A stretch of DNA of 64,000 nucleotides from Fibrobacterota bacterium (GTDB lineage Bacteria; Fibrobacterota; Fibrobacteria; UBA11236). The notes under the pieces are model-generated. The model saw only the letters and a list, made by a program, of their open reading frames with translations. It was not told where the DNA came from and searched no databases. Below, piece after piece: positions 1 to 64,000 of the stretch. Within the stretch, counting starts at the first letter, position 1. Every line of letters begins with the position of its first letter. Made by a program: the position numbers and the translations under genes. Location: positions 248,001-312,000 of the forward strand of contig CANKII010000002.1 of the NCBI GenBank assembly GCA_947482115.1, in the 5' to 3' direction.

Positions 1-28
1 AGGCTGTGTAGGTGTTGTTGGTTTCCAT
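1..28 (-). CDS. start of a leftward gene, truncated by the window edge
   Basis: On the minus strand an ATG at position 28 opens a frame (M-E-T-N-N-T-Y-T-A) that runs off the left end. A purine-rich GAGGGA lies about 4 nt upstream of it, a good Shine-Dalgarno sequence. Only nine codons are visible, so no family can be named. It is divergent from the antitoxin gene at 244, and the two palindromes at 71-100 lie between them. The call rests on the start codon plus ribosome site alone. Confidence 0.35.
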
Positions 29-70
29 AAATCCCTCTTTTTATCCCGTTTTAAGGGAGGATAAATATTA

Positions 71-100
71 TTACCCGGGTAATTTATATATACCCGGGTA
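71..100. promoter_or_regulatory. paired palindromic operator, two TACCCGGGTA sites
   Basis: Two perfect palindromes lie side by side: TTACCCGGGTAA at 71-82 and TACCCGGGTA at 91-100. Their centres are 19 bp apart, so they sit on nearly the same face of the helix. A further half site, GGGTAAT, is at 110-116. They lie in an AT-rich divergent spacer between a leftward gene start (28) and a rightward antitoxin gene (244). This arrangement is what a dimeric autorepressor would use. The cognate repressor is not identified. Confidence 0.55.
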
Positions 101-153
101 AAATTCAAGGGGTAATTTGAGGATTCACATAAGAATTAGAAATCGCGGTTAAT

Positions 154-174
154 TGTATGTACAAAGAACATACA
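154..174. promoter_or_regulatory. inverted repeat upstream of the antitoxin gene
   Basis: The arms TGTATGT (154-160) and ACATACA (168-174) are perfect inverted repeats separated by 7 nt. The site lies 70 nt before the antitoxin start. RHH antitoxins commonly repress their own promoter through short inverted repeats, so an operator role is plausible. A short RNA hairpin in the leader is the alternative. Confidence 0.35.
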
Positions 175-243
175 TTAAACGCATTCTGTTTCAGGAGAAT
201 AAGGCGCCGATTTATCTGTTCACGATTTTCGAGGAGGGTTGAA

Positions 244-510
244 ATGAAGCTGACGAAATTTGAGAAGGAGCTGCAAGCGGCGATGAAGAAGGGAAGCTAT
301 GAGATCGTCAAGCTTTCAAAAGTGGAGCGGGAAAAATACCGCGCTGCTGCGCGGACAGCGCTGGGGAAGAACGAGACGATTACGCTTCGTGTCAATGGCG
401 GAGATCTGCGGGCATTGAAGGAGATTGCGTTGAAGGCTGGGAAACGGTATCAGACGTATATCGGGGAATTGTTGCATGAGCATGCGGTGAAGAAGGTGAA
501 GCTGGCGTGA
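244..510 (+). CDS. CopG/ribbon-helix-helix family antitoxin-like protein
   Basis: 88 aa. The frame is open further upstream, but the ATG at 244 follows a strong GAGGAGGG site at 231-238, and the protein from there has the layout of CopG-family antitoxins. Residues 1-45 form a charged helical region. A short strand (ETITLRVN, about residues 47-54) comes next, followed by two helices ending in YQTYIGELLHEHA. In this family the strand pairs in a dimer to bind DNA, and the protein neutralises a BrnT/RelE-type toxin. No toxin gene is visible within 150 bp on either side, so the partner is either beyond the left edge or absent. Family fit is by pattern only. Confidence 0.65.
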   Translation: MKLTKFEKELQAAMKKGSYEIVKLSKVEREKYRAAARTALGKNETITLRVNGGDLRALKEIALKAGKRYQTYIGELLHEHAVKKVKLA

Positions 511-589
511 AAGCTGTCAGTGCTGAGTTCAACAGTTTGTTTAGAAGCGGTGTTTGGGAATATGTATAAGAATTAGTTCGCAAGACTCA

Positions 590-1834
590 TCACGCTATAA
601 TCCCCTCCTCTAACTCGCCGACTCCAGCATCGGTTATTGAGCCTAAGCTTCTACGTGCCTGATTGAGATAGTCACGAACTTTCCGTCTTATTACATGTTC
701 CGGCATATCTTGCAAATCTGCTCTTATTTTTTCGGCCTCAGTCAATATGTCTGCCGTTAGGTAAGGGGCAGAGCTTAACTCCAACATTAATGGAAGATGA
801 AATTCAGTTCCTTTCCCAATCCGTCCTCTCACTGGACCAAAGGCTAGATAGTTCACCATAAAATCAGCGCTTAGTATTGGAGAGTCTGGAGGGTCCATGA
901 TCATTACTTCACGCAATCGGGATTTTAAATCAAATGTCTTTCGGTCTATAGTTAACCACCAAGCACTATAACCGAACGGAGATGATGTTTCTTTTTTCCT
1001 TAGTTGTACTACACCGCAATAACATTCTATGTCATGTTCAATGAGGCGGGTAACAACTATTTCGTCAAAAGGTTTGTTATAACGTTCACATTGACGTTGA
1101 TGCGCTTCGTACCAAAGGGTCTGAAGCGCAGTGCGAAGCTCAGTTGGTGCTGCAGCGAGTTCTGTGGAAAGGCTAAGTGTTTGAATTCCAAACTGGGCCA
1201 GTAGATAGTCGGAAATATCTTGGTGTGGTTGCTCGCGGCCTCGAAAATTCTCAAGCCATTTAGAAAAACTTGCTACAGATCTTCCACTAACTATATACCG
1301 TTCAAATAAATACGGAACACTTCCTTCCCATCGATATCCTATTTGAGCACAGGTTTGTGCGCGATTTATATGGCGTTCAATTTCTTCAATAATTGCAGGT
1401 GTGATAAAGAGATTTAATCCTGCTTCCTGAGCGGCATTAATCATCCTTGTGAACCTGCCAGGGGAAGGCTCGCTGAGAGTCTCAACTAACAAAGGTAAAG
1501 TGACCGATGCATCAAGCCATATTTTCCCATGGGCAAACATTTTTTCGACTGCACCTTGCACATCAGGAGTTTGTCGAAGGAAGGCGAGTAGGGTGTAGGC
1601 GTCAGCAAGTTGTTTTAAATGTGTTTGGATAGAAGGGTCTTCGCTCATGAGCGCTTCACGAACGCCGTTTTTTAAGATATCCAACCAGTCAGTTCCTGCA
1701 AGTTTCGGGAATGGACTTGTTGTCAATTGGGCGATTAATATGTCTGTAAAATCTCCAACCGCGAAAGCCGAGAGTTTTCCAGTTTGGACAGCAAGAGCGA
1801 ATGTCTGGCTGCGATCTAAAAGTACCTCATCCAT
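590..1834 (-). CDS. PIN-like nuclease-domain protein (possibly the 3' half of a split gene)
   Basis: 414 aa, function unknown. The middle of the protein looks like a PIN-type nuclease core: an aspartate strand (IWLDASVTLPLL), then LFITPAIIEEIERHI about 40 residues on, where an acidic residue and a helix follow a strand. The C-terminus is helical and ends ELEEGIIA. There is no good ribosome site before the ATG at 1834. The same frame stays open for about 35 codons upstream with protein-like sequence (for example SDSLLGAHHITGQEAALTKL), reaching back to the end of the nuclease-like gene at 1915. The two may therefore be one gene broken by a frameshift near 1920-1960. Accessory or defence role is inferred from the domain types. 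Confidence 0.5.
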   Translation of the reverse strand: MDEVLLDRSQTFALAVQTGKLSAFAVGDFTDILIAQLTTSPFPKLAGTDWLDILKNGVREALMSEDPSIQTHLKQLADAYTLLAFLRQTPDVQGAVEKMFAHGKIWLDASVTLPLLVETLSEPSPGRFTRMINAAQEAGLNLFITPAIIEEIERHINRAQTCAQIGYRWEGSVPYLFERYIVSGRSVASFSKWLENFRGREQPHQDISDYLLAQFGIQTLSLSTELAAAPTELRTALQTLWYEAHQRQCERYNKPFDEIVVTRLIEHDIECYCGVVQLRKKETSSPFGYSAWWLTIDRKTFDLKSRLREVMIMDPPDSPILSADFMVNYLAFGPVRGRIGKGTEFHLPLMLELSSAPYLTADILTEAEKIRADLQDMPEHVIRRKVRDYLNQARRSLGSITDAGVGELEEGIIA

Positions 1835-1914
1835 TGAGGCTCGGATAAGTTTTGTAAGTGCCGCTTCTTGTCCAGTTATATGGTGAGCTCCGAGTAGAGA
1901 GTCGCTAATTTTTC

Positions 1915-2775
1915 TTATAGATATAAGCAGTGTCGATTCGACAAGGCGGCATTTGTCTTAAAACTTTCCAGGTTCCTTTTCTCTTCATGAGTGAGGCAGA
2001 ACGCATCTTCCTTTTGCCAATGACGGATGGCCTGCTTTGTAAGTCGTTTAAGAGCAGCATCCACATAGCCATGAATTTGCTCCTGGGAATGTCCTGGGAG
2101 TAGCTTGCTAACAATTGCATGAATTGTTTGGCGACTCATTCGGTGTTCATTATCTGTTGTGGCAAGAGCAGATCGAGCTAATGCTTCGAACGCTAGTTTT
2201 GTTAACCCTTTTTCTCTAATGTCGTCCTGCAACTGTAGCCCTAGAAAAGTGACGGCAGCTATGGCCTCGGGTGAGGATAGATCTGTAGGTGGGTATGAAG
2301 AAATTCCGGCTGAAGCTAAATATGGGTCTACAATGACTCGAGCTAGTTCTTCCGCTGCTCTTTCATTTCTAGTGGAGCCATGAACTCGTTCAACAAACCA
2401 GCTGCGATCTCTTACATCAAGAGAGATCCCATGGTTTTCTCTTACGGTACGTTTAATTTTATCAGCTTGTGCGCCTATTGGCTGATTGCTAATGAAAATG
2501 AGTACCTGGGCTGTTGGAAACGTTAAATTTATTCGTGCAATAGTCCGGTTTATCTTGGATGTCCAGTCAGAAGCCACGGAATATTGAAGCAAGATATTTG
2601 GCTCTGTTAGTGCTGAGAATAGTTGACTGTCTCGACCATCATCTCCCGATGGACTTGCTACAGTGCGTAGTCCGTCAAATTCTGAAGCGAGGAACGCTGA
2701 GGCAAGGCCTTCGAATCTTTCCCAGTCTGAGGGCTCGAGATGTTCAAGTGCAAGTTTTAAACGGTTAGTTATCAT
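1915..2775 (-). CDS. Mrr-like restriction endonuclease-fold protein
   Basis: 286 aa. The N-terminal 130 residues resemble PD-(D/E)XK nucleases of the Mrr type. There is a helix starting DWERFEGLASAFL, then GDDGRDSQLF, and after a short loop the strand ILLQYSVASDW. In typical Mrr proteins the last strand carries E/Q-x-K; here it reads QYS, so the catalytic lysine is not obvious and activity is uncertain. The C-terminal third looks like a winged-helix segment (ALKRLTKQAIRHWQKE). The gene follows the phosphohexomutase on the same strand with 36 bp between, and is followed by the PIN-like ORF. It probably belongs to a defence-type module. Confidence 0.5.
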   Translation of the reverse strand: MITNRLKLALEHLEPSDWERFEGLASAFLASEFDGLRTVASPSGDDGRDSQLFSALTEPNILLQYSVASDWTSKINRTIARINLTFPTAQVLIFISNQPIGAQADKIKRTVRENHGISLDVRDRSWFVERVHGSTRNERAAEELARVIVDPYLASAGISSYPPTDLSSPEAIAAVTFLGLQLQDDIREKGLTKLAFEALARSALATTDNEHRMSRQTIHAIVSKLLPGHSQEQIHGYVDAALKRLTKQAIRHWQKEDAFCLTHEEKRNLESFKTNAALSNRHCLYL

Positions 2776-2811
2776 CTTTATCTCTTGTTTGTACTCTCCA
2801 AAGGATGATCC

Positions 2812-4182
2812 CTAATGACTCATCCCAATCTGAATGTGTCCAAACTCCTGAAGCTTCGTTAAAACTTCATTCTTGATTTCTTCCAACCGTTCCGGAGTCC
2901 TCGCCTCAAAACGAGTCACAAGACTCGGCTGTGTATTCGACGCCCGCATCAAACCCCAACCATCCCCAAACAAAATCCGCACGCCATCAATATCAATGAC
3001 GTTGTACTTCGACTTGAAGTAAGCCGCCGCTTCCTTCGCAATACGGAATTTCTCGTCGTCGTTGTCGCAACCGCAGCGGATCTCCGGTGTGTTGTAATAG
3101 ATGGGAACGCCCGCCAGCAATTCCGACGGACGCTTGCCGGTTTTGTCCATGATTTCCAACAGACGGCAGGCCGCGTAGATCGCGTCATCGTAACCGAAGT
3201 AGCGGTCGGCGAAGAACACGTGGCCGCTGAGTTCGCCCGCGAGCGGTGCGTTTTCCTCCGCCATTTTTTTCTTGAGCAGCGAGTGTCCGACTTTCCACAG
3301 GATGGGAATGCCACCGGCCTTGGTGATTTCTTCCTCCAGCGCCATCGAGGATTTGACCTCGTAGATGATTTTGCTGCCCGGCAAGGCGAGGAGAATATCC
3401 TTGGCGTAGATCAAGGTGAGTAAATCGCCGGGGATGAGAGTGCCTTTTTCATCGATGATGCCGACGCGATCCGAATCGCCATCGAGGCCGATGCCGACTT
3501 CGTAGCCGAGTTCAACCACTTTCTTGCCCAAGTCCACCACGTTCTCCGCCACGGTCGGGTCGGGATGGTGATTGGGGAAGTTGCCGTCCACGGTGTCATA
3601 AATACTGACCACTTCGGCGCCGATGCGTTCGAACACGCGTTTGCCGAACAATGCGCCGGTGGCATTAGCAGGATCGAACACCATTTTGATTTTGCGGCTG
3701 AGTTTGAATTTGCTGGCGAGATAGTCGATATAGTCTTCGGTGATATTCTGTTGCTTCACCGTGCCGGAGCCGGTTGCGAAATCACCTTTTTCCGCCATGC
3801 GGCGAATGTTGGTGATGTCTTCGCCGAAGAGCGTGGTTTTGCCGACGCCCAGTTTGATGCCGTTGTATTGCTTGGGATTGTGGCTGGCGGTGATCATCGC
3901 GAAGCCGTCGATGGGCAAATGGAACGCGCTGAAATAACACAGCGGCGAAGTCACCGTGCCGATGTCGATGACGTTGATGCCGGTGGAAGTGATGCCTGCG
4001 ATGAAGGCATTCATCAAGTCGCGGGTATGCGTGCGCACGTCGCCGCCGACGGAAATGAGTTTCGCCCCTTGGGATTTTAATTGCGTGCCAAATGCCTTGG
4101 CAATCAAGGTGACGGTTTCAGCATTCAGTTCGGAAGGCACAAGGCCGCGAATGTCGTATTCACGAAAGATGGTGGTGTTCAT
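2812..4182 (-). CDS. phosphomannomutase/phosphoglucomutase
   Basis: 456 aa, full length for the alpha-D-phosphohexomutase family. The enzyme moves phosphate between C6 and C1 of glucose or mannose through a phosphoserine. Signature motifs are in order: ITASHNPKQYNG with the phosphorylated serine at residue 100, the metal loop GLDGDSDRVG near residue 240, the sugar-specificity loop GELSGH, and the phosphate-binding RASNTQPSLVTRFEA near the C-terminus. The start ATG follows GAGGAAACC. It lies just downstream of glgC on the same strand, separated by a repeat-bearing spacer, which suggests that it supplies glucose-1-phosphate for ADP-glucose synthesis. Glucose versus mannose preference cannot be read from the sequence. 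Confidence 0.95.
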   Translation of the reverse strand: MNTTIFREYDIRGLVPSELNAETVTLIAKAFGTQLKSQGAKLISVGGDVRTHTRDLMNAFIAGITSTGINVIDIGTVTSPLCYFSAFHLPIDGFAMITASHNPKQYNGIKLGVGKTTLFGEDITNIRRMAEKGDFATGSGTVKQQNITEDYIDYLASKFKLSRKIKMVFDPANATGALFGKRVFERIGAEVVSIYDTVDGNFPNHHPDPTVAENVVDLGKKVVELGYEVGIGLDGDSDRVGIIDEKGTLIPGDLLTLIYAKDILLALPGSKIIYEVKSSMALEEEITKAGGIPILWKVGHSLLKKKMAEENAPLAGELSGHVFFADRYFGYDDAIYAACRLLEIMDKTGKRPSELLAGVPIYYNTPEIRCGCDNDDEKFRIAKEAAAYFKSKYNVIDIDGVRILFGDGWGLMRASNTQPSLVTRFEARTPERLEEIKNEVLTKLQEFGHIQIGMSH

Positions 4183-4200
4183 GGTTTCCTCGTTGTGCTC

Positions 4201-4262
4201 CCTTCGACAAGCTCAGGGAGCGGACTTCGTGACCGCTCATTGAGCCTGTCGAAATGAGCGGT
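4201..4262. repeat. REP-like inverted repeat (TTCGACA...TGTCGAA type)
   Basis: TTCGACAAGCTCA (4203-4215) pairs with TGAGCCTGTCGAA (4241-4253) with one mismatch. Inside it AGCGG pairs with CCGCT. The same 13-base TGAGCCTGTCGAA unit recurs at 8273-8285. It sits in the spacer between glgC and the mutase gene. This is a dispersed intergenic palindrome and may also act as an RNA hairpin within the operon. Confidence 0.6.
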
Positions 4263-4264
4263 GT

Positions 4265-5500
4265 TTAAGACTCGATGATCATGTCCTTGGGAATGACCAC
4301 AATGCCGGTGTCGGTGATGTGAAAACGCAGACGATCCTTTTCCGGATCCAGACCCACTTCGAATCCCGGCGGAATGCGAACGCCTTTTTCCACAATGGCG
4401 CGATGGACTTTTGCTCCACCGCCAATGTCCACATTGGGAAACAGGATGCTGTCGGTGACGCGGGCATGGCTGTGAATGGTGCAGCCGGGGGACAGCAACG
4501 AATGGATTACCCGTCCACCGGAAAGAATGCAGCCTTCGGAGATGATGGAGTCTTCCGCAGTACCCAGGCGTCTTTGCGGATCTTTTTCGCCGAACACAAA
4601 TTTGGCGGGAGGCAGATTCCAGTTCACCGTGCGCAGCGGCCATTTGTTGTTGTACAGATTAAAAATGGGTGAGACGGCACAGCAGTCCATGTTGGCTTCG
4701 TAAAACGCTTCCAGCGTTCCGATGTCGCGCCAATAGCCCAGCGACGCTTCGCTTTCTCCGCGAAGCCGGTTGGTGTTGAAGTCGTACACATAAACCGGAT
4801 GATTATTGAAAATGGCGGGAAGGATGTCCTTGCCGAAATCGTGGTGCGAGTTTTCGATCTCACTGTCCGACAGCAACTCGCGCACGAGGAATTTGCTGTT
4901 GAAGATGTAATTGCCCATGGAAGCCAGCGCCCAGTTGGGACGACCGGGAATGCATTTGGGCCGCGCGGGTTTTTCCTCAAAGCCCACCATGCGCCCGTCT
5001 TCATCCACCTGCAGCACGCCAAATTCCGTGGCCTGTTCAATGGGCACGGGGATTGCCGAGATGGTGGCCACCGCCGCTTTGCGGATGTGGTACTCCAGCA
5101 TCTGGTTGATATCCATCTTGTAGATGTGGTCGCCACCGAACACGGCCACATGATCGGGTCTCACATCGCGGATGAGATTCGCATTCTGGTAAATCGCATC
5201 GGCGGTGCCCTGATACCAGTTCACACCCATGCGCATCTGCGCCGGGACGAGATCGACGTATTGATCGAGGTTCCGGTTCATCTCCCAAGCCGTTGATACG
5301 TGGCGATTTAGAGAATCGGATTTGAACTGGGTGAGAACCTTGATGCGGTAATGCCCCGAGTTGACGAAGTTGTTGAGTACGAAATCAATGACGCGATATT
5401 TGCCGCCAAAGTGCACGGCAGGTTTGGCGCGGTCTTGGGTCAGCGGCTGCAGCCGGGAGCCTTGTCCGCCCGCAAGAATCATGGCGAGGAGGTTTTCCAT
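4265..5500 (-). CDS. glgC: glucose-1-phosphate adenylyltransferase (ADP-glucose pyrophosphorylase)
   Basis: 411 aa. It makes ADP-glucose from ATP and glucose-1-phosphate, the committed step of bacterial glycogen synthesis. The nucleotidyltransferase motif [20 protein letters not shown] opens the protein, followed by [15 protein letters not shown], the substrate region [10 protein letters not shown], and EKPARP. The C-terminal part has the left-handed beta-helix with hexapeptide-like turns ([28 protein letters not shown]). Length and motif order match bacterial GlgC. It lies upstream of the phosphohexomutase on the same strand, consistent with a small glycogen operon. The tRNA-Glu gene lies just upstream on the same strand. 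Confidence 0.96.
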
Positions 5501-5566
5501 TTGGCTCTCGTGCTAAGGGTGAGTTCGTAATATACGGAGCGATCCGGGAACAGGCTTAAGGAGATT

Positions 5567-5641
5567 TGGTAGTGCGTAGGGGGATTGAACCCCTGCTTCC
5601 GCCGTGAGAGGGCAGCGTCCTAACCACTAGACGAACACACC
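5567..5641 (-). tRNA. tRNA-Glu (anticodon CTC)
   Basis: The minus strand folds as a cloverleaf. The 7-bp acceptor pairs GGTGTGT with ACGCACT and includes two G-U pairs. The D arm is GTCTAGTGGTTAGGAC, the anticodon arm is CTGCC-CTCTCAC-GGCGG with CTC in the loop, and the T arm is AGGGG-TTCAATC-CCCCT. The discriminator is A at 5570 and CCA is encoded (5567-5569). The D-arm sequence is the classic tRNA-Glu type. It lies about 66 nt upstream of glgC and could share its transcript. Confidence 0.93.
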
Positions 5642-5790
5642 AACAACGGGCGGAACTTAATAAAATGTGTTAAATTTCCCCATAATAAAGGAATTATGGA
5701 CTTGAGTTCGTCCCTCATTTCTTTTTTGGACATGTGGTCTGGTCAATCCTTTCCCTTCACGGGAAGGGGAGAAAGCGCGGGTAATAGCCT

Positions 5791-8154
5791 ATGAAGAGAC
5801 TGATTACAGGCTTGGTATTCACCATTTGTGCAGTGAACATGAGTTTTGCCGCGGCTTGCGACAGCTCCTGCGCTTTTGGTCCCAGCGTCGTTGCTCCTTA
5901 TGGAACATTCAACCCAACGATTTTTTTCAATGCCGGCCAGCCTGCCAGCACGGCAGATGTGCCCACATACCTGACTCCGGATGCGACAAGACTGGGTGGC
6001 ATCGTCCCTGCCGCGAACATGCCCATGATTCATCTCAATGTGCTGGATCCCGTGACCACGGGGGTGGGGAAAACAGGCACCAATGTTTTCTATACGCTGC
6101 ACGTCGTCTGCACTTTTTTGCCTCCGGCTCCGGTACTCGCGGGGCAACATTTGTTCATTCTTCCTGCGACCGCCGGGGGATTGCCCACTTACGTGAGCAG
6201 TTGGAGCTTCAATGCAGGGAATGCCACTTTGGATATTATGCTGGATAAACCCGATGCCGTGGACTTGGTATTCGGAACACTGCCAAATACACCCGGTCAG
6301 GTTGTTTCGACAGGTAATCCGGTCTTTAATTTTTCTGCTGCAGGTACACAATCCGTTGCGTTGTCCATCAGCGGTTCAGGTTTCCGCACGGTCAATCCAT
6401 TCATCCTCGCCACTCCCGTGCTGGCGGGCGCGAAAGCTCCGAAACCGATATTCTCAAGCACCTATCCCCTCAAGAATGCCGTTGCCAGTTTTGGCATTCA
6501 CTCCCTCGGCAGCAACCTGAAAGCGGATCGCATCAAGGCTTCTTTCTCAAGAATGGCGACGGCGTATGTCGCAATCGATACCACGGCGGAAAAACGTTCC
6601 TTCCCGTTGAATGTCAATGACACAGTGGGAACCGGAATGATGGCAGCTATCAGCGGTGACACGGATGTGGTGGTGAGTGGCGGAAATTTTTCCGCGACTC
6701 TGCCCGTACAAATCTCTGCATCCGGTTGGAAGGCTTTGGGACAAGCCTCGCGTAGTTTGGAAATGGCGCTTACGGTATTTGACGGTGGTGTGGTCAGTCG
6801 TGGCAAGGTTCTGGTTCAGGGAAATTTTCAGGCGGGTGACATCGGTCCTTCCGACGAACCGGATGCGATCACCTTTGAGAAAGATATTTGGAATCTGTAC
6901 TGCTATCCCTGGGATGAAGCCAAGGATGGAGCCTTAAGCCGCGTAGTGCAGTCCGCCAGTCATTTCAAGGCCATGCGTTACACAGGTACGAGTTATACGG
7001 ATCTTCTGGCGGCGGATTTTTCAAACTTCATCGACTCCGGACGCGCATTCTGGAGCGGCAATCTTGATTTCCGCTATAAGCCCGTTACCATCGGTGGAAA
7101 GTCCCTCGATACCGGAACTTTCGTTCTTCCTGTTGTGGCCGGCAGATGGAATGATTTCGGGTTGCCTTTTAATTTTCCTGTCCGGCTGAAGGACATCATG
7201 AACGCTTCCGCAGGAGTGGATACGTCCTTTCATATTTGGCCGTTCAATCCCGGCGGTACAAGTTCGGGCGGTAGTTGGGGTAAAAATTTCAAGCCGCTGG
7301 TTTGGGCAAGCGACACCCTGTTCCCGTGGAAGGGTTACACGGTTTACGGCAAATCCGCAGTCTCCTTTAAGTTTCCTGTAAGGGACGCAAGTCGTTCCAA
7401 CGCCCCGTTGGCAAAGGCTTCCGCAAATTCCCTGATCTGGATGGCGGGACTGCGTGTTCAGAACAACACGGCCGTTGCAGGACTTGAAATCGGAAAAGGC
7501 CAGCCCGGTACAATCGAGGAAGCACCTTCGGTTCCGGGACAGGATTTTCACGCGCTTCTGCGTTCAGGAAATCGTGGCTGGAGTGTGATTCATGAGGATG
7601 GAACGCAGGGTTTGGAAGGGCATTGGCCATTGCAAATCATCCCTGGAAAAGGTTTTTCGAGTTTGAACCTGACGGTTGCGGATCGGCAAGGGGCATCTAT
7701 TCCTCTTTACCTTGTCGAAACGTTCAAAGGTGTTTCGGTGCAGTTGTCAAACGCTCCGGTGACTCTCACCGCACAGGATGTTCAAGAAGGCGATTATCAT
7801 CTGGTGGCGGGAAATGCAGAGTATGCGCAGTCCTTCCTGAAAAGCGTCACCAATCAATTTCAATTGAATCTGGTGAACTTCCCGAATCCGTTCTTTGAGG
7901 CGGGAACTTCCATCCGGTTCTCATTACCCGCCACTTTTTCCAATGTGAATTATCTGGTGAAGATTTATGACTTTCAGGGGAAGATGGTTTGGGAGAAAGC
8001 GTGGCAGGGTGGTTCGCTTCTCAATACCTTCTGGGACGGCAGGAATCTCGCAGGTCAACAGGCCCCCACCGGACAATATCATTTGTTGGTGACCGCGCAG
8101 GTTCCCGGGAAATCCGCCATACATGCGGAACGGAATCTGGTGAAACTGCGGTAG
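5791..8154 (+). CDS. large secreted protein with C-terminal FlgD/Por-like sorting domain
   Basis: 787 aa. The N-terminus is a signal peptide (MKRLITGLVFTICAVNMSFAAA), so it is exported. Residues 25 to about 690 match no family I recognise and look beta-rich, with repeated G/S/T-rich strands. The last 90 residues are an immunoglobulin-like FlgD/Por-secretion-tail module: VNFPNPFFEAGTSIRFSLP, then YLVKIYDFQGKMVWEKAW, then WDGRNLAGQQAPTGQYHL. In FCB bacteria such tails mark type IX-type surface or secreted proteins. The stop codon lies inside the palindromic repeat at 8150. The gene stands alone and ends at a bidirectional terminator. Confidence 0.8.
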   Translation: MKRLITGLVFTICAVNMSFAAACDSSCAFGPSVVAPYGTFNPTIFFNAGQPASTADVPTYLTPDATRLGGIVPAANMPMIHLNVLDPVTTGVGKTGTNVFYTLHVVCTFLPPAPVLAGQHLFILPATAGGLPTYVSSWSFNAGNATLDIMLDKPDAVDLVFGTLPNTPGQVVSTGNPVFNFSAAGTQSVALSISGSGFRTVNPFILATPVLAGAKAPKPIFSSTYPLKNAVASFGIHSLGSNLKADRIKASFSRMATAYVAIDTTAEKRSFPLNVNDTVGTGMMAAISGDTDVVVSGGNFSATLPVQISASGWKALGQASRSLEMALTVFDGGVVSRGKVLVQGNFQAGDIGPSDEPDAITFEKDIWNLYCYPWDEAKDGALSRVVQSASHFKAMRYTGTSYTDLLAADFSNFIDSGRAFWSGNLDFRYKPVTIGGKSLDTGTFVLPVVAGRWNDFGLPFNFPVRLKDIMNASAGVDTSFHIWPFNPGGTSSGGSWGKNFKPLVWASDTLFPWKGYTVYGKSAVSFKFPVRDASRSNAPLAKASANSLIWMAGLRVQNNTAVAGLEIGKGQPGTIEEAPSVPGQDFHALLRSGNRGWSVIHEDGTQGLEGHWPLQIIPGKGFSSLNLTVADRQGASIPLYLVETFKGVSVQLSNAPVTLTAQDVQEGDYHLVAGNAEYAQSFLKSVTNQFQLNLVNFPNPFFEAGTSIRFSLPATFSNVNYLVKIYDFQGKMVWEKAWQGGSLLNTFWDGRNLAGQQAPTGQYHLLVTAQVPGKSAIHAERNLVKLR

Positions 8155-8180
8155 GGGCAACCCGCCGGGTTGCCCCTACC
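8150..8180. repeat. perfect 31-nt palindromic repeat (GTAGGGGCAACCCG type)
   Basis: The arms GGTAGGGGCAACCCG and CGGGTTGCCCCTACC are exact inverted copies around a single central C. The stop codon of the preceding secreted-protein gene lies within it. A near copy is at 59487-59527. It is a dispersed intergenic palindrome. Confidence 0.75.
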
Positions 8181-8206
8181 GGCAACAATTAAATAGGATG
8201 CAATAA

Positions 8207-8234
8207 AAAAGGCCGGGGATTCCCCGGCCTTTTG
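8207..8234. terminator. bidirectional rho-independent terminator
   Basis: GGCCGGGGA pairs with TCCCCGGCC. It is preceded by A's (8206-8210) and followed by T's, so it works in both directions. It lies between the convergent secreted-protein gene and the ppiD-like gene. Confidence 0.85.
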
Positions 8235-8272
8235 TGTGTGTGATTTTGATTTGATGAAACCGGTCCGGTCCC

Positions 8273-8285
8273 TGAGCCTGTCGAA
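8273..8285. repeat. second copy of the TGAGCCTGTCGAA repeat unit
   Basis: The same 13-mer as in the element at 4201-4262. Here it is flanked by GGTCC/GGGCCGG sequences and sits just beyond the stop of the ppiD-like gene. Confidence 0.5.
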
Positions 8286-8294
8286 GGGCCGGTT

Positions 8295-10133
8295 TTAATT
8301 CCGGTAAACCATGTCCAGATTGTTTTCCACCTTGGCGGTCTTTGGAAGATCCATGGCCCATTGCTGCCACAGGGCGGACATCAGGGGCATATCGCCCTGT
8401 GCCACGGCTGCGCGGGCCTTGCTCAGTCTCTCATCCGCCGTGAGCGGCTGGGATTGAACGAGTTTGGCAATCACAGCAGCGTTCGAGGTGGTGCGGGTCG
8501 GGCCCCATTCATCCAGCTTTTGATGGAAGCAACGGAGAAGGTCGGGGCTTCCGAATCCAAAAGCCGGTACAAAGGTTTCTGCAGAGATCAGGCTGGTGGT
8601 ATCCAATGTGGCTTTCCCAATCACCGGCTTGGAGTCCTGCGAAACAATGTCTGAACGAACCTGTTCGATTTCCTTGCGGGCCATATCCAATTGCCGTTTA
8701 CGAGCCAGACTCTGTGCGATTCTCTCGCGTGCCCGGTCGAAGTCGCGGCCCTTGTCGAAACGCAGTCCGCGCTCAAAGACGTAAATCCCTTCGTCATTCT
8801 GGAGGACGTCGGAAACCTTGGATTTCTTTTCATGGGCGCTAAAGGCGAAGGATTGAACGCCTTGCAGGTAGGAACGGAAATTCAGCTGCGAACCTTTTTC
8901 AAAGACGCCGGTTTTTTCCACTGCCAATCCATGAGTATTGGCGGCGGTTTCCAAATTGGATTGCTCCGCTTCGTTCTTCACCTTTTCGGCGAAATCAGTC
9001 AGGCTGTCCGTGGTTTCCGTGCCTGCGGTGATTTTGAGAAGGATGTGGCTGACATCCGCCATCTCGGCAGTACCTTCGGTTTTCTTCGCATTCAGGAGAA
9101 TTATGTGATAGCCGAATGAGGTCAGCACAGGGTCGGAAATCTCTCCGGGAGCCAATGCAAAGGCGGCATCGGAGAAAGCCGGAACCCATGTGGTGCGGGG
9201 TTGAAAACCACCCAGACGGCCGCCGCTATCCGCGCTGCCGGGGTCATTGGAATAGCTCTTGGCCATTTCGGAAAAGCTTTCACCCTTCTTTGCGCGTTCC
9301 TTGAGTTCCACAGCAAAGTCATGCATCAACGCGGAGTCTTTTGCGGAAGGCAGAATGGGAAGGCGGACGAAATTCAACTGGGCGGCTTCATCGTGAAAAT
9401 AAAAGCTGTCCGGATTGGCCTTGAACTCCGCCTGCAAATCGGCTTCGCTGATCTGTTCTGCGGCCACCGGAAAGGAATCCACCGAAACCTGATAGAATTT
9501 GATTTTACCGAGGTCTTCCTTCATTTCGATGTTGAAGGCTTCCTCGAGATCAGTGCGATGCACCTGTGAACGCAGGAGCTGTTGTAATTGTAACTGGGGA
9601 ACCATGGAAATCGTCAATTGTTCTTCGAGGGCGCGCATGCCGATGCGATCATAAACCGAATCCTGCTGCATCCAGTTCTGGAAACGCGTGGGATCAAAGG
9701 TGGAGTCGTGCAGGAAGACCGGCACCCGGTCCGGGCCTTCATAACGCCGCAAGGACCCCGCGACTTCCTGCGGATGATTCATCAGGTATTCCAGTTTTTC
9801 TTCCACGGAAGCTTGCAATTGATAATCCGCAAACATCTTCTGGATGAGAATGCTCTGTACCTTGTTCTCAAACAGGCCGCTGCGTATTTGGGCTAGTTGA
9901 GCGCCTTCGGGGGCTTTGCCGGTGCGCAGTTCCTCGTTGTGGATGTAAATCTTCAGTTCCTGCTGGAAGGCGGCGGTTTGAAGTTCTTCACCGTTGACAC
10001 TGCCGACATAATCCCCGTGGAATCCGGAGCGATAAGCTCCCTGACGGTCCATAAAGAGAAGTCCGACGGCCACGATAATGGCCGCGACCACAATGACCCA
10101 TTTTGCATGGTTCTTCATCCACATGATGCTCAT
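8295..10133 (-). CDS. ppiD: membrane-anchored parvulin-type peptidyl-prolyl isomerase (PpiD/SurA-like)
   Basis: 612 aa from the ATG at 10133. The open frame reaches 10382, but GGGGAA sits 6 nt before 10133 and the protein then starts with a PpiD-like layout: a short cytoplasmic tail (WMKNHAKW), one membrane helix (VIVVAAIIVAVGLLF) and a SurA_N-like chaperone region with GSVNGEEL. The parvulin domain is clear in the middle: YSNDPGSADSGGRLGGF, then VPAFSDAAFALAPGEISDPV and FGYHIILL. A second, partial isomerase-like stretch (DVSHILLK) follows. These proteins fold outer-membrane and secreted proteins in the periplasm, a fitting task for a genome rich in barrels. Divergent from nadB. Confidence 0.85.
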   Translation of the reverse strand: MSIMWMKNHAKWVIVVAAIIVAVGLLFMDRQGAYRSGFHGDYVGSVNGEELQTAAFQQELKIYIHNEELRTGKAPEGAQLAQIRSGLFENKVQSILIQKMFADYQLQASVEEKLEYLMNHPQEVAGSLRRYEGPDRVPVFLHDSTFDPTRFQNWMQQDSVYDRIGMRALEEQLTISMVPQLQLQQLLRSQVHRTDLEEAFNIEMKEDLGKIKFYQVSVDSFPVAAEQISEADLQAEFKANPDSFYFHDEAAQLNFVRLPILPSAKDSALMHDFAVELKERAKKGESFSEMAKSYSNDPGSADSGGRLGGFQPRTTWVPAFSDAAFALAPGEISDPVLTSFGYHIILLNAKKTEGTAEMADVSHILLKITAGTETTDSLTDFAEKVKNEAEQSNLETAANTHGLAVEKTGVFEKGSQLNFRSYLQGVQSFAFSAHEKKSKVSDVLQNDEGIYVFERGLRFDKGRDFDRARERIAQSLARKRQLDMARKEIEQVRSDIVSQDSKPVIGKATLDTTSLISAETFVPAFGFGSPDLLRCFHQKLDEWGPTRTTSNAAVIAKLVQSQPLTADERLSKARAAVAQGDMPLMSALWQQWAMDLPKTAKVENNLDMVYRN

Positions 10134-10260
10134 GAAATTCCCCGTGTCTTGTTGCCCGAAAATGCGCGCTACAAAGGTCGTTAAAACTACCTTCCCACGC
10201 GGATTCCCGGCAAGGCGGCAGAGGGCCGTATTGCCTTTTTTGGAAAAAGGTGGCAGTTCC

Positions 10261-11898
10261 GTGGCCGTATACGATTGTATCGTGGTGGGTTCCGGCATCG
10301 CGGGCCTTTCCTTCGCGCTCCGTGCGGCGAAGCATGGCAAGGTTTTGGTGCTGACCAAACAGTTAAGCGGTGCGGGTTCCACCCATCTTGCGCAGGGTGG
10401 AATAGCATCCGTGATGGATCCTGCGGATTCCGTGGCAAGGCATGTTCAGGATACTTTGACGGCTGGGGCGGGACTTTGCCGCCGAAATCGTGTGGAGATT
10501 TTGGTGGAGCGTGGTCCTGAGGCGATTCGGGATTTGGTGGACTGGGGCGCTCGCTTCACAAAGGCGACCGCCCGGGTGCGGGCGCTCGGAGTTCCCTTTG
10601 ATCTGGTTCGCGAAGGCGGGCATTCCAGTTCCAGAATCGTTCACGCAGAAGACAGCACGGGGCAGGAGATTCAACGCGCCCTGATCGATGCTGTTCGCCG
10701 CAATGCCAATGTGACCGTTCTTGAAAACGCCCCCGCCATCGACTTGATCACGGCCAAGCACATGCGACCCGGTCAAAGGGAAAACGGGCCTCGCCGGGTT
10801 TACGGAGTTTATGCACTGGATGTGAAACGCAACCGGGTCGAAATGCATCTTGCAGCGGCGACGGTTCTATGTACTGGTGGCGTGGGTCAGGCTTATGCGC
10901 ATACCACCAACGATTCCGTGTCCACAGGCGATGGCATTGCCATGGCTTATCGAGCCGGGGCGGCGGTGGAAGACATGGAGTTCATGCAATTCCATCCCAC
11001 ATCTTTTTACAATCCCGGTCAGCCCACCTATTTGATTTCCGAGGCTTTGCGCGGTCACGGCGGTGTGCTGCGCAACAAACGCGGCGAAGCCTTCATGAAC
11101 AAGGTCCATCCTTTGAAATCGCTCGCTCCCCGGGACATTGTCGCTCGCGCCATAGATGCGGAGATGAAGCGCACCGGACAACCCTGCATGTACCTCGACA
11201 TGACCCAATGCGGCAGCCGTGCGGAATTGCAGAAACATTTTCCGAATATCCACCAGCATTGTCTTTCATTCGGCATCGACATGTCCAAACAGTGGATCCC
11301 CGTTGTTCCCGCAGCGCATTTCATGTGCGGTGGGGTGAAAGTGGATTCGGATTCGGCGACGGAACTGGAAAATCTGTATGCGGTGGGCGAGGCTTCCTGC
11401 ACTGGAGTGCACGGGGCCAATCGTTTGGGGAGTAACTCTCTGCTGGAAGGTGTCGTTTTTTCGGAACGCGCCTTGAATCGAATTCTCAAATCCGCACCGG
11501 TGCGTCCGGATCGGCGGCGTTTCCGGGAATGGGACAGTTTCAAATTCAAACCGGCGCCGGAAACGATTATCTATTCCCACTCCCTGGAATTGATTCGATC
11601 CACCATGTGGCATTATGTGGGAATTGTGCGCAGCGATTTCCGTCTGGCGCGTGCGGCGGAATTTCTGCGTGTCATCAGCCGTCATATTCACGAGGATTAC
11701 TGGTCGTTTTCCATGGAACCCAACCTGATTGAGCTGCGCAACCTGACCTTGTGCGCCGAGCTCATTGTGCGCAGTGCGCAGCGGCGCAAGGAATCCCGCG
11801 GCCTGCATTATAACGTGGATTATCCGAAGACGTCGGTTGCGTCCCGGCATACGGTTTTGCGGCTTCCGGCATCTTCATCGCGTTTGCGCCGTCCCTGA
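10261..11898 (+). CDS. nadB: L-aspartate oxidase
   Basis: 545 aa from a GTG at 10261, 7-8 nt after AAAGGTGG. It oxidises aspartate to iminoaspartate with FAD, the first step of de novo NAD synthesis. The Rossmann FAD motif VVGSGIAGLSFALRA is at the N-terminus. GAGSTHLAQGGIA, the active-site region HPTSFY and RGHGGVLRN follow, and then VGEASCTGVHGANRLGSNSL, the conserved FAD-binding segment of the SdhA/NadB family. The C-terminal helical domain is present. Length is typical. The start at 10078 in the same frame would overlap the divergent ppiD and is rejected. It is followed after 8 bp by the vWA-like gene. Confidence 0.93.
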   Translation: MAVYDCIVVGSGIAGLSFALRAAKHGKVLVLTKQLSGAGSTHLAQGGIASVMDPADSVARHVQDTLTAGAGLCRRNRVEILVERGPEAIRDLVDWGARFTKATARVRALGVPFDLVREGGHSSSRIVHAEDSTGQEIQRALIDAVRRNANVTVLENAPAIDLITAKHMRPGQRENGPRRVYGVYALDVKRNRVEMHLAAATVLCTGGVGQAYAHTTNDSVSTGDGIAMAYRAGAAVEDMEFMQFHPTSFYNPGQPTYLISEALRGHGGVLRNKRGEAFMNKVHPLKSLAPRDIVARAIDAEMKRTGQPCMYLDMTQCGSRAELQKHFPNIHQHCLSFGIDMSKQWIPVVPAAHFMCGGVKVDSDSATELENLYAVGEASCTGVHGANRLGSNSLLEGVVFSERALNRILKSAPVRPDRRRFREWDSFKFKPAPETIIYSHSLELIRSTMWHYVGIVRSDFRLARAAEFLRVISRHIHEDYWSFSMEPNLIELRNLTLCAELIVRSAQRRKESRGLHYNVDYPKTSVASRHTVLRLPASSSRLRRP

Positions 11899-11906
11899 AA
11901 TTATTT

Positions 11907-13676
11907 ATGTCTTCCTTCATGTCCTTCTCCATTTCACCGTGGTTTTTTCTTCCGGTTCTCGCAGCGGGGATTTGGCTTGCCTACCGTCTTTATTTTGATC
12001 TTCGCAATCCCATGTCGCGCCGCTGGCGTGGAATATTCATTGCGCTCACGCTTTTCATCTGGATTCTGTTGGCGGGCCTTATTGTTCAGCCTTTATGGAC
12101 TGCATCCGGAGCGATTTATCATCCTCCGGCAGTGGTGCTTGCGGTGGACGAAAGCCCCAGTTATGCCGCAGGCGCCACTTTGCACGCACGGGACGAGGTT
12201 CAAAAGAGCGTGGATGAAATTCGCAAGTCTTATCAGGGGAAAGGTTTTCAAGTCCTCGAATTTGGATTTGGAGAAACGGTTCACCCGGCCCACACCAAGG
12301 CGAATGTGGGAGTGCAAACAAGTTTGGTGGCATTGCATCGTCATCTGGATTCGCTGGCGATTCCCAATTTGCAAGGCGTGTTTCTCTGGACGGACGGGCG
12401 TTCGAACAGGGATACGAATGTGAATCTGGGCGCGTGGCCTGCTCCTGTTTTTCCAGTTTCGGTGCGCGGCCGCGGTAGTGAAATTCAAGGTGAAAATGTT
12501 CAAGCCGATCTTTCTGATCGGGATTCAGGCGCGGAAATTTCCGTGGAGTGGCGCGCAGTCGGATTGAAAAGCAGTGAAGCTTCCATGGAAATCCGATCCG
12601 GAACACGGATTTTGTGGAAAGGCCTCCTTCCTGTGCCGGATTCCAATTCGGGAGAAAAGCTGCGTCATCACTTCCGCCTTCCCGCCCGGGCATTTCAAGG
12701 AGCGGGTGAGGAATGGGCTGCGTGGATACGCCCGGAAAACAAGGGTGAAAACACCACCGTGCAAAATGACACCGTGGGGGTGCACCTCACGGGAGCCCAT
12801 CACAAACGCCAGATATTTGTGCGGCCTTTGCAATCTTTGGAGGAACGCGGGTTGGTTGACGCGCTCTTCGCCTCCGATTCTTTGGAAGCCGTGGCCGTGA
12901 GTCCCGAATCCCTTGCGCTTTCGATCCATGGCGGCGATGTGCTCTGGGCCCGTTCCCAGGATGCAGGGAGAGCCGTGGCGGCCGCAAAAAAATCAGGAGC
13001 ACCCGTCATTCTCTATACCATGCCCGGAGTTGCAACCGGAAAGGTTTCATCATTCACTTCTGCTGCGCGAGTGACCTGGCGGTCGGATGCGGATCGTTTT
13101 TTACCCGGCGGTGTTCTCAGCCTCTCAGATCTGGGATTCTCAACCGCCAACCTGCCAGCGGAAGAATCGTCCATGGAAGCCATTGCATGGGTGGAAGAAA
13201 ACGGCCATCGGGGCTTGCTGGTGGGACGCCGCAAGAATGCTGAACATCCTGTGGTGGAATTTACAGCTCCTCCGCTCTGGTCCACGGAGTTTCACACAGG
13301 GTCGGACGAGCGCATTCGCCACTTGCAACAGCTTTGGATTCAGGGAGTTGCGGGTTGGATGTCCTTTCTCGATCACCACAACGGAGCTTCCAAATCGGAT
13401 TCGGTTTTTCGGGATCCCATGGATGTTGAAATGGCGCGATTGGGAGTGGACAGGGAACAGCTTTCCGGTCTGGCAATGGCCACGCGCGGTTCTGTTTTGC
13501 AGGGGCAAAATGGACTCGAGAGTTTGTCTACCCGCATACCGGATTTGCCGGCAGGACAAATGCGCGAAGTTCCTTCACAGTCCCGACCTGTATTTCCGCT
13601 TCTCTTTTGCGTCTTGATTGCGGTGATTTTCTTGTGCGCAATCTGGGTGTTTCGCAAACGACTTCACCTCGATTAG
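11907..13676 (+). CDS. vWA-like membrane protein of unknown function
   Basis: 589 aa. Two membrane helices are at the N-terminus (FFLPVLAAGIWLAYRLYF and IALTLFIWILLAGLIV) and one at the C-terminus (FPLLFCVLIAVIFLCAIWVF). A large periplasmic region lies between them. It begins like a von Willebrand A domain: AVVLAVDESPS is a degenerate MIDAS (D-x-S-x-S) and VFLWTDGRSNRD is the later strand. The middle (SGAPVILYTMPG) resembles the glutamine-amidotransferase-like fold found with vWA in some large bacterial membrane proteins. The architecture is similar to BatA/vWA proteins, but no function can be assigned. It is 8 bp after nadB and ends at a terminator. Confidence 0.6.
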   Translation: MSSFMSFSISPWFFLPVLAAGIWLAYRLYFDLRNPMSRRWRGIFIALTLFIWILLAGLIVQPLWTASGAIYHPPAVVLAVDESPSYAAGATLHARDEVQKSVDEIRKSYQGKGFQVLEFGFGETVHPAHTKANVGVQTSLVALHRHLDSLAIPNLQGVFLWTDGRSNRDTNVNLGAWPAPVFPVSVRGRGSEIQGENVQADLSDRDSGAEISVEWRAVGLKSSEASMEIRSGTRILWKGLLPVPDSNSGEKLRHHFRLPARAFQGAGEEWAAWIRPENKGENTTVQNDTVGVHLTGAHHKRQIFVRPLQSLEERGLVDALFASDSLEAVAVSPESLALSIHGGDVLWARSQDAGRAVAAAKKSGAPVILYTMPGVATGKVSSFTSAARVTWRSDADRFLPGGVLSLSDLGFSTANLPAEESSMEAIAWVEENGHRGLLVGRRKNAEHPVVEFTAPPLWSTEFHTGSDERIRHLQQLWIQGVAGWMSFLDHHNGASKSDSVFRDPMDVEMARLGVDREQLSGLAMATRGSVLQGQNGLESLSTRIPDLPAGQMREVPSQSRPVFPLLFCVLIAVIFLCAIWVFRKRLHLD

Positions 13677-13685
13677 TGATAGATG

Positions 13686-13710
13686 ACTACTCATTTGAGT
13701 AGTATTTTTT
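13686..13710 (+). terminator. rho-independent terminator after the nadB operon
   Basis: ACTACTCA (13686-13693) pairs with TGAGTAGT (13696-13703) around TT. The run ATTTTTT follows. It separates the nadB operon from the division cluster. Confidence 0.85.
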
Positions 13711-13808
13711 AAAAACCTCATCTCCTTTCGCCATCTATTTTCAACTCATGGAGTTATGGGGAATTCTTTAAAATTTTCAAAATAAATGAGAAATCCGTTG
13801 CATTGATT

Positions 13809-13843
13809 TGGGTAATTGTGGTAGATTTCGGGTAATTCTGGAA
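13809..13843 (+). promoter_or_regulatory. MraZ operator with 10-bp phased TGG(G)N repeats
   Basis: TGGGT (13809), TGGTA (13819), CGGGT (13829) and TGGAA (13839) are spaced exactly 10 bp apart, 19-53 bp before the mraZ start. MraZ rings are known to bind TGGGN repeats with 5-bp spacers upstream of their own operon. The GGGTAATT block also occurs twice, 20 bp apart. The promoter itself probably overlaps this site. Confidence 0.7.
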
Positions 13844-13861
13844 AGGTCCCGAGAAATCCAA

Positions 13862-14302
13862 ATGCGCCTGGAATCATTCATAGGCAAAGCCACTCTTGCG
13901 ATTGACGCCGCCGGGCGTACCAATCTTCCCAGGGAATTTCGCAAAGTACTGGCGGATGAAAACGAAGGCCAGGTGGTGGTGACCATCGCGGAAGGCAACA
14001 CCCTCGCGCTTTATCCGCTTTTAGAGTGGAATCGTTACGTGCAATATCTGGAAGGATTAGGCCGTGGACCGGACATTTCCAAATTCCGCACGCGCATCAC
14101 CGCTTTTGCAAAACTTTCAACGCTGGACGGCCAGAATCGCATTACGCTCACGACGGAACAGTTGCAGCATGCGGGAATTCAGGGCGAGGTGACTTTTGTG
14201 GGCGACGGGAAGCGCGTCCGCTTGTGGTCGCCGAATCGTTACACGACAGAAATTGAAACTGTAACGGCCGAAGAAGAAATTCGTTTCGCGCACTGGTTCT
14301 GA
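13862..14302 (+). CDS. mraZ: transcriptional regulator MraZ
   Basis: 146 aa, the usual MraZ length. It is a DNA-binding ring protein with two AbrB-like repeats that controls the division and cell-wall cluster. The first repeat holds ATLAIDAAGRTNLPREFR and the second KLSTLDGQNRITLTTEQ, each with the family's D-x-x-G/Q-R core. I start at ATG 13862, because the frame's TTG at 13808 lies inside the operator. First gene of the cluster; rsmH follows after 14 bp. Confidence 0.92.
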   Translation: MRLESFIGKATLAIDAAGRTNLPREFRKVLADENEGQVVVTIAEGNTLALYPLLEWNRYVQYLEGLGRGPDISKFRTRITAFAKLSTLDGQNRITLTTEQLQHAGIQGEVTFVGDGKRVRLWSPNRYTTEIETVTAEEEIRFAHWF

Positions 14303-14316
14303 GGCGGACATTGGTC

Positions 14317-15240
14317 ATGTCCCAGTACCATCGCAGTGTTTTGGAAAAGGAAGTGATGGACTTGATGATTCAGGATCGGGAGTCTGCGTATCTCGACGCC
14401 ACGCTCGGAGGCGGCGGGCATACGCACTCGATTCTGGAACGTTTGGGGCCCGGGGGAACCTTGATCGGTTTGGATCGCGATCCCGAAGCCATGGCCCAAT
14501 GTCAAGCGGCCTTTGCTGCGGACTCCCGTGTTCACCTGCATCTTGCTCCCTTTTCCAGACTGGGCGAATATTGCGCGCCCTCCTCGCTTGCCGGAGCTTT
14601 GTTCGATTTGGGAGTGAGTTCCCACCAGCTAGATGATCGTTCGCGCGGATTTTCCTTCGAACCGGGAACGCCGCTGGACATGCGCATGGGACCCGATGTG
14701 GAAACCACTGCGCTGGAGTGGCTGAGAGAGGCTTCCGAAGAGGAACTGGCTGAATGCTTCCGCGATAATTCGGATTTGGAGAAGCCGCGATTTTTGGCGC
14801 GCCGTGTGAAGGAGCTTTTACAGGAAGCCGTTTCACCCGACAGCGAAATATTGCGCCAGGCTGTTGTGGATGTGTACCGGCCGCAAGGTCCGGATCGAAA
14901 CCGTTTGTTGGCGCGTGTGTTCCAAGCCATTCGCATGCGGATCAACCGCGAGACCACCGAGATTCGGGAAGGGCTTTCCGCTGCAGTGAAGGCTTTGGTC
15001 CGCGGCGGTCGGCTTTGCGTGTTGAGTTATCACTCAGTGGAGGATCGAGAAGTCAAGGAAACGTTCCGTGATTTTGAAAAGGACTGCCATTGTCCTCCAT
15101 CCCTGCCGGTATGCGTTTGCGGCGGTGGCCATCGCCAATTGCGGAAAGTGATTCGCAAACCTTTGACGGCTTCCGATAAGGAAGTGGCCGAGAATGTGCG
15201 CGCACGCAGCGCCAAACTTCGGGTCATGGAAAAAGTATGA
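14317..15240 (+). CDS. rsmH: 16S rRNA (cytosine-1402 N4)-methyltransferase
   Basis: 307 aa from ATG 14317 (an in-frame TTG at 14311 is possible). It methylates C1402 in the 16S rRNA decoding centre using S-adenosylmethionine. The SAM motif DATLGGGGHTHSIL is near residue 30. GLDRDPEA, FDLGVSSHQLDD, the RGFSFEPGTPLDMRM region and LSYHSVEDR near the C-terminus follow. All are hallmarks of MraW/RsmH. It sits in its conserved place between mraZ and ftsL, and its stop codon overlaps the ftsL ATG. Confidence 0.96.
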   Translation: MSQYHRSVLEKEVMDLMIQDRESAYLDATLGGGGHTHSILERLGPGGTLIGLDRDPEAMAQCQAAFAADSRVHLHLAPFSRLGEYCAPSSLAGALFDLGVSSHQLDDRSRGFSFEPGTPLDMRMGPDVETTALEWLREASEEELAECFRDNSDLEKPRFLARRVKELLQEAVSPDSEILRQAVVDVYRPQGPDRNRLLARVFQAIRMRINRETTEIREGLSAAVKALVRGGRLCVLSYHSVEDREVKETFRDFEKDCHCPPSLPVCVCGGGHRQLRKVIRKPLTASDKEVAENVRARSAKLRVMEKV

Positions 15241-15596
15241 GCGCGCGTGGTTTCAAACTCCGGTTCGTTTTTGCGTGGATGGCGGTGGTATCGATTATCG
15301 CTTTCCTGCTGATGGGATTTGTTTGGAAACAGTATGCGTATGTGAACTTGTCCCGCAGCCTTTTAAAATCGGATCAGGAGATTGGCTCGCTGCAAAACCG
15401 GATGATGGTGCTGGAAACGGAAATACGCGGCTTGAAACAACCTGCGCGACTGGAAGCCCTTGCGCGGGATCATTTTGGACTGGTGGAGGGAAGGGTTCCC
15501 ATACTGGTGCAGGCGGAAGGACAGGTTCTGGCGGATCAAAACCAGTCCCAGGATACGCTGAAGACTGCTTCGTGGCATGAAAGGTTTTTCCGGTGA
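15237..15596 (+). CDS. ftsL: cell division protein FtsL
   Basis: 119 aa. Short bitopic protein with a cytoplasmic tail (MSARGFKLR), one membrane helix (FVFAWMAVVSIIAFLLMGFV) and a coiled-coil stretch (QEIGSLQNRMMVLETEIRGL) reaching into the periplasm. FtsL forms a complex with FtsB and FtsQ that activates the FtsWI septal synthase. Sequence alone is weak in this family; the call relies on layout and on the position between rsmH and ftsI. ATG overlaps the rsmH stop (ATGA), and its own stop overlaps the ftsI GTG. Confidence 0.85.
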   Translation: MSARGFKLRFVFAWMAVVSIIAFLLMGFVWKQYAYVNLSRSLLKSDQEIGSLQNRMMVLETEIRGLKQPARLEALARDHFGLVEGRVPILVQAEGQVLADQNQSQDTLKTASWHERFFR

Positions 15597-17473
15597 CCGG
15601 CAAGCGGCTTATCACATTGGGGGTGATGCTCGGAATCGTCTGGATGGTGTCCATCCTGCGTGTTTTCCAGATTCAGGTTTTGAAATCCTCCTATTACGGG
15701 GATCTGGCCAAGGATCAAAGCGAAGTGCGCGTTGTTCTGGCGCCCAAGCGCGGGGAAATATTCGATCAGAAGGGTGTGCGCCTAATCGCCAATGTGGATC
15801 AGGGTGCGGGCATGCCTGCGGGTTTCCGGGGATCGCGCATATGTCCCAACGGTAGAATGGCGGGACAGCTTCTCGGGGTGGTGAGCCATGACGGTTACGG
15901 ACAATCGGGTCTCGAACTTCACCTCGATCGCGATTTGCGCGGTACGGACGGCTGGCGATATGTGCGGCACGATGCGCGGAATCGTTACACTCCCGGCGAC
16001 GATGAACAGGCCAGCCCTCCGGTAAATGGGGTGGGCGTCCGTCTGACGCTGGATGCCCGTTTGCAGGATGTGGTGGAACACGCTCTTGAACGCGGTGTCA
16101 AACGCACCGGCGCAAAGCAGGGTGTTGTCATTGTGGTGGAACCTGCCACCGGAGACATTCTCGCCATGGCGAATTATCCCTTTTTCGATCCGAATGCGCG
16201 CGACAGCGCGGCGGGGGAGAGCTGGAAGAATCGCGCGGTATCCATGGTCTATGAACCGGGTTCGGCATTCAAGGTGGTGACGGCTGCGGCGCTGCTTCAG
16301 GAAGGGCGGATGGCTCCGTCTGATACGGTGGATGCGGAAGGCGGCACTTATAAATTGGCGGGTCAGGTCATACACGATACGCATTCCCTGCGCCGCATTT
16401 CCTTTACCGATGCGCTGGCCTTCTCTTCAAACATCGCTTTTGCCAAGATGTCGATGCGGATGCGGCCCATCGACTTTTACAAATACATCCGGTCCTTCGG
16501 TTTCGGGATGAAGACCAGTGTGACTTTGCCCGCCGAGGAAAGCGGCCGCATTCAAGCCGTGGCTAATTGGAGTGCGCGCTCCGAACCCACCATCGCGTTC
16601 GGCCATGAAATTTCGGTGACGCCTTTGCAAATGGTCATGGCTTTTGCGGCCGTGGCGAACAACGGAATATTGATGCGGCCGCGGCTCGTTCGTGCGTGGG
16701 TGGATGGAGAGGGCCATCTTACGCGCGAAGAGCCGCCCCGTCAAATCCGCCGCGTGATTGCGGATTCCTCGGCGGCAACCCTGCGGGAGATGATGCGTGG
16801 AGCGACGGAGTTTGGCACGGCTGCGGATATCCATCATCCGTCCATCACCATCGCCGGAAAAACGGGGACGGCGGAGAAGATTGATCCAAAAACGGGCAAA
16901 TACATGCACGGTCATTTTCACTCCTCCTTTATCGGTATGGCCCCGGCGGAACATCCGGCATTTGTGTGTCTCGTCATGCTGGATGAGCCGACCCAATTGA
17001 AATACGGCGGCCAGTCGGCTGCACCGATTTTCCGGGAGGTTCTGGATCGCGTGGTGAGCGAAGGCATGATCACACCCGATCATCCTGAAGTTTGGGCGGC
17101 GAAGTCCTCCCTGCCTCCCATTCCGGGAACCAGCCAGCTGGCAAAAGAATTTCCGGCGCAGGTCGCTGGCCTTGTGAATCACGCTGCGCCCTCCAAAGTG
17201 TCGGTTCCCATGTCCCAGACCGTGAATTCCACTGCAGCTTCACCACATGCGGAGCAGGGTTCACTTTCCCAATCCCGTTCCAATGCGGGTTCCGATCATG
17301 TGATGCCCAATCTGCACAACACGACATTGCGCGATGCGCTCCAGCGTTTGCAGGAGCTGGGTGTGCAGGTTGAATTTGAAGGGGCGGGAAAAGTTTTGGA
17401 ACAGGAACCGCTACCGGGCAGCGCTTTGCATCGTGGAATCAAGTGCCGTCTCAAGCTGGGATGGGCGGGATGA
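15593..17473 (+). CDS. ftsI: septal peptidoglycan transpeptidase (PBP3/FtsI) with C-terminal PASTA domain
   Basis: 626 aa, GTG start overlapping the ftsL stop. One membrane helix (residues 7-28) is followed by a short N-terminal region starting APKRGEIFDQKG, then the penicillin-binding transpeptidase domain. That domain has all three active-site motifs: SAFK (Ser224, Lys227), SSN (278-280) and KTG (423-425). A single PASTA repeat is at the C-terminus (residues about 570-626). The usual head subdomain between RGEIFDQKG and the RYYP-like segment is nearly absent: only about 20 residues separate IAN from GRMAGQLLG. It cross-links septal peptidoglycan with FtsW. Confidence 0.95.
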   Translation: MTGKRLITLGVMLGIVWMVSILRVFQIQVLKSSYYGDLAKDQSEVRVVLAPKRGEIFDQKGVRLIANVDQGAGMPAGFRGSRICPNGRMAGQLLGVVSHDGYGQSGLELHLDRDLRGTDGWRYVRHDARNRYTPGDDEQASPPVNGVGVRLTLDARLQDVVEHALERGVKRTGAKQGVVIVVEPATGDILAMANYPFFDPNARDSAAGESWKNRAVSMVYEPGSAFKVVTAAALLQEGRMAPSDTVDAEGGTYKLAGQVIHDTHSLRRISFTDALAFSSNIAFAKMSMRMRPIDFYKYIRSFGFGMKTSVTLPAEESGRIQAVANWSARSEPTIAFGHEISVTPLQMVMAFAAVANNGILMRPRLVRAWVDGEGHLTREEPPRQIRRVIADSSAATLREMMRGATEFGTAADIHHPSITIAGKTGTAEKIDPKTGKYMHGHFHSSFIGMAPAEHPAFVCLVMLDEPTQLKYGGQSAAPIFREVLDRVVSEGMITPDHPEVWAAKSSLPPIPGTSQLAKEFPAQVAGLVNHAAPSKVSVPMSQTVNSTAASPHAEQGSLSQSRSNAGSDHVMPNLHNTTLRDALQRLQELGVQVEFEGAGKVLEQEPLPGSALHRGIKCRLKLGWAG

Positions 17474-18975
17474 GGGAACTGCAATTGTTGTCGGATTTGC
17501 TGGCATCGGTGGGATTGTCTGTCCCCGCCGGTTTGGAAGGCGTGGAAGTAAAAGCTTTGCGTTTGGATTCACGCATCGTGCGCCCGGGAGATTGCTTTCT
17601 GGCGTTGCAGGGGAACAAACTCGACGGACGGGGTTTTGTCGAGGAAGCCGTGAAGCGCGGTGCGAGTGCTATAGTGATTGAATCTGATGAAGATGCAGAA
17701 TTACGACAATCCCTGGGCATCCCCGTAGTCTTTCAACCGGAATTGCGCAAACATGTCGGCCCGCTGCTTGATGCATGGCATGGATTTCCTTCCCGGCATC
17801 TGGAATCCGTTGGCATCACCGGCACCAACGGCAAATCGACCACCACCATCCTAATCACCGACATCCTGCGCGCCGCGAAACACAAAGTCATTTCTTTGGG
17901 CACCATTCGCTATGAGCTGGAAGACGAGATGCTGGGTTCGGAACTTACCACACCTTCTCCGGAAATTTTCTTCGATCTTCTGGATCGCGGAATTCAAAAG
18001 GGATGCGACTCGCTCGTCATGGAGGTTTCCTCCCATGCGCTGAGTCAGGACCGAATTCGCGGCGTGAAATTCAAACGGGCCGTGTTCACCAATCTGACGC
18101 AGGATCATTTCGATTTCCATTCGGGATTTGAAGATTATTTCGCGGCGAAAAAGAAATTATTCACCGAATATCTGGCCGAAGATGGCATGGCTGTGATCAA
18201 TCTTGACACACCCTATGGCGTACGGCTTGCAGGAGAATGGAAAGGCGCGCGCATCACCTTTTCGCGCGGCGAAACCCCCGAAGGCAATGGCGCGGATGTC
18301 GTGGTGGGCCGTCAGGAGCTCTCTCTTTCCGGCACCAAACTCGTGGTAGCGTATCGGGATCAGGAGTTTGAAATTCGATCGCAATTAATTGGTTCGCTCA
18401 ACGTTGAGAACTTGCTCGCCGCTGCTGCGTGTGGATTGTCCCTTGGACTGTCCCCCAAGATCGTGGCCAAAGGCATTGCCGGGACAATGGTTCCCGGTCG
18501 CAACGAAGTATTCCCGCTGCCCGGTGGACGTTTTGCCGTGGTGGATTATGCGCATACTCCGGACGCTCTTGAAAGGGTTTTGCAAAGTTTACGTCCCTTA
18601 ACTCCTGGAAAATTGTGGTGTGTTTTCGGTTGTGGTGGCGATCGCGATCGCTCCAAACGCCCCTTGATGGGAGGCATTGCCGAACGGCTCGCCGACCGCG
18701 TGGTGCTGACCAACGACAACCCGCGCACGGAAAATCCTGTTGACATTCTCGAAGGCGTGCGCAGCGGCATGGTGCATCCTGCGAATGCCGAAGTTCTTGA
18801 AGATCGTCGTTCCGCCATTCATCACACCTTAGAGAGGATGGAACCGGGCGATTGCCTGCTCGTGGCCGGCAAGGGACATGAGAATTATCAAATCGCGGGA
18901 TCGACGCGCCGTCATTTCAGCGATCAGGAAGAAATCGAGGAGTGGAAAAAGAGCGGAGTGAAATCGTGGAGCTGA
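17470..18975 (+). CDS. murE: UDP-MurNAc-L-Ala-D-Glu:meso-diaminopimelate ligase
   Basis: 501 aa from ATG 17470, which overlaps the ftsI stop. It adds the third stem amino acid in the cytoplasm. The ATP-binding motif GITGTNGKSTTT, then VMEVSSHALSQDRI, the central-domain AYRDQ/NVENLLAAAA region and the C-terminal FGCGGDRDRSKRPLM and TNDNPRTE are seen. The DNPR motif is the one known to select meso-diaminopimelate, so the wall should be of the Gram-negative DAP type. The stop overlaps the murF start region. Confidence 0.96.
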   Translation: MRELQLLSDLLASVGLSVPAGLEGVEVKALRLDSRIVRPGDCFLALQGNKLDGRGFVEEAVKRGASAIVIESDEDAELRQSLGIPVVFQPELRKHVGPLLDAWHGFPSRHLESVGITGTNGKSTTTILITDILRAAKHKVISLGTIRYELEDEMLGSELTTPSPEIFFDLLDRGIQKGCDSLVMEVSSHALSQDRIRGVKFKRAVFTNLTQDHFDFHSGFEDYFAAKKKLFTEYLAEDGMAVINLDTPYGVRLAGEWKGARITFSRGETPEGNGADVVVGRQELSLSGTKLVVAYRDQEFEIRSQLIGSLNVENLLAAAACGLSLGLSPKIVAKGIAGTMVPGRNEVFPLPGGRFAVVDYAHTPDALERVLQSLRPLTPGKLWCVFGCGGDRDRSKRPLMGGIAERLADRVVLTNDNPRTENPVDILEGVRSGMVHPANAEVLEDRRSAIHHTLERMEPGDCLLVAGKGHENYQIAGSTRRHFSDQEEIEEWKKSGVKSWS

Positions 18976-20375
18976 CGGTTCAAGAGGCGGCGAAATTGCT
19001 TCGCGTGCCGTTGATCGGCAAGGCGCCGCGCCGCCAGATCGACATTCAGACCGACTCCCGGGGCATGCAAGCCGGGCAGGTGTTTTGGGCGTTGCGGGGG
19101 CCGAACTTCGACGGCCACAAGTTTGTGGAGGAGAGTTTTACAAAGGGAGGGGTCGCCGCTGTGGTGGAACGCGAATGGTACGAGCAGAATCCCCCGAAGG
19201 GGAAAGCCACACGGGTATATGTGCCTGTGGGGGACACACAACAGGCCTTGATGGCGCTGGCGAAAGCCTATGCGGCACGTTTCCGCATTCCGAAAATTGC
19301 AGTCACGGGCAGCAACGGAAAAACCACCACCAAGGACATGATCGCAGCGGTGTTGCGCCGTTCCGGAAAAACTCTGGCCACGGAAGGAAACTTCAACAAC
19401 CACATCGGTTTGCCGCTCACCTTGTTCGGTTTACGCAAGACGCACCGCTTTGCCGTGCTGGAAATGGGCACGAATCATCCCGGTGAAATCGCCCCGTTGA
19501 GTGAAATTGCGAATCCCACTTTGGCCGTGGTGACCAACATCGGATGGTCCCATCTGGAAAATTTCGGAACCAAGGAAGCCATTCGCGATGAGAAGCTGAC
19601 AATCATTTCCGGTTTCACACGACCGGGAACCTTGTTCCTGAACGTCGACGATCCGTTGTTGTGTGATGTGCGCCCGGAGCCTCGCTGCAAGGTGGTGACT
19701 TTCGGTGTGCATCGCGGGCAGATTCGTCCTGAGGGACTGCAACTCGGCGCGGACGGCTGTGCCTCCTTCCGGATCGGACGGACGGATTTCCACCTGACGG
19801 TTCCCGGATTGCACAATGTTTACAATGCGCTTGCGGCCATTGCGGTCGGGTTGCATTTGCGGGTTTCCAAGGCTTCGATGGCGCAGGCCCTTGCGTCCTT
19901 TTCTCCGCCCAAGTTTCGCATGCAGGTCAAAAAACTGGGATCGGTGATTGTGCTGGATGATTGCTACAACGCAAATCCTTCTTCCATGCGTTCCGCGCTT
20001 TCCACTTTGGCGGCGTATCAGACTCCGGGGCGGCGCATTGCGGTTTTGGGCGACATGCTGGAACTCGGAGAGGATTCCGCAAAACTCCATACGGAGATCG
20101 GACATTTTCTGGTGGAGATGGGTGTGCAGGAACTCTACACATTCGGGTCTCTGAGCCGACATGTGAATCAGGGCGCGCGTGACAAGGGATTGTCGCGCCA
20201 GAACACCCATCATTTTTCCGATTTCGATCTCATGATGAACGAACTGGGCGCGGCCCTCTTGCCGGAAGATGTGGTGCTGGTGAAGGCCTCCCGAGGCATG
20301 CGTCTTGAGAGGGTCCAGGAATTTTTGAAAGCCAAAGCCGGAGCGGGCACGCCGAGCTGGGATGGAGTGAAATAA
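18966..20375 (+). CDS. murF: UDP-MurNAc-tripeptide:D-Ala-D-Ala ligase
   Basis: 469 aa from GTG 18966, chosen because GGAG lies 7 nt upstream; the alternative GTG at 18942 would lengthen the overlap with murE. It adds D-Ala-D-Ala to the precursor. Typical Mur-ligase layout: N-terminal DSRGMQAGQVFWALRG, ATP site VTGSNGKTTTKDM, EGNFNNHIGLPLTL (diagnostic of MurF), EMGTNHPGEI, NIGWSHLENF, and the C-terminal DDCYNANPSSM. Overlaps murE; ftsW begins 2 bp after its stop. Confidence 0.96.
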   Translation: MELTVQEAAKLLRVPLIGKAPRRQIDIQTDSRGMQAGQVFWALRGPNFDGHKFVEESFTKGGVAAVVEREWYEQNPPKGKATRVYVPVGDTQQALMALAKAYAARFRIPKIAVTGSNGKTTTKDMIAAVLRRSGKTLATEGNFNNHIGLPLTLFGLRKTHRFAVLEMGTNHPGEIAPLSEIANPTLAVVTNIGWSHLENFGTKEAIRDEKLTIISGFTRPGTLFLNVDDPLLCDVRPEPRCKVVTFGVHRGQIRPEGLQLGADGCASFRIGRTDFHLTVPGLHNVYNALAAIAVGLHLRVSKASMAQALASFSPPKFRMQVKKLGSVIVLDDCYNANPSSMRSALSTLAAYQTPGRRIAVLGDMLELGEDSAKLHTEIGHFLVEMGVQELYTFGSLSRHVNQGARDKGLSRQNTHHFSDFDLMMNELGAALLPEDVVLVKASRGMRLERVQEFLKAKAGAGTPSWDGVK

Positions 20376-20377
20376 GC

Positions 20378-21625
20378 ATGGAAGCCGTGGCACATACTCC
20401 CGGGCCGTGGAAACCGCGCAGGGGACTGCGTTTTGATCTCCCCCTGTGTCTGGGTGTGCTGATCCTTGTCGGGATTGGGCTGGTTTTGATTTACAGCTCT
20501 TCCGGCGCTTATGCCGAAGCGCGTCATTGGGAAGCGTCCCACTTTCTCAGGCAGCACATCAAGAAGGTGATCATCGGATTTTTCGCCTTTATATTGGGAC
20601 TCGTGGTTCCTTACAAGACGTGGGAAAAGTGGGCGAGGCCGCTGGCAATCATCTCTCTCGTTTTACTGGTATTCCTTGTCGGAACCGGCATGGCGGGACG
20701 GGTGCACGGTGCGCGTCGCTGGATTCAATTCGTCGGATTCGGATTGCAGCCCTCCGAGCTGGCGAAGATTGGCCTTGTGTTTTATCTCGCGAAAAGGCTT
20801 ACGGAGAAAAAATCGGAACTGCATCTTTTTCGCAAAGGGATGTTGGCTTCCCTTCCCCTGGCCATCATCGGGTTTCTTTTGATTCTCATGCAACCCAATT
20901 ACAGTTCCGCCGCCACGGTGCTTTGCATTACGGTGGCGATGGTGTTTGTTGCCGGTTGCCGGACATCCCATTTAATGAGCCTTGGAGCCATCGCATTGCC
21001 GGCCATGTTGGGATTGATGTTTTCCAGCCCCTATCGCATGAAACGGGTGATGGCCTTCCTGCATCCCACCGATCATGTTTCCAGCTCCTATCAAAGCTTG
21101 CAGGCGCTGATCAGCCTCGGTCACGGCGGATTTTTTGGAACGGGTTTGGGAAGCAGTACGCAAAAACTGGGCTTTCTTCCCATGCCTTTCACGGACACGG
21201 TGTTTGCCATTCTCGGTGAGGAACTGGGTTTCATCGGCACGACGGTTGTCCTGCTTTTGTTTGCCGTGATCGTCTGGCGGGGATTGCGCGTGGCGTATCG
21301 CTGTTCCGATCGGTTTGGAAGTTTGGTGGCCACCGGACTTACCGTGGCTGTCGCTGTTAATGTCTTCATGCACGTGGGCGTTTGTGTCAAACTGTTTCCC
21401 ACCACCGGCCAGCCGCTGCCTTTTATTTCCTACGGAGGCACTTCGCTGATCGCCAGTTTGTTCGGCATGGGCGTGTTGCTCAACATCAGCGGATCGATTT
21501 CACTCTCTTCGGCATCTGAACCCAAAGTGGCGCGCACTCCCGTCTGGGGAAAAATCTCTCCGTCCGGAGCTCAATCGAGATTTGCCAGAGTCCATCCTCC
21601 CGTGATTCAAGGGGGAGAGGCGTGA
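20378..21625 (+). CDS. ftsW: septal peptidoglycan glycosyltransferase FtsW (SEDS family)
   Basis: 415 aa with about ten membrane helices. It polymerises lipid II at the septum with FtsI. SEDS signatures are present: IYSSSGAYAEAR near the N-terminus, GARRWIQF with QPSELAKI, then FTDTVFAILGEELGFIG and the C-terminal LPFISYGGTSLI. Its presence two genes after ftsI and next to murC favours FtsW over RodA. mraY and murD, which normally flank ftsW, are missing here. The stop overlaps the murC GTG. Confidence 0.95.
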   Translation: MEAVAHTPGPWKPRRGLRFDLPLCLGVLILVGIGLVLIYSSSGAYAEARHWEASHFLRQHIKKVIIGFFAFILGLVVPYKTWEKWARPLAIISLVLLVFLVGTGMAGRVHGARRWIQFVGFGLQPSELAKIGLVFYLAKRLTEKKSELHLFRKGMLASLPLAIIGFLLILMQPNYSSAATVLCITVAMVFVAGCRTSHLMSLGAIALPAMLGLMFSSPYRMKRVMAFLHPTDHVSSSYQSLQALISLGHGGFFGTGLGSSTQKLGFLPMPFTDTVFAILGEELGFIGTTVVLLLFAVIVWRGLRVAYRCSDRFGSLVATGLTVAVAVNVFMHVGVCVKLFPTTGQPLPFISYGGTSLIASLFGMGVLLNISGSISLSSASEPKVARTPVWGKISPSGAQSRFARVHPPVIQGGEA

Positions 21626-22992
21626 AGCCTTCGGTGCGATTTCGAAACCTCCATTTTGTGGGGATCGGTGGTGCGGGCATGAGCGCTCTCGCCGAAACTC
21701 TTGCAGGTTTCGGATTTTCCATTCGCGGTTCCGATCGCAGTGAAAGCCCCGCGCTTTCGCGTTTGCGTTCGTTGGACATTTCTGCGTTTGTAGGACACGA
21801 TGCTGCTCACGTGGAAACAAATTGCGATGCCGTGGTGTTTTCCGCCGCTGTGGAATCCGGAAATCCCGAGTTGCAGGTTGCGCGGAAGCTGGGAATTCCC
21901 GTGGTGCGCCGTGCGGAATTATTGGGATGTCTCATGGCTCGCAAGCACGGCCTCGCCGTGGCGGGAACACATGGAAAGACGACCACCACGGGTATGCTCA
22001 TCCATATTTTGCAGGCCGCAAAATGCGATCCCGCCTGGGTTTCGGGTGGTGTCTGGTCGGGGGGTGAGGCGGGTCATGCGGGGAATGGTGAGTTTCTCGT
22101 GGCGGAAGCTGATGAATACGATCGCGCCTTTCTGTCCCTGCGTCCGGTGTCCGCCATCGTCACCAATATCGATGCGGATCATCTGGATATTTACGGTACT
22201 CTCGCGGCCATTGAAGATGCCTTCGCGCAATTTTTAAACGCGCTTCCTTTTCATGGACTGGCCGTGGTGAACGGTGAAGATGCGGGCATCGGTCGGATTT
22301 TGGAGCGGCTTGGATGTCGAGTGCGTACTTATGGAATATCGGCGGGGGATTACCACGCCACTCGTGTTGAAATGAAAGCGAAGGGTGCGACATTTACTTT
22401 GTGGCGTCATGGCGTCGAATTGGGTCCCGTTTCGTTGCGAGTGCCGGGATTGCACAATGTTTCCAATGCCCTGGCGGCTGCGGCTTTGGCGCTCGAAGAA
22501 GGCGTCGCTTTTGATGCAGTGGCAACAGGTCTCGCGGCTTTTCCCGGCATGAGTCGCCGGATGGAATACATCGGTTCGCAGAACGGCGTTACGGTAATGG
22601 ATGATTATGCCCACCATCCCACCGAAGTGGTAGCGGCGCTCAAAGCGGCGCGACTACTGACCAATGGAAGGCTGGCGGTTTTATTCCAGCCACATCTTTA
22701 TTCCCGGACGCAGCAGCTGCTTCGCGAATTCTCCCACGCCTTTCTGGCCTCGGATCTGCTTTTTGTTCTGCCGGTTTATGCCGCGCGTGAAAATCCCATT
22801 CCCGGTATTGAAGGGAATTCCATTGTGGAGGAAGCCGTCCGGTTGGGACACCCTTCGGCCCATTTTCTCTCTTCGCGGGATCGTGTTGCAGCTGAGGTTG
22901 CCGGCGTGATGCGATCGGGTGATTTGTGTCTGACCATGGGCGCGGGCAACGTTGGAGAACTTGCCCCTGAAATTCTGGAGGCGCTCGCATGA
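21622..22992 (+). CDS. murC: UDP-N-acetylmuramate:L-alanine ligase
   Basis: 456 aa, GTG start after GGGGGAGAGG and overlapping the ftsW stop. It begins the stem peptide by joining L-alanine to UDP-MurNAc. Motifs: N-terminal nucleotide fold HFVGIGGAGMSALAE, VAGTHGKTTTTGML, EADEYDRAFL, NIDADHLDIYG, and the C-terminal DDYAHHPTEVVA and FQPHLYSRTQ. All are diagnostic of MurC. murG, usually just before murC, is absent. Stop overlaps the ftsQ start. Confidence 0.96.
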   Translation: MKPSVRFRNLHFVGIGGAGMSALAETLAGFGFSIRGSDRSESPALSRLRSLDISAFVGHDAAHVETNCDAVVFSAAVESGNPELQVARKLGIPVVRRAELLGCLMARKHGLAVAGTHGKTTTTGMLIHILQAAKCDPAWVSGGVWSGGEAGHAGNGEFLVAEADEYDRAFLSLRPVSAIVTNIDADHLDIYGTLAAIEDAFAQFLNALPFHGLAVVNGEDAGIGRILERLGCRVRTYGISAGDYHATRVEMKAKGATFTLWRHGVELGPVSLRVPGLHNVSNALAAAALALEEGVAFDAVATGLAAFPGMSRRMEYIGSQNGVTVMDDYAHHPTEVVAALKAARLLTNGRLAVLFQPHLYSRTQQLLREFSHAFLASDLLFVLPVYAARENPIPGIEGNSIVEEAVRLGHPSAHFLSSRDRVAAEVAGVMRSGDLCLTMGAGNVGELAPEILEALA

Positions 22993-23804
22993 GCAAGGGC
23001 ATCATTCTCGGCAGAAAAAAAACCGTGCGACGGGGGGCGAACCACCGCCAACGTCTGGAGAACCGCAGGGAGCAACGGAAAAATCTGTTTCGCGGAACCC
23101 TGGGATTAAAACGCGCGACCGCATTGTTGCTGATACTGACAGTGTTGGGCACAGGAGGTTATGGGATTCGAAAGGGCCTGCAGGCCTATCGCGATGGCCG
23201 CATTCTCACGGTGAACCGAATCGAAGTATCCGGCAATCATCATTGGGAATCCTCGCGACTGCTGCAACTGGCGGGACTGGAAGTGGGTTCAGGTATGCCG
23301 GGTGTTTCCATGAAATCCGCGCGGGAATCCCTGAGACATCTCCCCGGAATTCAGGATGTTACCGTGCGTTGTTCCCTCAAGGGCGATCTTCGCGTTGAAG
23401 TGAAGGAAGAACAGGTGCTGGCCATTCGCCAGTCCAATGGATGGCAGGGTCTCACCGCTTCGGGTGCGTGGATGCCGCTTCGCGAAGCGGAGAGTGATGT
23501 GCCGGTGATCGATGTTCAGAAAAAACTCTCGCCCGGGGATCTCGCTGCCTTCGCATCCTTTCTGGAAGGTGCGCGTTCACGCTATGCGTCCTTGTATGCC
23601 GGCTTCTCGCAAATCTCGCTTCGCAGTTCGGACGAAGCGGATGTGTATTGGCGCGACGGCGGTTTCAGGGCACGCGTGGACTATACGAATAAGTCGTTGA
23701 ATTCATTGGAATTCCTGAAGGCGTTGATCGCGCGCGAGCAAACATCATGGCCGTCGGGCAGCACGGTGGATCTGCGTGTGGAAGGCTTTGCCTATGTGCT
23801 TTAA
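22989..23804 (+). CDS. ftsQ: cell division protein FtsQ
   Basis: 271 aa. Basic cytoplasmic tail rich in Arg and Lys, one membrane helix (ATALLLILTVLGTGGYGI), then a POTRA domain (TVNRIEVSGNHHWESSRLLQLAGLEVG) and the FtsQ beta domain (LPGIQDVTVRCSLKGDLRVEVKEE). FtsQ recruits FtsL and FtsB to the divisome. Position before ftsA is canonical. ATG overlaps the murC stop. Confidence 0.92.
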   Translation: MSKGIILGRKKTVRRGANHRQRLENRREQRKNLFRGTLGLKRATALLLILTVLGTGGYGIRKGLQAYRDGRILTVNRIEVSGNHHWESSRLLQLAGLEVGSGMPGVSMKSARESLRHLPGIQDVTVRCSLKGDLRVEVKEEQVLAIRQSNGWQGLTASGAWMPLREAESDVPVIDVQKKLSPGDLAAFASFLEGARSRYASLYAGFSQISLRSSDEADVYWRDGGFRARVDYTNKSLNSLEFLKALIAREQTSWPSGSTVDLRVEGFAYVL

Positions 23805-23915
23805 ATCGATCTCTGTCACAAGCTTTCAACCTGCGTGTGCAACGTCTGGAAATTGTTTTCGACTAATTAAAACTTTAAAGATCAACACAGAATTATTATA
23901 ATCGGAGGCACACGC

Positions 23916-25142
23916 ATGGATCGCCCAATCGTCGGACTGGATATCGGGACCACCAAAATCGGGGTCATCATTGGCGAGATCGATCCCAGTGGCGGACTGA
24001 AAATCGTCGGCGTGGGAACAAGTCCCAGTGACGGCCTCCGCAAAGGCGTGGTGGTCAACATCGACAAAACCGTGAAATCAATTGAGCGCGCCGTGGGCGA
24101 GGCGGAGTTGATGGCGGGCGTCGATGTCGAAATGGTTTATGTCGGCATCGCGGGCGACCACATCAAGTCCATCAACAGCCGCGGCGTCATCGCTGTTTCC
24201 CGAAACGACAATGAAATCACCCGCTCCGATGTCGATCGTGTCATTGAAGCTGCACGGGCCGTTGCGATTCCACAGGATCGCGAAATGTTGCATGTCATTC
24301 CGCAGGATTTTGTGGTGGATGATCAGCCGGGAATCAAGGATCCTGTCGGTATGTCCGGCGTCCGTCTCGAAGGCGACGTTCACATCGTGACCGGAGCCAT
24401 CACTTCCGTGCAAAATCTTTACAAGAGCGTCGAGCGGGCGAATCTCAAGGTGGCGGGTGTCGTGCTCGAACCGCTCGCCTCCTCTTATGCCGTCCTTGAA
24501 GAAGATGAACGCGAATTGGGTTGCGCCATTCTGGACATCGGCGGCGGCACCACGGATTTGATCGTGTTCATCGAGGGCAACGTGCGGCATACGGCCAGTC
24601 TGGGTTTGGGTGGTCGCAATGTCACCAACGATCTGGCCATCGGCATCCGCACGCCGCTTGAACGCGCCGAAGAGATCAAGCGTTCCCACGGAACCTGCCT
24701 GCGATCGGGATTGGAAGGCGGCGAATACATTCCCGTGCCCGGTGTGGGCGGACGGGATCAGCGCGAAGTGAGCCGTGCGGTTCTGGCTTCCATCATCGAA
24801 CCGCGCATGCGGGAAATTTTCACGCTCGCGCTTCGCGAATTGCAGAAGAACCACTATCTCGACACGCTTGGCGCAGGCATTGTGCTGACCGGTGGATGTT
24901 CTCAGATGCACGGTGCGGCCGAGTTGGCCGAACAGGTGTTTGGCATGCCCGTGAAAATCGGAATTCCCAAGGGCTTTGGTGGATTGGTGGATGCCGTGGC
25001 GACTCCGGCACACGCCACAGGCGTGGGTTTGGTGCAGTACGGGCTGGCGCGTTTGACGCATGGCAAGGACGAGGATTTGGGATCGGATCGCTTTCGCGGT
25101 CTGTTCAAAAAAATGACCCAATGGGTCAAACAGTATGTGTAG
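23916..25142 (+). CDS. ftsA: cell division protein FtsA (actin-like FtsZ anchor)
   Basis: 408 aa. Actin/Hsp70-fold ATPase that tethers FtsZ to the membrane. The phosphate-1 motif GLDIGTTKIGVIIGEI, the SHS2/1C region, phosphate-2 LDIGGGTTDLIVF, and VLTGGCSQMHG are present. The C-terminal FKKMTQWVKQYV is the amphipathic membrane-targeting helix. A strong GGAGG precedes the ATG by 7 nt. A 111-bp AT-rich gap from ftsQ suggests an extra promoter for ftsA-ftsZ, although I could not place one with confidence. Confidence 0.96.
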   Translation: MDRPIVGLDIGTTKIGVIIGEIDPSGGLKIVGVGTSPSDGLRKGVVVNIDKTVKSIERAVGEAELMAGVDVEMVYVGIAGDHIKSINSRGVIAVSRNDNEITRSDVDRVIEAARAVAIPQDREMLHVIPQDFVVDDQPGIKDPVGMSGVRLEGDVHIVTGAITSVQNLYKSVERANLKVAGVVLEPLASSYAVLEEDERELGCAILDIGGGTTDLIVFIEGNVRHTASLGLGGRNVTNDLAIGIRTPLERAEEIKRSHGTCLRSGLEGGEYIPVPGVGGRDQREVSRAVLASIIEPRMREIFTLALRELQKNHYLDTLGAGIVLTGGCSQMHGAAELAEQVFGMPVKIGIPKGFGGLVDAVATPAHATGVGLVQYGLARLTHGKDEDLGSDRFRGLFKKMTQWVKQYV

Positions 25143-25184
25143 GGGAAACGGGGACGCAATTCATTCGGGGGAAGGGGAGCGAGC

Positions 25185-26468
25185 ATGAAATTTGCCATGG
25201 ATGACGAGCACAAGGCGGTAGCCAAACTCAAGGTCGTGGGTGTGGGTGGTGCCGGAGGCAATGCGGTAAATCGCATGGTGCTCTCCGGATTGAAGGGCGT
25301 TGATTTCATCGCCGTGAATACCGATGCCTTGGCATTGCGTCACAATCCCGCCGAAGTGAAGATCCAGATCGGGACTACCCTAACGCGCGGTTTGGGTGCG
25401 GGTGCGAATCCCCAGATGGGTATGCTCTCCATGCAGGAAGATCGCGAGCGCGTGCGTGAGCAACTGGAAGGCGCGGACATGGTGTTCATCGCCGCAGGTA
25501 TGGGCGGCGGTACGGGCACTGGTGCGGCACCGGTGGTTGCCGAAATCGCGCGTGAGATGGATATCCTCACCGTGGCTGTTGTGACCAAGCCTTTTGCCTG
25601 GGAAGGTCCCGTCCGGGATCGCAATGCGCAGGCTGGTCTGGATGCCTTGCGCCGTGTGGCGGATACGGTGATCGTAGTTCCCAACCAGAAGTTGCTGTCA
25701 GTCGTGGAAAAAACCACCACCATGCGCGCTGCATTTGCAATGGCGGACGAAATTCTCATCTCCGCAGTCCGCGGTATTTCCGAAATCATTCTCAAACACG
25801 GCGACATTCAGGTGGACTTTGCCGACGTGAGAACCATCATGGCACAGGGCGGCGATGCCCTGATGGGCATGGGTCGCGCTTCCGGCGAGAACAAGGCCAC
25901 GGTGGCGGCAGATCGCGCCATCCATTCGCCTTTGCTGGACAACGTGAATATCGCTGGCGCAACAGGCGTACTGGTCAACATCACTGGCGGGGAAGACTTG
26001 GGACTTACCGATGTCAATGACGCCATGAACGCCATTTACGAAGCGGTGGGCACCGGTGTGCAGGCGAACATTATTTTTGGAACGGTGGTCAATCCCGATC
26101 TCCATGATGAAATCGCGATTACCGTCATTGCCACAGGTTTTGCAAATTCGGCCGGGCCGAGATCCTCGGCAAGCCCTGCTCGCGATACTTTCCGTCGAAC
26201 CGGAACAGTTGCTTTAACTCCGAGATTGAGTTCCGATGTGGATACCGGGGTTTCCGAGTTTTCTGAAACGAGCGAGGATCTGGGCAAGGTGCCTTTTGGC
26301 GCGAGGGCGGTTACCCGGCATTCAGCGCTTCGCGCCGATGAAGATTCGGAACCGGCTGCACGCAGAAGCGCGTTTTCAAATCCATTTTCTTCGCGCAGCC
26401 GTGTTGTCGAGGCGGAGCCGGACATCGATTATGAAACGCCCGCGTTTTTAAGAAATCAAGCAGACTAA
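25185..26468 (+). CDS. ftsZ: cell division GTPase FtsZ
   Basis: 427 aa. Tubulin-like GTPase that forms the Z ring. The N-terminal GVGGAGGNAVNRM, NTDALAL, the tubulin signature GGGTGTGAAPV and the T7 loop DFADVRTIM are all present. After residue 320 comes a disordered linker rich in Ser, Arg and Glu. The conserved C-terminal peptide DYETPAFLR, which binds FtsA, ends the protein. The start at 25185 follows AAGGGGAG. It is the last gene of the cluster and ends at a terminator. Confidence 0.97.
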   Translation: MKFAMDDEHKAVAKLKVVGVGGAGGNAVNRMVLSGLKGVDFIAVNTDALALRHNPAEVKIQIGTTLTRGLGAGANPQMGMLSMQEDRERVREQLEGADMVFIAAGMGGGTGTGAAPVVAEIAREMDILTVAVVTKPFAWEGPVRDRNAQAGLDALRRVADTVIVVPNQKLLSVVEKTTTMRAAFAMADEILISAVRGISEIILKHGDIQVDFADVRTIMAQGGDALMGMGRASGENKATVAADRAIHSPLLDNVNIAGATGVLVNITGGEDLGLTDVNDAMNAIYEAVGTGVQANIIFGTVVNPDLHDEIAITVIATGFANSAGPRSSASPARDTFRRTGTVALTPRLSSDVDTGVSEFSETSEDLGKVPFGARAVTRHSALRADEDSEPAARRSAFSNPFSSRSRVVEAEPDIDYETPAFLRNQAD

Positions 26469-26479
26469 AACCTGTGTTC

Positions 26480-26500
26480 GGGGAACTTTGTTCCCCTTTT
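26480..26500 (+). terminator. rho-independent terminator after ftsZ
   Basis: GGGGAAC (26480-26486) pairs with GTTCCCC (26490-26496) around TTT. TTTT follows. It closes the division cluster. Confidence 0.8.
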
Positions 26501-26664
26501 CGAATCTGTGCTGGTTGAAGTCATCTTTATTTGTTTTCAGCGTATTATTTGGCGTTTTCGACAGGTTTTCCCTCCAATGGATATCGACTTTTTGCATGAT
26601 ATTTGATGGGATTGACGTTAGATTCTGGTCTGGGCAGATCTAGACTGTAAAAAAGGTGTATTCC

Positions 26665-28650
26665 ATGACCATGAAGACAAAAATTTTCGGATTGCTGATC
26701 GGTGCAGTTTTGATGCACGGAGCTTTGGCTCAAAGACCCTTCTATCTGGTTCCGGGCGTACATCCGGGATATGGCGTCGTAAGCATGCGTCCCTCAAGCA
26801 TGGCGACCTCGGGAGCCAATGCTGCGCCGAACACCGGCGGAATGGCGTGGCTTTCAGATGGACGCCTGTTTATCGCCAGTATGAGTTCGAATGCAGCGGG
26901 CGGCAACGATGCCAACCGCCTGGGAAGTTCGAATGGATACATCTTCAGCGGAATTCCCACCGCAACGAGCAACGCGACTGTCACGGTGACGCAAGTTTCC
27001 ACAGGATACCAGATGCCTTCCGGCGCAGTCGTAGTTGGTGATAGCATCTACGTGGTGGATAATCAGGACGGTTTGACCAAGCTGACTCCCAATGGCAGTG
27101 GCGGTTATACCAAGAGCGTCCTGTACAAGGGAGTGCTGGGCTACAACACGGGCCTTACCGGTTCCGGGTACCGCACATGGACGGGCGGTCTCTTGTACAA
27201 TAGCGGATATTTTTATGCCGTGGTGGGCATGGGACTGATCCCCGGGGGTGTCTCAGAGTACACGACAGCAAATATTTATCGTGGCAAGGGATGCATCTGG
27301 AAGGTTTCCCGGGATGGTGCCGTGGCGGACACCTTCGCCTGTGGAACTCGGAACCCGGTTTCCTTGGCTTGGAGTCCCGATGGGGAGATGCTGTATGCAG
27401 ACAACCAGGGCAGCTTCATGCCTGCATCGGCGATATTCCACGTCAGGCAGGGGAGATTTTTCGGACATCCCAAAACGCCCTTTGACAATCAAATGCGGAC
27501 TCCTCCGGCCATTATTTTTCCCTATGGCAGCAACCCCACGGGTGGCACAGTCACGAATCCCACGGTCGCGCGCGTGGCTACCGATATGTTGACGTTGACC
27601 GAAGGCCGTTTCAAAAATCAGATGCTGGTGGGAGTGGATCATACCACCGGCGTCAATCGCGTGTTCCTGGAAAAAATCCCGACGGGAACTTCCGACGATT
27701 TCATTTACCAAGGCGCGATCTTTCCATTCAGTCAGGGTTTTGGAGTGGGTACAGGCAATAATGGCGCAACAGAACTTGCCGGGGTACTCCCCGATTTTCG
27801 TACAAACGTGCATAGCATGGCTTATGGTCCCGACGGTCGCGTTTATTTAGGCGGCGGCAATTCGCCAGGAAGCGCCGGTCAGGGCTCTCATGGATTCGTG
27901 GGAGGCTTGCAGTACGGCTTGGCACGTCTTGTTCCCAAGGATTCCACGGTGTTCGAGATGAAAGCGATCCGTTCCTTGGGAAGCACCCAAATGGAAATTG
28001 AATTCACGGAACCCGTCGTCACTGCCGTCGCCGGGAATTTCACCGTGCGCCAATGGAATTCCTTGCAAGGAGGCACTGCAAACGATCAAAGCTATGGCGC
28101 CGGTTACCAAAATACGCCGGGAGTTGTGACGCTTGCCATCACAGCTGTGAGTCTCAACACGGATAAGACCAAAGCCACTCTGACGATTACGGGTTTGCAA
28201 CAGCGTCCGGCTTCAACAACGCCCAACAGCGTTCAGGACAGAACTTGGGGCTCCACCTTGCAGATCAACGTTACGGGGGTTGCAGCTGTTTCAGGCCATG
28301 CGATGTGGGGTGATGGCACCGGTGGTGGTGTGGCGTGGTACACACTCAACAAATTTGGTCCGGGTGTGGATGCGGGTACTGGAACAAGTGCACTGTCTCC
28401 CCGTAATCATAACGACGGCTCACAGGGGCTGACCCTGCATTGGCAAGGGGATGCCTTGGTGATTCAATCCCCTGTGAAGAGCGCTTACACTTTGCGTGTT
28501 TTGGATGCGCGTGGCAGCGTGGTGGCAAGTTTTAATGTCCCAGGCCGCGAAGAATTCCTGTTGCCGGGTTCGGCATTGGGGCATGGTTTAAATGTGTTGG
28601 AAGTCAAATCGGCAAATGGCCGCTGGACTTCAATGGTGGCACGGCCTTAA
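26665..28650 (+). CDS. secreted beta-propeller (glucose/sorbosone dehydrogenase-like) protein with C-terminal tail
   Basis: 661 aa; start ATG 26665 lies 6 nt after AAAGGTG. Signal peptide (KIFGLLIGAVLMHGALAQ). Residues about 40-420 show repeated propeller-type blades: GGMAWLSDGRLFIAS, GAVVVGDSIYVVDNQDG, NPVSLAWSPDGEMLYADNQG and HSMAYGPDGRVYLGGG. This pattern is shared by PQQ-type sugar dehydrogenase and NHL propellers, and cofactor residues cannot be assigned by eye. A cadherin-like segment follows. The last 70 residues (YTLRVLDARGSVVASF to the end) resemble a Por-type sorting tail. It heads a locus with ThuA-like, barrel and enolase-superfamily genes, which suggests sugar oxidation or sensing outside the cytoplasm. 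Confidence 0.65.
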   Translation: MTMKTKIFGLLIGAVLMHGALAQRPFYLVPGVHPGYGVVSMRPSSMATSGANAAPNTGGMAWLSDGRLFIASMSSNAAGGNDANRLGSSNGYIFSGIPTATSNATVTVTQVSTGYQMPSGAVVVGDSIYVVDNQDGLTKLTPNGSGGYTKSVLYKGVLGYNTGLTGSGYRTWTGGLLYNSGYFYAVVGMGLIPGGVSEYTTANIYRGKGCIWKVSRDGAVADTFACGTRNPVSLAWSPDGEMLYADNQGSFMPASAIFHVRQGRFFGHPKTPFDNQMRTPPAIIFPYGSNPTGGTVTNPTVARVATDMLTLTEGRFKNQMLVGVDHTTGVNRVFLEKIPTGTSDDFIYQGAIFPFSQGFGVGTGNNGATELAGVLPDFRTNVHSMAYGPDGRVYLGGGNSPGSAGQGSHGFVGGLQYGLARLVPKDSTVFEMKAIRSLGSTQMEIEFTEPVVTAVAGNFTVRQWNSLQGGTANDQSYGAGYQNTPGVVTLAITAVSLNTDKTKATLTITGLQQRPASTTPNSVQDRTWGSTLQINVTGVAAVSGHAMWGDGTGGGVAWYTLNKFGPGVDAGTGTSALSPRNHNDGSQGLTLHWQGDALVIQSPVKSAYTLRVLDARGSVVASFNVPGREEFLLPGSALGHGLNVLEVKSANGRWTSMVARP

Positions 28651-28683
28651 GAGGTCTTGAAACAAAAGACAGGGGTTTTCGTT

Positions 28684-29850
28684 ATGAGCAAAAATATTTT
28701 CCACATTCGTTTTAGCCTCTGCGCGGCTCTCCTGCTGGGTCTCGCTTCGGCGCAGAACGGACCCATTGTTTCGAGACTGACCACCGCGAAGTTTTCCCTG
28801 ATGAAAGGGTGGTGGGGCAGCGACCACGACGCCAGTACTCCGGTTAATTTCAAGTACTTCAAGGCGCTCGCGACCACCTACGGCATCACCATGGACACGT
28901 TTAATCTGAACACTTCGACGGCGCCGCTCACCGCAGCTAACCTCGCTAATTACGATGTGATGGTCTGGTACAACGTGTACCGCATGTACGAGCATTTTGA
29001 CACCGCGACCGGAAACCGGATTCAGAGGTGGTACGAAAACGGCAACAAGGGGCTGGCGTGCATTCACCAGTGCGTGCGCAGTTCCCAAACCTCTGCGGGA
29101 ACCCCGTGGACTTGGTGGATCAACATGATGGGCAAAGATTATATCGATTACGCGGCTTCCGGAGTATCGGGTCCGGTGTTCGTGGACAACGAAGCGATGG
29201 CCACTATCTACCCGCCGGGCCTCGTTACTGCCGGGCAAAAGTTTACTTGGAGCGACGAATGGTACATTTACGTGGGGAATCCCCGGGGCACCTCAGGTAC
29301 GCAAATGATGTGGACGACCGCCGATTCGTTGTTCACGGGCACCTACAAAAAGACCATGGGTAATGATCATCCCCTCGTCTGGATACGGAATTTCGATAAA
29401 GGCCGGTTCATCGTGAACGGGATGTACCATACGACGGCATTGGCCACCGCCACGGGCGCCCTCAGGGCGTTCGCGGATTCCAGCTTCATCGGCCAATTAA
29501 GGTTTTTGGCGGGCTATGCGGGTTGTACGGATTCCAATTATACCGAGTACAACAAGAAAGCCACTCACCTGGGTACGAACGCCTGTGTGACTCCAAGGGG
29601 CACGAATACGGTATGGCTTACCGGCAATAAAAACGGTGTGAAGCTGGACGCATTCCGGCTCTCGTTTTCCCAACCTGGCAGCCACAGCGTGGAGATTTTC
29701 AATACCTCCGGCGTCCGGGTAACTGTCCGTCACGGAGAAGGAACTCGTGAGTACAATTTTGCAGAAATTCTTAAGCCAGGCGTCTATTTCGTCAAGATTA
29801 TGACCCCCGGAATGAAGGTTCCCTTCAGCCACAAGATCATACTCTGGTAA
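28684..29850 (+). CDS. secreted ThuA-like protein with C-terminal sorting tail
   Basis: 388 aa from ATG 28684. Signal peptide (FSLCAALLLGLASA). Residues about 40-270 fit the ThuA (trehalose-utilisation) glutamine-amidotransferase-like fold: YFKALATTYGITMDTF, NYDVMVWYNVYRM, GLACIHQCVRSS, FTWSDEWYIY, and HPLVWIRNFDKGRFIVNGMYH. In other bacteria ThuA acts with ThuB on disaccharides through 3-keto intermediates. The C-terminus (HSVEIFNTSGVRVTV, then ILKPGVYFVKI) is a Por-type tail, so this version is likely surface or secreted, unlike cytoplasmic ThuA. 33 bp after the propeller gene and 89 bp before the barrel gene. Confidence 0.75.
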   Translation: MSKNIFHIRFSLCAALLLGLASAQNGPIVSRLTTAKFSLMKGWWGSDHDASTPVNFKYFKALATTYGITMDTFNLNTSTAPLTAANLANYDVMVWYNVYRMYEHFDTATGNRIQRWYENGNKGLACIHQCVRSSQTSAGTPWTWWINMMGKDYIDYAASGVSGPVFVDNEAMATIYPPGLVTAGQKFTWSDEWYIYVGNPRGTSGTQMMWTTADSLFTGTYKKTMGNDHPLVWIRNFDKGRFIVNGMYHTTALATATGALRAFADSSFIGQLRFLAGYAGCTDSNYTEYNKKATHLGTNACVTPRGTNTVWLTGNKNGVKLDAFRLSFSQPGSHSVEIFNTSGVRVTVRHGEGTREYNFAEILKPGVYFVKIMTPGMKVPFSHKIILW

Positions 29851-29939
29851 CTGGAAAGAAACGCGGCAAAGTTTACGCGTCCGGGAATCTTTCCATTTCT
29901 TTCGTTGAAATTGAATCCAAGCTGAAAGGCGGTTGATCC

Positions 29940-31475
29940 ATGCACCATTTTTCAAAACTATTGTTTGCCGGTCTTTCCTTATTTTCCTTCGAAGCATTCG
30001 CCGCATCTTCTGTAGACACAGTAGAGCGTAAGCCGCTTGTCATCGGCACCAAAATCGAAACGGGGCAGATTGTGCAGGGTTCGAAAGTCATCGACTTCGA
30101 TCCTGACGACTATTACATCTCGCAGATTGGCGTCAGCCTGACACAGGAAGTCGTCGTCAACCGGAGGCTGAACATCAAGGTCGGAGCGGGCGGCGTCTTC
30201 TATAGTACGTATCCCCAGACCTTCAGCAGCGGCGGAGCGGGCTTCGGCGTGAAATTCGGCCCCGGCATCACTCAGGCACAGGCCTTGTATAAGTTTGGGG
30301 ATCCCGATCATTCTTGGGGAGCCCTGCGCGTGGGATACTTCGGCTACAAGTACAACCCCGACGCCAAGAACCTCGGCGAATACCTGTTCCGTGCGGGTGC
30401 CTACCCGACCTACGTGGTCACCGGCGGCTGGTCCATCATGGACAATGCGCTGGCCAAGGTGCAGGGACTGGAATTTAGCGTATCGCAGTTGAATGGCGCG
30501 CTGAAGCACAGCCTCCTCCTGTACAACGAACGGGATTTTCGTCCGCCAGGAGATTTCACACCTGCCTACTTGGGCGAGTACACCAAGGGACCGATCCAGG
30601 TCGGCGCGGGCGTTTCCTTCTACCATTATTTTCCGATCAAAGGGAAGCTTACCTCTCCCAAGGGCCCGAACAATACCGTCTATACCTTCAACAACCTTCC
30701 GGCCATCAACGCGGTCGATCCGTTCGACACCAACAAGACCCTGCACTATACGGCCGGCCAACACATTGTGGCGGGCTACGGGGACATCAACGGCGTCCTC
30801 GCCCCGGCAATCAACCCGGGCTGGAACGCGGACTCGGTGATCGCGTACTACAAACCGTCTGTGGACTATTTCACGTTCAAGGCCATCAAGCTCATGGGCC
30901 GGGCCTCCTTCAGCATCCAGAAAGTGATGCCGATCGCGATGCTGAACCCCGAGGATCTGAAGGTGTACGGCGAAGTCGACTTGCTGGGCGTGAAGAATTA
31001 TCCCGGAGTCTACGACAATAGGACGGAACGCATGCCGATCATGCTGGGCATCAACCTGCCGACGTTCCGTCTGCTCAATGCACTCTCCCTCGAAGTCGAA
31101 TACTTCAAAAACGGCAATCCCGACGACATGGGAAGCCAACAGGCGAAGCTGAACCCGGCTTACGCCTACAACACGGTCACCAAATACAGCCAGGACAACG
31201 GCGGGGGACTCGGTAACGCCCCGAACGCGGACCCCATTGTGCAGGACTATTACTCAGTGCTGCTGAAGGATCATTTCGACAACCACCGCGACGACTGGAA
31301 GTGGACGTTGTACGCCGTCAAGCAGGTCACGACGGGCATCTCGGTACGGGCCCAGGTGGCGAATGATCACTTCCGCGCCCAGGACACGTATTTCCCGGGA
31401 TACTGGACGGGTCCGAGCCTGATGCGCAAGCCCGAAGACTGGTATTACGTCGTCAGCATCAATTTTGGAATCTGA
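29940..31475 (+). CDS. outer-membrane beta-barrel protein, YNPD-KNLG family (solitary member)
   Basis: 511 aa with signal peptide (LLFAGLSLFSFEAFA). Alternating strands throughout and no other domain. It shares its core motifs with the six barrels at 48.5-58.3 kb: YKYNPDAKNLGEYLFRAG, VGAGVSFYHYFPIKGKLTSP, EDLKVYGEVDLLGVKNY, RMPIMLGINLPTF, LSLEVEYF, DDWKWTLYAVKQ and AQVANDHFRAQ, then PEDWYYV before the C-terminus. It is longer than the others, with extra loops, and ends NFGI rather than YFF. Position between a ThuA-like and an enolase-superfamily gene suggests uptake or export of a sugar-derived compound. No named family recognised. Its codons look more C-ending than those of its neighbours. 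Confidence 0.7.
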   Translation: MHHFSKLLFAGLSLFSFEAFAASSVDTVERKPLVIGTKIETGQIVQGSKVIDFDPDDYYISQIGVSLTQEVVVNRRLNIKVGAGGVFYSTYPQTFSSGGAGFGVKFGPGITQAQALYKFGDPDHSWGALRVGYFGYKYNPDAKNLGEYLFRAGAYPTYVVTGGWSIMDNALAKVQGLEFSVSQLNGALKHSLLLYNERDFRPPGDFTPAYLGEYTKGPIQVGAGVSFYHYFPIKGKLTSPKGPNNTVYTFNNLPAINAVDPFDTNKTLHYTAGQHIVAGYGDINGVLAPAINPGWNADSVIAYYKPSVDYFTFKAIKLMGRASFSIQKVMPIAMLNPEDLKVYGEVDLLGVKNYPGVYDNRTERMPIMLGINLPTFRLLNALSLEVEYFKNGNPDDMGSQQAKLNPAYAYNTVTKYSQDNGGGLGNAPNADPIVQDYYSVLLKDHFDNHRDDWKWTLYAVKQVTTGISVRAQVANDHFRAQDTYFPGYWTGPSLMRKPEDWYYVVSINFGI

Positions 31476-31489
31476 TCCGGGAGTCGCGC

Positions 31490-32767
31490 ATGGACCGTCG
31501 TGAATTTTCCAAGGGTATGGCCCTCGCTACTGTCGCAGGATTGATGGATGTCCGCAATGTTTTTTCCGACACAGTCGCACCCATGAGTAATTCCAACGGG
31601 CAAGCCTCCATCTACCCGAAATTCTCACACAACACCAAAATCACCATCGAGAAGATCGACATCTTCCCGGTGCGATATCCGATGGTGATGCGCTTCAAGT
31701 TTTTCGAAGGTCCGGTAAGCGGCGGGGGAAGACCCACGGTTATCATTAAAATCACTGCGAACGACGGAACCGTTGGTTGGGGTGAGAGCGTTCCTATTCC
31801 GCGCTGGAGCGGCGAGACCATCGAAGGTGCCGTTGCCTGTCTGAAGAATTATTTGATTCCGGTTTTAATTGGCAAGGATGTTTTCGATCTCGAAGAAATT
31901 CATCATACCATGACCAAGGAAATGGCGTCGGATTTTTCCACGACCTATCCGATTACCAGGGCGGGCATCGACCTGGCACTTTATGATTTGATTGGCAAGG
32001 CGCTCAAACAAAATGTGGCCGAGATGCTGGGACGGAAAACACCAGACGACCTTCTGCTCAGTTGGACCTTGAATCCCAAGGATCTCAGTGAGATTGAAGG
32101 GTTGATGCAAAAGGGCCGCGAGCGGGGCTTTGAGAACTTCAACGTGAAGATTTCTCCCGATACCAAATTCGATCTCGAGTTATGCAAAACGGTCAAGAAG
32201 CTTGCACCCAATGGATTTCTTTGGGCGGACGCCAATTGCGGATACGATGTGGCCACTGCTTTGGAGATGGCTTCCAAATTGGCGGATGCGGGGGTGGCGG
32301 TTTTTGAAGGTGCATTGCATCCTAATTGCATTTCCGGATATCAGCAACTGGTTAAACAGGGAGCTTTGCCCATTATCATGGACGAAGGCTGCGTGTCCCC
32401 GGTCGAAGTGGAAGAGTTTATGAAGTTGAAGATGTTGAACGGCATTGCGATGAAGCCTTCACGCTGTGGTGGATTGACATCGGCGATTGCGCAGATGAAT
32501 TTGCTGGAGAAATACAATCTGAAGTTTTTGGGAAGCGGTTTGACCGATCCCGATATTTCCCTCGCTGCTTCATTGATTCTTTACGGAGCTTATAATCTTC
32601 AACATCCCGCTGCGTTGAACGGTCCGCAATTTCTTGGAACCAGCGTATTGAAGGAACCGTTCAAGGTGAACGGCGGCCGCGTTCGCATTCCCAAAGGCCC
32701 GGGGTTGGGAATTGAGGTGGATGAGGACAAGGTCAAAGATTTATCGGCATCAACTTGGAAGGGCTGA
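31490..32767 (+). CDS. enolase-superfamily (mandelate racemase/muconate lactonizing type) protein with Tat-like signal
   Basis: 425 aa. The N-terminus MDRREFSKGMALATVAGL has twin arginines and a hydrophobic stretch like a Tat signal, so folded export is likely. The capping domain (residues about 45-165) and barrel follow. Barrel motifs: FNVKIS (one lysine kept of the K-x-K pair), WADANCGYD, VFEGALHP and IMDEGCVSP as the metal ligands Asp, Glu, Asp/Glu, and IAMKPSRCGG as the opposing lysine. Lysines on both faces point to the MLE subgroup, which includes dipeptide epimerases and cycloisomerases. Substrate unknown. It follows the barrel gene by 14 bp. Confidence 0.75.
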   Translation: MDRREFSKGMALATVAGLMDVRNVFSDTVAPMSNSNGQASIYPKFSHNTKITIEKIDIFPVRYPMVMRFKFFEGPVSGGGRPTVIIKITANDGTVGWGESVPIPRWSGETIEGAVACLKNYLIPVLIGKDVFDLEEIHHTMTKEMASDFSTTYPITRAGIDLALYDLIGKALKQNVAEMLGRKTPDDLLLSWTLNPKDLSEIEGLMQKGRERGFENFNVKISPDTKFDLELCKTVKKLAPNGFLWADANCGYDVATALEMASKLADAGVAVFEGALHPNCISGYQQLVKQGALPIIMDEGCVSPVEVEEFMKLKMLNGIAMKPSRCGGLTSAIAQMNLLEKYNLKFLGSGLTDPDISLAASLILYGAYNLQHPAALNGPQFLGTSVLKEPFKVNGGRVRIPKGPGLGIEVDEDKVKDLSASTWKG

Positions 32768-32769
32768 GC

Positions 32770-33003
32770 TTAGCCAAAAATTTTCGTTTCACCTTTATAG
32801 TATTGCTTAAAAACGTCTATTGATATTGATGTGCCACCTTTTGGCCCAATCAAATTTGAAAGTACGATTGCACTAAGAATGTCTTGAAATCTTTTTTCGT
32901 TTCGTCCTCTTTCTCTTTCAGATCTCCAGTATAAAACAAGTGTGATGCAGGAAAATACGGCCATGACGACCGTGGCCAATATTGAAATGTGTTCAGGTTT
33001 CAT
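32770..33003 (-). CDS. small single-pass membrane protein, unknown
   Basis: 77 aa from ATG 33003, chosen because GGAGG lies 7 nt upstream; an ATG at 33027 is also in frame. One membrane helix (ISILATVVMAVFSCITLVLYW) is followed by a charged, helical C-terminal part (RSERERGRNEKRFQDIL). No family recognised. It is convergent with the enolase-superfamily gene, with 2 bp between stops, and divergent from the AbrB-Doc module. Confidence 0.55.
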   Translation of the reverse strand: MKPEHISILATVVMAVFSCITLVLYWRSERERGRNEKRFQDILSAIVLSNLIGPKGGTSISIDVFKQYYKGETKIFG

Positions 33004-33097
33004 AAGAGGCCTCCAATTTTGACTCAAATTTAAGGCCTAAATCATCTTCCGCTCTTGGCCTGCTTGACTTTTCCCATGTAAAACATAGTTTTACGGC

Positions 33098-33328
33098 ATG
33101 ATCAAGTCCATTACCAAAATCGGAAACTCGCAAGGCATCATCTTCGACGCTGCGATCATGGACATGGCCCATCTCAAAGTGGGCGATGAAATCAACATCA
33201 CCGTTCATGAAGGTGGTGCCATCATCATTACTCCAACCCGCACGGCCGTCAGTATTGAAGAGAGTGTGGCATCGGCCCGTGAATGGATCGGCAAGAACAA
33301 AGAACTCTTCCACCGTCTTTCTCAATGA
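33098..33328 (+). CDS. AbrB/MazE-type antitoxin
   Basis: 76 aa. The first 45 residues are a swapped-hairpin AbrB/MazE DNA-binding domain: SITKIGNSQGIIF, then LKVGDEINITVHEGGAIIITP. The C-terminal helix (EESVASAREWIGKNKELFHRL) would wrap the toxin. MazE-like proteins repress their own operon and block the toxin. The stop overlaps the Doc-type toxin start (ATGA), so the two are translationally coupled. Confidence 0.85.
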   Translation: MIKSITKIGNSQGIIFDAAIMDMAHLKVGDEINITVHEGGAIIITPTRTAVSIEESVASAREWIGKNKELFHRLSQ

Positions 33329-33723
33329 ACCGCGAATGGGCTCACCTGAGTCCTGCAGCAGTAATCGCGATTCATCGTGAAGTGATCGCCGCGAGTGGAG
33401 GTTCTCAAGGCATACGCGATGCGGCATTGCTGGAATCTGCCGTGGGCGCGACACAGGCTACTGCATTTGGTGAACCCGTGTTCAAGGATGGCATCGAAAT
33501 CGCATCGGCCTACCTGTTTTATCTCTGTCGCAATCATCCTTTCATAGATGGCAACAAGCGGGTGGCACTGGCATCCAGTCTCGTTTTTCTGGAACGCAAC
33601 GGATTGTTGTATCACGAAAACCTGAATGTGGATGAGTGGGAAAAGCTCGTGCTGGATGTCGCGGCCTCTCGTTTGGATCGCGCCGAGACGACGAAACGAT
33701 TGCGAAGTTTGATCGAAAGCTGA
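33325..33723 (+). CDS. doc: Doc-type (death-on-curing, Fic fold) toxin
   Basis: 132 aa from ATG 33325, overlapping the antitoxin stop. The short Fic core motif HPFIDGNKR is at residues 71-79, close to the Doc consensus H-x-F-x-(D/N)-(A/G)-NKR. The GIRDAALLESAV helix is also typical of Doc. The P1 Doc protein phosphorylates EF-Tu and stops translation; the same is expected here if active. Doc is classically paired with Phd, but an AbrB partner is a known variant. Its TGA overlaps the hemW ATG by one base, linking the module to a housekeeping gene. Confidence 0.88.
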   Translation: MNREWAHLSPAAVIAIHREVIAASGGSQGIRDAALLESAVGATQATAFGEPVFKDGIEIASAYLFYLCRNHPFIDGNKRVALASSLVFLERNGLLYHENLNVDEWEKLVLDVAASRLDRAETTKRLRSLIES

Positions 33724-34877
33724 TGTCCCTCCAACTCTACATCCACGTTCCCTTCTGCGAAAAGAAGTGCCATTATTGCGACTTCGCCAGTTGGGAATCT
33801 CCTGCGGTCACCCAGCGCAAGTGGTTTGAAACCACATTGGAAGAAATCGACCGTGCCGGAAAACAGTGGACAGGGGATAGGAAAGTCCGCACCGTGTTTT
33901 TCGGAGGCGGAACTCCTTCCGTTGTTCCCGCATCCTTTCTCGAAAAAATTCTTGTGAAGCTTCGCGCCAATTTCGATCTCTCAAGTATCGAAGAGATGAC
34001 ATTGGAAGTGAATCCCAGCAGTCTTACGAATGACAAGCTCAATGCTTGGCGTCAATTGGGATTTGGCCGCGTCAGCCTCGGTGTGCAGAGCTTTGATCCG
34101 GATGAGCTAAAACTGCTAGGCCGGGTTCATTCTCCCGAAGGTGCGCAGGCGGCGTTGGAATTACTGGCTTCGGAGCCCGGATTGCGTTTCAGCGGCGACC
34201 TCATTTTTGGTTTGCCCGGGCAGACTCCGGAGAGGTTTTTGCAAAACCTCGAAATGCTGCTTCAATACGATCCCGGCCACGTTTCCTTTTACGGCCTGAC
34301 CGTGGAAGCAGGGACGATGTTCGACCGCTGGCATCGCGATGGAAAACTGGTGTTGCCCGACGGGGAAGCGTATCAGGCCATGTACAGCGAAGGAGTTGCG
34401 CTGTTGAAACGCAGAGGTTTGCATCGCTATGAAGTTTCCAATTTCTCCAAACCCGGAAAAGAGTGCTTGCACAATCAAGGCTATTGGCGCGATGCGCCTT
34501 ATCTGGCTTTTGGTCCCGGTGCGCATGGCTACGACGGGGTTCGCCGCTGGATGAATCCTCATGACCTTGAGGATTATCTTCGATGGGGAGAACAAGGGTT
34601 TCCCGATGCATCCAGAGAATGGGACGAACTCGATGCCGAAGCGCGTCTTGCGGAAACTGTTTCACTGGGCTTGCGGCAGGCTCAAGGTTTTAACCTTGTT
34701 GAAGTGGAGCTAAAACATGGCATTCGTTTTCCAGTTTCCGTTTTTGAAAAATGGGAAACGGCAAAATGTCTTGAGCGTGTGAAGGGTTCGGTTCGATTAA
34801 TGGACGAAGGTTGGCCGTTGCTGGACGAAATCTGTGCGGATTTACTGGCTAAAACAAAACACCCTGTGGTTGTTTAG
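33723..34877 (+). CDS. hemW: radical SAM coproporphyrinogen oxidase-like protein / heme chaperone HemW
   Basis: 384 aa from ATG 33723 in a TGATG overlap with doc. The radical-SAM cluster motif C-x3-C-x2-C is at Cys12, 16 and 19 (CEKKCHYC). FFGGGTPSVV, EVNPSSL, FGRVSLGVQSFD, DLIFGLPGQT and NFSKPGKECLHNQGYW follow. HemW lacks the extra cysteine after the cluster that HemN has; here the residue after CHYC-D is Phe, so HemW is the better call. HemW inserts heme into respiratory proteins. Its stop overlaps the convergent phosphoesterase stop. Confidence 0.9.
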   Translation: MSLQLYIHVPFCEKKCHYCDFASWESPAVTQRKWFETTLEEIDRAGKQWTGDRKVRTVFFGGGTPSVVPASFLEKILVKLRANFDLSSIEEMTLEVNPSSLTNDKLNAWRQLGFGRVSLGVQSFDPDELKLLGRVHSPEGAQAALELLASEPGLRFSGDLIFGLPGQTPERFLQNLEMLLQYDPGHVSFYGLTVEAGTMFDRWHRDGKLVLPDGEAYQAMYSEGVALLKRRGLHRYEVSNFSKPGKECLHNQGYWRDAPYLAFGPGAHGYDGVRRWMNPHDLEDYLRWGEQGFPDASREWDELDAEARLAETVSLGLRQAQGFNLVEVELKHGIRFPVSVFEKWETAKCLERVKGSVRLMDEGWPLLDEICADLLAKTKHPVVV

Positions 34878-35638
34878 GATTCGCAGATTAATTTCGGCGT
34901 GAAATCGATATAGTCACAAGCCGTCAGATGGTATTCCACACCGTTTAATTTTCCGAAGGCTTTCCCACTCCACTCCGGTTTCACGGAATGCAAATGTCCG
35001 AACACAACGTGTTGCGCTCCGGTTTCTTCCAATAGTTTTGAAGCGCGAGATGGAGTCAATAAATGATCCAATGGCGGATAATGGGTGAGTCCAATGCGAA
35101 TGCCTGGTTCACCTTGAGGCAGCGTTGCAATGCTCAATTTCAACCGCTGGATTTCACGATCATATAGTTTTTCTTGTGTTTCCAAATCCTGATCGCTTTT
35201 CATTCCCGGGATCTCGCCTTTTTTCGGGTCCCATGCTATCAGGTCGAATAAGGAATATTCCTTCGTATCCCAAAGCCGTGTGCCGAAGAAAAAGAATGGG
35301 CCGATTTTCACATGGTTGTTTTGCACGAAGCGAAGAGAGGTGGGAAGCTCCTGATCCAGCAGTGTGGCAGACGGCCACCAGTAATCATGGTTACCCTGCA
35401 GAATGATTTTGGTTCCTGGTAAAGAATGGAGCCATTCGAGATCCGGCATAACATCGGGGAGTTTCTTGGCCCAGCTGATGTCACCGGGAACAATGACCAC
35501 ATCCTGTGGGCTTACAATGGCACGCCAATTCTTCTCAATTTTTTGGGGATGGCCAATCCATTCGGCACCGAATCGATCCATGGATTTGTTCGGGACGCCG
35601 AAGGACAGGTGCGGATCGGAGAGGGCAAAGACTTTCAT
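34874..35638 (-). CDS. metallophosphoesterase (calcineurin-like)
   Basis: 254 aa, cytoplasmic. All five metal motifs are present in order: LSDPHLS, PGDISWA, LQGNHDYWW, LTHYPP and FGHLHS. These bind two metal ions in calcineurin-type phosphatases. The closest pattern is the YkuE/MPPED-like group of small bacterial phosphoesterases; the substrate is unknown. It follows the permease gene by 23 bp on the same strand and converges on hemW, overlapping by 4 bp. Confidence 0.88.
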   Translation of the reverse strand: MKVFALSDPHLSFGVPNKSMDRFGAEWIGHPQKIEKNWRAIVSPQDVVIVPGDISWAKKLPDVMPDLEWLHSLPGTKIILQGNHDYWWPSATLLDQELPTSLRFVQNNHVKIGPFFFFGTRLWDTKEYSLFDLIAWDPKKGEIPGMKSDQDLETQEKLYDREIQRLKLSIATLPQGEPGIRIGLTHYPPLDHLLTPSRASKLLEETGAQHVVFGHLHSVKPEWSGKAFGKLNGVEYHLTACDYIDFTPKLICES

Positions 35639-35661
35639 GGCGTTGAAAATGAATTCGGCGG

Positions 35662-36762
35662 TTACTCCGATGATTTTTCTTCGGCAGCCACGCGATTGTA
35701 CTCCAGTTCGGCGGCGAAAATTTCCTCATACATCTTCCAGATGCTGAGGAATAGCGAAGCCAGAATCGGACCCATCACGAATCCAGACAATCCAAAAATC
35801 TCCAAACCCCCGAGCGTTGAAAGCAGCACCATGAGGTCGTGCATCTGGATGTCCTTGCCGATCAGCATGGGGCGCAGGAAATTGTCCACCGTGCCGATGA
35901 TCAGGATTCCCGCCATCATCACCGCAATGCCGCCTCCGACGTGACCTTGAATAAAGAGGTAAATCACGGCGGGTATCCACACGATGCCTGTGCCGAAAAC
36001 GGGGATGACGGAACAGAACAGCATGAGAACGCCGAGGAATACGGGGGAGTGCAATCCCACCGACCAAAACAGAATGGCGCCGATGGTGCCCTGAACCGCA
36101 CCCATGACCAGAATGCCCTTGAGCGTGGCCCGGCTTACAGCGAGAAAATTTTTGAGCAGGATTTTCTGATAATCATCGCGCAGAGGGGACCAGAGGATGA
36201 TCTTGCGAAGGATGCGGTGACCGTCCAGATAGAAGTAAAACATCATGAACAGCATCAGGAAAATACTGCCCACATTTTTGGCGGCGGTGAGGGACCAACC
36301 CGCGCCATTTTTCAAAAGCCATTGCAGTCCGGTTTGAATTCCCTGAGCGGTGATTTGAGATGCATTCTGGGTGTCCCATTTCGAGAAGATTCCCGGGAAG
36401 CGTTCACGGCCCTGTTGCAATCCTTTTTCAAAGAGGCCGGTCAGGGAGTCAAAGTTGGTGGAACTGAAGAACGCCCAGGCTTCATGATAGGCTACCGTAA
36501 TTACAGCCGCCACCGGCAGCACAATGACGAAGATAAAGATTAGAAGCGAAGCCAGGGCGGCCAGCGGGGGTTTTCGAAGGAGCCGCAAAAGCCGTTCGTA
36601 GAGGGGATAGGTGAGTCCCGTGAATGCCGCTGCCATGAGCAGGGGCATCACGAAACTCCAAACCATGTAAAGAAATCCTGCACTGATGACCGCGAGGATT
36701 ACAAGAAAGGAGAGTCTTTGAAAAAGGGGTTCGCCCTTTTGACGGTTTACTGCATTGGACAT
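35662..36762 (-). CDS. AI-2E/PerM family transporter
   Basis: 366 aa with about eight membrane helices. Matches the AI-2 exporter (TqsA/YhhT/PerM) family: N-terminal SFVMPLLMAAAFTGLTYPLYERLLR, the central amphipathic part with WSPLRDDYQKILLKNF, and the C-terminal FGTGIVWIPAVIYLFIQGHVGGG and EIFGLSGFVMGPILASL. Members move small molecules or ions; substrates are poorly defined. The gene is followed by the phosphoesterase and is divergent from the TrpD-like gene. Confidence 0.88.
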   Translation of the reverse strand: MSNAVNRQKGEPLFQRLSFLVILAVISAGFLYMVWSFVMPLLMAAAFTGLTYPLYERLLRLLRKPPLAALASLLIFIFVIVLPVAAVITVAYHEAWAFFSSTNFDSLTGLFEKGLQQGRERFPGIFSKWDTQNASQITAQGIQTGLQWLLKNGAGWSLTAAKNVGSIFLMLFMMFYFYLDGHRILRKIILWSPLRDDYQKILLKNFLAVSRATLKGILVMGAVQGTIGAILFWSVGLHSPVFLGVLMLFCSVIPVFGTGIVWIPAVIYLFIQGHVGGGIAVMMAGILIIGTVDNFLRPMLIGKDIQMHDLMVLLSTLGGLEIFGLSGFVMGPILASLFLSIWKMYEEIFAAELEYNRVAAEEKSSE

Positions 36763-36808
36763 GGGTTAAAACTAGTTTTAGCTGTGATGTCTTAACGCAT
36801 GGATCGGG

Positions 36809-37774
36809 ATGATGGACGACCAAAAACCGCAGGAAAGCCTTGGACCTGTTGCTTATATCCGCAAGGTGGGCCGTGGCAAAACCTTGTCCCGAGATCTGGG
36901 AGCGGATGAGGCATGCGATGCCTTTTCCCAATTATTGGCAGGACGTTTTACTCCTGCTCAAGCAGGAGCTTTTCTCCAGGCTTTGCGCATCAAGGAGTTG
37001 AGTCGGGAAGAACTTGATGGAATGATGACGGCCCTGAACAATCAGGCCCAAACATTCCCGGCTTTGTCCGCAGGAGGACTTGTTCTCAATCTGGCTTCGG
37101 ATACGCCTCGCAAGGGTGGGCATGCCTCTTTATTGGCAGCCAATCTTTTAGCATCCAAGGGTATGCCGGTTGGAGTGGTACACAGTGATCCCATGTTGTC
37201 GGGAAATACGGATTCGTGGGATGGTACGATGCGATTAATCGGGTCATTCGCATCGTCGTTAACAATCGCCGACATTTACGATTTGATCCCTGCATTGCAA
37301 AACCTGCGGCAAATACGATCGGAACTAGGCTTTCGTTCCTGTTTCCATACGGCAGAAAAAATTTTGAGCCCCTGGCAGAACGCGCCTTTGGTGTTGGGAA
37401 TCTCGCACCGGCATTATGCCGAACGCCTTGCTGAAAATCTGCAGCGGCGTGGAATGACCGGGAAAATCGTGTTGGGGAATCACGGTACGCCGGATTTGGT
37501 ATTACACAAGGAAACCGAGATTTGGGAAGTTTTGCCGGGCGGTGAAATTCGCATGATCCACTTTCATCCCGAAGATCTCGGACTCTATCCCGATTCCGGC
37601 GTATATTCGCTAGGTTTTTTCCCCAAATGGAAGGATGAGCTGGTGCAAGAGGGCTTTGGAGTCCTTGGGCCGGTATTGTCCTATCACACGGCCTTCTTGC
37701 GCTATGCTGCGGGCGAAGTTTCCGGATTGCGCGAGGGTTTTGTGCCGTGGAGTGAACTCAGCGGGGTCACATGA
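36809..37774 (+). CDS. anthranilate phosphoribosyltransferase-like protein (TrpD2/YbiB type), degenerate
   Basis: 321 aa. The N-terminal helical domain LSRDLGADEACDAFSQLLAG and FTPAQAGAFLQALRIK is typical of TrpD and nucleoside phosphorylases. The active-site glycine loop (GTGGD in TrpD) reads NLASDTPRKGG, and the KHGNR-like segment reads HSDPMLSG. The anthranilate and PRPP sites are therefore altered and true TrpD activity is unlikely. TrpD2/YbiB proteins, which bind nucleic acid rather than making tryptophan, are a known precedent. Its stop overlaps the argA start (ATGA), suggesting joint expression with arginine biosynthesis. Confidence 0.7.
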   Translation: MMDDQKPQESLGPVAYIRKVGRGKTLSRDLGADEACDAFSQLLAGRFTPAQAGAFLQALRIKELSREELDGMMTALNNQAQTFPALSAGGLVLNLASDTPRKGGHASLLAANLLASKGMPVGVVHSDPMLSGNTDSWDGTMRLIGSFASSLTIADIYDLIPALQNLRQIRSELGFRSCFHTAEKILSPWQNAPLVLGISHRHYAERLAENLQRRGMTGKIVLGNHGTPDLVLHKETEIWEVLPGGEIRMIHFHPEDLGLYPDSGVYSLGFFPKWKDELVQEGFGVLGPVLSYHTAFLRYAAGEVSGLREGFVPWSELSGVT

Positions 37775-39171
37775 AAAAGATTAAAGCGAAGACCAAACCA
37801 AAGGAAGCGGCGTTGAAGCGTGGCGCAGGTACCGTAACTGTTCGGAACCGGAGCCGCTCTCTGGGCGGTTCCATTCAGACCATCCGCGAAGTATTCGGGT
37901 ATCTCCGGCGTTACCGGGATCAAGTCTTCGTGATTAAAATCGACGACGGATTGATGGGGTTGCCTCTGTTCCCCCTGTTGATTCGGGATATCGTGCTGTT
38001 GCATCAAACGGGAATTCGTGTGGTGCTGGTACCGGGTGCGAAACGGTCCATTGACACCGTATTGCAAAAATATGGCACACGGACCAAGACCGTAGCCGGT
38101 GTTCGCGTGACCACGCCTGAAGCCATGCCCTTGGTCAAACTCGGTGCGTCCAATGTTTCCAACACCTTGCTTTCGTTGCTGGCGGAGAACGAAGCCCACG
38201 GTGTTGTGGGCAACTGGGTTCGGGCGCGCGCGCTCGGTGTTCGGGACGGATTGGATTACAAACAAACCGGACGGGTTGAAAAAGTCGATGCGGTGTTGAT
38301 GCAGGGATTGCTGGATGACGGGCTTATTCCCATCGTTCCCAATATTGGCTGGAATACCGTGGGTCGGGATTACAATCTGAACAGCAGCGAGCTGGCCGTG
38401 GCCGTGGCCAAGGCCCTGCGTGCCACCAAGTTGTTCTTCGTGGGCCAAGAGTCCGGTATCGCCGTAGTGGCCGATTGCCCCTTTGCGGAAGCAGAGGAAA
38501 TTCAAGCCGGAGTTTTTTCCAACCTCGATTTGGAGGAAGGGGAGGCTCTGCTCAAAGATTATCCGAAGGCCTTGGGAACGAATTCACGCGAATTGCTGTC
38601 CCTTGCATTGAAGGCTCTTTCAGGTGGCGTGGAACGCGTGCATGTCGTGAACGGTGCGCGGGACGGAATCCTGTTGCAGGAAGTTTTCAGCAGCGCCGGT
38701 CAGGGGACCATGTTGTACATGGACGACTATGATCATATTCATCCGGCACAGGGAGGGGACATTCCCGAGATCCTGCGCATTATGCAACCGTATGTGGACA
38801 AGGGAGTGCTGGTGCAACGGGATGCGGAGGGACTTATTCGCGAGCTGGAGCACTTCACCGTGTACAAAGTGGATGACGTCCTGCAAGGTTGTGGTGCTTT
38901 GAAACCCTATGGGAAATCCACGGCCGAGCTTTCGGCGTTGGTGGTGGATCCGTCTTATGCCGGGCGGGGGACGGGCGCGAAGCTTGTGACGTATTTGTTG
39001 CAGCGGGCCAAGAAAGGCGGCGTCAAAAAAGTCTTCCTGCTGACCACGCAGACCAGCGATTTTTTCATGCGGTTGGGGTTCAAGGAAGTTTCGGTATCCA
39101 CTTTGCCACCGGAGCGGCGGCAGGCATTTAACTTGAAACGGAATTCAAGGGTGCTGGCGATTTCGTTGTAG
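37771..39171 (+). CDS. argA: N-acetylglutamate synthase (kinase-like plus GNAT domains)
   Basis: 466 aa. A basic N-terminal tail is followed by an amino-acid-kinase fold (residues about 40-310: FVIKIDDGLM, VLVPGAKRSID, IPIVPNIGW, HVVNGARDGIL) and a C-terminal GNAT acetyltransferase domain (LSALVVDPSYAGRGTGAKLV, LLTTQTSDFFMRLGF). This layout is the classical ArgA, which acetylates glutamate with acetyl-CoA to start arginine synthesis; the kinase-like domain is the arginine-feedback site. Translationally coupled to the TrpD-like gene upstream. Confidence 0.9.
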   Translation: MKKIKAKTKPKEAALKRGAGTVTVRNRSRSLGGSIQTIREVFGYLRRYRDQVFVIKIDDGLMGLPLFPLLIRDIVLLHQTGIRVVLVPGAKRSIDTVLQKYGTRTKTVAGVRVTTPEAMPLVKLGASNVSNTLLSLLAENEAHGVVGNWVRARALGVRDGLDYKQTGRVEKVDAVLMQGLLDDGLIPIVPNIGWNTVGRDYNLNSSELAVAVAKALRATKLFFVGQESGIAVVADCPFAEAEEIQAGVFSNLDLEEGEALLKDYPKALGTNSRELLSLALKALSGGVERVHVVNGARDGILLQEVFSSAGQGTMLYMDDYDHIHPAQGGDIPEILRIMQPYVDKGVLVQRDAEGLIRELEHFTVYKVDDVLQGCGALKPYGKSTAELSALVVDPSYAGRGTGAKLVTYLLQRAKKGGVKKVFLLTTQTSDFFMRLGFKEVSVSTLPPERRQAFNLKRNSRVLAISL

Positions 39172-39191
39172 CCCGTAGCATTAAGCAGTGG

Positions 39192-39713
39192 TCATCGAAA
39201 TTCCCTGTCGAGCACGGAAACGATGAATCGCTCAAGGCTTACAGGGTAAAAACGCGGTTCGGGGCACCAAATGACGCCGGTGTTGAGGATTTCCCCCCGG
39301 CTCAATTCGTCGAGAACCTTTTCCATCAAGTCCGTTCCCGAATTGGGGAAGACTTCGACTGAAAGCTGTTCATTGCGGATGCTGAGATTTCTCCGTGTGG
39401 AAAGCCGGAAGGAGAAAACCCGGCTGACAAGACTGCGATCCATGAAGGGTTCGTCTTCAGGAAAAATATCTGCAAAGTTTTCATCATGGGGAGAAACGGG
39501 AATGACCAATTTGGGGCTGACGGAAATCTTTCCGGTCAGCTTCAGGCTGCCGGGATTGTTCTCGGAGGCTTCCGGTTCATCATTGGGGCCTATCAAAGTG
39601 AAAGGCAGGTTGTGATAACCGGCAACAATGCCGGTTATTGGAGACCGTTTAATTTCGGTGGCCTGATAGATTCGGCGCAGACGTTGGGGATCTATATCTG
39701 GAAAGTCGGACAT
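39192..39713 (-). CDS. conserved-looking hypothetical protein
   Basis: 173 aa, function not recognised. No signal peptide or membrane segment. Two beta-rich blocks are visible: SPITGIVAGYHNLPFTLIGP with SLKLTGKISVSPKLVIPV, and VSRVFSFRLSTRRNLSIRNE with QLSVEVF. A helical segment (LMEKVLDELSRGE) and an ending RFIVSVLDREF follow. It lies 14 bp after comEC on the same strand and converges on argA. Reading frame and spacing support a real gene, but nothing assigns a role. Confidence 0.55.
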   Translation of the reverse strand: MSDFPDIDPQRLRRIYQATEIKRSPITGIVAGYHNLPFTLIGPNDEPEASENNPGSLKLTGKISVSPKLVIPVSPHDENFADIFPEDEPFMDRSLVSRVFSFRLSTRRNLSIRNEQLSVEVFPNSGTDLMEKVLDELSRGEILNTGVIWCPEPRFYPVSLERFIVSVLDREFR

Positions 39714-39727
39714 GACGAGTCTTCAAT

Positions 39728-42034
39728 TTACAACAGTAATCGGAATTTTCGGGATAGCGATGAATCCAACCTGAAATTCCAAATAACGGCCCCGTCACGG
39801 GATGTTATACCGGCATTTGAATGAAGTTGGGCCAGAGTTTTCACCGTGGTTGGTCCTGGAAACCCTGGACGGTGTCCCGAAGAGATTGCGACTTGAGGCG
39901 GATCGACGGCGGTGAGGAAGCAGGGAAGAGTGGTGCGATCACTGCCGTGATGAGGTGCCTTGAGCCATGCGCCGCGCCATAACGGCCAAGTTGCGGCAAG
40001 TGCTTGCTGGGCCGGACCTTCAATGTCTCCTGTGAATAAGGCCTTTCCGCTGGATGTTTGCAGCATGCACACTAGGGAGTGATTGTTGTCCGAAGCAGAG
40101 TCCAAAGTGGAGTCGGGTCCTAGAACCCGTAAAGTGATGCCGCCTTTTTGATAAAGCAAATCTCCACTGCTGCCTTCCTTCCACGGGATTCCACGGGCGT
40201 GAATTTGATTTTTCAAACACTCCCAAGGTGCGTCGGAAGAGCGCAGATGGGGTGAGAGAATGAACCCGACAGGAATGCGGTCCATCAATCCAAACATCCC
40301 TCCATAATGATCCATGTCGGGATGGGTCAGCAATATGGCATCCAGACGGTGGATTCCCCGGCTTTGAAGAAACGGAATAATCACCTGTAAAGCCGTGCCG
40401 GGGGAAGGACCGGCGTCGATCAGGATGGTTGCACCGGGAAGTTCCAAAACCGAAGCATCGCCATGTCCCACCGACAGCACCGTAATGTGAGCTTCTCCCG
40501 GAAACGGTGCGGATAAACAAGGCCGGAAGATTTCAAAGGTGATGAAAATTCCCGTCATCATGAAACCTAAACGCCATCGCTCAAGCCGGAACAGGGTGGT
40601 AATCGTCAATACGGAAATGATGAGAACGGCGAGACCTGTCCGGGAAATTTCCGCAATGGGCCAAAGCGATCCGGGAAGTTGTGCCAGAAAATGTACCGAA
40701 CTTTCGAGCATCATCGAAAACAACCCAGTGCAGGCACCACTCCAATGGGCTAGGAGAGGCAGGGGGCTTAATACCCAAGTGCAAAGTCCTCCGATTAACA
40801 TGGTGCTGCTGATGGGAATAGTGATGAGATTTCCGATTACTCCCCAGAGTGGCATGGCATGAGTGGATGCGGCAAGGAGGGGATAGGTGAACAATGACAC
40901 CATGGCGCTTAGAAAAATCATTTGCACCGTGTTTCGCACAAGTCGATGCTGGAAATGCTTTGTCAGTGAGTGAGCGGCCGGAGCGCAAAGGATCAGGGCA
41001 AGGGTTGCGGCGTAAGAGAGCTGGAATCCCAGATTCAGGATGTGGAACGGGCTGGCGATAAGATCCACGGCAGCGGCGAGACACAGGGCATTGATACCTG
41101 AGGATGGCCGTTCGAGAAGAATGGAAGGAAGAAAACAAGACATCATCAAACCGGCCCGTACCACGCTCACAGAAGAACCGGTGACGGGGATGTAAAGGAC
41201 CGTGAGCAAACCCGCGAGGATCAACGCGGATTTTCGCGGCAGGCGAAGACACAAGGCTGGGAAGAGCAGGAATGCGACGAGCAGGCCGATATGCTGCCCG
41301 CTGATGGCGAGAACATGCTGCATTCCACTGCGGGTGAAATCCTGTTGAGTGATGATGGAAACATTGCGCGTGTCATTGAGCAGAGCCGCTTCAACCAAAG
41401 GCCGTGTGGAGCGGGGAATATATTCCTCCAGTTCCTTGCCCAAACCGGATCGAAGTTTTGTCAGCCATGATTTCCAAACGGATGGGTTTTTCAACAGATT
41501 CCAATGCGTTCCTTCCAATACGGCGCTCTGGCCTTGTCCGCGCAGGATGTATACCGCATCGCGTTGCCCGGGATTGGCCGGAGGCTCCGGCAATTTTTCC
41601 CGGGCCAGGAGTGCTATGGTGGTACCTAAAGGCGGCGCGGGATTTCCCCGGGGCAAGGTGGCGCGATACAAACCTTCCGGAGTTTGCAATACAAAGCTGT
41701 GCCCGTCATCTGCCGTGGGCGCAGGGAAACTTTCGACTTCGCCCATCCAAAATCGCAAATTTTGACTGGATGTGATTTTACGGTGAAAGGGAATTCCGTT
41801 TGATGTAAGAGCCGGATTCTGCAGTGCAAACATCAGGCATAGCAGTGGATAGGCGAGAAACATCAATGCCCGTGCGGAGTTTCGCTTTGGCAGACAGAGA
41901 AAGAAATGAATCAAGAATCCTGCGAACCCATACCACGGATTCAGATAGATTGAAAACGCGGCCCAGGAAACAGGTGCGATGAGCAGAATACCCCTGTTCA
42001 GATTTGCTTGTTCACGGAGTGTGGAGAAACTCAT
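39728..42034 (-). CDS. comEC: ComEC/Rec2 family DNA-uptake channel
   Basis: 768 aa. N-terminal DUF4131-like region with membrane helices, the Competence core (PLVEAALLNDTRN, HVLAISGQHIGLL, RAGLMMSCFL) and a C-terminal metallo-beta-lactamase domain (VLSVGHGDASVLELPG, ILIDAGPSPG, LLTHPDMDHYGG, LFTGDIEGPAQQAL, KAPHHGSDRTT). This is the full three-part ComEC. It carries single-stranded DNA across the inner membrane during natural transformation; the C-terminal domain may degrade the other strand. Other competence genes are not in the window. Confidence 0.92.
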   Translation of the reverse strand: MSFSTLREQANLNRGILLIAPVSWAAFSIYLNPWYGFAGFLIHFFLCLPKRNSARALMFLAYPLLCLMFALQNPALTSNGIPFHRKITSSQNLRFWMGEVESFPAPTADDGHSFVLQTPEGLYRATLPRGNPAPPLGTTIALLAREKLPEPPANPGQRDAVYILRGQGQSAVLEGTHWNLLKNPSVWKSWLTKLRSGLGKELEEYIPRSTRPLVEAALLNDTRNVSIITQQDFTRSGMQHVLAISGQHIGLLVAFLLFPALCLRLPRKSALILAGLLTVLYIPVTGSSVSVVRAGLMMSCFLPSILLERPSSGINALCLAAAVDLIASPFHILNLGFQLSYAATLALILCAPAAHSLTKHFQHRLVRNTVQMIFLSAMVSLFTYPLLAASTHAMPLWGVIGNLITIPISSTMLIGGLCTWVLSPLPLLAHWSGACTGLFSMMLESSVHFLAQLPGSLWPIAEISRTGLAVLIISVLTITTLFRLERWRLGFMMTGIFITFEIFRPCLSAPFPGEAHITVLSVGHGDASVLELPGATILIDAGPSPGTALQVIIPFLQSRGIHRLDAILLTHPDMDHYGGMFGLMDRIPVGFILSPHLRSSDAPWECLKNQIHARGIPWKEGSSGDLLYQKGGITLRVLGPDSTLDSASDNNHSLVCMLQTSSGKALFTGDIEGPAQQALAATWPLWRGAWLKAPHHGSDRTTLPCFLTAVDPPQVAISSGHRPGFPGPTTVKTLAQLHSNAGITSRDGAVIWNFRLDSSLSRKFRLLL

Positions 42035-42121
42035 GACCCAATCGTAGCGGTCATGGGATTACGGAGGGGTGACCGGTGTCACACAGGCTGAAAATATTTT
42101 CCAGAATTTTTCAGAAATAAA

Positions 42122-42149
42122 AAAGAGCGGACTTGAAGGTCCGCTCTTT
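42122..42149 (-). terminator. rho-independent terminator after the HU gene
   Basis: AAAGAGCGGAC pairs with GTCCGCTCTTT around TTGAAG. A-rich sequence lies on the plus-strand left side, so the minus-strand transcript has a T-rich tail. Confidence 0.8.
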
Positions 42150-42172
42150 CCGCTTCAAGGTATGAAGGCTTT

Positions 42173-42469
42173 TTATTTCTTGGACTTGCCGCCGATGGCT
42201 TCCTTGGCTGCCTTGGCAACGCGGAATTTCACCACGCGCTTTGCAGGAATCTTGATGGCCTGGCCCGTTGCAGGATTGCGGCCCATGCGAGCCTTGCGGT
42301 TCACGAGGACGAGTTTTCCCAGTCCGGGAAGGGTGAAACCATTTTTGGCGTTCTTGTAAGCGAGCTTGGCTTGGGCTTCGAGGAAACCGCGAACCTGAAC
42401 CTTGGTGAGCTCGGTGGCATTCGCGAGGTGTGTCACGATTTCGCTTTGGGTGAGGCTTTTTTCGGCCAT
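42173..42469 (-). CDS. HU/IHF family histone-like DNA-binding protein
   Basis: 98 aa from ATG 42469; AGGA lies 7 nt upstream, while the frame's earlier ATG at 42658 is in the leader. N-terminal helices (SLTQSEIVTHLANATELTK, VRGFLEAQAKLAYKNA) lead into the arm region GLGKLVLVNRKARMGRNPATGQAIKIPAKRVVKFRVAK with the family's GRNPxTG motif. It ends Lys-rich (GGKSKK). It bends and compacts DNA. Stands alone with its own leader and terminator. Confidence 0.93.
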   Translation of the reverse strand: MAEKSLTQSEIVTHLANATELTKVQVRGFLEAQAKLAYKNAKNGFTLPGLGKLVLVNRKARMGRNPATGQAIKIPAKRVVKFRVAKAAKEAIGGKSKK

Positions 42470-42622
42470 GTAGGAGTCCTTTCTAAGTGTGTGGTGGGAG
42501 TTGATTCCCAGCCTTTCGGCCCCATTAATGTAAGTCAACATGCGATTTGCGGCGAGGAATTTTCCGCATTCCACAAGGGTTTCACCCCCATGAATACGGG
42601 GCGAGGGCACATTGGTGGAATA

Positions 42623-42651
42623 ATTAATTTCCGAAAAACAATCACGCTCAA
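42623..42651 (-). promoter_or_regulatory. candidate sigma70 promoter for the HU gene
   Basis: On the minus strand TTGAGC (42651-42646) and ATTAAT (42628-42623) are 17 bp apart. This gives a leader of about 150 nt before the HU start. Hexamer matches are partial. Confidence 0.3.
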
Positions 42652-42728
42652 GGCGCAAGTTGCTGTTATTATTGGAGTTGGAGTCCGGTTTTTGGAATGC
42701 AAACAGGCCTGAAAATCCCCGCGGGCAA

Positions 42729-42757
42729 TTGCCAATTTGTTCACAGGTCGGTATAAT
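42729..42757 (+). promoter_or_regulatory. sigma70-type promoter for the metzincin lipoprotein gene
   Basis: TTGCCA (42729-42734), a 17-bp spacer and a perfect TATAAT (42752-42757), about 60 bp before the ATG at 42820. This is the best consensus promoter in the window. Confidence 0.7.
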
Positions 42758-42819
42758 AAGGGTTCCCGGGGTGTTCGCGATCGAGTAAAAACGGATATTG
42801 TCCGGGGGAGAATAGCTTC

Positions 42820-44052
42820 ATGTCGATTCGTGCGAATGTGCTGGGTGGCCTGCTGGCAGCCTGTTTAACCGGGTGCCTCGGTCTTCCCGACATGTCTCCG
42901 GATTCCGGGGCCGGAGTTGCGCCATCGCGCCGTCTTTACATAAATGATCCAGCCAAGAATGATTCCCTCGCCAGAGCCTTGTTCAATGGCGGAGCCGAAT
43001 TTGTGTTGCAACCCGGCCAAAATTATTCCGTGCAGGTGAGACTTTCGAGGGCCGGGGACAGGCTTGCGGTTTATTCCAACGGCAACAACGGTTGGACTGC
43101 ATGGAAAACACTCGACCCGGAATTGGTAAACGGCAGTGAGGTTTTCACGCTGTCTCCAGATGTCTCGATGACCAAAGCCTCATTGTTCTCCGCCGTCTTT
43201 CTCCCCGTGGATACCGGGGGGCTTTCGAAATTGAAAAGTGGCACGGCGCGTCCGTGGGTTCGGTTGTTGGATACAAGTGTGGCGGAGTCTCACACCCTGA
43301 AGGTTCATTTGTTTGTGGTGGGCAAGTTGAGAAATTTCCCCACGCTTTCTTCTAAGCAGGCTTTTGCGCAAAGATTTCTCGATTCCTTGAGGACGATCTT
43401 TGCGAAATACAGTATCACTTTGGAAAGCAGTTCCACTTATGAGATCGTGGGGGATACGACGATCCGATCGGGGATGGCCTTCGGTTCGACATTTGTGGCA
43501 TTGCCCGGAACGCGCATTCCGGGAGCCGTGCACTTTTATTTGGTGGACAGTATTTCATCAACCGGGGGTGGAACGATTCTCGGTTATGCCCCCAGAGAGG
43601 CGCTGGATTTGTATCAGGACCCGGCGAGCCGCGTCATCTTGAATGCCACTGTTACGGATGCCGCGGCCCTAGCCGTTACGGCCACTCATGAGATGGGTCA
43701 CTTTTTCGGTTTCCGCCATGTCATGGCCACGAATGTGGATTTTGCAAACGACAGGGACACTACCAATGCTGACGATGGATTTTCTTCCACTCCATTTTGT
43801 TCCGACATGATTCTTGCCTTGTCTAAAAAAAACGCGGCACTTTCCGCTCATGAAGTGGAAACGATTCAAAACGGGCGGCCCTATTGCCTGTACGTGGCGG
43901 CCACGTCCCCCAGCCAATGCCCCGTTACGTGTGACAGTGACCGCCAGAATCTGATGTGGGCCTATTACTGCCAGAACATTGTCCAACAAACCCTGACTTC
44001 GGAGCAGCAGATATTTGTGCGAAGGAACATGGCAATATTGGGCGCGAAATAG
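42820..44052 (+). CDS. lipoprotein with metzincin-type zinc protease domain
   Basis: 410 aa. A lipoprotein signal (GLLAACLTGC, lipobox LTGC with Cys19) implies membrane anchoring on the periplasmic or outer side. A domain of unknown type (residues about 35-190) is followed by the zinc motif HEMGHFFGFRH at residues 290-300, the full H-E-x2-H-x2-G-x2-H of metzincins. A Met-turn candidate NLMWAYY is at about residue 379. Several cysteines near the end (SQCPVTC) may form disulfides. Likely a surface protease; the exact metzincin subfamily is not clear. Single gene behind a strong promoter. Confidence 0.8.
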   Translation: MSIRANVLGGLLAACLTGCLGLPDMSPDSGAGVAPSRRLYINDPAKNDSLARALFNGGAEFVLQPGQNYSVQVRLSRAGDRLAVYSNGNNGWTAWKTLDPELVNGSEVFTLSPDVSMTKASLFSAVFLPVDTGGLSKLKSGTARPWVRLLDTSVAESHTLKVHLFVVGKLRNFPTLSSKQAFAQRFLDSLRTIFAKYSITLESSSTYEIVGDTTIRSGMAFGSTFVALPGTRIPGAVHFYLVDSISSTGGGTILGYAPREALDLYQDPASRVILNATVTDAAALAVTATHEMGHFFGFRHVMATNVDFANDRDTTNADDGFSSTPFCSDMILALSKKNAALSAHEVETIQNGRPYCLYVAATSPSQCPVTCDSDRQNLMWAYYCQNIVQQTLTSEQQIFVRRNMAILGAK

Positions 44053-44072
44053 CCGGTTCAAATCCCTGTATT

Positions 44073-44501
44073 TTAATCCAATGCCAGCGGTTCCAATGAG
44101 CGAATCAGATCGTAAAAGATCCGGGAACGCTGCTGGGAGTCGGCTCCCTGATGGCCGTGATATTTGATGAAGGCACAATAGTTTTTCCAGTAGGCGTGGC
44201 ACACGATGTGCTCCCTTTCATCCATGCCCAACCCGCGGGTGACATAGGTCAGAACCTGGCAGGGATTTTCCGACATCACCGTTTTCACCGGCTGAATCCC
44301 TTCTTCGCGCAAATACCGTTCGTGAATTTCTGCGACCTCATCCTCTTCGGTTTTTCCCGTGCGCCGGGCCGCAGCGATTTCAATGTCGCAACTTCCATCC
44401 GAAGCCGTGAGCCAGGTTCGATCGGTTGCATCCTTGACCACCCAGACGCCTTCATCGGGAATTTGAAAACAATACCATGCACAGGGGGAAACGTGCATCA
44501 T
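44073..44501 (-). CDS. hypothetical protein downstream of ruvX
   Basis: 142 aa, function not recognised. Compact mixed alpha/beta sequence: FQIPDEGVWVVKDATD, SCDIEIAAARRTG, VAEIHERYLREEG, VLTYVTRGL and HAYWKNYCAFIKYHG. It resembles small domains of the DUF3805 type in its strand pattern, but I am not sure. The ATG overlaps the ruvX stop (ATGA), so it is translated with ruvX. No signal peptide. Confidence 0.6.
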   Translation of the reverse strand: MMHVSPCAWYCFQIPDEGVWVVKDATDRTWLTASDGSCDIEIAAARRTGKTEEDEVAEIHERYLREEGIQPVKTVMSENPCQVLTYVTRGLGMDEREHIVCHAYWKNYCAFIKYHGHQGADSQQRSRIFYDLIRSLEPLALD

Positions 44502-44950
44502 GATACTTTTTCTCCGCGATCCAGATAATCCTGAAGGATATAGCAGGCTGCAACTCGATCGATTTCCGCCTTGGCCCGAATCCAGTCGCTCGGTTTCTTT
44601 TTTTTACCGCCGCGTTGCTTCAGCGAATCCGCCGCCATCGAACTGGTGAAGCTTTCGTCTTCAAGATGCACGGGCAAATTGAAACGGGTTTTTAATGCAG
44701 CCACAAAAGCGTCCACCGCTTCGGTTTTCCCGCCGGGTTTGATTTCTCCATCAGTCCGCAATGGATAGCCGACTACAATGGCGCGCACCTTTTCGCGGCG
44801 AATGATTTCATCCAGAGATTGCAGGTAATCGGGTTTTTTGCGTCTGTCGAGAGTGGTGAGACCCGAAGCAATTATCCGCTCGGGATCGGAAAGGGCCACG
44901 CCGATGCGGCGTTCCCCGAAATCCAATCCCAATACCGGTCCTTCAATCAT
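44498..44950 (-). CDS. ruvX: RuvX/YqgF family pre-16S rRNA nuclease
   Basis: 150 aa, typical length. RNase H-like fold: VLGLDFGERRIGVALSD at the N-terminus, AIVVGYPLRTDGE, and HLEDESFTSSMAA, which carry the conserved acidic residues; the C-terminal helix has AEIDRVAACYILQDYL. YqgF matures the 5' end of 16S rRNA. It lies between bipA and a hypothetical gene on the same strand, consistent with a translation-related operon. Confidence 0.92.
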   Translation of the reverse strand: MIEGPVLGLDFGERRIGVALSDPERIIASGLTTLDRRKKPDYLQSLDEIIRREKVRAIVVGYPLRTDGEIKPGGKTEAVDAFVAALKTRFNLPVHLEDESFTSSMAADSLKQRGGKKKKPSDWIRAKAEIDRVAACYILQDYLDRGEKVS

Positions 44951-44978
44951 GGAAGGAATTTAATTACCGGTGTTGTGA

Positions 44979-46784
44979 TTATGCCGTGCGGCGACGCTGG
45001 GTTTCGTCGAGCTGAATTTTCCGTAGGCGCAGTTTCTTGGGGGTCAATTCCACGGCTTCGTCATCGTTGATGAACTCAAGGCATTCCTCAAGGGACATCT
45101 GACGATGAGGCGTCAGCACCGTGGCTTCATCAGCAGAAGTCGTGCGCATGTTAGTTAACTGCTTGGTCTTGCTCACGTTGATCGTCAAATCGTCGGAACG
45201 ATTGTGCTCACCCACGATCATGCCGGGATAAACATCTTCTCCGGGACCGATGAACATCACACCGCGCTCTTCCAGTTTCCAAATCGCATAAGCCACGGCT
45301 GTGCCGCGCTCCTTGGCAAGCAATGCACCCGTGGGACGCTGTTCAATTTTTCCTTTGGACGGTTCAAAGCCCTTGAAGAGCTGCTGGAATACGGCGTATC
45401 CCTTGCTCAAGGAAAGCAGGCGGGTCCGCAAGCCGATCAATCCGCGAGCGGGAATGTCGAAAACAACGCGGGTCTGGTTTCCTTCCAGCGTCATGTCTTT
45501 CATTTCACCGCGGCGTTTGTTGATTTCGTCGATCACCATGCCCGCAAATTCCGGCGGTGCATGAATGGTGATGGTTTCCACCGGTTCCATTTCCACGCCG
45601 TCTTCTTCATGCGTGAGAACGCGAGGGCGGCCCACGGTAAATTCAAAACCTTCGCGACGCATCTTTTCGATGATCACGGAAAGATGCAGGACGCCACGTC
45701 CCGCCACGCGAAAAGCGCCGGGTTCATCGAGCCGGGAAACTTGCAGGGCCACGTCCGAAAGCGCCTCGCGATCCAGACGTTCGGCCAGATGGTTCGAGGT
45801 GAGAAAACGGCCGCCATCCAGTCCGCAGAAGGGAGAGTCATTCACCCAAAAACGCATGGCAATGGTGGGAGGATCGACCTTGATGCGAGGCAGTGTGACG
45901 GGATTTTCCGCTCCGGACAAAGTGTCGCCCAAGGTGAAATCGGAGATGCCGCATAGCGAAACGATTTGCCCTGCCACGGCTTCGGGAATTTCCTTCAGCT
46001 TGACGCCTTCCGGGTACAAAATTTTGGTGACGCGGACTTTCTTGGCGACACCGTGTTCGTTGACGTGCGTTACGGTCTGGTTGATCTGAAGTTTTCCCTG
46101 GCGCAAACGTCCCACCGCCATGCGGCCCAGAAATTCCTGATAGTCGAGACTGGTGATTTGAAGTATGGGATCGGGACCCGTGCCGACCTGAGGCGCCGGG
46201 ATTTTATCGACGATGAGATCAAAAATCGGCACAAAATTGGAATCCGGATCTTCAAGTTTTCGACGGCTGGTGCCGCTGCGACCTGAAGCAAATACATAGG
46301 CAAAGTCAAGCTGTGCATCATTGGCGCCCAGATCCACAAACAGATCAAACACCTTGTCCAGCGCCAGCATGGGATCGCATCCCGCACGGTCGATTTTGTT
46401 AATCACCACGCTGATGGTAAGCCCGAGTTCCAGAGCCTTTTTGGTCACGAAACGGGTTTGGGCCATGGGACCTTCGAAAGCATCCACGATCAAAAGCGCG
46501 CCATCCACCGTACCCAATACGCGTTCCACCTGTCCGCCGAAATCTGCGTGACCCGGAGTGTCCACAATGTTGATCAGAAAATCCTTGTAAACCACGGATG
46601 CGTTTTTGGAAAAGATGGTAATGCCGCGTTCGCGTTCCTGATCATTGGAATCCATGACGCGCTCACTCACCACTTGATTTTCACGGAAAGCACCGCTTTG
46701 CTTGAGGAGCCCGTCCACCAAAGTGGTCTTGCCATGATCCACGTGGGCAATAATGGCGACGTTGCGAATCTTTGAGCTGTCCAT
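44979..46784 (-). CDS. typA: ribosome-associated GTPase BipA/TypA
   Basis: 601 aa from ATG 46784; the frame is open to 47009 but family alignment and an AGGA site support 46784. EF-G-like GTPase: AHVDHGKTT (residues 13-21), [20 protein letters not shown] and the SxRxG-like [11 protein letters not shown] region. The domain II and V-like parts and the BipA-specific C-terminus ([48 protein letters not shown]) are complete. It helps assemble the large ribosomal subunit under stress. Divergent from the DUF1080 gene at 47021. Confidence 0.96.
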
Positions 46785-46956
46785 GGAGAAAATCCTTGCC
46801 TGAGAAATCCGGCAGACTAATGCGCGGGAGGTGAAAAACGTGCGCAAGCGCCGGGAAGAGGGCCAATAGGAGCGAAAATAGGGCAAATTGTCAATGCATA
46901 AGATTGCTTGGTAAGGCCAAAATCGTTGTTTTTTATAAGAATATTTCAGATTCGCC

Positions 46957-46984
46957 TTGACTTCTATGTTTTGCCGCCTAAATT
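46957..46984 (+). promoter_or_regulatory. sigma70-like promoter for the first DUF1080-barrel block
   Basis: TTGACT (46957-46962) and TAAATT (46979-46984) are 16 bp apart, about 37 bp before the ATG at 47021. It fits transcription of the first four-gene block. Confidence 0.55.
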
Positions 46985-47020
46985 TCGGGCACGAGGGAAA
47001 ATTTTTCAACGAGGGATCTC

Positions 47021-48376
47021 ATGAATGGAATGAAATTATTTGGATTTGCGTCTTTACTGGCGATCTCCTCCTTTGTCGCGCTTAGCGTGGCTCAACCGGT
47101 TCCCGCACCCACAACCCCGGACAAGCTTTGTTCTGTGGATACATCTGCCGCCTTTCAGGCCGATACGGTGGTTGCTGCACCGGATTCGGACGGCTTCGTT
47201 TCCATTTTCGACGGACGCTCCTTCAAAGGATGGTGGCAGAATTGCCTGAGTTCCCACTCAAGCGACAAAACAAATGGTGCCATTTGGAAAGTGGATTCGA
47301 CGCGCCAAGCGATTTATGCCATGTCACGTAGTGGTTCGGGGGGCTTGCTGTCCACCCATAAGAGATATGCGCACTATGAACTCATGTTTGAATGGTGGCC
47401 CCAGTATGGTAATGATGGCGGCGTCTTCAACCGTTATGCCATTACGTCCTCAAGCAACGTGGCTGCCAATCAAATGGTGCTCGACTACTTGGGTGCTTCC
47501 GGTGTTTTCAGTTACTACAGTGAAGCGGGTTTCCCGGGAGGCCGAAACGGCCGTCCGTGGAGCTATAGCTCGGCAACGGCCCTCACCATTCCCGGCTCCG
47601 GTGGTGGTGCGGGAAGCGGCGGCACTCCCGACATCAATGATTGGACGAAGCAGACCAGCCGCAAGAATTTGATTACAGGTTATGGTCCTGCGGATATTGG
47701 TTGCGCCGCCAGCGGATGCGTGCAGGCTGATTATTTGCGCCTTTGGAATGGCAGTGGCTGGATGCAGGTGCGTCAGATTTACTACGGTGGCCTGAGCACG
47801 ACCCAGCCCACAAGCGTTACCTCAGCCGGAGATAAAATTCACGAGTTCACTTTCATGCGGAAACACTACCCCCTCAACGACACCAACCTTTCCCGCATGC
47901 AGCGCGTCGATAAGGACACGGCCAAATGGGTTACGGTTGTTCAGGATTCCATGGTGTTGACTGCATCTCAGGTGAACACCTATCAGAAAATCGCTCCTTT
48001 TGCGTTTCAAATTCATGGTGGTGCCCGCTACATATACGCCAATAATGGTGGTAAGGGTTCTTGGTACCGCGACATAAAGGTGCGGACCTTGGATTCACTC
48101 GGAAGACCTGCCACTCTCGTAGCTGTTGCCCTCAATCCTGCATCGAAGAAGGTTCAATACGACCTTCATGTTGTTTCCGGAGCCCTCGTAGGTTCCATGC
48201 CCTTCGATCACCTTGTAACCATTTCTGATCTCAAGGGACGCGTGCTGCAGGAATACACGGGTTTTGCCGGTGCGAATATCAGCCATGATCTCCCCGTATA
48301 TTCCGGGGTAATGTTGGTGAAAATCGCAACCATGCGCGGCGTGCAAACCCTGCGTGTCAATCAGGCGACCCGGTAG
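47021..48376 (+). CDS. secreted DUF1080 (3-keto-disaccharide hydrolase-like) protein, block 1
   Basis: 451 aa; GAGGGA is 7 nt upstream. Signal peptide (LFGFASLLAISSFVALSVAQ). The DUF1080 beta-sandwich shows GFVSIFDGRSFKGWWQNC, YAHYELMFEWWPQYGNDGGVFNRY, FAFQIHGGARYI and WYRDIKVRTL. Family members are now linked to hydrolysis of 3-keto-glycosides. An insert has paired cysteines (IGCAASGC). The last 65 residues (VTISDLKGRVLQEYTGF to the end, with YSGVMLVKI) look like a Por-type sorting tail. It heads a block with three barrels; its paralogue at 52794 heads an identical block. Confidence 0.82.
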   Translation: MNGMKLFGFASLLAISSFVALSVAQPVPAPTTPDKLCSVDTSAAFQADTVVAAPDSDGFVSIFDGRSFKGWWQNCLSSHSSDKTNGAIWKVDSTRQAIYAMSRSGSGGLLSTHKRYAHYELMFEWWPQYGNDGGVFNRYAITSSSNVAANQMVLDYLGASGVFSYYSEAGFPGGRNGRPWSYSSATALTIPGSGGGAGSGGTPDINDWTKQTSRKNLITGYGPADIGCAASGCVQADYLRLWNGSGWMQVRQIYYGGLSTTQPTSVTSAGDKIHEFTFMRKHYPLNDTNLSRMQRVDKDTAKWVTVVQDSMVLTASQVNTYQKIAPFAFQIHGGARYIYANNGGKGSWYRDIKVRTLDSLGRPATLVAVALNPASKKVQYDLHVVSGALVGSMPFDHLVTISDLKGRVLQEYTGFAGANISHDLPVYSGVMLVKIATMRGVQTLRVNQATR

Positions 48377-48389
48377 TTCAAACCTAAAG

Positions 48390-48423
48390 CCGTCGGATTT
48401 CAGGAAATCCCCTGAAATCCGAC
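48390..48423 (+). terminator. hairpin between DUF1080 and barrel A, block 1
   Basis: CGTCGGATTTCAGG (48390-48403) is the exact inverted copy of CCTGAAATCCGACG (48410-48423), with a 6-nt loop. No T-run follows, so it is more likely a partial terminator or an RNA-stabilising hairpin that sets enzyme and barrel levels apart. A hairpin is also found at this junction in block 2. Confidence 0.55.
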
Positions 48424-48484
48424 GCATTTACCGAACGCATACGATGTTCATTTTCGGAGCACCTTCTTTGGGGTTTCAGTCTTA

Positions 48485-49849
48485 ATGAGAACTTTCCTTC
48501 CATTAATGAGCGCAGGGGCATTGGCTGCTTCCATTTTTGCGGCCGATGGTGTTTCGTTTAAGCTTCATGGACAGGGCTGGACCCAAAGCGGGCGGCTCAT
48601 GCATTCTTCCGATTCCGTATTGGCCGACGGTCAGATCTACAATGTGAGCGGAAATTCCATGCAAAGTTTGGGGGGACAGTTCACAATCGACGCCGATTTG
48701 GGGGAACACTGGAAAGGCTCCTTTGGAATTGGAGTGTATCAGGTTTCCCAATCCCTGGGGAGCATCGGCGCGCATGACATCAGCTACACCGAATGGTTTA
48801 ACGTGTCAATGTGGCGGGCTTATGTCGCGCAGGCGAATCTGACCTATTCCCTTGGAAGCGCGGAACGTCCTTGGCTTAGTGTGACTGCGGGCAATTTTTC
48901 CTATGACTACAATCCGGATGTGAAGAACCTGGGGCTTTATCTCCTGCGGGGTCCTGTTTATCCCGGAGTGCTCATGTCCGGTTTTCAGGAGTTCGACACG
49001 GATACATCCAAAAGCACGCAGACCGGATTCAAGGTTCACAATGCTCTGGGAAACTTCACCCAGGATATCCTCTTCCTGAACGAGCGTGTTTTACCGCCTA
49101 CGTTTGACTGGAGCCTTGCCTATGTGGCCAAGTATCGTGCGTTCGGGGCATTGGACATTGGCGGTGGCGTCAATTTTTACCGGTTAGTCCCTTATTCATC
49201 CGCCATCGAAACTCCGGGACATATCGTCGGCAATCCCGATGCGGCAAGAAGCTACGACGTCGTTGCGCCGGGCGACACGGTTTTCCTCACCCATCAAGGC
49301 ATCAAGCTGATGGGAATGTTCAGTCTGGATCCCAAGCGCTGGTTTCCGTTCGAAAACATGGGCGCTGAAGACTTCAAGTTGTACGGCGAAGCGGCCATCA
49401 TTGGCGTTAAGAATTACGGTAATTATTACAAGAAGATTGGCGAACGCATTCCGGTCATGGGCGGATTCAATATCCCCACTTTTGGAATTCTGGACATGCT
49501 TTCGCTCGAAATCGAGTGGTACGGCTCCCATTACAGAAACGATTTGGCCTACATTGGATATCCTGCCTCCATCGTGGCTCCCTGGCAGGATCCCAAGTTC
49601 CCCATCCCTTCTCCGGGACCCGTGAGACCGGGTGCATATGCGGATTCCACCGCGGATAACCTGAAATGGTCCCTGTTCCTGCGGAAGACGGTTGCAAAAC
49701 ACATTCAGTTTACCGCCCAAATCGCCAATGATCATTATCGACCCGGCCCCCTTCCCACGGCCTTTATCAACAGCGTGGGGGGGACTCAAGATGTGTTAAC
49801 CCGGCCTAGTGACTGGTATTTCATGGGTCGTGTGGGCTTTTTCTTCTGA
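48485..49849 (+). CDS. outer-membrane barrel, YNPD-KNLG family, paralogue A (block 1)
   Basis: 454 aa. Signal peptide (LPLMSAGALAASIFA). The mature protein opens with the type-A start LHGQGWTQSGRLMH. The family core follows: FSYDYNPDVKNLGLYLLRG, PTFDWSLAYVAKY, DIGGGVNFYRL, GIKLMGMFSLDPKRW, EDFKLYGEAAIIGVKNY, RIPVMGGFNIPTFG, LSLEIEWYG, NLKWSLFLRKT and AQIANDHYRPG. It ends SDWYFMGRVGFFF, a C-terminal Phe of the kind used for insertion by the BAM complex. About 16-20 strands are plausible. Substrate unknown. The stop overlaps the next frame's ATG (TGATG). Confidence 0.72.
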   Translation: MRTFLPLMSAGALAASIFAADGVSFKLHGQGWTQSGRLMHSSDSVLADGQIYNVSGNSMQSLGGQFTIDADLGEHWKGSFGIGVYQVSQSLGSIGAHDISYTEWFNVSMWRAYVAQANLTYSLGSAERPWLSVTAGNFSYDYNPDVKNLGLYLLRGPVYPGVLMSGFQEFDTDTSKSTQTGFKVHNALGNFTQDILFLNERVLPPTFDWSLAYVAKYRAFGALDIGGGVNFYRLVPYSSAIETPGHIVGNPDAARSYDVVAPGDTVFLTHQGIKLMGMFSLDPKRWFPFENMGAEDFKLYGEAAIIGVKNYGNYYKKIGERIPVMGGFNIPTFGILDMLSLEIEWYGSHYRNDLAYIGYPASIVAPWQDPKFPIPSPGPVRPGAYADSTADNLKWSLFLRKTVAKHIQFTAQIANDHYRPGPLPTAFINSVGGTQDVLTRPSDWYFMGRVGFFF

Positions 49850-49872
49850 TGCGGACTCGAAGGATGCGGTTA

Positions 49873-51183
49873 ATGAACGTGCGTATGAATCTTCTCCTGC
49901 TGGCATTGCCCGCGTTGCTTTTTGCGCAGGCGCAGGAAATGAAACTGGAATATCATGGAGCCGGTTGGACGCAGTTTGGGAAGGTTGAAAACAGTTATAC
50001 AAACACTCCCGACCTTGAGTCCGAAGACGATTACAACAACAACTGGATGCAAAACACCGGTGGCCAAATCAGCGTCACCGCCAAAATCGATTCCAATTGG
50101 GAAGGCGGTTTGGCATTGGGCGTGATAAGTGTTCATTTGGCCCGCGGTAACTTTGCAAAGGCCGGATATTGGTATCCCTTCTCGGTTCCTTACGTGGGAG
50201 AGGCGCGCATTACCTATTCGCATGCTCTCTTCAACACCGGGAAATTCCAGTTAACCATGGGTAATTTCGGTTATGGTTACAGCCCGGATGCAAAGAATCT
50301 GGGGCTTTACCTGATGAAGGGATATGTCTATCCCGGCGCGATTGAATCCGGTTTCGGGAGCGTATTCGGGGGAATGGCCCGGTATCAACAGGCTGGGTTC
50401 AGCAACGATGTGATTTTGAAATCGGAGGACGAGCGGCCTGTTTACGACTGGTCGCTGGCCGATGTGGTTTCCTATCAGATTCATCCAGGTTTGGAAATCG
50501 GAGCCGGCGTGAATTTTTACCGTCTTTTGTCCCAGAATTCTGATCTCACTTCACCGGGACCTGTGTGCGAAAGCACCTATGGCAAGGAAGACGGCAACAG
50601 TCTTTGCTCGATTGTGGACTATTCGGACACCACGGGGGGCAAGGCTCCGGACACGGTAACTGGTTCCCTTGCCGGAACCAAATTAATGGCCCGCCTGCAT
50701 ATTGATCCCAAGGCTTTATTCGGTTTTTCGGGGTTAGGGTCCTTGACATTGGGCAAACAGGATTTGATTCTGTATAGTGAAGCGGCCGTGTTGGGTCTCA
50801 ACAATTACCGCATTGTTTATGACGATATTTTGCAGCGCATTCCCGTCATGGTGGGTTTCAATTTTCCCTCGTTTGGTTACCTCGACTACCTTTCCTTGGA
50901 AGTGGAGTATTACGCCTCCAAAAACTCCAGTGACAATGTCGCGGCAAATTTTGGAGGGGCTTGGGTCCCATCCCAGGTGGACCACAGCGTTTACAGTCGT
51001 GATGACTGGAAATGGTCCGCGAATGTGGCCAAGACTTTGTTTGGACACATGCAGTTTACGGCCCAGGTGGCCAATGATCATCTGCGTTTGGGCGGGTATC
51101 ATGACCGGCCCAATGCGGGCAAAGAGGTCTTAAGGACTCCCAAGGATTGGTATTGGACATGCAAACTCGCTTACTTCTTCTAG
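49873..51183 (+). CDS. outer-membrane barrel, YNPD-KNLG family, paralogue B (block 1)
   Basis: 436 aa from ATG 49873, which has AAGGA 8 nt upstream; the frame also has ATGs at 49849 (overlapping the paralogue A stop) and 49864. Signal peptide (NLLLLALPALLFAQA). Type-B start LEYHGAGWTQFGKVENS. Core: FGYGYSPDAKNLGLYLMKG, VYDWSLADVVSYQ, IGAGVNFYRLL, TGSLAGTKLMARLHID, QDLILYSEAAVLGLNNY, RIPVMVGFNFPSFG and LSLEVEYYASK, then AQVANDHLRLGG and TPKDWYWTCKLAYFF. The motif reads YSPD instead of YNPD. Two cysteines in the long loop (VCESTYGKEDGNSLCS) may pair. Confidence 0.7.
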   Translation: MNVRMNLLLLALPALLFAQAQEMKLEYHGAGWTQFGKVENSYTNTPDLESEDDYNNNWMQNTGGQISVTAKIDSNWEGGLALGVISVHLARGNFAKAGYWYPFSVPYVGEARITYSHALFNTGKFQLTMGNFGYGYSPDAKNLGLYLMKGYVYPGAIESGFGSVFGGMARYQQAGFSNDVILKSEDERPVYDWSLADVVSYQIHPGLEIGAGVNFYRLLSQNSDLTSPGPVCESTYGKEDGNSLCSIVDYSDTTGGKAPDTVTGSLAGTKLMARLHIDPKALFGFSGLGSLTLGKQDLILYSEAAVLGLNNYRIVYDDILQRIPVMVGFNFPSFGYLDYLSLEVEYYASKNSSDNVAANFGGAWVPSQVDHSVYSRDDWKWSANVAKTLFGHMQFTAQVANDHLRLGGYHDRPNAGKEVLRTPKDWYWTCKLAYFF

Positions 51184-51202
51184 GGATCCCGGGAAAGCGA
51201 TC

Positions 51203-52597
51203 ATGAAGTCATTCATATTTCTCAGCAGGCATGCGCTTGTTCATGCGGGAATCTGCGTGATTGCAGGGATGCTGGCCTGTTCCAACGCGCAGGAAAGCGA
51301 TGGGATCACCTTTGGCGCCGCGGGTTGGATGCAATACAGTGTCATTGGGAAAAGTTCGGACAGCGTGGCGATCCCGGGGTTTTACAAGGGCGGATTGGAC
51401 GGGAAAAGCGTTTTCTCGTCCGGCGCCCAGATATCCATGGTTGCCCAACCTTCCGAAAAGCTTCACGTCTCCGCAGGAGTGGGAATGGCGGCGGGCAATA
51501 CCCTGTCCGGTGGTCTCCACGTAAGCAGCGGCTATGCTCCCTCCGGTGTGGACGCCTATGTTGCAAACGCCAACTTTACCTACCTGTTTCAAAACACGGC
51601 GAATTCCAAAGTTTCAGTGACAGGCGGGTTGTTTAACTACGACTATAATCCGGATGCCAAAAACCTCGGCCTGTATCTTCTGCGCGGTCCGGTGTATCCC
51701 GGAATCCTGATTTCCGGATTTGAAACCAAGCATGTCATGCCCGTGGCCAATATGCTGGGTCTTCAATTGCATCATCAAATGGGGGCGTTCCGGCAGGATT
51801 TGCTCCTTTCCAGTGACATGGAGTATTACCCGTTTTTCGATCTGTCGCCGGCGTATGTGGCCGGTTATCAGGTTCATCGAACCTTGCACATTGGCGCGGG
51901 GGTTAATTTCTATCACCTGCTTCCGGTGGACAGCAAACTCACTTCCGGCCAGAATCCGGATGGAGGCCGGTGGACTTATGCCGATCCGTTGGATACGGTG
52001 GGGGGCAAGAAGCCCGACACGACCAACCTTTCCTTCAATGGAACCAAGGTTATGGCCAACGCCTCTTTCGATCCCAAGCCCCTTTTCGGCGGAGCAGAGT
52101 GGCTGGGACCGGAGGATCTCAAGCTTTATGGGGAAGTGGCCCTGCTGGGTCTCGACAATGACAAGGCTCACAAGAAAATTTACGGGGATTATTTGCATCG
52201 CATGCCGGTGATGGTGGGGTTCAACCTGCCGACGCGAAAGACCCTCGACCATCTTTCCTTGGAAGTGGAATGGTATGCCTCTGCCAACGCGGACAACCTG
52301 GACAAGTATAACGTGATAGGGCATCCCATCAGTCCTTACCCCACAAATTGGGATTTGGATCCGAATACCGGGAACCGCTATCTTGCCAGACGGGCCATCC
52401 GTGACAACTGGAAGTGGTCGTTGCATGGTGCCAGGACAATTCAAAAGCACGTCCTGCTGAGTTTTCAAGTTGCCAATGATCATTACCGCCCCGGAATTTT
52501 TGACGGCTATGCAGATTCCAATCCGCCTCACCGGGATGCCGTTTTGGTGACACCCAAAGACTGGTACTTCACGACTAAGCTGGCCTATTTCTTTTAA
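51203..52597 (+). CDS. outer-membrane barrel, YNPD-KNLG family, paralogue C (block 1)
   Basis: 464 aa; GGGAAAG precedes the ATG. Signal peptide (HAGICVIAGMLACSNAQ; the Cys is not in a clear lipobox). Type-C start ITFGAAGWMQYSVIGKSSDS. Core: FNYDYNPDAKNLGLYLLRG, SGFETKHVMPVANMLGLQLH, FFDLSPAYVAGYQ, IGAGVNFYHLLPVDSKLTS, GTKVMANASFDPKPLFGG, EDLKLYGEVALLGLDND, RMPVMVGFNLPT and LSLEVEWYAS, then FQVANDHYRPG and TPKDWYFTTKLAYFF. Last gene of block 1, 19 bp after paralogue B and followed by a terminator. Confidence 0.72.
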   Translation: MKSFIFLSRHALVHAGICVIAGMLACSNAQESDGITFGAAGWMQYSVIGKSSDSVAIPGFYKGGLDGKSVFSSGAQISMVAQPSEKLHVSAGVGMAAGNTLSGGLHVSSGYAPSGVDAYVANANFTYLFQNTANSKVSVTGGLFNYDYNPDAKNLGLYLLRGPVYPGILISGFETKHVMPVANMLGLQLHHQMGAFRQDLLLSSDMEYYPFFDLSPAYVAGYQVHRTLHIGAGVNFYHLLPVDSKLTSGQNPDGGRWTYADPLDTVGGKKPDTTNLSFNGTKVMANASFDPKPLFGGAEWLGPEDLKLYGEVALLGLDNDKAHKKIYGDYLHRMPVMVGFNLPTRKTLDHLSLEVEWYASANADNLDKYNVIGHPISPYPTNWDLDPNTGNRYLARRAIRDNWKWSLHGARTIQKHVLLSFQVANDHYRPGIFDGYADSNPPHRDAVLVTPKDWYFTTKLAYFF

Positions 52598-52623
52598 CCA
52601 CATCTTCTTTGGTATTACCAAAA

Positions 52624-52653
52624 CCCAGGTGAATTTTTCACCGGGATTTTTTG
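52624..52653 (+). terminator. rho-independent terminator ending block 1
   Basis: CCC-A-GGTGAA pairs with TTCACC-GGG around TTT, with one bulged A. ATTTTTT follows. It separates block 1 from block 2, so block 2 needs its own promoter. Confidence 0.75.
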
Positions 52654-52793
52654 TTTTCAAACACATAGAATCGAGAGTCAGATGGGAATGGCAAAGGCCT
52701 TTTTTCCACTGATTTTAAAGAGTATTTCCAGCGGACCGGAGGTATATTTTTAGCCGAACCTTACGGTTGAATTTTCCCATGAGAGGGGCTGTT

Positions 52794-53984
52794 ATGAATA
52801 TCTGGAAAACTGTTGCATGTGGAGCTGTTGTTTTGGCCGGGACGGTGGGTGTTTTCGCCCAGCCCGAAGCCCCTTTGACGGGTACGAATGCGGCTTGCGC
52901 CACGGGTCCGAACTTGTCGGATACCTTGAATTTTTCTCCTGATGATTCCGGCTTCACCAAGATTTTTGACGGCAAAAGCCTCAAAGGCTGGTGGGAAAGC
53001 TGCCAGAGCGGTCACTCCAGCGGAGATCGCACTCTCGGAGGCATCTGGCTCGTGGATAGCGTCAATGGCCTGCTGTTCTCCACCCAAAAGGTTGCTGGTA
53101 ACGCCGGCAGCATTATCATGACCAACAAATCCTACGGCAATTACGAACTGATTTTCGATCTCTGGCCATCCTTTGGAAATGACGGCGGCGTTTTCAATCG
53201 TACCACCGCGAATGGAACCTGTTACCAGACCACCGTGGACTATATCCAGGGGAGCAGTGTCGGGGGTGTTTATTTCGAGAACGGTTATACCGGCGGTTCC
53301 CGTAACGTGGATCCCTTCGTCTTTGGTGCGAACAAATCCACCATTACCATAGGCACCAATTCCAATGCCACCAACAGGTGGGATACGGTCACCAAGAAAT
53401 TCGGAAACCCTACCGCTTACGGGTGCCCAACCACTGGTTGCGGTCCCGGAAGCTGGACGGCGGTATGGGACACGGGTGGTTGGAACCAGATGCGAGTCAA
53501 ATTCTTTGGGACCGGAGCTTCGGCAACGAACAAGGTTCATAATTACGCTTGGATACGCCGGTTCGGCGCGGCCCAATGGGTGCCCACCGTCATGGACTCC
53601 GTCCAATACAATACTCCGGCGAGTTATCTGGGCATTCAAATACATGGCGGCTCGGGAAGCTGGTCAAACAGCAACGGCCATTGGTATCGCAATATCAAAA
53701 TACGTCCCTTGACGGATCAGGGCGTTCCGATCATCCAGACCACATCCATCAAATCGGGTGCGCGAATGAGCCATGGCATCCATGTCGTTTTCGGAATGCT
53801 GACAGGCTCACTGAACACAGATTATCAAATCGTAGTCAGTGATTTGAGCGGACGTGTGTTGGAGAAGTTCTCCGGTCGCGCCGGATCTTTCCGGCATCCG
53901 CTGAACAGCCGTGGCATTTTGTTGCTGCAAATAAAGACTGCCAAGGACACGGAGCACCTCCGGGTGGCCCGGCTTTTTGAATAA
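52794..53984 (+). CDS. secreted DUF1080 (3-keto-disaccharide hydrolase-like) protein, block 2
   Basis: 396 aa from ATG 52794, which has GAGGGG 5-6 nt upstream. Signal peptide (KTVACGAVVLAGTVGVFA). Same family and layout as the protein at 47021: GFTKIFDGKSLKGWWESC, YGNYELIFDLWPSFGNDGGVFNR, YLGIQIHGGSGSW and WYRNIKIRPL. The cysteine insert is conserved (YGCPTTGC). The Por-type C-terminal tail has ISR-like strands ending NSRGILLLQIKT. It is about 55 residues shorter, mainly in loops. Heads block 2. Confidence 0.82.
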   Translation: MNIWKTVACGAVVLAGTVGVFAQPEAPLTGTNAACATGPNLSDTLNFSPDDSGFTKIFDGKSLKGWWESCQSGHSSGDRTLGGIWLVDSVNGLLFSTQKVAGNAGSIIMTNKSYGNYELIFDLWPSFGNDGGVFNRTTANGTCYQTTVDYIQGSSVGGVYFENGYTGGSRNVDPFVFGANKSTITIGTNSNATNRWDTVTKKFGNPTAYGCPTTGCGPGSWTAVWDTGGWNQMRVKFFGTGASATNKVHNYAWIRRFGAAQWVPTVMDSVQYNTPASYLGIQIHGGSGSWSNSNGHWYRNIKIRPLTDQGVPIIQTTSIKSGARMSHGIHVVFGMLTGSLNTDYQIVVSDLSGRVLEKFSGRAGSFRHPLNSRGILLLQIKTAKDTEHLRVARLFE

Positions 53985-54005
53985 TCACACCTCTTGAAGA
54001 AAGCC

Positions 54006-54020
54006 CCCGTTTTTTACGGG
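54006..54020 (+). terminator. hairpin between DUF1080 and barrel A, block 2
   Basis: CCCGT and ACGGG pair around TTTTT, 21 bp after the DUF1080 stop. It is shorter than the block 1 hairpin but at the same junction, so a similar role is likely. Confidence 0.4.
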
Positions 54021-54041
54021 ACAAGGATCTTGAATTTTTTC

Positions 54042-55487
54042 ATGAGCTCGTCTCTCCGTCTTTTGCTTGTCTCGGCCTTCTGTGTCTTGAGCGCCGGGGC
54101 GGAGGAGACTGTTTCCATCCAGATTCATGGTCAGGGGTGGACCGAGATGGGTCGCGTCATGCATGTGACGGACACGCTGGGTGGTGCGGGAACAGGCGTC
54201 AATCTCAACGGGAACTGGCTGCAAACCAGTGGTGCGCAGTTCACGGCCGTGGCGGGGATTGGTGAAAACTTCGAAGGGGCTTTTGGCTTCGGAGGGTATC
54301 AGGTTTACCATTCGCAGGGAAACGCGAAACAACAGCGCACCATGCGTTCCATCTTCCAGAATTTCATCACCGAAGCGAGAATGACGTGGTACCATGGTGA
54401 CAGGAATGCCCCTGAGTTCAGCCTTACCTTTGGGAATTTCGCGTACAATTATAATCCTCAAGTGAAAAACCTAGGGCTTTACCTTCTGCGCGGCCCGGTG
54501 TATCCCGGTTATCTCTCTTCGGGATTCAAGGATTTCAAGACGGACACCACCAAGGGCAACATGCTGGGCGCCCGGTTTCACCATGCCGCGGGAAATTTTC
54601 AGCAGGATCTCCTCTTCGCCAATGAACGGGATCTGCCTCCCACCTTCGACTGGAGCGTTGCGTACATCGCCCGTTACAGGATGGGCGCTCTGGAAATTGG
54701 TGGCGGCCTCAACTTCTACCGGATTCTCCCGAATGATTCCAAACTGGAGACAGTGAAAAACATTGAAGCAACGGGCGATACGTTGCACCCTCAGGACACG
54801 GTGACCTATTCCAATCAAGGGACCAAGCTGATGGGCATGTTCAGCGTGGATTTCAAGCGTTGGATTTCCGCGACTGGGTTGGGAACCCATGATCTCAAGT
54901 TGTACGGCGAGGCGTCCGTGTTGGGAGTGAAGGATTACGGTTCCTATTACGATGACATTTGGCGGCGAATTCCGGTCATGTTGGGATTCAACATTCCCAC
55001 CTTCGGCTTGCTCGACTACTTCTCACTGGAAGTGGAGTGGTATGGTTCCAAATACCGCAATAGCCTTGGCAAGATCGGCAATTTCAACAGCCTTTCCCAG
55101 CCCAACGTCGCCCCATCACCGGTGGAGCCGCTTCCGGGGGCTCCGTCTCCGGTTCCCTTGTCGTACGAAGACTATTACCACAACTACGCCTTCAACAACA
55201 CCGGGACTCTGGATTCCGTGGGCCGGCTGGCGCTTCGTACAGGCGACACGCTGCAGGTCAGGGGAACTTCCTGGGATGTGGAAAACCTGGTGACGGACAA
55301 CTGGAAGTGGTCCCTTTATCTGGAAAAAACACTGCACAACCATTTGAGTTTCTCGGCGCAGATCGCCAACGATCATTTCCGTCCACGGCCGGCGTCCACG
55401 GCCATCAATGAGCAGGGGGGAATGGCGGAGGCGTTTACAACTCCGAGGGACTGGTATTTCATGTTCCGGATAGGGTATTTCTTCTGA
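54042..55487 (+). CDS. outer-membrane barrel, YNPD-KNLG family, paralogue A (block 2)
   Basis: 481 aa from ATG 54042; upstream AAGGA is at 54023-54027, rather far, so a TTG at 54030 is possible. Signal peptide (SSLRLLLVSAFCVLSAGA). Type-A start IHGQGWTEMGRVMH, like the block 1 paralogue A. Core: FAYNYNPQVKNLGLYLLRG, FKDFKTDTTKGNMLGARFHH, PTFDWSVAYIARY, IGGGLNFYRILPNDSKLE, GTKLMGMFSVDFKRW, HDLKLYGEASVLGVKDY, RIPVMLGFNIPTFG and LSLEVEWYGSKYRN. It ends TPRDWYFMFRIGYFF. The long Pro-rich extracellular loop (PSPVEPLPGAPSPVPL) is unique to it. TGATG overlap with paralogue B. Confidence 0.72.
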   Translation: MSSSLRLLLVSAFCVLSAGAEETVSIQIHGQGWTEMGRVMHVTDTLGGAGTGVNLNGNWLQTSGAQFTAVAGIGENFEGAFGFGGYQVYHSQGNAKQQRTMRSIFQNFITEARMTWYHGDRNAPEFSLTFGNFAYNYNPQVKNLGLYLLRGPVYPGYLSSGFKDFKTDTTKGNMLGARFHHAAGNFQQDLLFANERDLPPTFDWSVAYIARYRMGALEIGGGLNFYRILPNDSKLETVKNIEATGDTLHPQDTVTYSNQGTKLMGMFSVDFKRWISATGLGTHDLKLYGEASVLGVKDYGSYYDDIWRRIPVMLGFNIPTFGLLDYFSLEVEWYGSKYRNSLGKIGNFNSLSQPNVAPSPVEPLPGAPSPVPLSYEDYYHNYAFNNTGTLDSVGRLALRTGDTLQVRGTSWDVENLVTDNWKWSLYLEKTLHNHLSFSAQIANDHFRPRPASTAINEQGGMAEAFTTPRDWYFMFRIGYFF

Positions 55488-56860
55488 TGCGCCGCGCTTC
55501 CGGATATTCTTCAAACATGCATCGCCTCATTGGCTGGCTGCTGGCGATTCTGCTGGCGGTTCCATTCCATGGCGCGGCAACAGAGAGCATTACCATACAA
55601 TACCACGGCGCCGGCTGGATACAGTTCGGCCGCATTGAACACAGCACGGATACGGTGTCGGGTCCGGCCGAATACAATCTCAACAAGAATTGGATACAGA
55701 ATACTGGAGGACAAATCACCGCCGTAGGCAAGGTATCGGAAAATTGGGAGGGTGGGCTCGGGCTCGGGGCGATTCAGGTGTCGAATCCGCGCGGTTCCTT
55801 GGTTGGGGCGCATACGTGGAGCAACACGTGGAATCCTTTTGTCACCGAGGCCCGTCTGACGTATTCCCAACCCATCGGGGCAAAGAACAAGCTTCAGCTA
55901 ACCTTCGGTACTTTCCCCTATGTCTACAACGCGGATGTCAAGAATTTTGGCCTGTATCTCACACGCGGACAGGTTTATCCCGGCACGTTGTTCTCGGGTT
56001 TTGAAACCAAACATGTCCAGCCCACGGCGGCCACGCAGGTGGGAGGGCTTGCCCGCATTCAATTGGGGGGATTCCAAAACGACGTGCTTTTGAATTCCGA
56101 GACGGAAACCAAACCGTACTTCGATATTTCCGTGGCCGATATCGCCAGTTACCAGATAACCCCGTGGTTGCAAGTCGGAGGCGGCGTGAATTTTTACCGC
56201 CTTCTTCCGCAAAACCCTGATGTGACGTCGCCCGAGAAAAACTGCGCTGGTGAATGGAGTGAAAACAACCTGTCGGACGGCGACGAACAAGAGCACTGTT
56301 ACATCCTTGACACGCTGGCCAACAGCACCGTGGATACAGTGACCGGCTCCATGTCCGGAACAAAGTTGATGGGCCGGTTTCGAATCGATTTCAGGACCTT
56401 GCTTGGATTGTCGGCCCCGTTCGGAAAGCAGGATTTGATTGTTTACGGCGAAGCCGCGATAGTGGGTCTGACGGATTATCCGAAATATTACGACGATGTA
56501 TGGCAGCGGGCCCCGATCATGGTGGGAGTCAACCTTCCGGCTTTCGGCTATCTGGACAAGTTTTGCGTGGAGGTCGAATATTACGGTTCGAAAAATTATC
56601 CAGACTATGTGAAGGCGGAGACCAATGCCTCGTGGGTTCCCAGGGTGCCCGGTTCCGGAGTCAACAATAGCCGCAATGACTGGAAATGGTCCCTGTATGC
56701 CTCACGCGTGCTTATGGGACATTTGAGGCTTGCCGGCCAGGTCGCGAATGATCATCTGGTCATCCCGGCCCCGCCAGCGGCTTCGGATCCGGATTGGGCC
56801 GAAGCGCTGACCACGCCGAAGGATTGGTACTGGATGCTCAAACTGGCCTACTTCTTTTAA
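55487..56860 (+). CDS. outer-membrane barrel, YNPD-KNLG family, paralogue B (block 2)
   Basis: 457 aa. The ATG at 55487 overlaps the paralogue A stop; an ATG at 55517 starts the signal peptide more compactly (HRLIGWLLAILLAVPFHGAA). Type-B start IQYHGAGWIQFGRIEHS. Core: FPYVYNADVKNFGLYLTRG, YFDISVADIASYQ, VGGGVNFYRLLPQNPDVTSP, TGSMSGTKLMGRFRID, QDLIVYGEAAIVGLTDY, RAPIMVGVNLPAFG and VEVEYYGSKNYPD, then AGQVANDHLVI and TPKDWYWMLKLAYFF. It shares the TGS-x-x-GTKLM insert and the cysteine loop with block 1 paralogue B. Confidence 0.7.
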   Translation: MRRASGYSSNMHRLIGWLLAILLAVPFHGAATESITIQYHGAGWIQFGRIEHSTDTVSGPAEYNLNKNWIQNTGGQITAVGKVSENWEGGLGLGAIQVSNPRGSLVGAHTWSNTWNPFVTEARLTYSQPIGAKNKLQLTFGTFPYVYNADVKNFGLYLTRGQVYPGTLFSGFETKHVQPTAATQVGGLARIQLGGFQNDVLLNSETETKPYFDISVADIASYQITPWLQVGGGVNFYRLLPQNPDVTSPEKNCAGEWSENNLSDGDEQEHCYILDTLANSTVDTVTGSMSGTKLMGRFRIDFRTLLGLSAPFGKQDLIVYGEAAIVGLTDYPKYYDDVWQRAPIMVGVNLPAFGYLDKFCVEVEYYGSKNYPDYVKAETNASWVPRVPGSGVNNSRNDWKWSLYASRVLMGHLRLAGQVANDHLVIPAPPAASDPDWAEALTTPKDWYWMLKLAYFF

Positions 56861-56878
56861 GGATCCGGAAGAAGAGAC

Positions 56879-58267
56879 ATGAAACCTTCCTTCTTTCACC
56901 GCACACGGTCTGTCGCGCGGCTCATGATGTTCGCTTTGGGAGCGTTCATGCCGGCAACAGCGCTGGACGTGCAAGACATCACCTTCAACGGGCTCGGATG
57001 GGTGCAATATGGATATGTGGTCCAGAGCACGGACACGGCCAAAAACAATTACAACGGAAATTCCGTGCAGACGACGGGTGCTCAGATATCCTTGCGTGCA
57101 AAAATCTCCGAGAAGTTCCAGGGAGCGGTCGGCCTGGGCGCGCTTGAAAATCATTTGCTGGCGGGTCAATCCGCGCGCGGCATTGTCCCCTTGACGGTGA
57201 CGCCTTACATTGCTGAGGCCAATTTCACCTACTCCTTCTGGAATGAAGGCGCTTCCCTGCTGACATTAAGGGGGGGGCTTTTCCCCTATGACTACAATCC
57301 CGATGTCCGGAATCTGGGCCTCTACCTGCTGCGCGGTCCCGTGCATCCCGGCATTCTTCTCTCGGGTTTTGAGACCAAGGCTGTTCTGCCCATCGCCAAT
57401 ACCTTGGGATTTCAGTTGCATCACGAGATGGGGAATTTCCAGCAGGATTTCATCCTCAACAGTGAGACGGATCTGTATCCGTTCTACGACATATCCCCGG
57501 CATACGTTGCCAATTACAGGCCGATGCCTGCATTGCGGCTTGGAGCCGGGGTGAACCTTTATCGTTTCATTCCCATTGAATCAAAACTGACGTCCCCGGA
57601 ATATTTTTCCCCGAACGGCCGCGATCAGGACCCCGGCGGCACACCTCCCTATCATCCCTATCGTCGCGCCTATACCTATGTCGATACGGTGGCTCATGAC
57701 ACCACATTCATTTCCTTTGCGGGGATTAAACTCATGGCGAACGCCTCTTTCGATCCTAAACCGCTGTTCGGGAATCCAAGGGTGCTTGGCGCAGAGGATT
57801 TAAAGATCTATGGCGAAGTGGCGTTGTTGGGACTGGAAAATGACAAGGCCTACAAGGACATTTATGGCGATTATCTGCATCGCATGCCGGTGATGATGGG
57901 CTTCAACATTCCCGCATTTCATTTTCTGGACAATCTTTCCCTGGAAATGGAATGGTATGGTGCGAAATTCCGGGATGACCTGTGGCGTTACCAGACCGGA
58001 AGAAGCTTTTACCCTTCACCCTTACCGGTGTCGAATTCGAGCTATGATCCGGTAAGCGTATTTGACCCGGAGAAAAATGTGAAGAGGGACAATTGGAAAT
58101 GGTCCCTGTATGGTGCGAAGACGATTCAACGCCATTTTAAGATCAGCTTCCAATTGGCGAACGATCATTTCCGACCCGGAGGTGTTGTGGCTAGCCCCTC
58201 ACAGGAATCGATCCTTTCCACTCCCACGGATTGGTACTGGATGACCAAAATCGCCTACTTCTTCTGA
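56879..58267 (+). CDS. outer-membrane barrel, YNPD-KNLG family, paralogue C (block 2)
   Basis: 462 aa; GGAAGAAGAG precedes the ATG. Signal peptide (RLMMFALGAFMPATA). Type-C start ITFNGLGWVQYGYVVQSTDT. Core: FPYDYNPDVRNLGLYLLRG, SGFETKAVLPIANTLGFQLH, FYDISPAYVANY, LGAGVNLYRFIPIESKLTSP, GIKLMANASFDPKPLFGN, EDLKIYGEVALLGLEND, RMPVMMGFNIPAF and LSLEMEWYGAK, then FQLANDHFRPGG and TPTDWYWMTKIAYFF. MANASFDPKPLFG and SGFETK are shared with block 1 paralogue C only. Last gene of block 2, followed by a terminator. Confidence 0.72.
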   Translation: MKPSFFHRTRSVARLMMFALGAFMPATALDVQDITFNGLGWVQYGYVVQSTDTAKNNYNGNSVQTTGAQISLRAKISEKFQGAVGLGALENHLLAGQSARGIVPLTVTPYIAEANFTYSFWNEGASLLTLRGGLFPYDYNPDVRNLGLYLLRGPVHPGILLSGFETKAVLPIANTLGFQLHHEMGNFQQDFILNSETDLYPFYDISPAYVANYRPMPALRLGAGVNLYRFIPIESKLTSPEYFSPNGRDQDPGGTPPYHPYRRAYTYVDTVAHDTTFISFAGIKLMANASFDPKPLFGNPRVLGAEDLKIYGEVALLGLENDKAYKDIYGDYLHRMPVMMGFNIPAFHFLDNLSLEMEWYGAKFRDDLWRYQTGRSFYPSPLPVSNSSYDPVSVFDPEKNVKRDNWKWSLYGAKTIQRHFKISFQLANDHFRPGGVVASPSQESILSTPTDWYWMTKIAYFF

Positions 58268-58295
58268 CTGTGAAAATTCTCCATTAAAAAAGAAA

Positions 58296-58322
58296 CCCCG
58301 CTGTTTTAAAGCGGGGCTTTTT
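58296..58322 (+). terminator. rho-independent terminator ending block 2
   Basis: CCCCGCT (58296-58302) pairs with AGCGGGG (58310-58316). CTTTTT follows. A-rich sequence on the left lets it also serve the convergent leftward operon. Confidence 0.85.
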
Positions 58323-58342
58323 ATTTAACGGAAACAGAGCGG

Positions 58343-58645
58343 TTACTTGTGGTTTTTCTTTTTAGGTGCGGTCTTCTTTGGAGCGGCTTTCTTCACCGGT
58401 TTCTTCGCAACCTTTTTGACGGCTTTCGGCGCAGGCTTGGCCGGTTTTTTTACAGCAGCTTTCACCGGTTTTGCAGCGGGTTTGGGAGCCGGTTTTTGTG
58501 CCACGGGTTTTGAGACCTCTTTTTTCGTCACCGGTTTTACGGCAGGCGCGGGGGCGGGAGCCGGGGTCTCTTTACGGGGGGAGCTGTTCTCGATACTGCC
58601 GAAAAGGGAGAGCATAAAATCATCATCAGAGGCGTCATGTATCAC
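58343..58645 (-). CDS. Lys/Ala/Pro-rich basic protein (histone H1-like tail)
   Basis: 100 aa, GTG start with AAGGAGC 7 nt upstream. The first 20 residues are acidic (MIHDASDDDFMLSLFGS). The rest is a low-complexity chain of lysine, alanine and proline with PAKPAPKAVKKV-type repeats, close to histone H1 or AlgP-like tails. It could bind DNA or RNA, or be a disordered linker protein. It follows the DUF3108 gene on the same strand and ends near the shared terminator. Low complexity makes family assignment unreliable. Confidence 0.65.
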   Translation of the reverse strand: MIHDASDDDFMLSLFGSIENSSPRKETPAPAPAPAVKPVTKKEVSKPVAQKPAPKPAAKPVKAAVKKPAKPAPKAVKKVAKKPVKKAAPKKTAPKKKNHK

Positions 58646-58732
58646 GTGGTGCTCCTTTGTGGCTGAACTAAAAACGGATGGTATGGAGAATATAATCAGT
58701 CCGCAGTTTTGGGGAAGCTGGTTTTCAGCCTT

Positions 58733-59548
58733 TCAGCGATTTCCTATGTGGACTAGCTCGGCCTTGATGGAACCCACCGGAATTTTGCTTTCCATTTTGA
58801 CCGGCAAATGCCTGGCATCCCGGGTCAGCCATATCCAGAGCTTTCCCTTGGCTTTGAAAAGGCCGTCATCTTTCAGGATGGGTTCCACCACGACGCAGGG
58901 GAAGGTTCCGGCGGGTACTTCCACGGTTTCCTCGCGCAGACAAAGCACCTGCAGCCGGTATTTTTTTTTGCCCGAGACAGCAGCCAATTCGAAACCCTTG
59001 CCCACGGTCAAGGGCTGGGTGCGGATGTAATAGAAGGCGGAGAGAATATCGTGGGTAAAGGGGTCGATGGAAAGGGTGGTGTCCTTGGTCTTAAGGAGAT
59101 GCTTCTGCTGGTCGTATTCAGCAAAAAGGCGGGTGTGGTAGGAGCCTTCATTGAGAAATTTCTGGAATTTGAGGGGGTAAATCCCCTGAGCATTGATGAA
59201 GGACGTAACCGTATCCTGTACCGGATAGAAGGATTGAAAAAATCCGTTGCACCAAGCCTGGCTGCGTATTTGCCAAACCTTGGGATTGGAGGTGGGCAGG
59301 AGGTCCAGAGTGGCCTGTCCGGCATGAACCCAGCTGAAGCTCCAGCCTCCCCAGACGATGTCGAAAAGCAGCTCTTCGGGGGCTTTCAGGACGGTTTGTT
59401 TCATGTCCCGAAGGCATACCGTGTCTTGTGGAACCAGAGGAGGGGTAGCCATAGGAGCGTTTATTAAACAAATCAAAAACATAGCGACCCATGTAGGGGA
59501 AACCCGTCGGGTTGCCCCTACATGGGTACCTGACATCAGGTAATTCAT
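58733..59548 (-). CDS. DUF3108 family exported protein
   Basis: 271 aa from the ATG at 59548, which overlaps the purD stop (ATGA). The first 20 residues (VGATRRVSPT) are encoded by the palindromic repeat at 59487, so the native start may be ATG 59482 (MFLICLINAPMA). Residues 55 onward match DUF3108: LLFDIVWGGWSFSWVHAG, LQVLCLREETVEVPAGTFPCVVVEPI, and LWIWLTRDARHLPVKMESK with an ending SIKAELVHI. These proteins are periplasmic, of unknown function. Downstream of dxr, rseP and purD. Confidence 0.75.
   Translation of the reverse strand: MNYLMSGTHVGATRRVSPTWVAMFLICLINAPMATPPLVPQDTVCLRDMKQTVLKAPEELLFDIVWGGWSFSWVHAGQATLDLLPTSNPKVWQIRSQAWCNGFFQSFYPVQDTVTSFINAQGIYPLKFQKFLNEGSYHTRLFAEYDQQKHLLKTKDTTLSIDPFTHDILSAFYYIRTQPLTVGKGFELAAVSGKKKYRLQVLCLREETVEVPAGTFPCVVVEPILKDDGLFKAKGKLWIWLTRDARHLPVKMESKIPVGSIKAELVHIGNR
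59487..59527. repeat. 41-nt palindromic repeat (GTAGGGG type), coding-overlapping copy
   Basis: ACCCATGTAGGGG-AAACCCG and CGGGTT-GCCCCTACATGGGT are inverted around T, with one mismatch (A59500/G59514). It is the relative of the element at 8150. It overlaps the 5' end of the DUF3108 frame. Confidence 0.7.
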
Positions 59549-60825
59549 CCCAAGGCTTTCAGGCCTCGTTGGCCTATGTCCTGCCGGTATTGCATCCCTT
59601 CGAAATGGATATGACCAACGCCTTCATAAGCGGCCTTGAGCGCAACTGCTAAAGTATCCGCTTCTCCAATCACGCCTAGTACACGTCCACCCGCAGTCAC
59701 CAATGTCCCATCTTTGGATTTCGTACCCGCATGAGTCACATGAACACCTGCAACGGTTTCAGCTTCAGCCAATCCTGTAATCGAAAAACCGTTTTGATAT
59801 TCTCCCGGATAGCCGCCCGAAGCCAACACGACAACGGCAGCGGAACGTTGTGGAGTTTCCAAGGGAGCTTTGGATAATCGCTCTGCGGCAGAAGCCATCA
59901 GCAATTCGATGAAGTTGCCTTCATACACCGGCAACACGACCTGTGTTTCCGGATCGCCGAGACGGCAGTTGAACTCAACCACCTTGGGACCTTGCGCCGT
60001 AACCATGATGCCCACATAAAGAACGCCGTGATAGGGGTAACCTTCGGCATGCATGCCTTCCAAAGTGGGTTCAATGGTTTCCTTGCAAACTCGCTCCAGC
60101 AATTCCGCCGTCATGAGCGGGGCGGGGGAGTAGGCTCCCATGCCGCCTGTGTTGGGTCCCATGTCTCCGTCGAAAATGCGTTTGTGATCCTGCGCGGTTG
60201 GCAGAAGCGCATAATTCTTCCCGTCGCAAACGGCGAATACGGATGCTTCTTCGCCTGCCATAAATTCTTCAATCACCACTTCGCTTCCGGCTTCACCGAA
60301 AATGGCATTCGGACCCAGCATGGATTCAATGGCTGTGCGGGCTTCGTCCAAAGTTTGGCAAACCACCGCGCCCTTTCCGGCGGCGAGTCCGCTGGCTTTG
60401 ACCACCACAGGTGCACCGGTTTTATCGAGGAATGCAAGCGCCGGTTTTAATTCATGAAAAGTTTCGAATGCGGCGGTGGGGATTTTGTGACGGGCCATGA
60501 AGGCTTTGGAAAAGGCCTTGGAACCTTCCAACCGTGCCGCATCTTTGGTGGGACCAAAGATGAGCAAGCCTTCCGCACGAAACACGTCCACAATGCCTTT
60601 GACCAACGGGACTTCAGGGCCCACTACGGTCAAGTCCACGGCTTCTTTTTTGGCGAGTTGCAACAGGGCGGAAATATCATCTGCGGCGATGGGATGACAG
60701 ATTCCCAATTCCGCCATGCCGGGGTTTCCGGGCGCAAACAACAAGGTGGGTTTTTGCGGGGATTGGGACAGCTTGATGCCGATGGCGTGCTCACGCCCGC
60801 CGCTGCCGAGAACCAGAATTTTCAT
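59545..60825 (-). CDS. purD: phosphoribosylamine-glycine ligase
   Basis: 426 aa. ATP-grasp enzyme that joins glycine to phosphoribosylamine, second step of purine synthesis. The N-terminal GSGGREHAIGIKL, then GPEVPLVKGIVD, GPTKDAARLEGSKAF, the ATP-grasp part VVKASGLAAGKGAVV, and PNTGGMGAYSPAP with EFNCRLGDPETQVVLP are all present. Length typical. It begins 9 bp after rseP on the same strand. Confidence 0.96.
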   Translation of the reverse strand: MKILVLGSGGREHAIGIKLSQSPQKPTLLFAPGNPGMAELGICHPIAADDISALLQLAKKEAVDLTVVGPEVPLVKGIVDVFRAEGLLIFGPTKDAARLEGSKAFSKAFMARHKIPTAAFETFHELKPALAFLDKTGAPVVVKASGLAAGKGAVVCQTLDEARTAIESMLGPNAIFGEAGSEVVIEEFMAGEEASVFAVCDGKNYALLPTAQDHKRIFDGDMGPNTGGMGAYSPAPLMTAELLERVCKETIEPTLEGMHAEGYPYHGVLYVGIMVTAQGPKVVEFNCRLGDPETQVVLPVYEGNFIELLMASAAERLSKAPLETPQRSAAVVVLASGGYPGEYQNGFSITGLAEAETVAGVHVTHAGTKSKDGTLVTAGGRVLGVIGEADTLAVALKAAYEGVGHIHFEGMQYRQDIGQRGLKALG

Positions 60826-60834
60826 GTGAAAAAA

Positions 60835-62169
60835 TTAGTCCAACAACCACCGGATGCGAAGGATATCATGGAAGGTCACGAATAAAAACAGGGCCATGAA
60901 TAGGCTGATTCCCACGCGATTGATGTTGCTTTGAGTTCTCAGGCTCAACGGCTTGCGTCTCACCGCTTCGATCAGCAGGAACAGCACGAGTCCGCCGTCT
61001 GTAATCGCAAGGGGAAGAAGATTGAGAATGCCCAGATTGGTGTTGAGCATGGCGACGAACTCCAGAAATTTCTGTAGGCTTTGCCGCATGCTGCTGGCGA
61101 TCATTTGCACGATGCCGATGGGGCCGGAAAGCGCCTTGAGCCGAACATGACCCGTGAGAATGCCTCCGAAAGTGCGGAACACCAGAGTCGCATCGCCATA
61201 GGTTTTGGCAAGGCTGGTCTGTGCACTTTGCGACACGCTGCGCTTCACCAGTTGTGTCGGCACCACATTGGCCGGGTAAATGCCGATGAGATAGCGTTTG
61301 GAGTCCGCATCCAGCGAGGGAGTCAAAGCCAGTTGGAGATTCTCGGTTCCACGGCGAATGCCAAGCATCAGATTGCGCCCCTTGGATCCATTGATCATTT
61401 CCACCAAGGCCATGGAAGAGGGGATTTTAGTTCCGTCCACACTTTCGATCACGTCGCCGACTTTTAATCCGCTTTGTTCCGCAGGCATGTTCGGCATGAG
61501 CTTATTAATGGTGACTTCCCATTCGCCCAGCATTCCCGTCAAGGCGATTCCGAAGCGCGGGTCCATTTCCGGAGTCAAAGTGAGGTCGGTGTCCCGGCCG
61601 TTGCGGCGGATGTGAAGCGGACTCGGTGTTCCTCCTTCCATTGCGGCCACCTGCATGAAGTTTTCCCAATCCTTCGCAGGCTTTCCCTTGAAGGTCAACA
61701 CTTCGTCGCCGGGTTGCACGCCGGCTTTTTCCGCCGCCGAACCTTTTTCGACATAGCCTACGACCATGGCATTCTTGGGTTCCTGCACGCCGGAGAGATA
61801 CAGGCCGAAGAGAATGACGAAGGCGAAAATCAAATTGGCGGCAGGGCCCGCGATGGCGATGAAGATGCGCACAGGAATGGGTTTGACGCGGAACTCGTCA
61901 GTGTTGCCGTAGCCGCCTTCATCCGGATTTTCCCCGGCCATGGCGACATACCCGCCGAAGGGAATGACGGACAGGCAATATTCCGTGTCACCGCGCCGGA
62001 ATTTGAGGAACTTTTTTCCAAAGCCGATGGAGAAAGTGTGAACCTTGACTCCGCTCCATTTGGCGGCGAGGAAATGGCCGAGTTCATGGATGAATACCAT
62101 GAAGCTGAGGCCGAGCAGGCCAACGGGGATTTGAAACAGCAGGGACCAATAACCGGTAAGATGATTCAT
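60835..62169 (-). CDS. rseP: RIP zinc metalloprotease RseP (site-2 protease)
   Basis: 444 aa. Membrane protease that cleaves anti-sigma factors and leftover signal peptides. The zinc motif HELGH is at residues 28-32, in VFIHELGHFLAAKWSGVKV. FGFGKKF-like and SVIPFGGYVAMAGENPDE follow. Two PDZ domains (EKGSAAEKAGVQPGDEV and MPAEQSGLKVGDVIESV) lie between the membrane parts. The second motif reads LNLLPLAITDGG (usually LPIPVLDGG), keeping the zinc-ligand Asp. It follows dxr by 15 bp, as in many bacteria. Confidence 0.94.
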   Translation of the reverse strand: MNHLTGYWSLLFQIPVGLLGLSFMVFIHELGHFLAAKWSGVKVHTFSIGFGKKFLKFRRGDTEYCLSVIPFGGYVAMAGENPDEGGYGNTDEFRVKPIPVRIFIAIAGPAANLIFAFVILFGLYLSGVQEPKNAMVVGYVEKGSAAEKAGVQPGDEVLTFKGKPAKDWENFMQVAAMEGGTPSPLHIRRNGRDTDLTLTPEMDPRFGIALTGMLGEWEVTINKLMPNMPAEQSGLKVGDVIESVDGTKIPSSMALVEMINGSKGRNLMLGIRRGTENLQLALTPSLDADSKRYLIGIYPANVVPTQLVKRSVSQSAQTSLAKTYGDATLVFRTFGGILTGHVRLKALSGPIGIVQMIASSMRQSLQKFLEFVAMLNTNLGILNLLPLAITDGGLVLFLLIEAVRRKPLSLRTQSNINRVGISLFMALFLFVTFHDILRIRWLLD

Positions 62170-62184
62170 GATGGCACTAGTATA

Positions 62185-63324
62185 TCAAGATTTAGCGGCG
62201 TCGCGTGCCCACGCATCCGCTGCGAGGGCTTCTTCAAAGGAATTCAACGGTCCAATCGAGGCTTTGCCCAGTACGCGTTCCAGAATTTTGGGAATATCCG
62301 TAAACGCAATTTTCTCATCCAGGAACATCGCCACGGCAACTTCGTTGGCCGCATTGAGAATCGCTGGAGCGGTATCCCCGCGACGACCGGCTTCGTAGGC
62401 CAATCGCAGACAGGGGAATTTGTCCGTGTCCGGTGCGAAGAATTCCAGCTTGCCGATTTCTGTGAGATCGAGACGTGCAATGTCCAGCAGCAACCGTTCG
62501 GGATACACCAGCGCATACTGGATGGGCAATTGCATGTCCGGGCTGCCGAGCTGCGCCATCAAGGAACCGTCACGGAATTGCACCATGGAATGCACGATGG
62601 ATTTGGGATGGATGACGACACGAATGCTGTCGAAGCCGACACCGAAGAGATAATGCGCTTCGATGACTTCCAGTCCCTTGTTCATCAAGGTCGCCGAGTC
62701 GATGGTGATCTTTTCACCCATCACCCAGGTGGGATGTTTCAACGCGGCGGCCTTAGTGATGTTTTTGAATTCCTCTTTCGGAAAATCGCGGAACGGTCCG
62801 CCCGAAGCCGTGAGTTCGATGCATTCGATTTCTTCAGCAGGTCGTCCGGCAAGGCATTGGAAAATGGCGGAATGTTCCGAGTCGATGGGGATGATGGAAC
62901 TTTCGGGATGTTGTTTCAGCGTCGTATTGATCAACGCACCGGCCATGACCATGGTTTCTTTGTTGGCCAGTCCCACGGTTTTTCCATGGCGAATCGCTTC
63001 CAACGTCGGGTTACATCCAATGGCACCGACGAGTCCGTTGAGGACATAGTCCACGTTGGAATCGGAAACGAGAGCGAGCAAACCTTCCATGCCGGAAAGG
63101 ATTTTGCCTTTGTAAACCTTGGACAAAGCCTGTGCTGCATCGGCGTCATACACTGCAGCTACGGGTATGTGAAACTCTTCGAGAATCGGAAGAAGTTTTT
63201 CCCATTGCCGTCCCACGGCTGCAGCCACGATCTGAAATCGATCCGGGTGCTGGCGCACGACCTTGAGGGTCGATGATCCGATGGAGCCGGTGGCGCCGAG
63301 GAGGGCTATGCGTTTGGGGGACAT
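62185..63324 (-). CDS. dxr: 1-deoxy-D-xylulose 5-phosphate reductoisomerase
   Basis: 379 aa. NADPH-dependent enzyme of the MEP isoprenoid pathway. The N-terminal GATGSIGSSTLKVVRQH nucleotide motif, then GLANKETMVMAG, IPIDSEHSAIFQCL, LTASGGPFRD, HPTWVMGEKITIDSATLMNKGLE (split here as HPTWVMGEK and ITIDSATLMNKGLE), and HPKSIVHSMVQF are present with the metal-binding residues. First gene of the dxr-rseP-purD operon, divergent in position from nothing upstream within the window but 17 bp from the FRG gene. Confidence 0.96.
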   Translation of the reverse strand: MSPKRIALLGATGSIGSSTLKVVRQHPDRFQIVAAAVGRQWEKLLPILEEFHIPVAAVYDADAAQALSKVYKGKILSGMEGLLALVSDSNVDYVLNGLVGAIGCNPTLEAIRHGKTVGLANKETMVMAGALINTTLKQHPESSIIPIDSEHSAIFQCLAGRPAEEIECIELTASGGPFRDFPKEEFKNITKAAALKHPTWVMGEKITIDSATLMNKGLEVIEAHYLFGVGFDSIRVVIHPKSIVHSMVQFRDGSLMAQLGSPDMQLPIQYALVYPERLLLDIARLDLTEIGKLEFFAPDTDKFPCLRLAYEAGRRGDTAPAILNAANEVAVAMFLDEKIAFTDIPKILERVLGKASIGPLNSFEEALAADAWARDAAKS

Positions 63325-63341
63325 TGTGGGGGAGAAGATAG

Positions 63342-64000
63342 CTAAGGGGATATTTCGTGCGGTTTCTTAGATGTAGTTATCCATTTCCTTTTGATAATAT
63401 CTGAACAAATAGAATCTAAGCCTGGGAATACAGTGCTTTCTTGTATTCCACGCTTTCTTAATTCAGATAGGATTTTTTTTGAATAGGTTGCACAGATTGC
63501 TATCCCTTCGACTTCTCCACTGCCCTCTGGACGCTCTTTAAAACTATCCCAATCCCCTTCTGCAGTCAAAACAGATTCTTGGGCTCGTATTCGAGCATGA
63601 ATATGAGAAGGATAGTAGAGCTCGATTTTTTCAATAGAAAATGGATCTGGATTCATGGTCGTGTCAATGGGAGAGGACAAATGATTATAAGCTATCACTT
63701 TACCATCACGGTCACCCATATTTTCATTTACGGCAAAGAATAAAGCGATTAAAGGATTGGTTGTCCAGTCTAATAATCTTGTGGGCATCCCATGATGTTG
63801 GGCCAGTGTTAGCCATTCCCAGTCGTTTTTAGGGGGAATTGGAAGGAAGGGCGTTGCGTGTTTTTTGAATTCATTCAGAATATTTCGTTCGAAGTTTGTG
63901 CGTTCCCCTTTAGTATAAAGGTTCTGATATGTTTCCCTTGATATGCTGCATGCCCCTTCCCAATGGGCATCTTTTTGGCCTCTAAAAAACCATTTTCCTT
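63342..64000 (-). CDS. FRG-domain protein, 5' end beyond the window
   Basis: At least 218 codons; the frame stays open to position 64000 on the minus strand, and the ATG at 63788 is internal. Translation upstream of it gives WFFRGQKDAHWEG, the fRGQ motif that names the family, then WEWLTLAQHHGMPTRLLDW and NPLIALFFAV. These are the hallmark FRG motifs. FRG-domain proteins are often found in phage-defence or accessory regions, and their biochemical role is not settled. Stop TAG at 63342. The gene lies 17 bp from the dxr start on the same strand. Confidence 0.85.
   Translation of the reverse strand, partial: GKWFFRGQKDAHWEGACSISRETYQNLYTKGERTNFERNILNEFKKHATPFLPIPPKNDWEWLTLAQHHGMPTRLLDWTTNPLIALFFAVNENMGDRDGKVIAYNHLSSPIDTTMNPDPFSIEKIELYYPSHIHARIRAQESVLTAEGDWDSFKERPEGSGEVEGIAICATYSKKILSELRKRGIQESTVFPGLDSICSDIIKRKWITTSKKPHEISP

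Follow-up and report, generated by a model that had tools for sequence, protein, structure and literature searches.

Why would a bacterium encode three different outer-membrane barrels beside one secreted enzyme, and do so twice in a row? The question is raised by eight + strand genes at 47021-58267 of the window (the whole 64,000-nucleotide stretch of DNA that was analyzed), which comes from a 2.7-Mb, 99% complete genome of the Fibrobacterota. These genes form two head-to-tail blocks, D1 A1 B1 C1 D2 A2 B2 C2, in which D denotes a secreted DUF1080 protein and A, B, and C denote barrels named by position. The initial annotation had described two consecutive blocks with the same gene order, and all 8 open reading frames were confirmed with that order and with their limits. 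The A and B genes overlap by 1 base (TGATG) in both blocks, and B and C are separated by 19 bases in block 1 and by 18 in block 2. The blocks are flanked on one side by typA and on the other by a DUF3108 gene and purD; typA and purD are presumed identities, assigned from their sequence. The features are as follows.

47021..48376, + strand: D1, secreted DUF1080 protein, 451 aa (PF06439, 31.6 bits; signal-peptide-like N terminus)
48391..48424, no strand assigned: near-perfect 14- to 15-bp hairpin in the D1-A1 spacer (hairpins of unrelated sequence lie here in most other blocks)
48485..49849, + strand: A1, outer-membrane barrel, position A, 454 aa (open reading frame, identities, trees)
49847..49851, + strand: TGATG, where the A1 stop overlaps the B1 start (block 2 equivalent, 55485-55489)
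49849..51183, + strand: B1, outer-membrane barrel, position B, 444 aa (open reading frame, identities, trees)
51203..52597, + strand: C1, outer-membrane barrel, position C, 464 aa (16 strands in the AlphaFold model; trimeric-porin matches)
51638..51748, + strand: codons of the conserved 37-residue loop of C1, residues 146-182, YDYNPDAKNLGLYLLRGPVYPG... (strand list, conservation)
52767..53984, + strand: D2, secreted DUF1080 protein, 405 aa (PF06439, 52.3 bits, full profile; model fold)
53772..53981, + strand: D2 C-terminal domain, similar to a type IX secretion C-terminal domain (mirolase CTD 8qb1, ∼80 columns)
53994..55487, + strand: A2, barrel, position A, 497 aa as called (the true start may be a later ATG)
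55487..56860, + strand: B2, barrel, position B, 457 aa (open reading frame, identities, trees)
56879..58267, + strand: C2, barrel, position C, 462 aa (open reading frame, identities, trees)
58296..58316, + strand: strong terminator-like hairpin with a T-run, closing the unit after C2 (hairpin scan)
29940..31475, + strand: distant single-copy member of the barrel family (profile match in the same window)

Position-by-position relationships and copying of the quartet

Barrels at the same position are 53.1% (A1-A2), 49.9% (B1-B2), and 53.6% (C1-C2) identical, compared with 36.5 to 42.5% for all cross-position pairs in both blocks, as the initial annotation had anticipated. The best BLASTP partners also pair position by position between the two blocks. 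The A genes and the C genes can still be aligned as DNA between blocks (∼67%), and D1 and D2 share 33 to 37% identity. Residues that are fully type specific within A, B, and C come down to a single position, 459. The barrel motifs that had been quoted are all present, but SGFETK also occurs in B2 and hence is not specific to C.

For phylogenetic analysis, barrel loci were taken from the window genome and ten relatives, and barrels were called with an iterated profile. The resulting tree, with 132 barrels drawn from 11 Fibrobacterota genomes, grouped the barrels by position. The 24 trio blocks (10 genomes), two of which span inferred joins between contig ends (G002 C4/C91 and G006 C89/C78), yielded three groups of 24, A, B, and C, each on one side of a branch, and the same five block clades recurred inside all three. 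A mixture-model tree with outgroups agreed, with a total of two position-label changes, the minimum possible. These position-grouped trees rule out grouping by block, the outcome that had been named as incompatible with copying of the operon. Separate trees for A, B, C, and D have 13 to 16 of 20 to 21 splits in common (at most 2 to 3 in 1,000 relabelings), and distance correlations among the four are 0.87 to 0.94. A D gene is present in 23 of the 24 trio blocks, the exception sitting at a contig end, and the D tree agrees with the barrel trees on block classes.

Because the barrels group by position, the block clades recur, and the D tree agrees, the sequence relationships indicate several ancient rounds of copying of the whole D-A-B-C quartet, which gave five block classes. 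That a whole operon was copied and then diverged is borne out by the retained gene order and the congruent A, B, C, and D trees; that this was one local event is not, as the copying is ancient and repeated across the 24 trio blocks of 10 genomes. A recent local tandem duplication is ruled out by identities near 50% and by block classes common to different genera.

The ordered quartet is present in nine of nine relatives of the same family. Within the window's genus, the locus lies between typA and purD wherever assemblies show both flanks, and its contents vary: classes I and II in G000, D2 alone and then class I in G001, and another block class followed by class I in G003. The window's two blocks are classes I and II, one of several tandem combinations at related loci. 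Decayed blocks are without any intact barrel; G001 keeps D2 only, and the decayed block of G009 consists of D and a B/C deletion chimera with a stop.

Predicted fold of the barrels and identity of the secreted enzyme

The six barrels of the window's blocks had no family match in Pfam or NCBIfam (no porin family at an E value of ≤1), and a wider set of 21 barrels had no porin family match at an E value of ≤0.05. PorP/SprF profiles (TIGR03519/PF11751-type) had no match among the barrels, which have 16 predicted strands versus 14 in PorP/SprF, and sequence searches against the PDB returned matches at chance level only. PorP/SprF, FadL, OprD, LamB, and other named porin families were therefore ruled out, as none gave a profile match.

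An AlphaFold model of C1, built with 21 sequences (pLDDT, 75; pTM, 0.77), has 16 strands with short turns on one side. In Foldseek searches against the PDB, this monomer model of moderate quality (TM score by query, 0.40 to 0.48) matched OmpM1 of Veillonella first (E value, 5.7e-13), followed by the R. blastica porin, OprB, AlgE, and OmpF-type porins. OmpM1, the R. blastica porin, OprB, and the OmpF-type porins are mostly 16-stranded trimers; AlgE is an 18-stranded monomer. A conserved 37-residue loop after strand 5 of C1 occupies the place of the porin L3 constriction loop, an assignment made by strand order rather than by coordinates and with a predicted role in constriction. With strand facing derived from periodicity rather than from coordinates, outward residues are strongly hydrophobic in strands 9-13 and 15 and weakly hydrophobic in strands 16, 1-4, 6-8, and 14. 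The weak outward hydrophobicity at the strand 16/1 side, as deduced from sequence periodicity, fits an oligomer interface such as that of trimeric porins.

The barrels thus share with classical trimeric porins (OmpF/OmpC, R. blastica porin, OmpM1, and OprB) the predicted 16 strands, the best structural matches, the long loop after strand 5, and a C-terminal aromatic residue. They differ in lacking a sequence-family match and in being encoded by two or three paralogous genes in a set order, alongside genes for secreted enzymes. Based on the modeled fold, we regard A, B, and C as very probably porins.

The DUF1080 enzyme reported for each block was recovered with PF06439, the DUF1080 family now named “3-keto-disaccharide hydrolase” (cutoff, 26.8 bits). 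D1 scored 31.6 bits over the first 75 of 187 profile positions, and D2 scored 52.3 bits over all 187. D2 also matches solved DUF1080 proteins by profile, and its modeled fold, of moderate model quality, matches 4jqt, 4hxc, and 9fbe (E values, 3e-8 to 2e-6), the last of which is a 3-keto-glycoside eliminase/hydratase. BT2157 and CCNA_01705 are 3-ketoglycoside hydrolases of the DUF1080/PF06439 family. D shares their domain family and fold and adds to them a C-terminal domain like that of the type IX secretion system (T9SS) and porin gene neighbors. The DUF1080 family has been linked to the use of 3-keto-disaccharides, on which its characterized members act (PMC9007349).

The tails of D match the sorting-domain profile TIGR04183 below its cutoff (E values, 0.037 for D1 and 0.0039 for D2), and the modeled C-terminal domain of D2 superimposes on the mirolase CTD 8qb1 with an rmsd of 1.9 to 2.1 over ∼80 columns. 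The window genome also encodes SprA/Sov (TIGR04189, 558.7 bits). Given the structural match of the C-terminal domain and the presence of SprA/Sov, D is probably T9SS cargo.

Three different barrels per block

Barrel runs hold 1, 2, or 3 genes and never 4 among about 190 runs, at loci chosen by similarity to C1 or to a G070 singleton. Loci from the window's own family and order comprise 36 single, 25 paired, and 26 triple runs with no four, counts that include distant loci and one pair that is the decayed G009 fragment. Eight distant genomes contributed 85 single, 7 paired, and 11 triple runs and 0 runs of four; a few distant runs are counted in both sets, and runs at contig ends are included. 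The one candidate for a run of four proved to be a trio in which a frameshift breaks the third gene in two. A tree of the single, paired, and triple sets points to ∼5 independent origins of trios (ABC; L004/L115/L116; the six G070 trios; L123-L125; and L126) and about a dozen independent origins of paired sets. The six G070 trios are co-duplicated and form three position clades, and L123-L125 also form three position clades. In both this tree and the mixture-model tree, the sister of the ABC trio is a singleton from G063, whose operon encodes an FG-GAP protein, an alpha/beta hydrolase, and a nucleoside/sugar H+ symporter.

A trimeric ancestor would be a direct explanation for the ceiling of three barrels per run. 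The absence of fours across independent origins (∼5 trios and 12 pairs) is by itself mild evidence; the case gains strength when this absence is combined with the all-or-none retention of barrels over repeated duplications of blocks.

The longest perfect stem within 75 bases after D averages 7.2 bp in 23 blocks, versus 1.7 bp in shuffled sequences, and the same measure gives 1.8 bp after A, 1.8 bp after B, and 5.1 bp after C. Stems of ≥9 bp follow D in 8 of 23 cases and A or B in 0 of 47 (Fisher P value, 5e-5), a contrast that derives partly from the very short A-B and B-C gaps, as the intervals after A and B are mostly coding and thus a weaker control. The post-D hairpins differ in sequence between blocks, so it is the position of the hairpin that is conserved and not its sequence. 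Such a hairpin would uncouple the amount of D from that of the porins, with A, B, and C staying together. A promoter scan found 9 candidates against 8.9 expected.

Based on these observations, we propose that each block specifies the outer-membrane stage of glycoside use, in which A, B, and C most likely make up one heterotrimer (probability, roughly 0.6). That this heteromer is obligate seems somewhat probable. An ancestral single porin gene, presumably encoding a homotrimer, would have undergone tandem triplication to give A, B, and C, and the quartet would then have been copied as a unit several times, probably producing pores for different substrates. Secreted D would open the glycosidic bonds of 3-keto-glycosides, a predicted activity that we place at the cell surface. 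The three paralogous 16-stranded porins would be co-made in about equal amounts, and the A+B+C pore would admit the released or oxidized sugar to the periplasm. We count in favor of a heterotrimer the position clades, tree congruence, all-or-none retention, the limit of one, two, or three, and the repeated trio origins, as well as the porin fold, the singleton sister, the post-D hairpin with none between A, B, and C, and the weakly lipid-like strand faces. Counted against it are the monomeric state of some of the best structural matches (AlgE), the moderate quality of the monomer model, and the predominance of single and paired runs, so that the family does not need three different chains; the 24 trio blocks are too few for analysis of residue covariation between A, B, and C.

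Porins are textbook homotrimers. The main rival is that A, B, and C form separate homo-oligomers, each a porin for its own substrate and without mutual contact, kept in one operon to deal with a complex substrate mixture, which we consider unlikely. The porins of one organism are usually homotrimeric, loops differ strongly between A, B, and C, and single-barrel operons exist. Specialists should, however, come and go singly, whereas all three barrels are present across the 24 blocks and through block duplications, no decayed block has retained an intact one, and in several independent lineages runs go no further than three.

It is improbable that, rather than serving as uptake pores, the barrels anchor D or act in its export, as PorP/SprF do for type B T9SS cargo. 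The tail of D resembles type A, and type A T9SS tails are linked to LPS. Although the cargo-then-barrel gene order resembles sprB-sprF, D carries a T9SS-like domain, and cargo is known to bind PorP-like barrels, the latter are 14-stranded and of the FadL type (PMC9143113), whereas the models here have 16 strands and a porin-type loop. Furthermore, the barrels have no PorP/SprF match in Pfam or NCBIfam, and their nearest singleton relative is accompanied by genes for a soluble hydrolase and for a permease of the sugar type. PopA-type radial oligomers (rings of four, five, or six 16-stranded barrels that enclose a lipid chamber) are highly improbable: despite the shared 16 strands and the occurrence of superfamily members FSU_2404 and FSU_0230 in Fibrobacter, in the same phylum (PMC12228718), the top 50 fold matches comprise classical porins and AlgE but not PopA, PopA homologues are hydrophobic in strands 12-16 whereas strands 14 and 16 are weak here, and a limit of three paralogues misfits 4- to 6-fold rings.

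The heterotrimer reading has partial precedents. Mixed OmpC-OmpF trimers are known (PMC5056734), but these are facultative and arise from unlinked genes, whereas A, B, and C are a linked, ordered set. Paralogous heteromers evolve from homomers by duplication of a self-associating protein and later differentiation of the subunits (PMC1895999), which is the path proposed here. No porin case with repeated independent origin and a limit of three was described in the literature searched, and papers on heterotrimeric porins and on Fibrobacterota porins (few subscription journals covered) contained neither this family nor operon-encoded trios. The statement that no described system has this layout therefore stands for the papers and family libraries searched. 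We see an even chance that sugar-porin homotrimers of Fibrobacterota became obligate, position-specific heterotrimers at least five separate times and that whole operons of enzyme plus heterotrimer then multiplied as units. If true, bacteria would here offer a directly testable case in which homotrimers repeatedly evolved into heterotrimers, and a natural repeat experiment on how symmetric complexes turn asymmetric.

The wider barrel family and its carbohydrate context

The barrel profile matched 68 of 168 Fibrobacterota genomes, with strong matches in the family of the window genome, in the sister of that family, and in several other families; Fibrobacteraceae yielded nothing beyond weak, partial matches. 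A single-sequence search of the genome contigs reached just 3 barrel loci, and profile-based genome searches reached further. Neighbors of barrel genes encode DUF1080, ThuA, glucose/sorbosone dehydrogenase (GSDH), Gfo/Idh/MocA, and enolase-superfamily proteins, GH59-like, GH31, GH3, and GH106 enzymes, and sugar-type MFS transporters. The earlier assertion that the barrels always accompany one enzyme holds only for the A-B-C clade; other barrel sets adjoin ThuA, GSDH, GH31, GH3, or GH106. D as an obligate partner of every barrel set is thereby ruled out.

To judge from these neighbors, carbohydrate is the likely substrate of the barrels. The “multi-part surface machine” first suggested is now read as 16-stranded porins of a carbohydrate-uptake system, and the D-A-B-C set is read as the outer-membrane arm of glycoside utilization. 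Two TonB-receptor plugs were detected in the window genome, neither at a barrel locus, versus ∼23 barrels. Because of the carbohydrate neighbors and the presence of only two such plugs, the barrel family seems to be the principal path for sugar across the outer membrane, making it a candidate for this role in the polysaccharide-degrading phylum Fibrobacterota. In Fibrobacter succinogenes, a TonB route is so far no more than a hypothesis, with no uptake barrel identified (PMC6851124). The barrel operons resemble the SusC/SusD polysaccharide-utilization loci of Bacteroidota in that uptake proteins are encoded beside secreted carbohydrate enzymes, but no TonB-dependent SusC or SusD was found in the operons examined, and they are not members of that class. 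Because none of the searched libraries contains an entry for the family, ∼20 of the outer-membrane proteins in each genome currently lack a name. Among the ∼23 members in the window genome, the one at 29940-31475 adjoins genes for a ThuA-domain protein (28657-29850) and an enolase-superfamily protein (31490-32767).

Barrel trios at other loci

We identified an additional trio of barrel genes in the genome that contains the window:

L004:12361-19949 (G000:C8), barrel trio

This trio, which is also preceded by a DUF1080 gene and has orthologues in two other Fibrobacterota genomes (G002 and G007), evolved independently of the A/B/C trio of the window. One distant genome (G070) encodes six trios (at L105 and L118-L122), whose first, second, and third barrel positions form separate clades with matching sub-branching among the clades; these are an independent case of co-duplicated trios. 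Additionally, ∼340-aa proteins at L092-L095 and L097, mostly from Fibrobacteraceae genomes, match the central part only of the barrel profile (E, ∼1e-5 to 1e-7) and are perhaps remote relatives in Fibrobacter itself.

Broken C genes and D-A spacer hairpins

In two blocks, the gene for the C barrel was broken, which could reflect real decay or assembly error:

L089:6702-8074, C gene with a frameshift (G003)
L081:8406-9533, C gene with an internal TAG (G008)

A strong hairpin lies 3′ of the DUF1080 gene (D) at window positions 48391-48424, and strong hairpins of unrelated sequence occupy the equivalent D-A spacer in most related blocks, possibly as stabilisers or partial terminators.

A single-barrel operon downstream of ftsZ

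Another carbohydrate-type operon in the window lies downstream of the ftsZ gene and includes one barrel of the same family as A, B, and C:

26656-32767, genes for a secreted 664-aa protein, a ThuA-domain protein, the single barrel, and an enolase-superfamily enzyme

The secreted protein had no Pfam matches, and its sequence suggests a glucose/sorbosone-dehydrogenase-like propeller. The ThuA-domain protein carries a weak T9SS tail.
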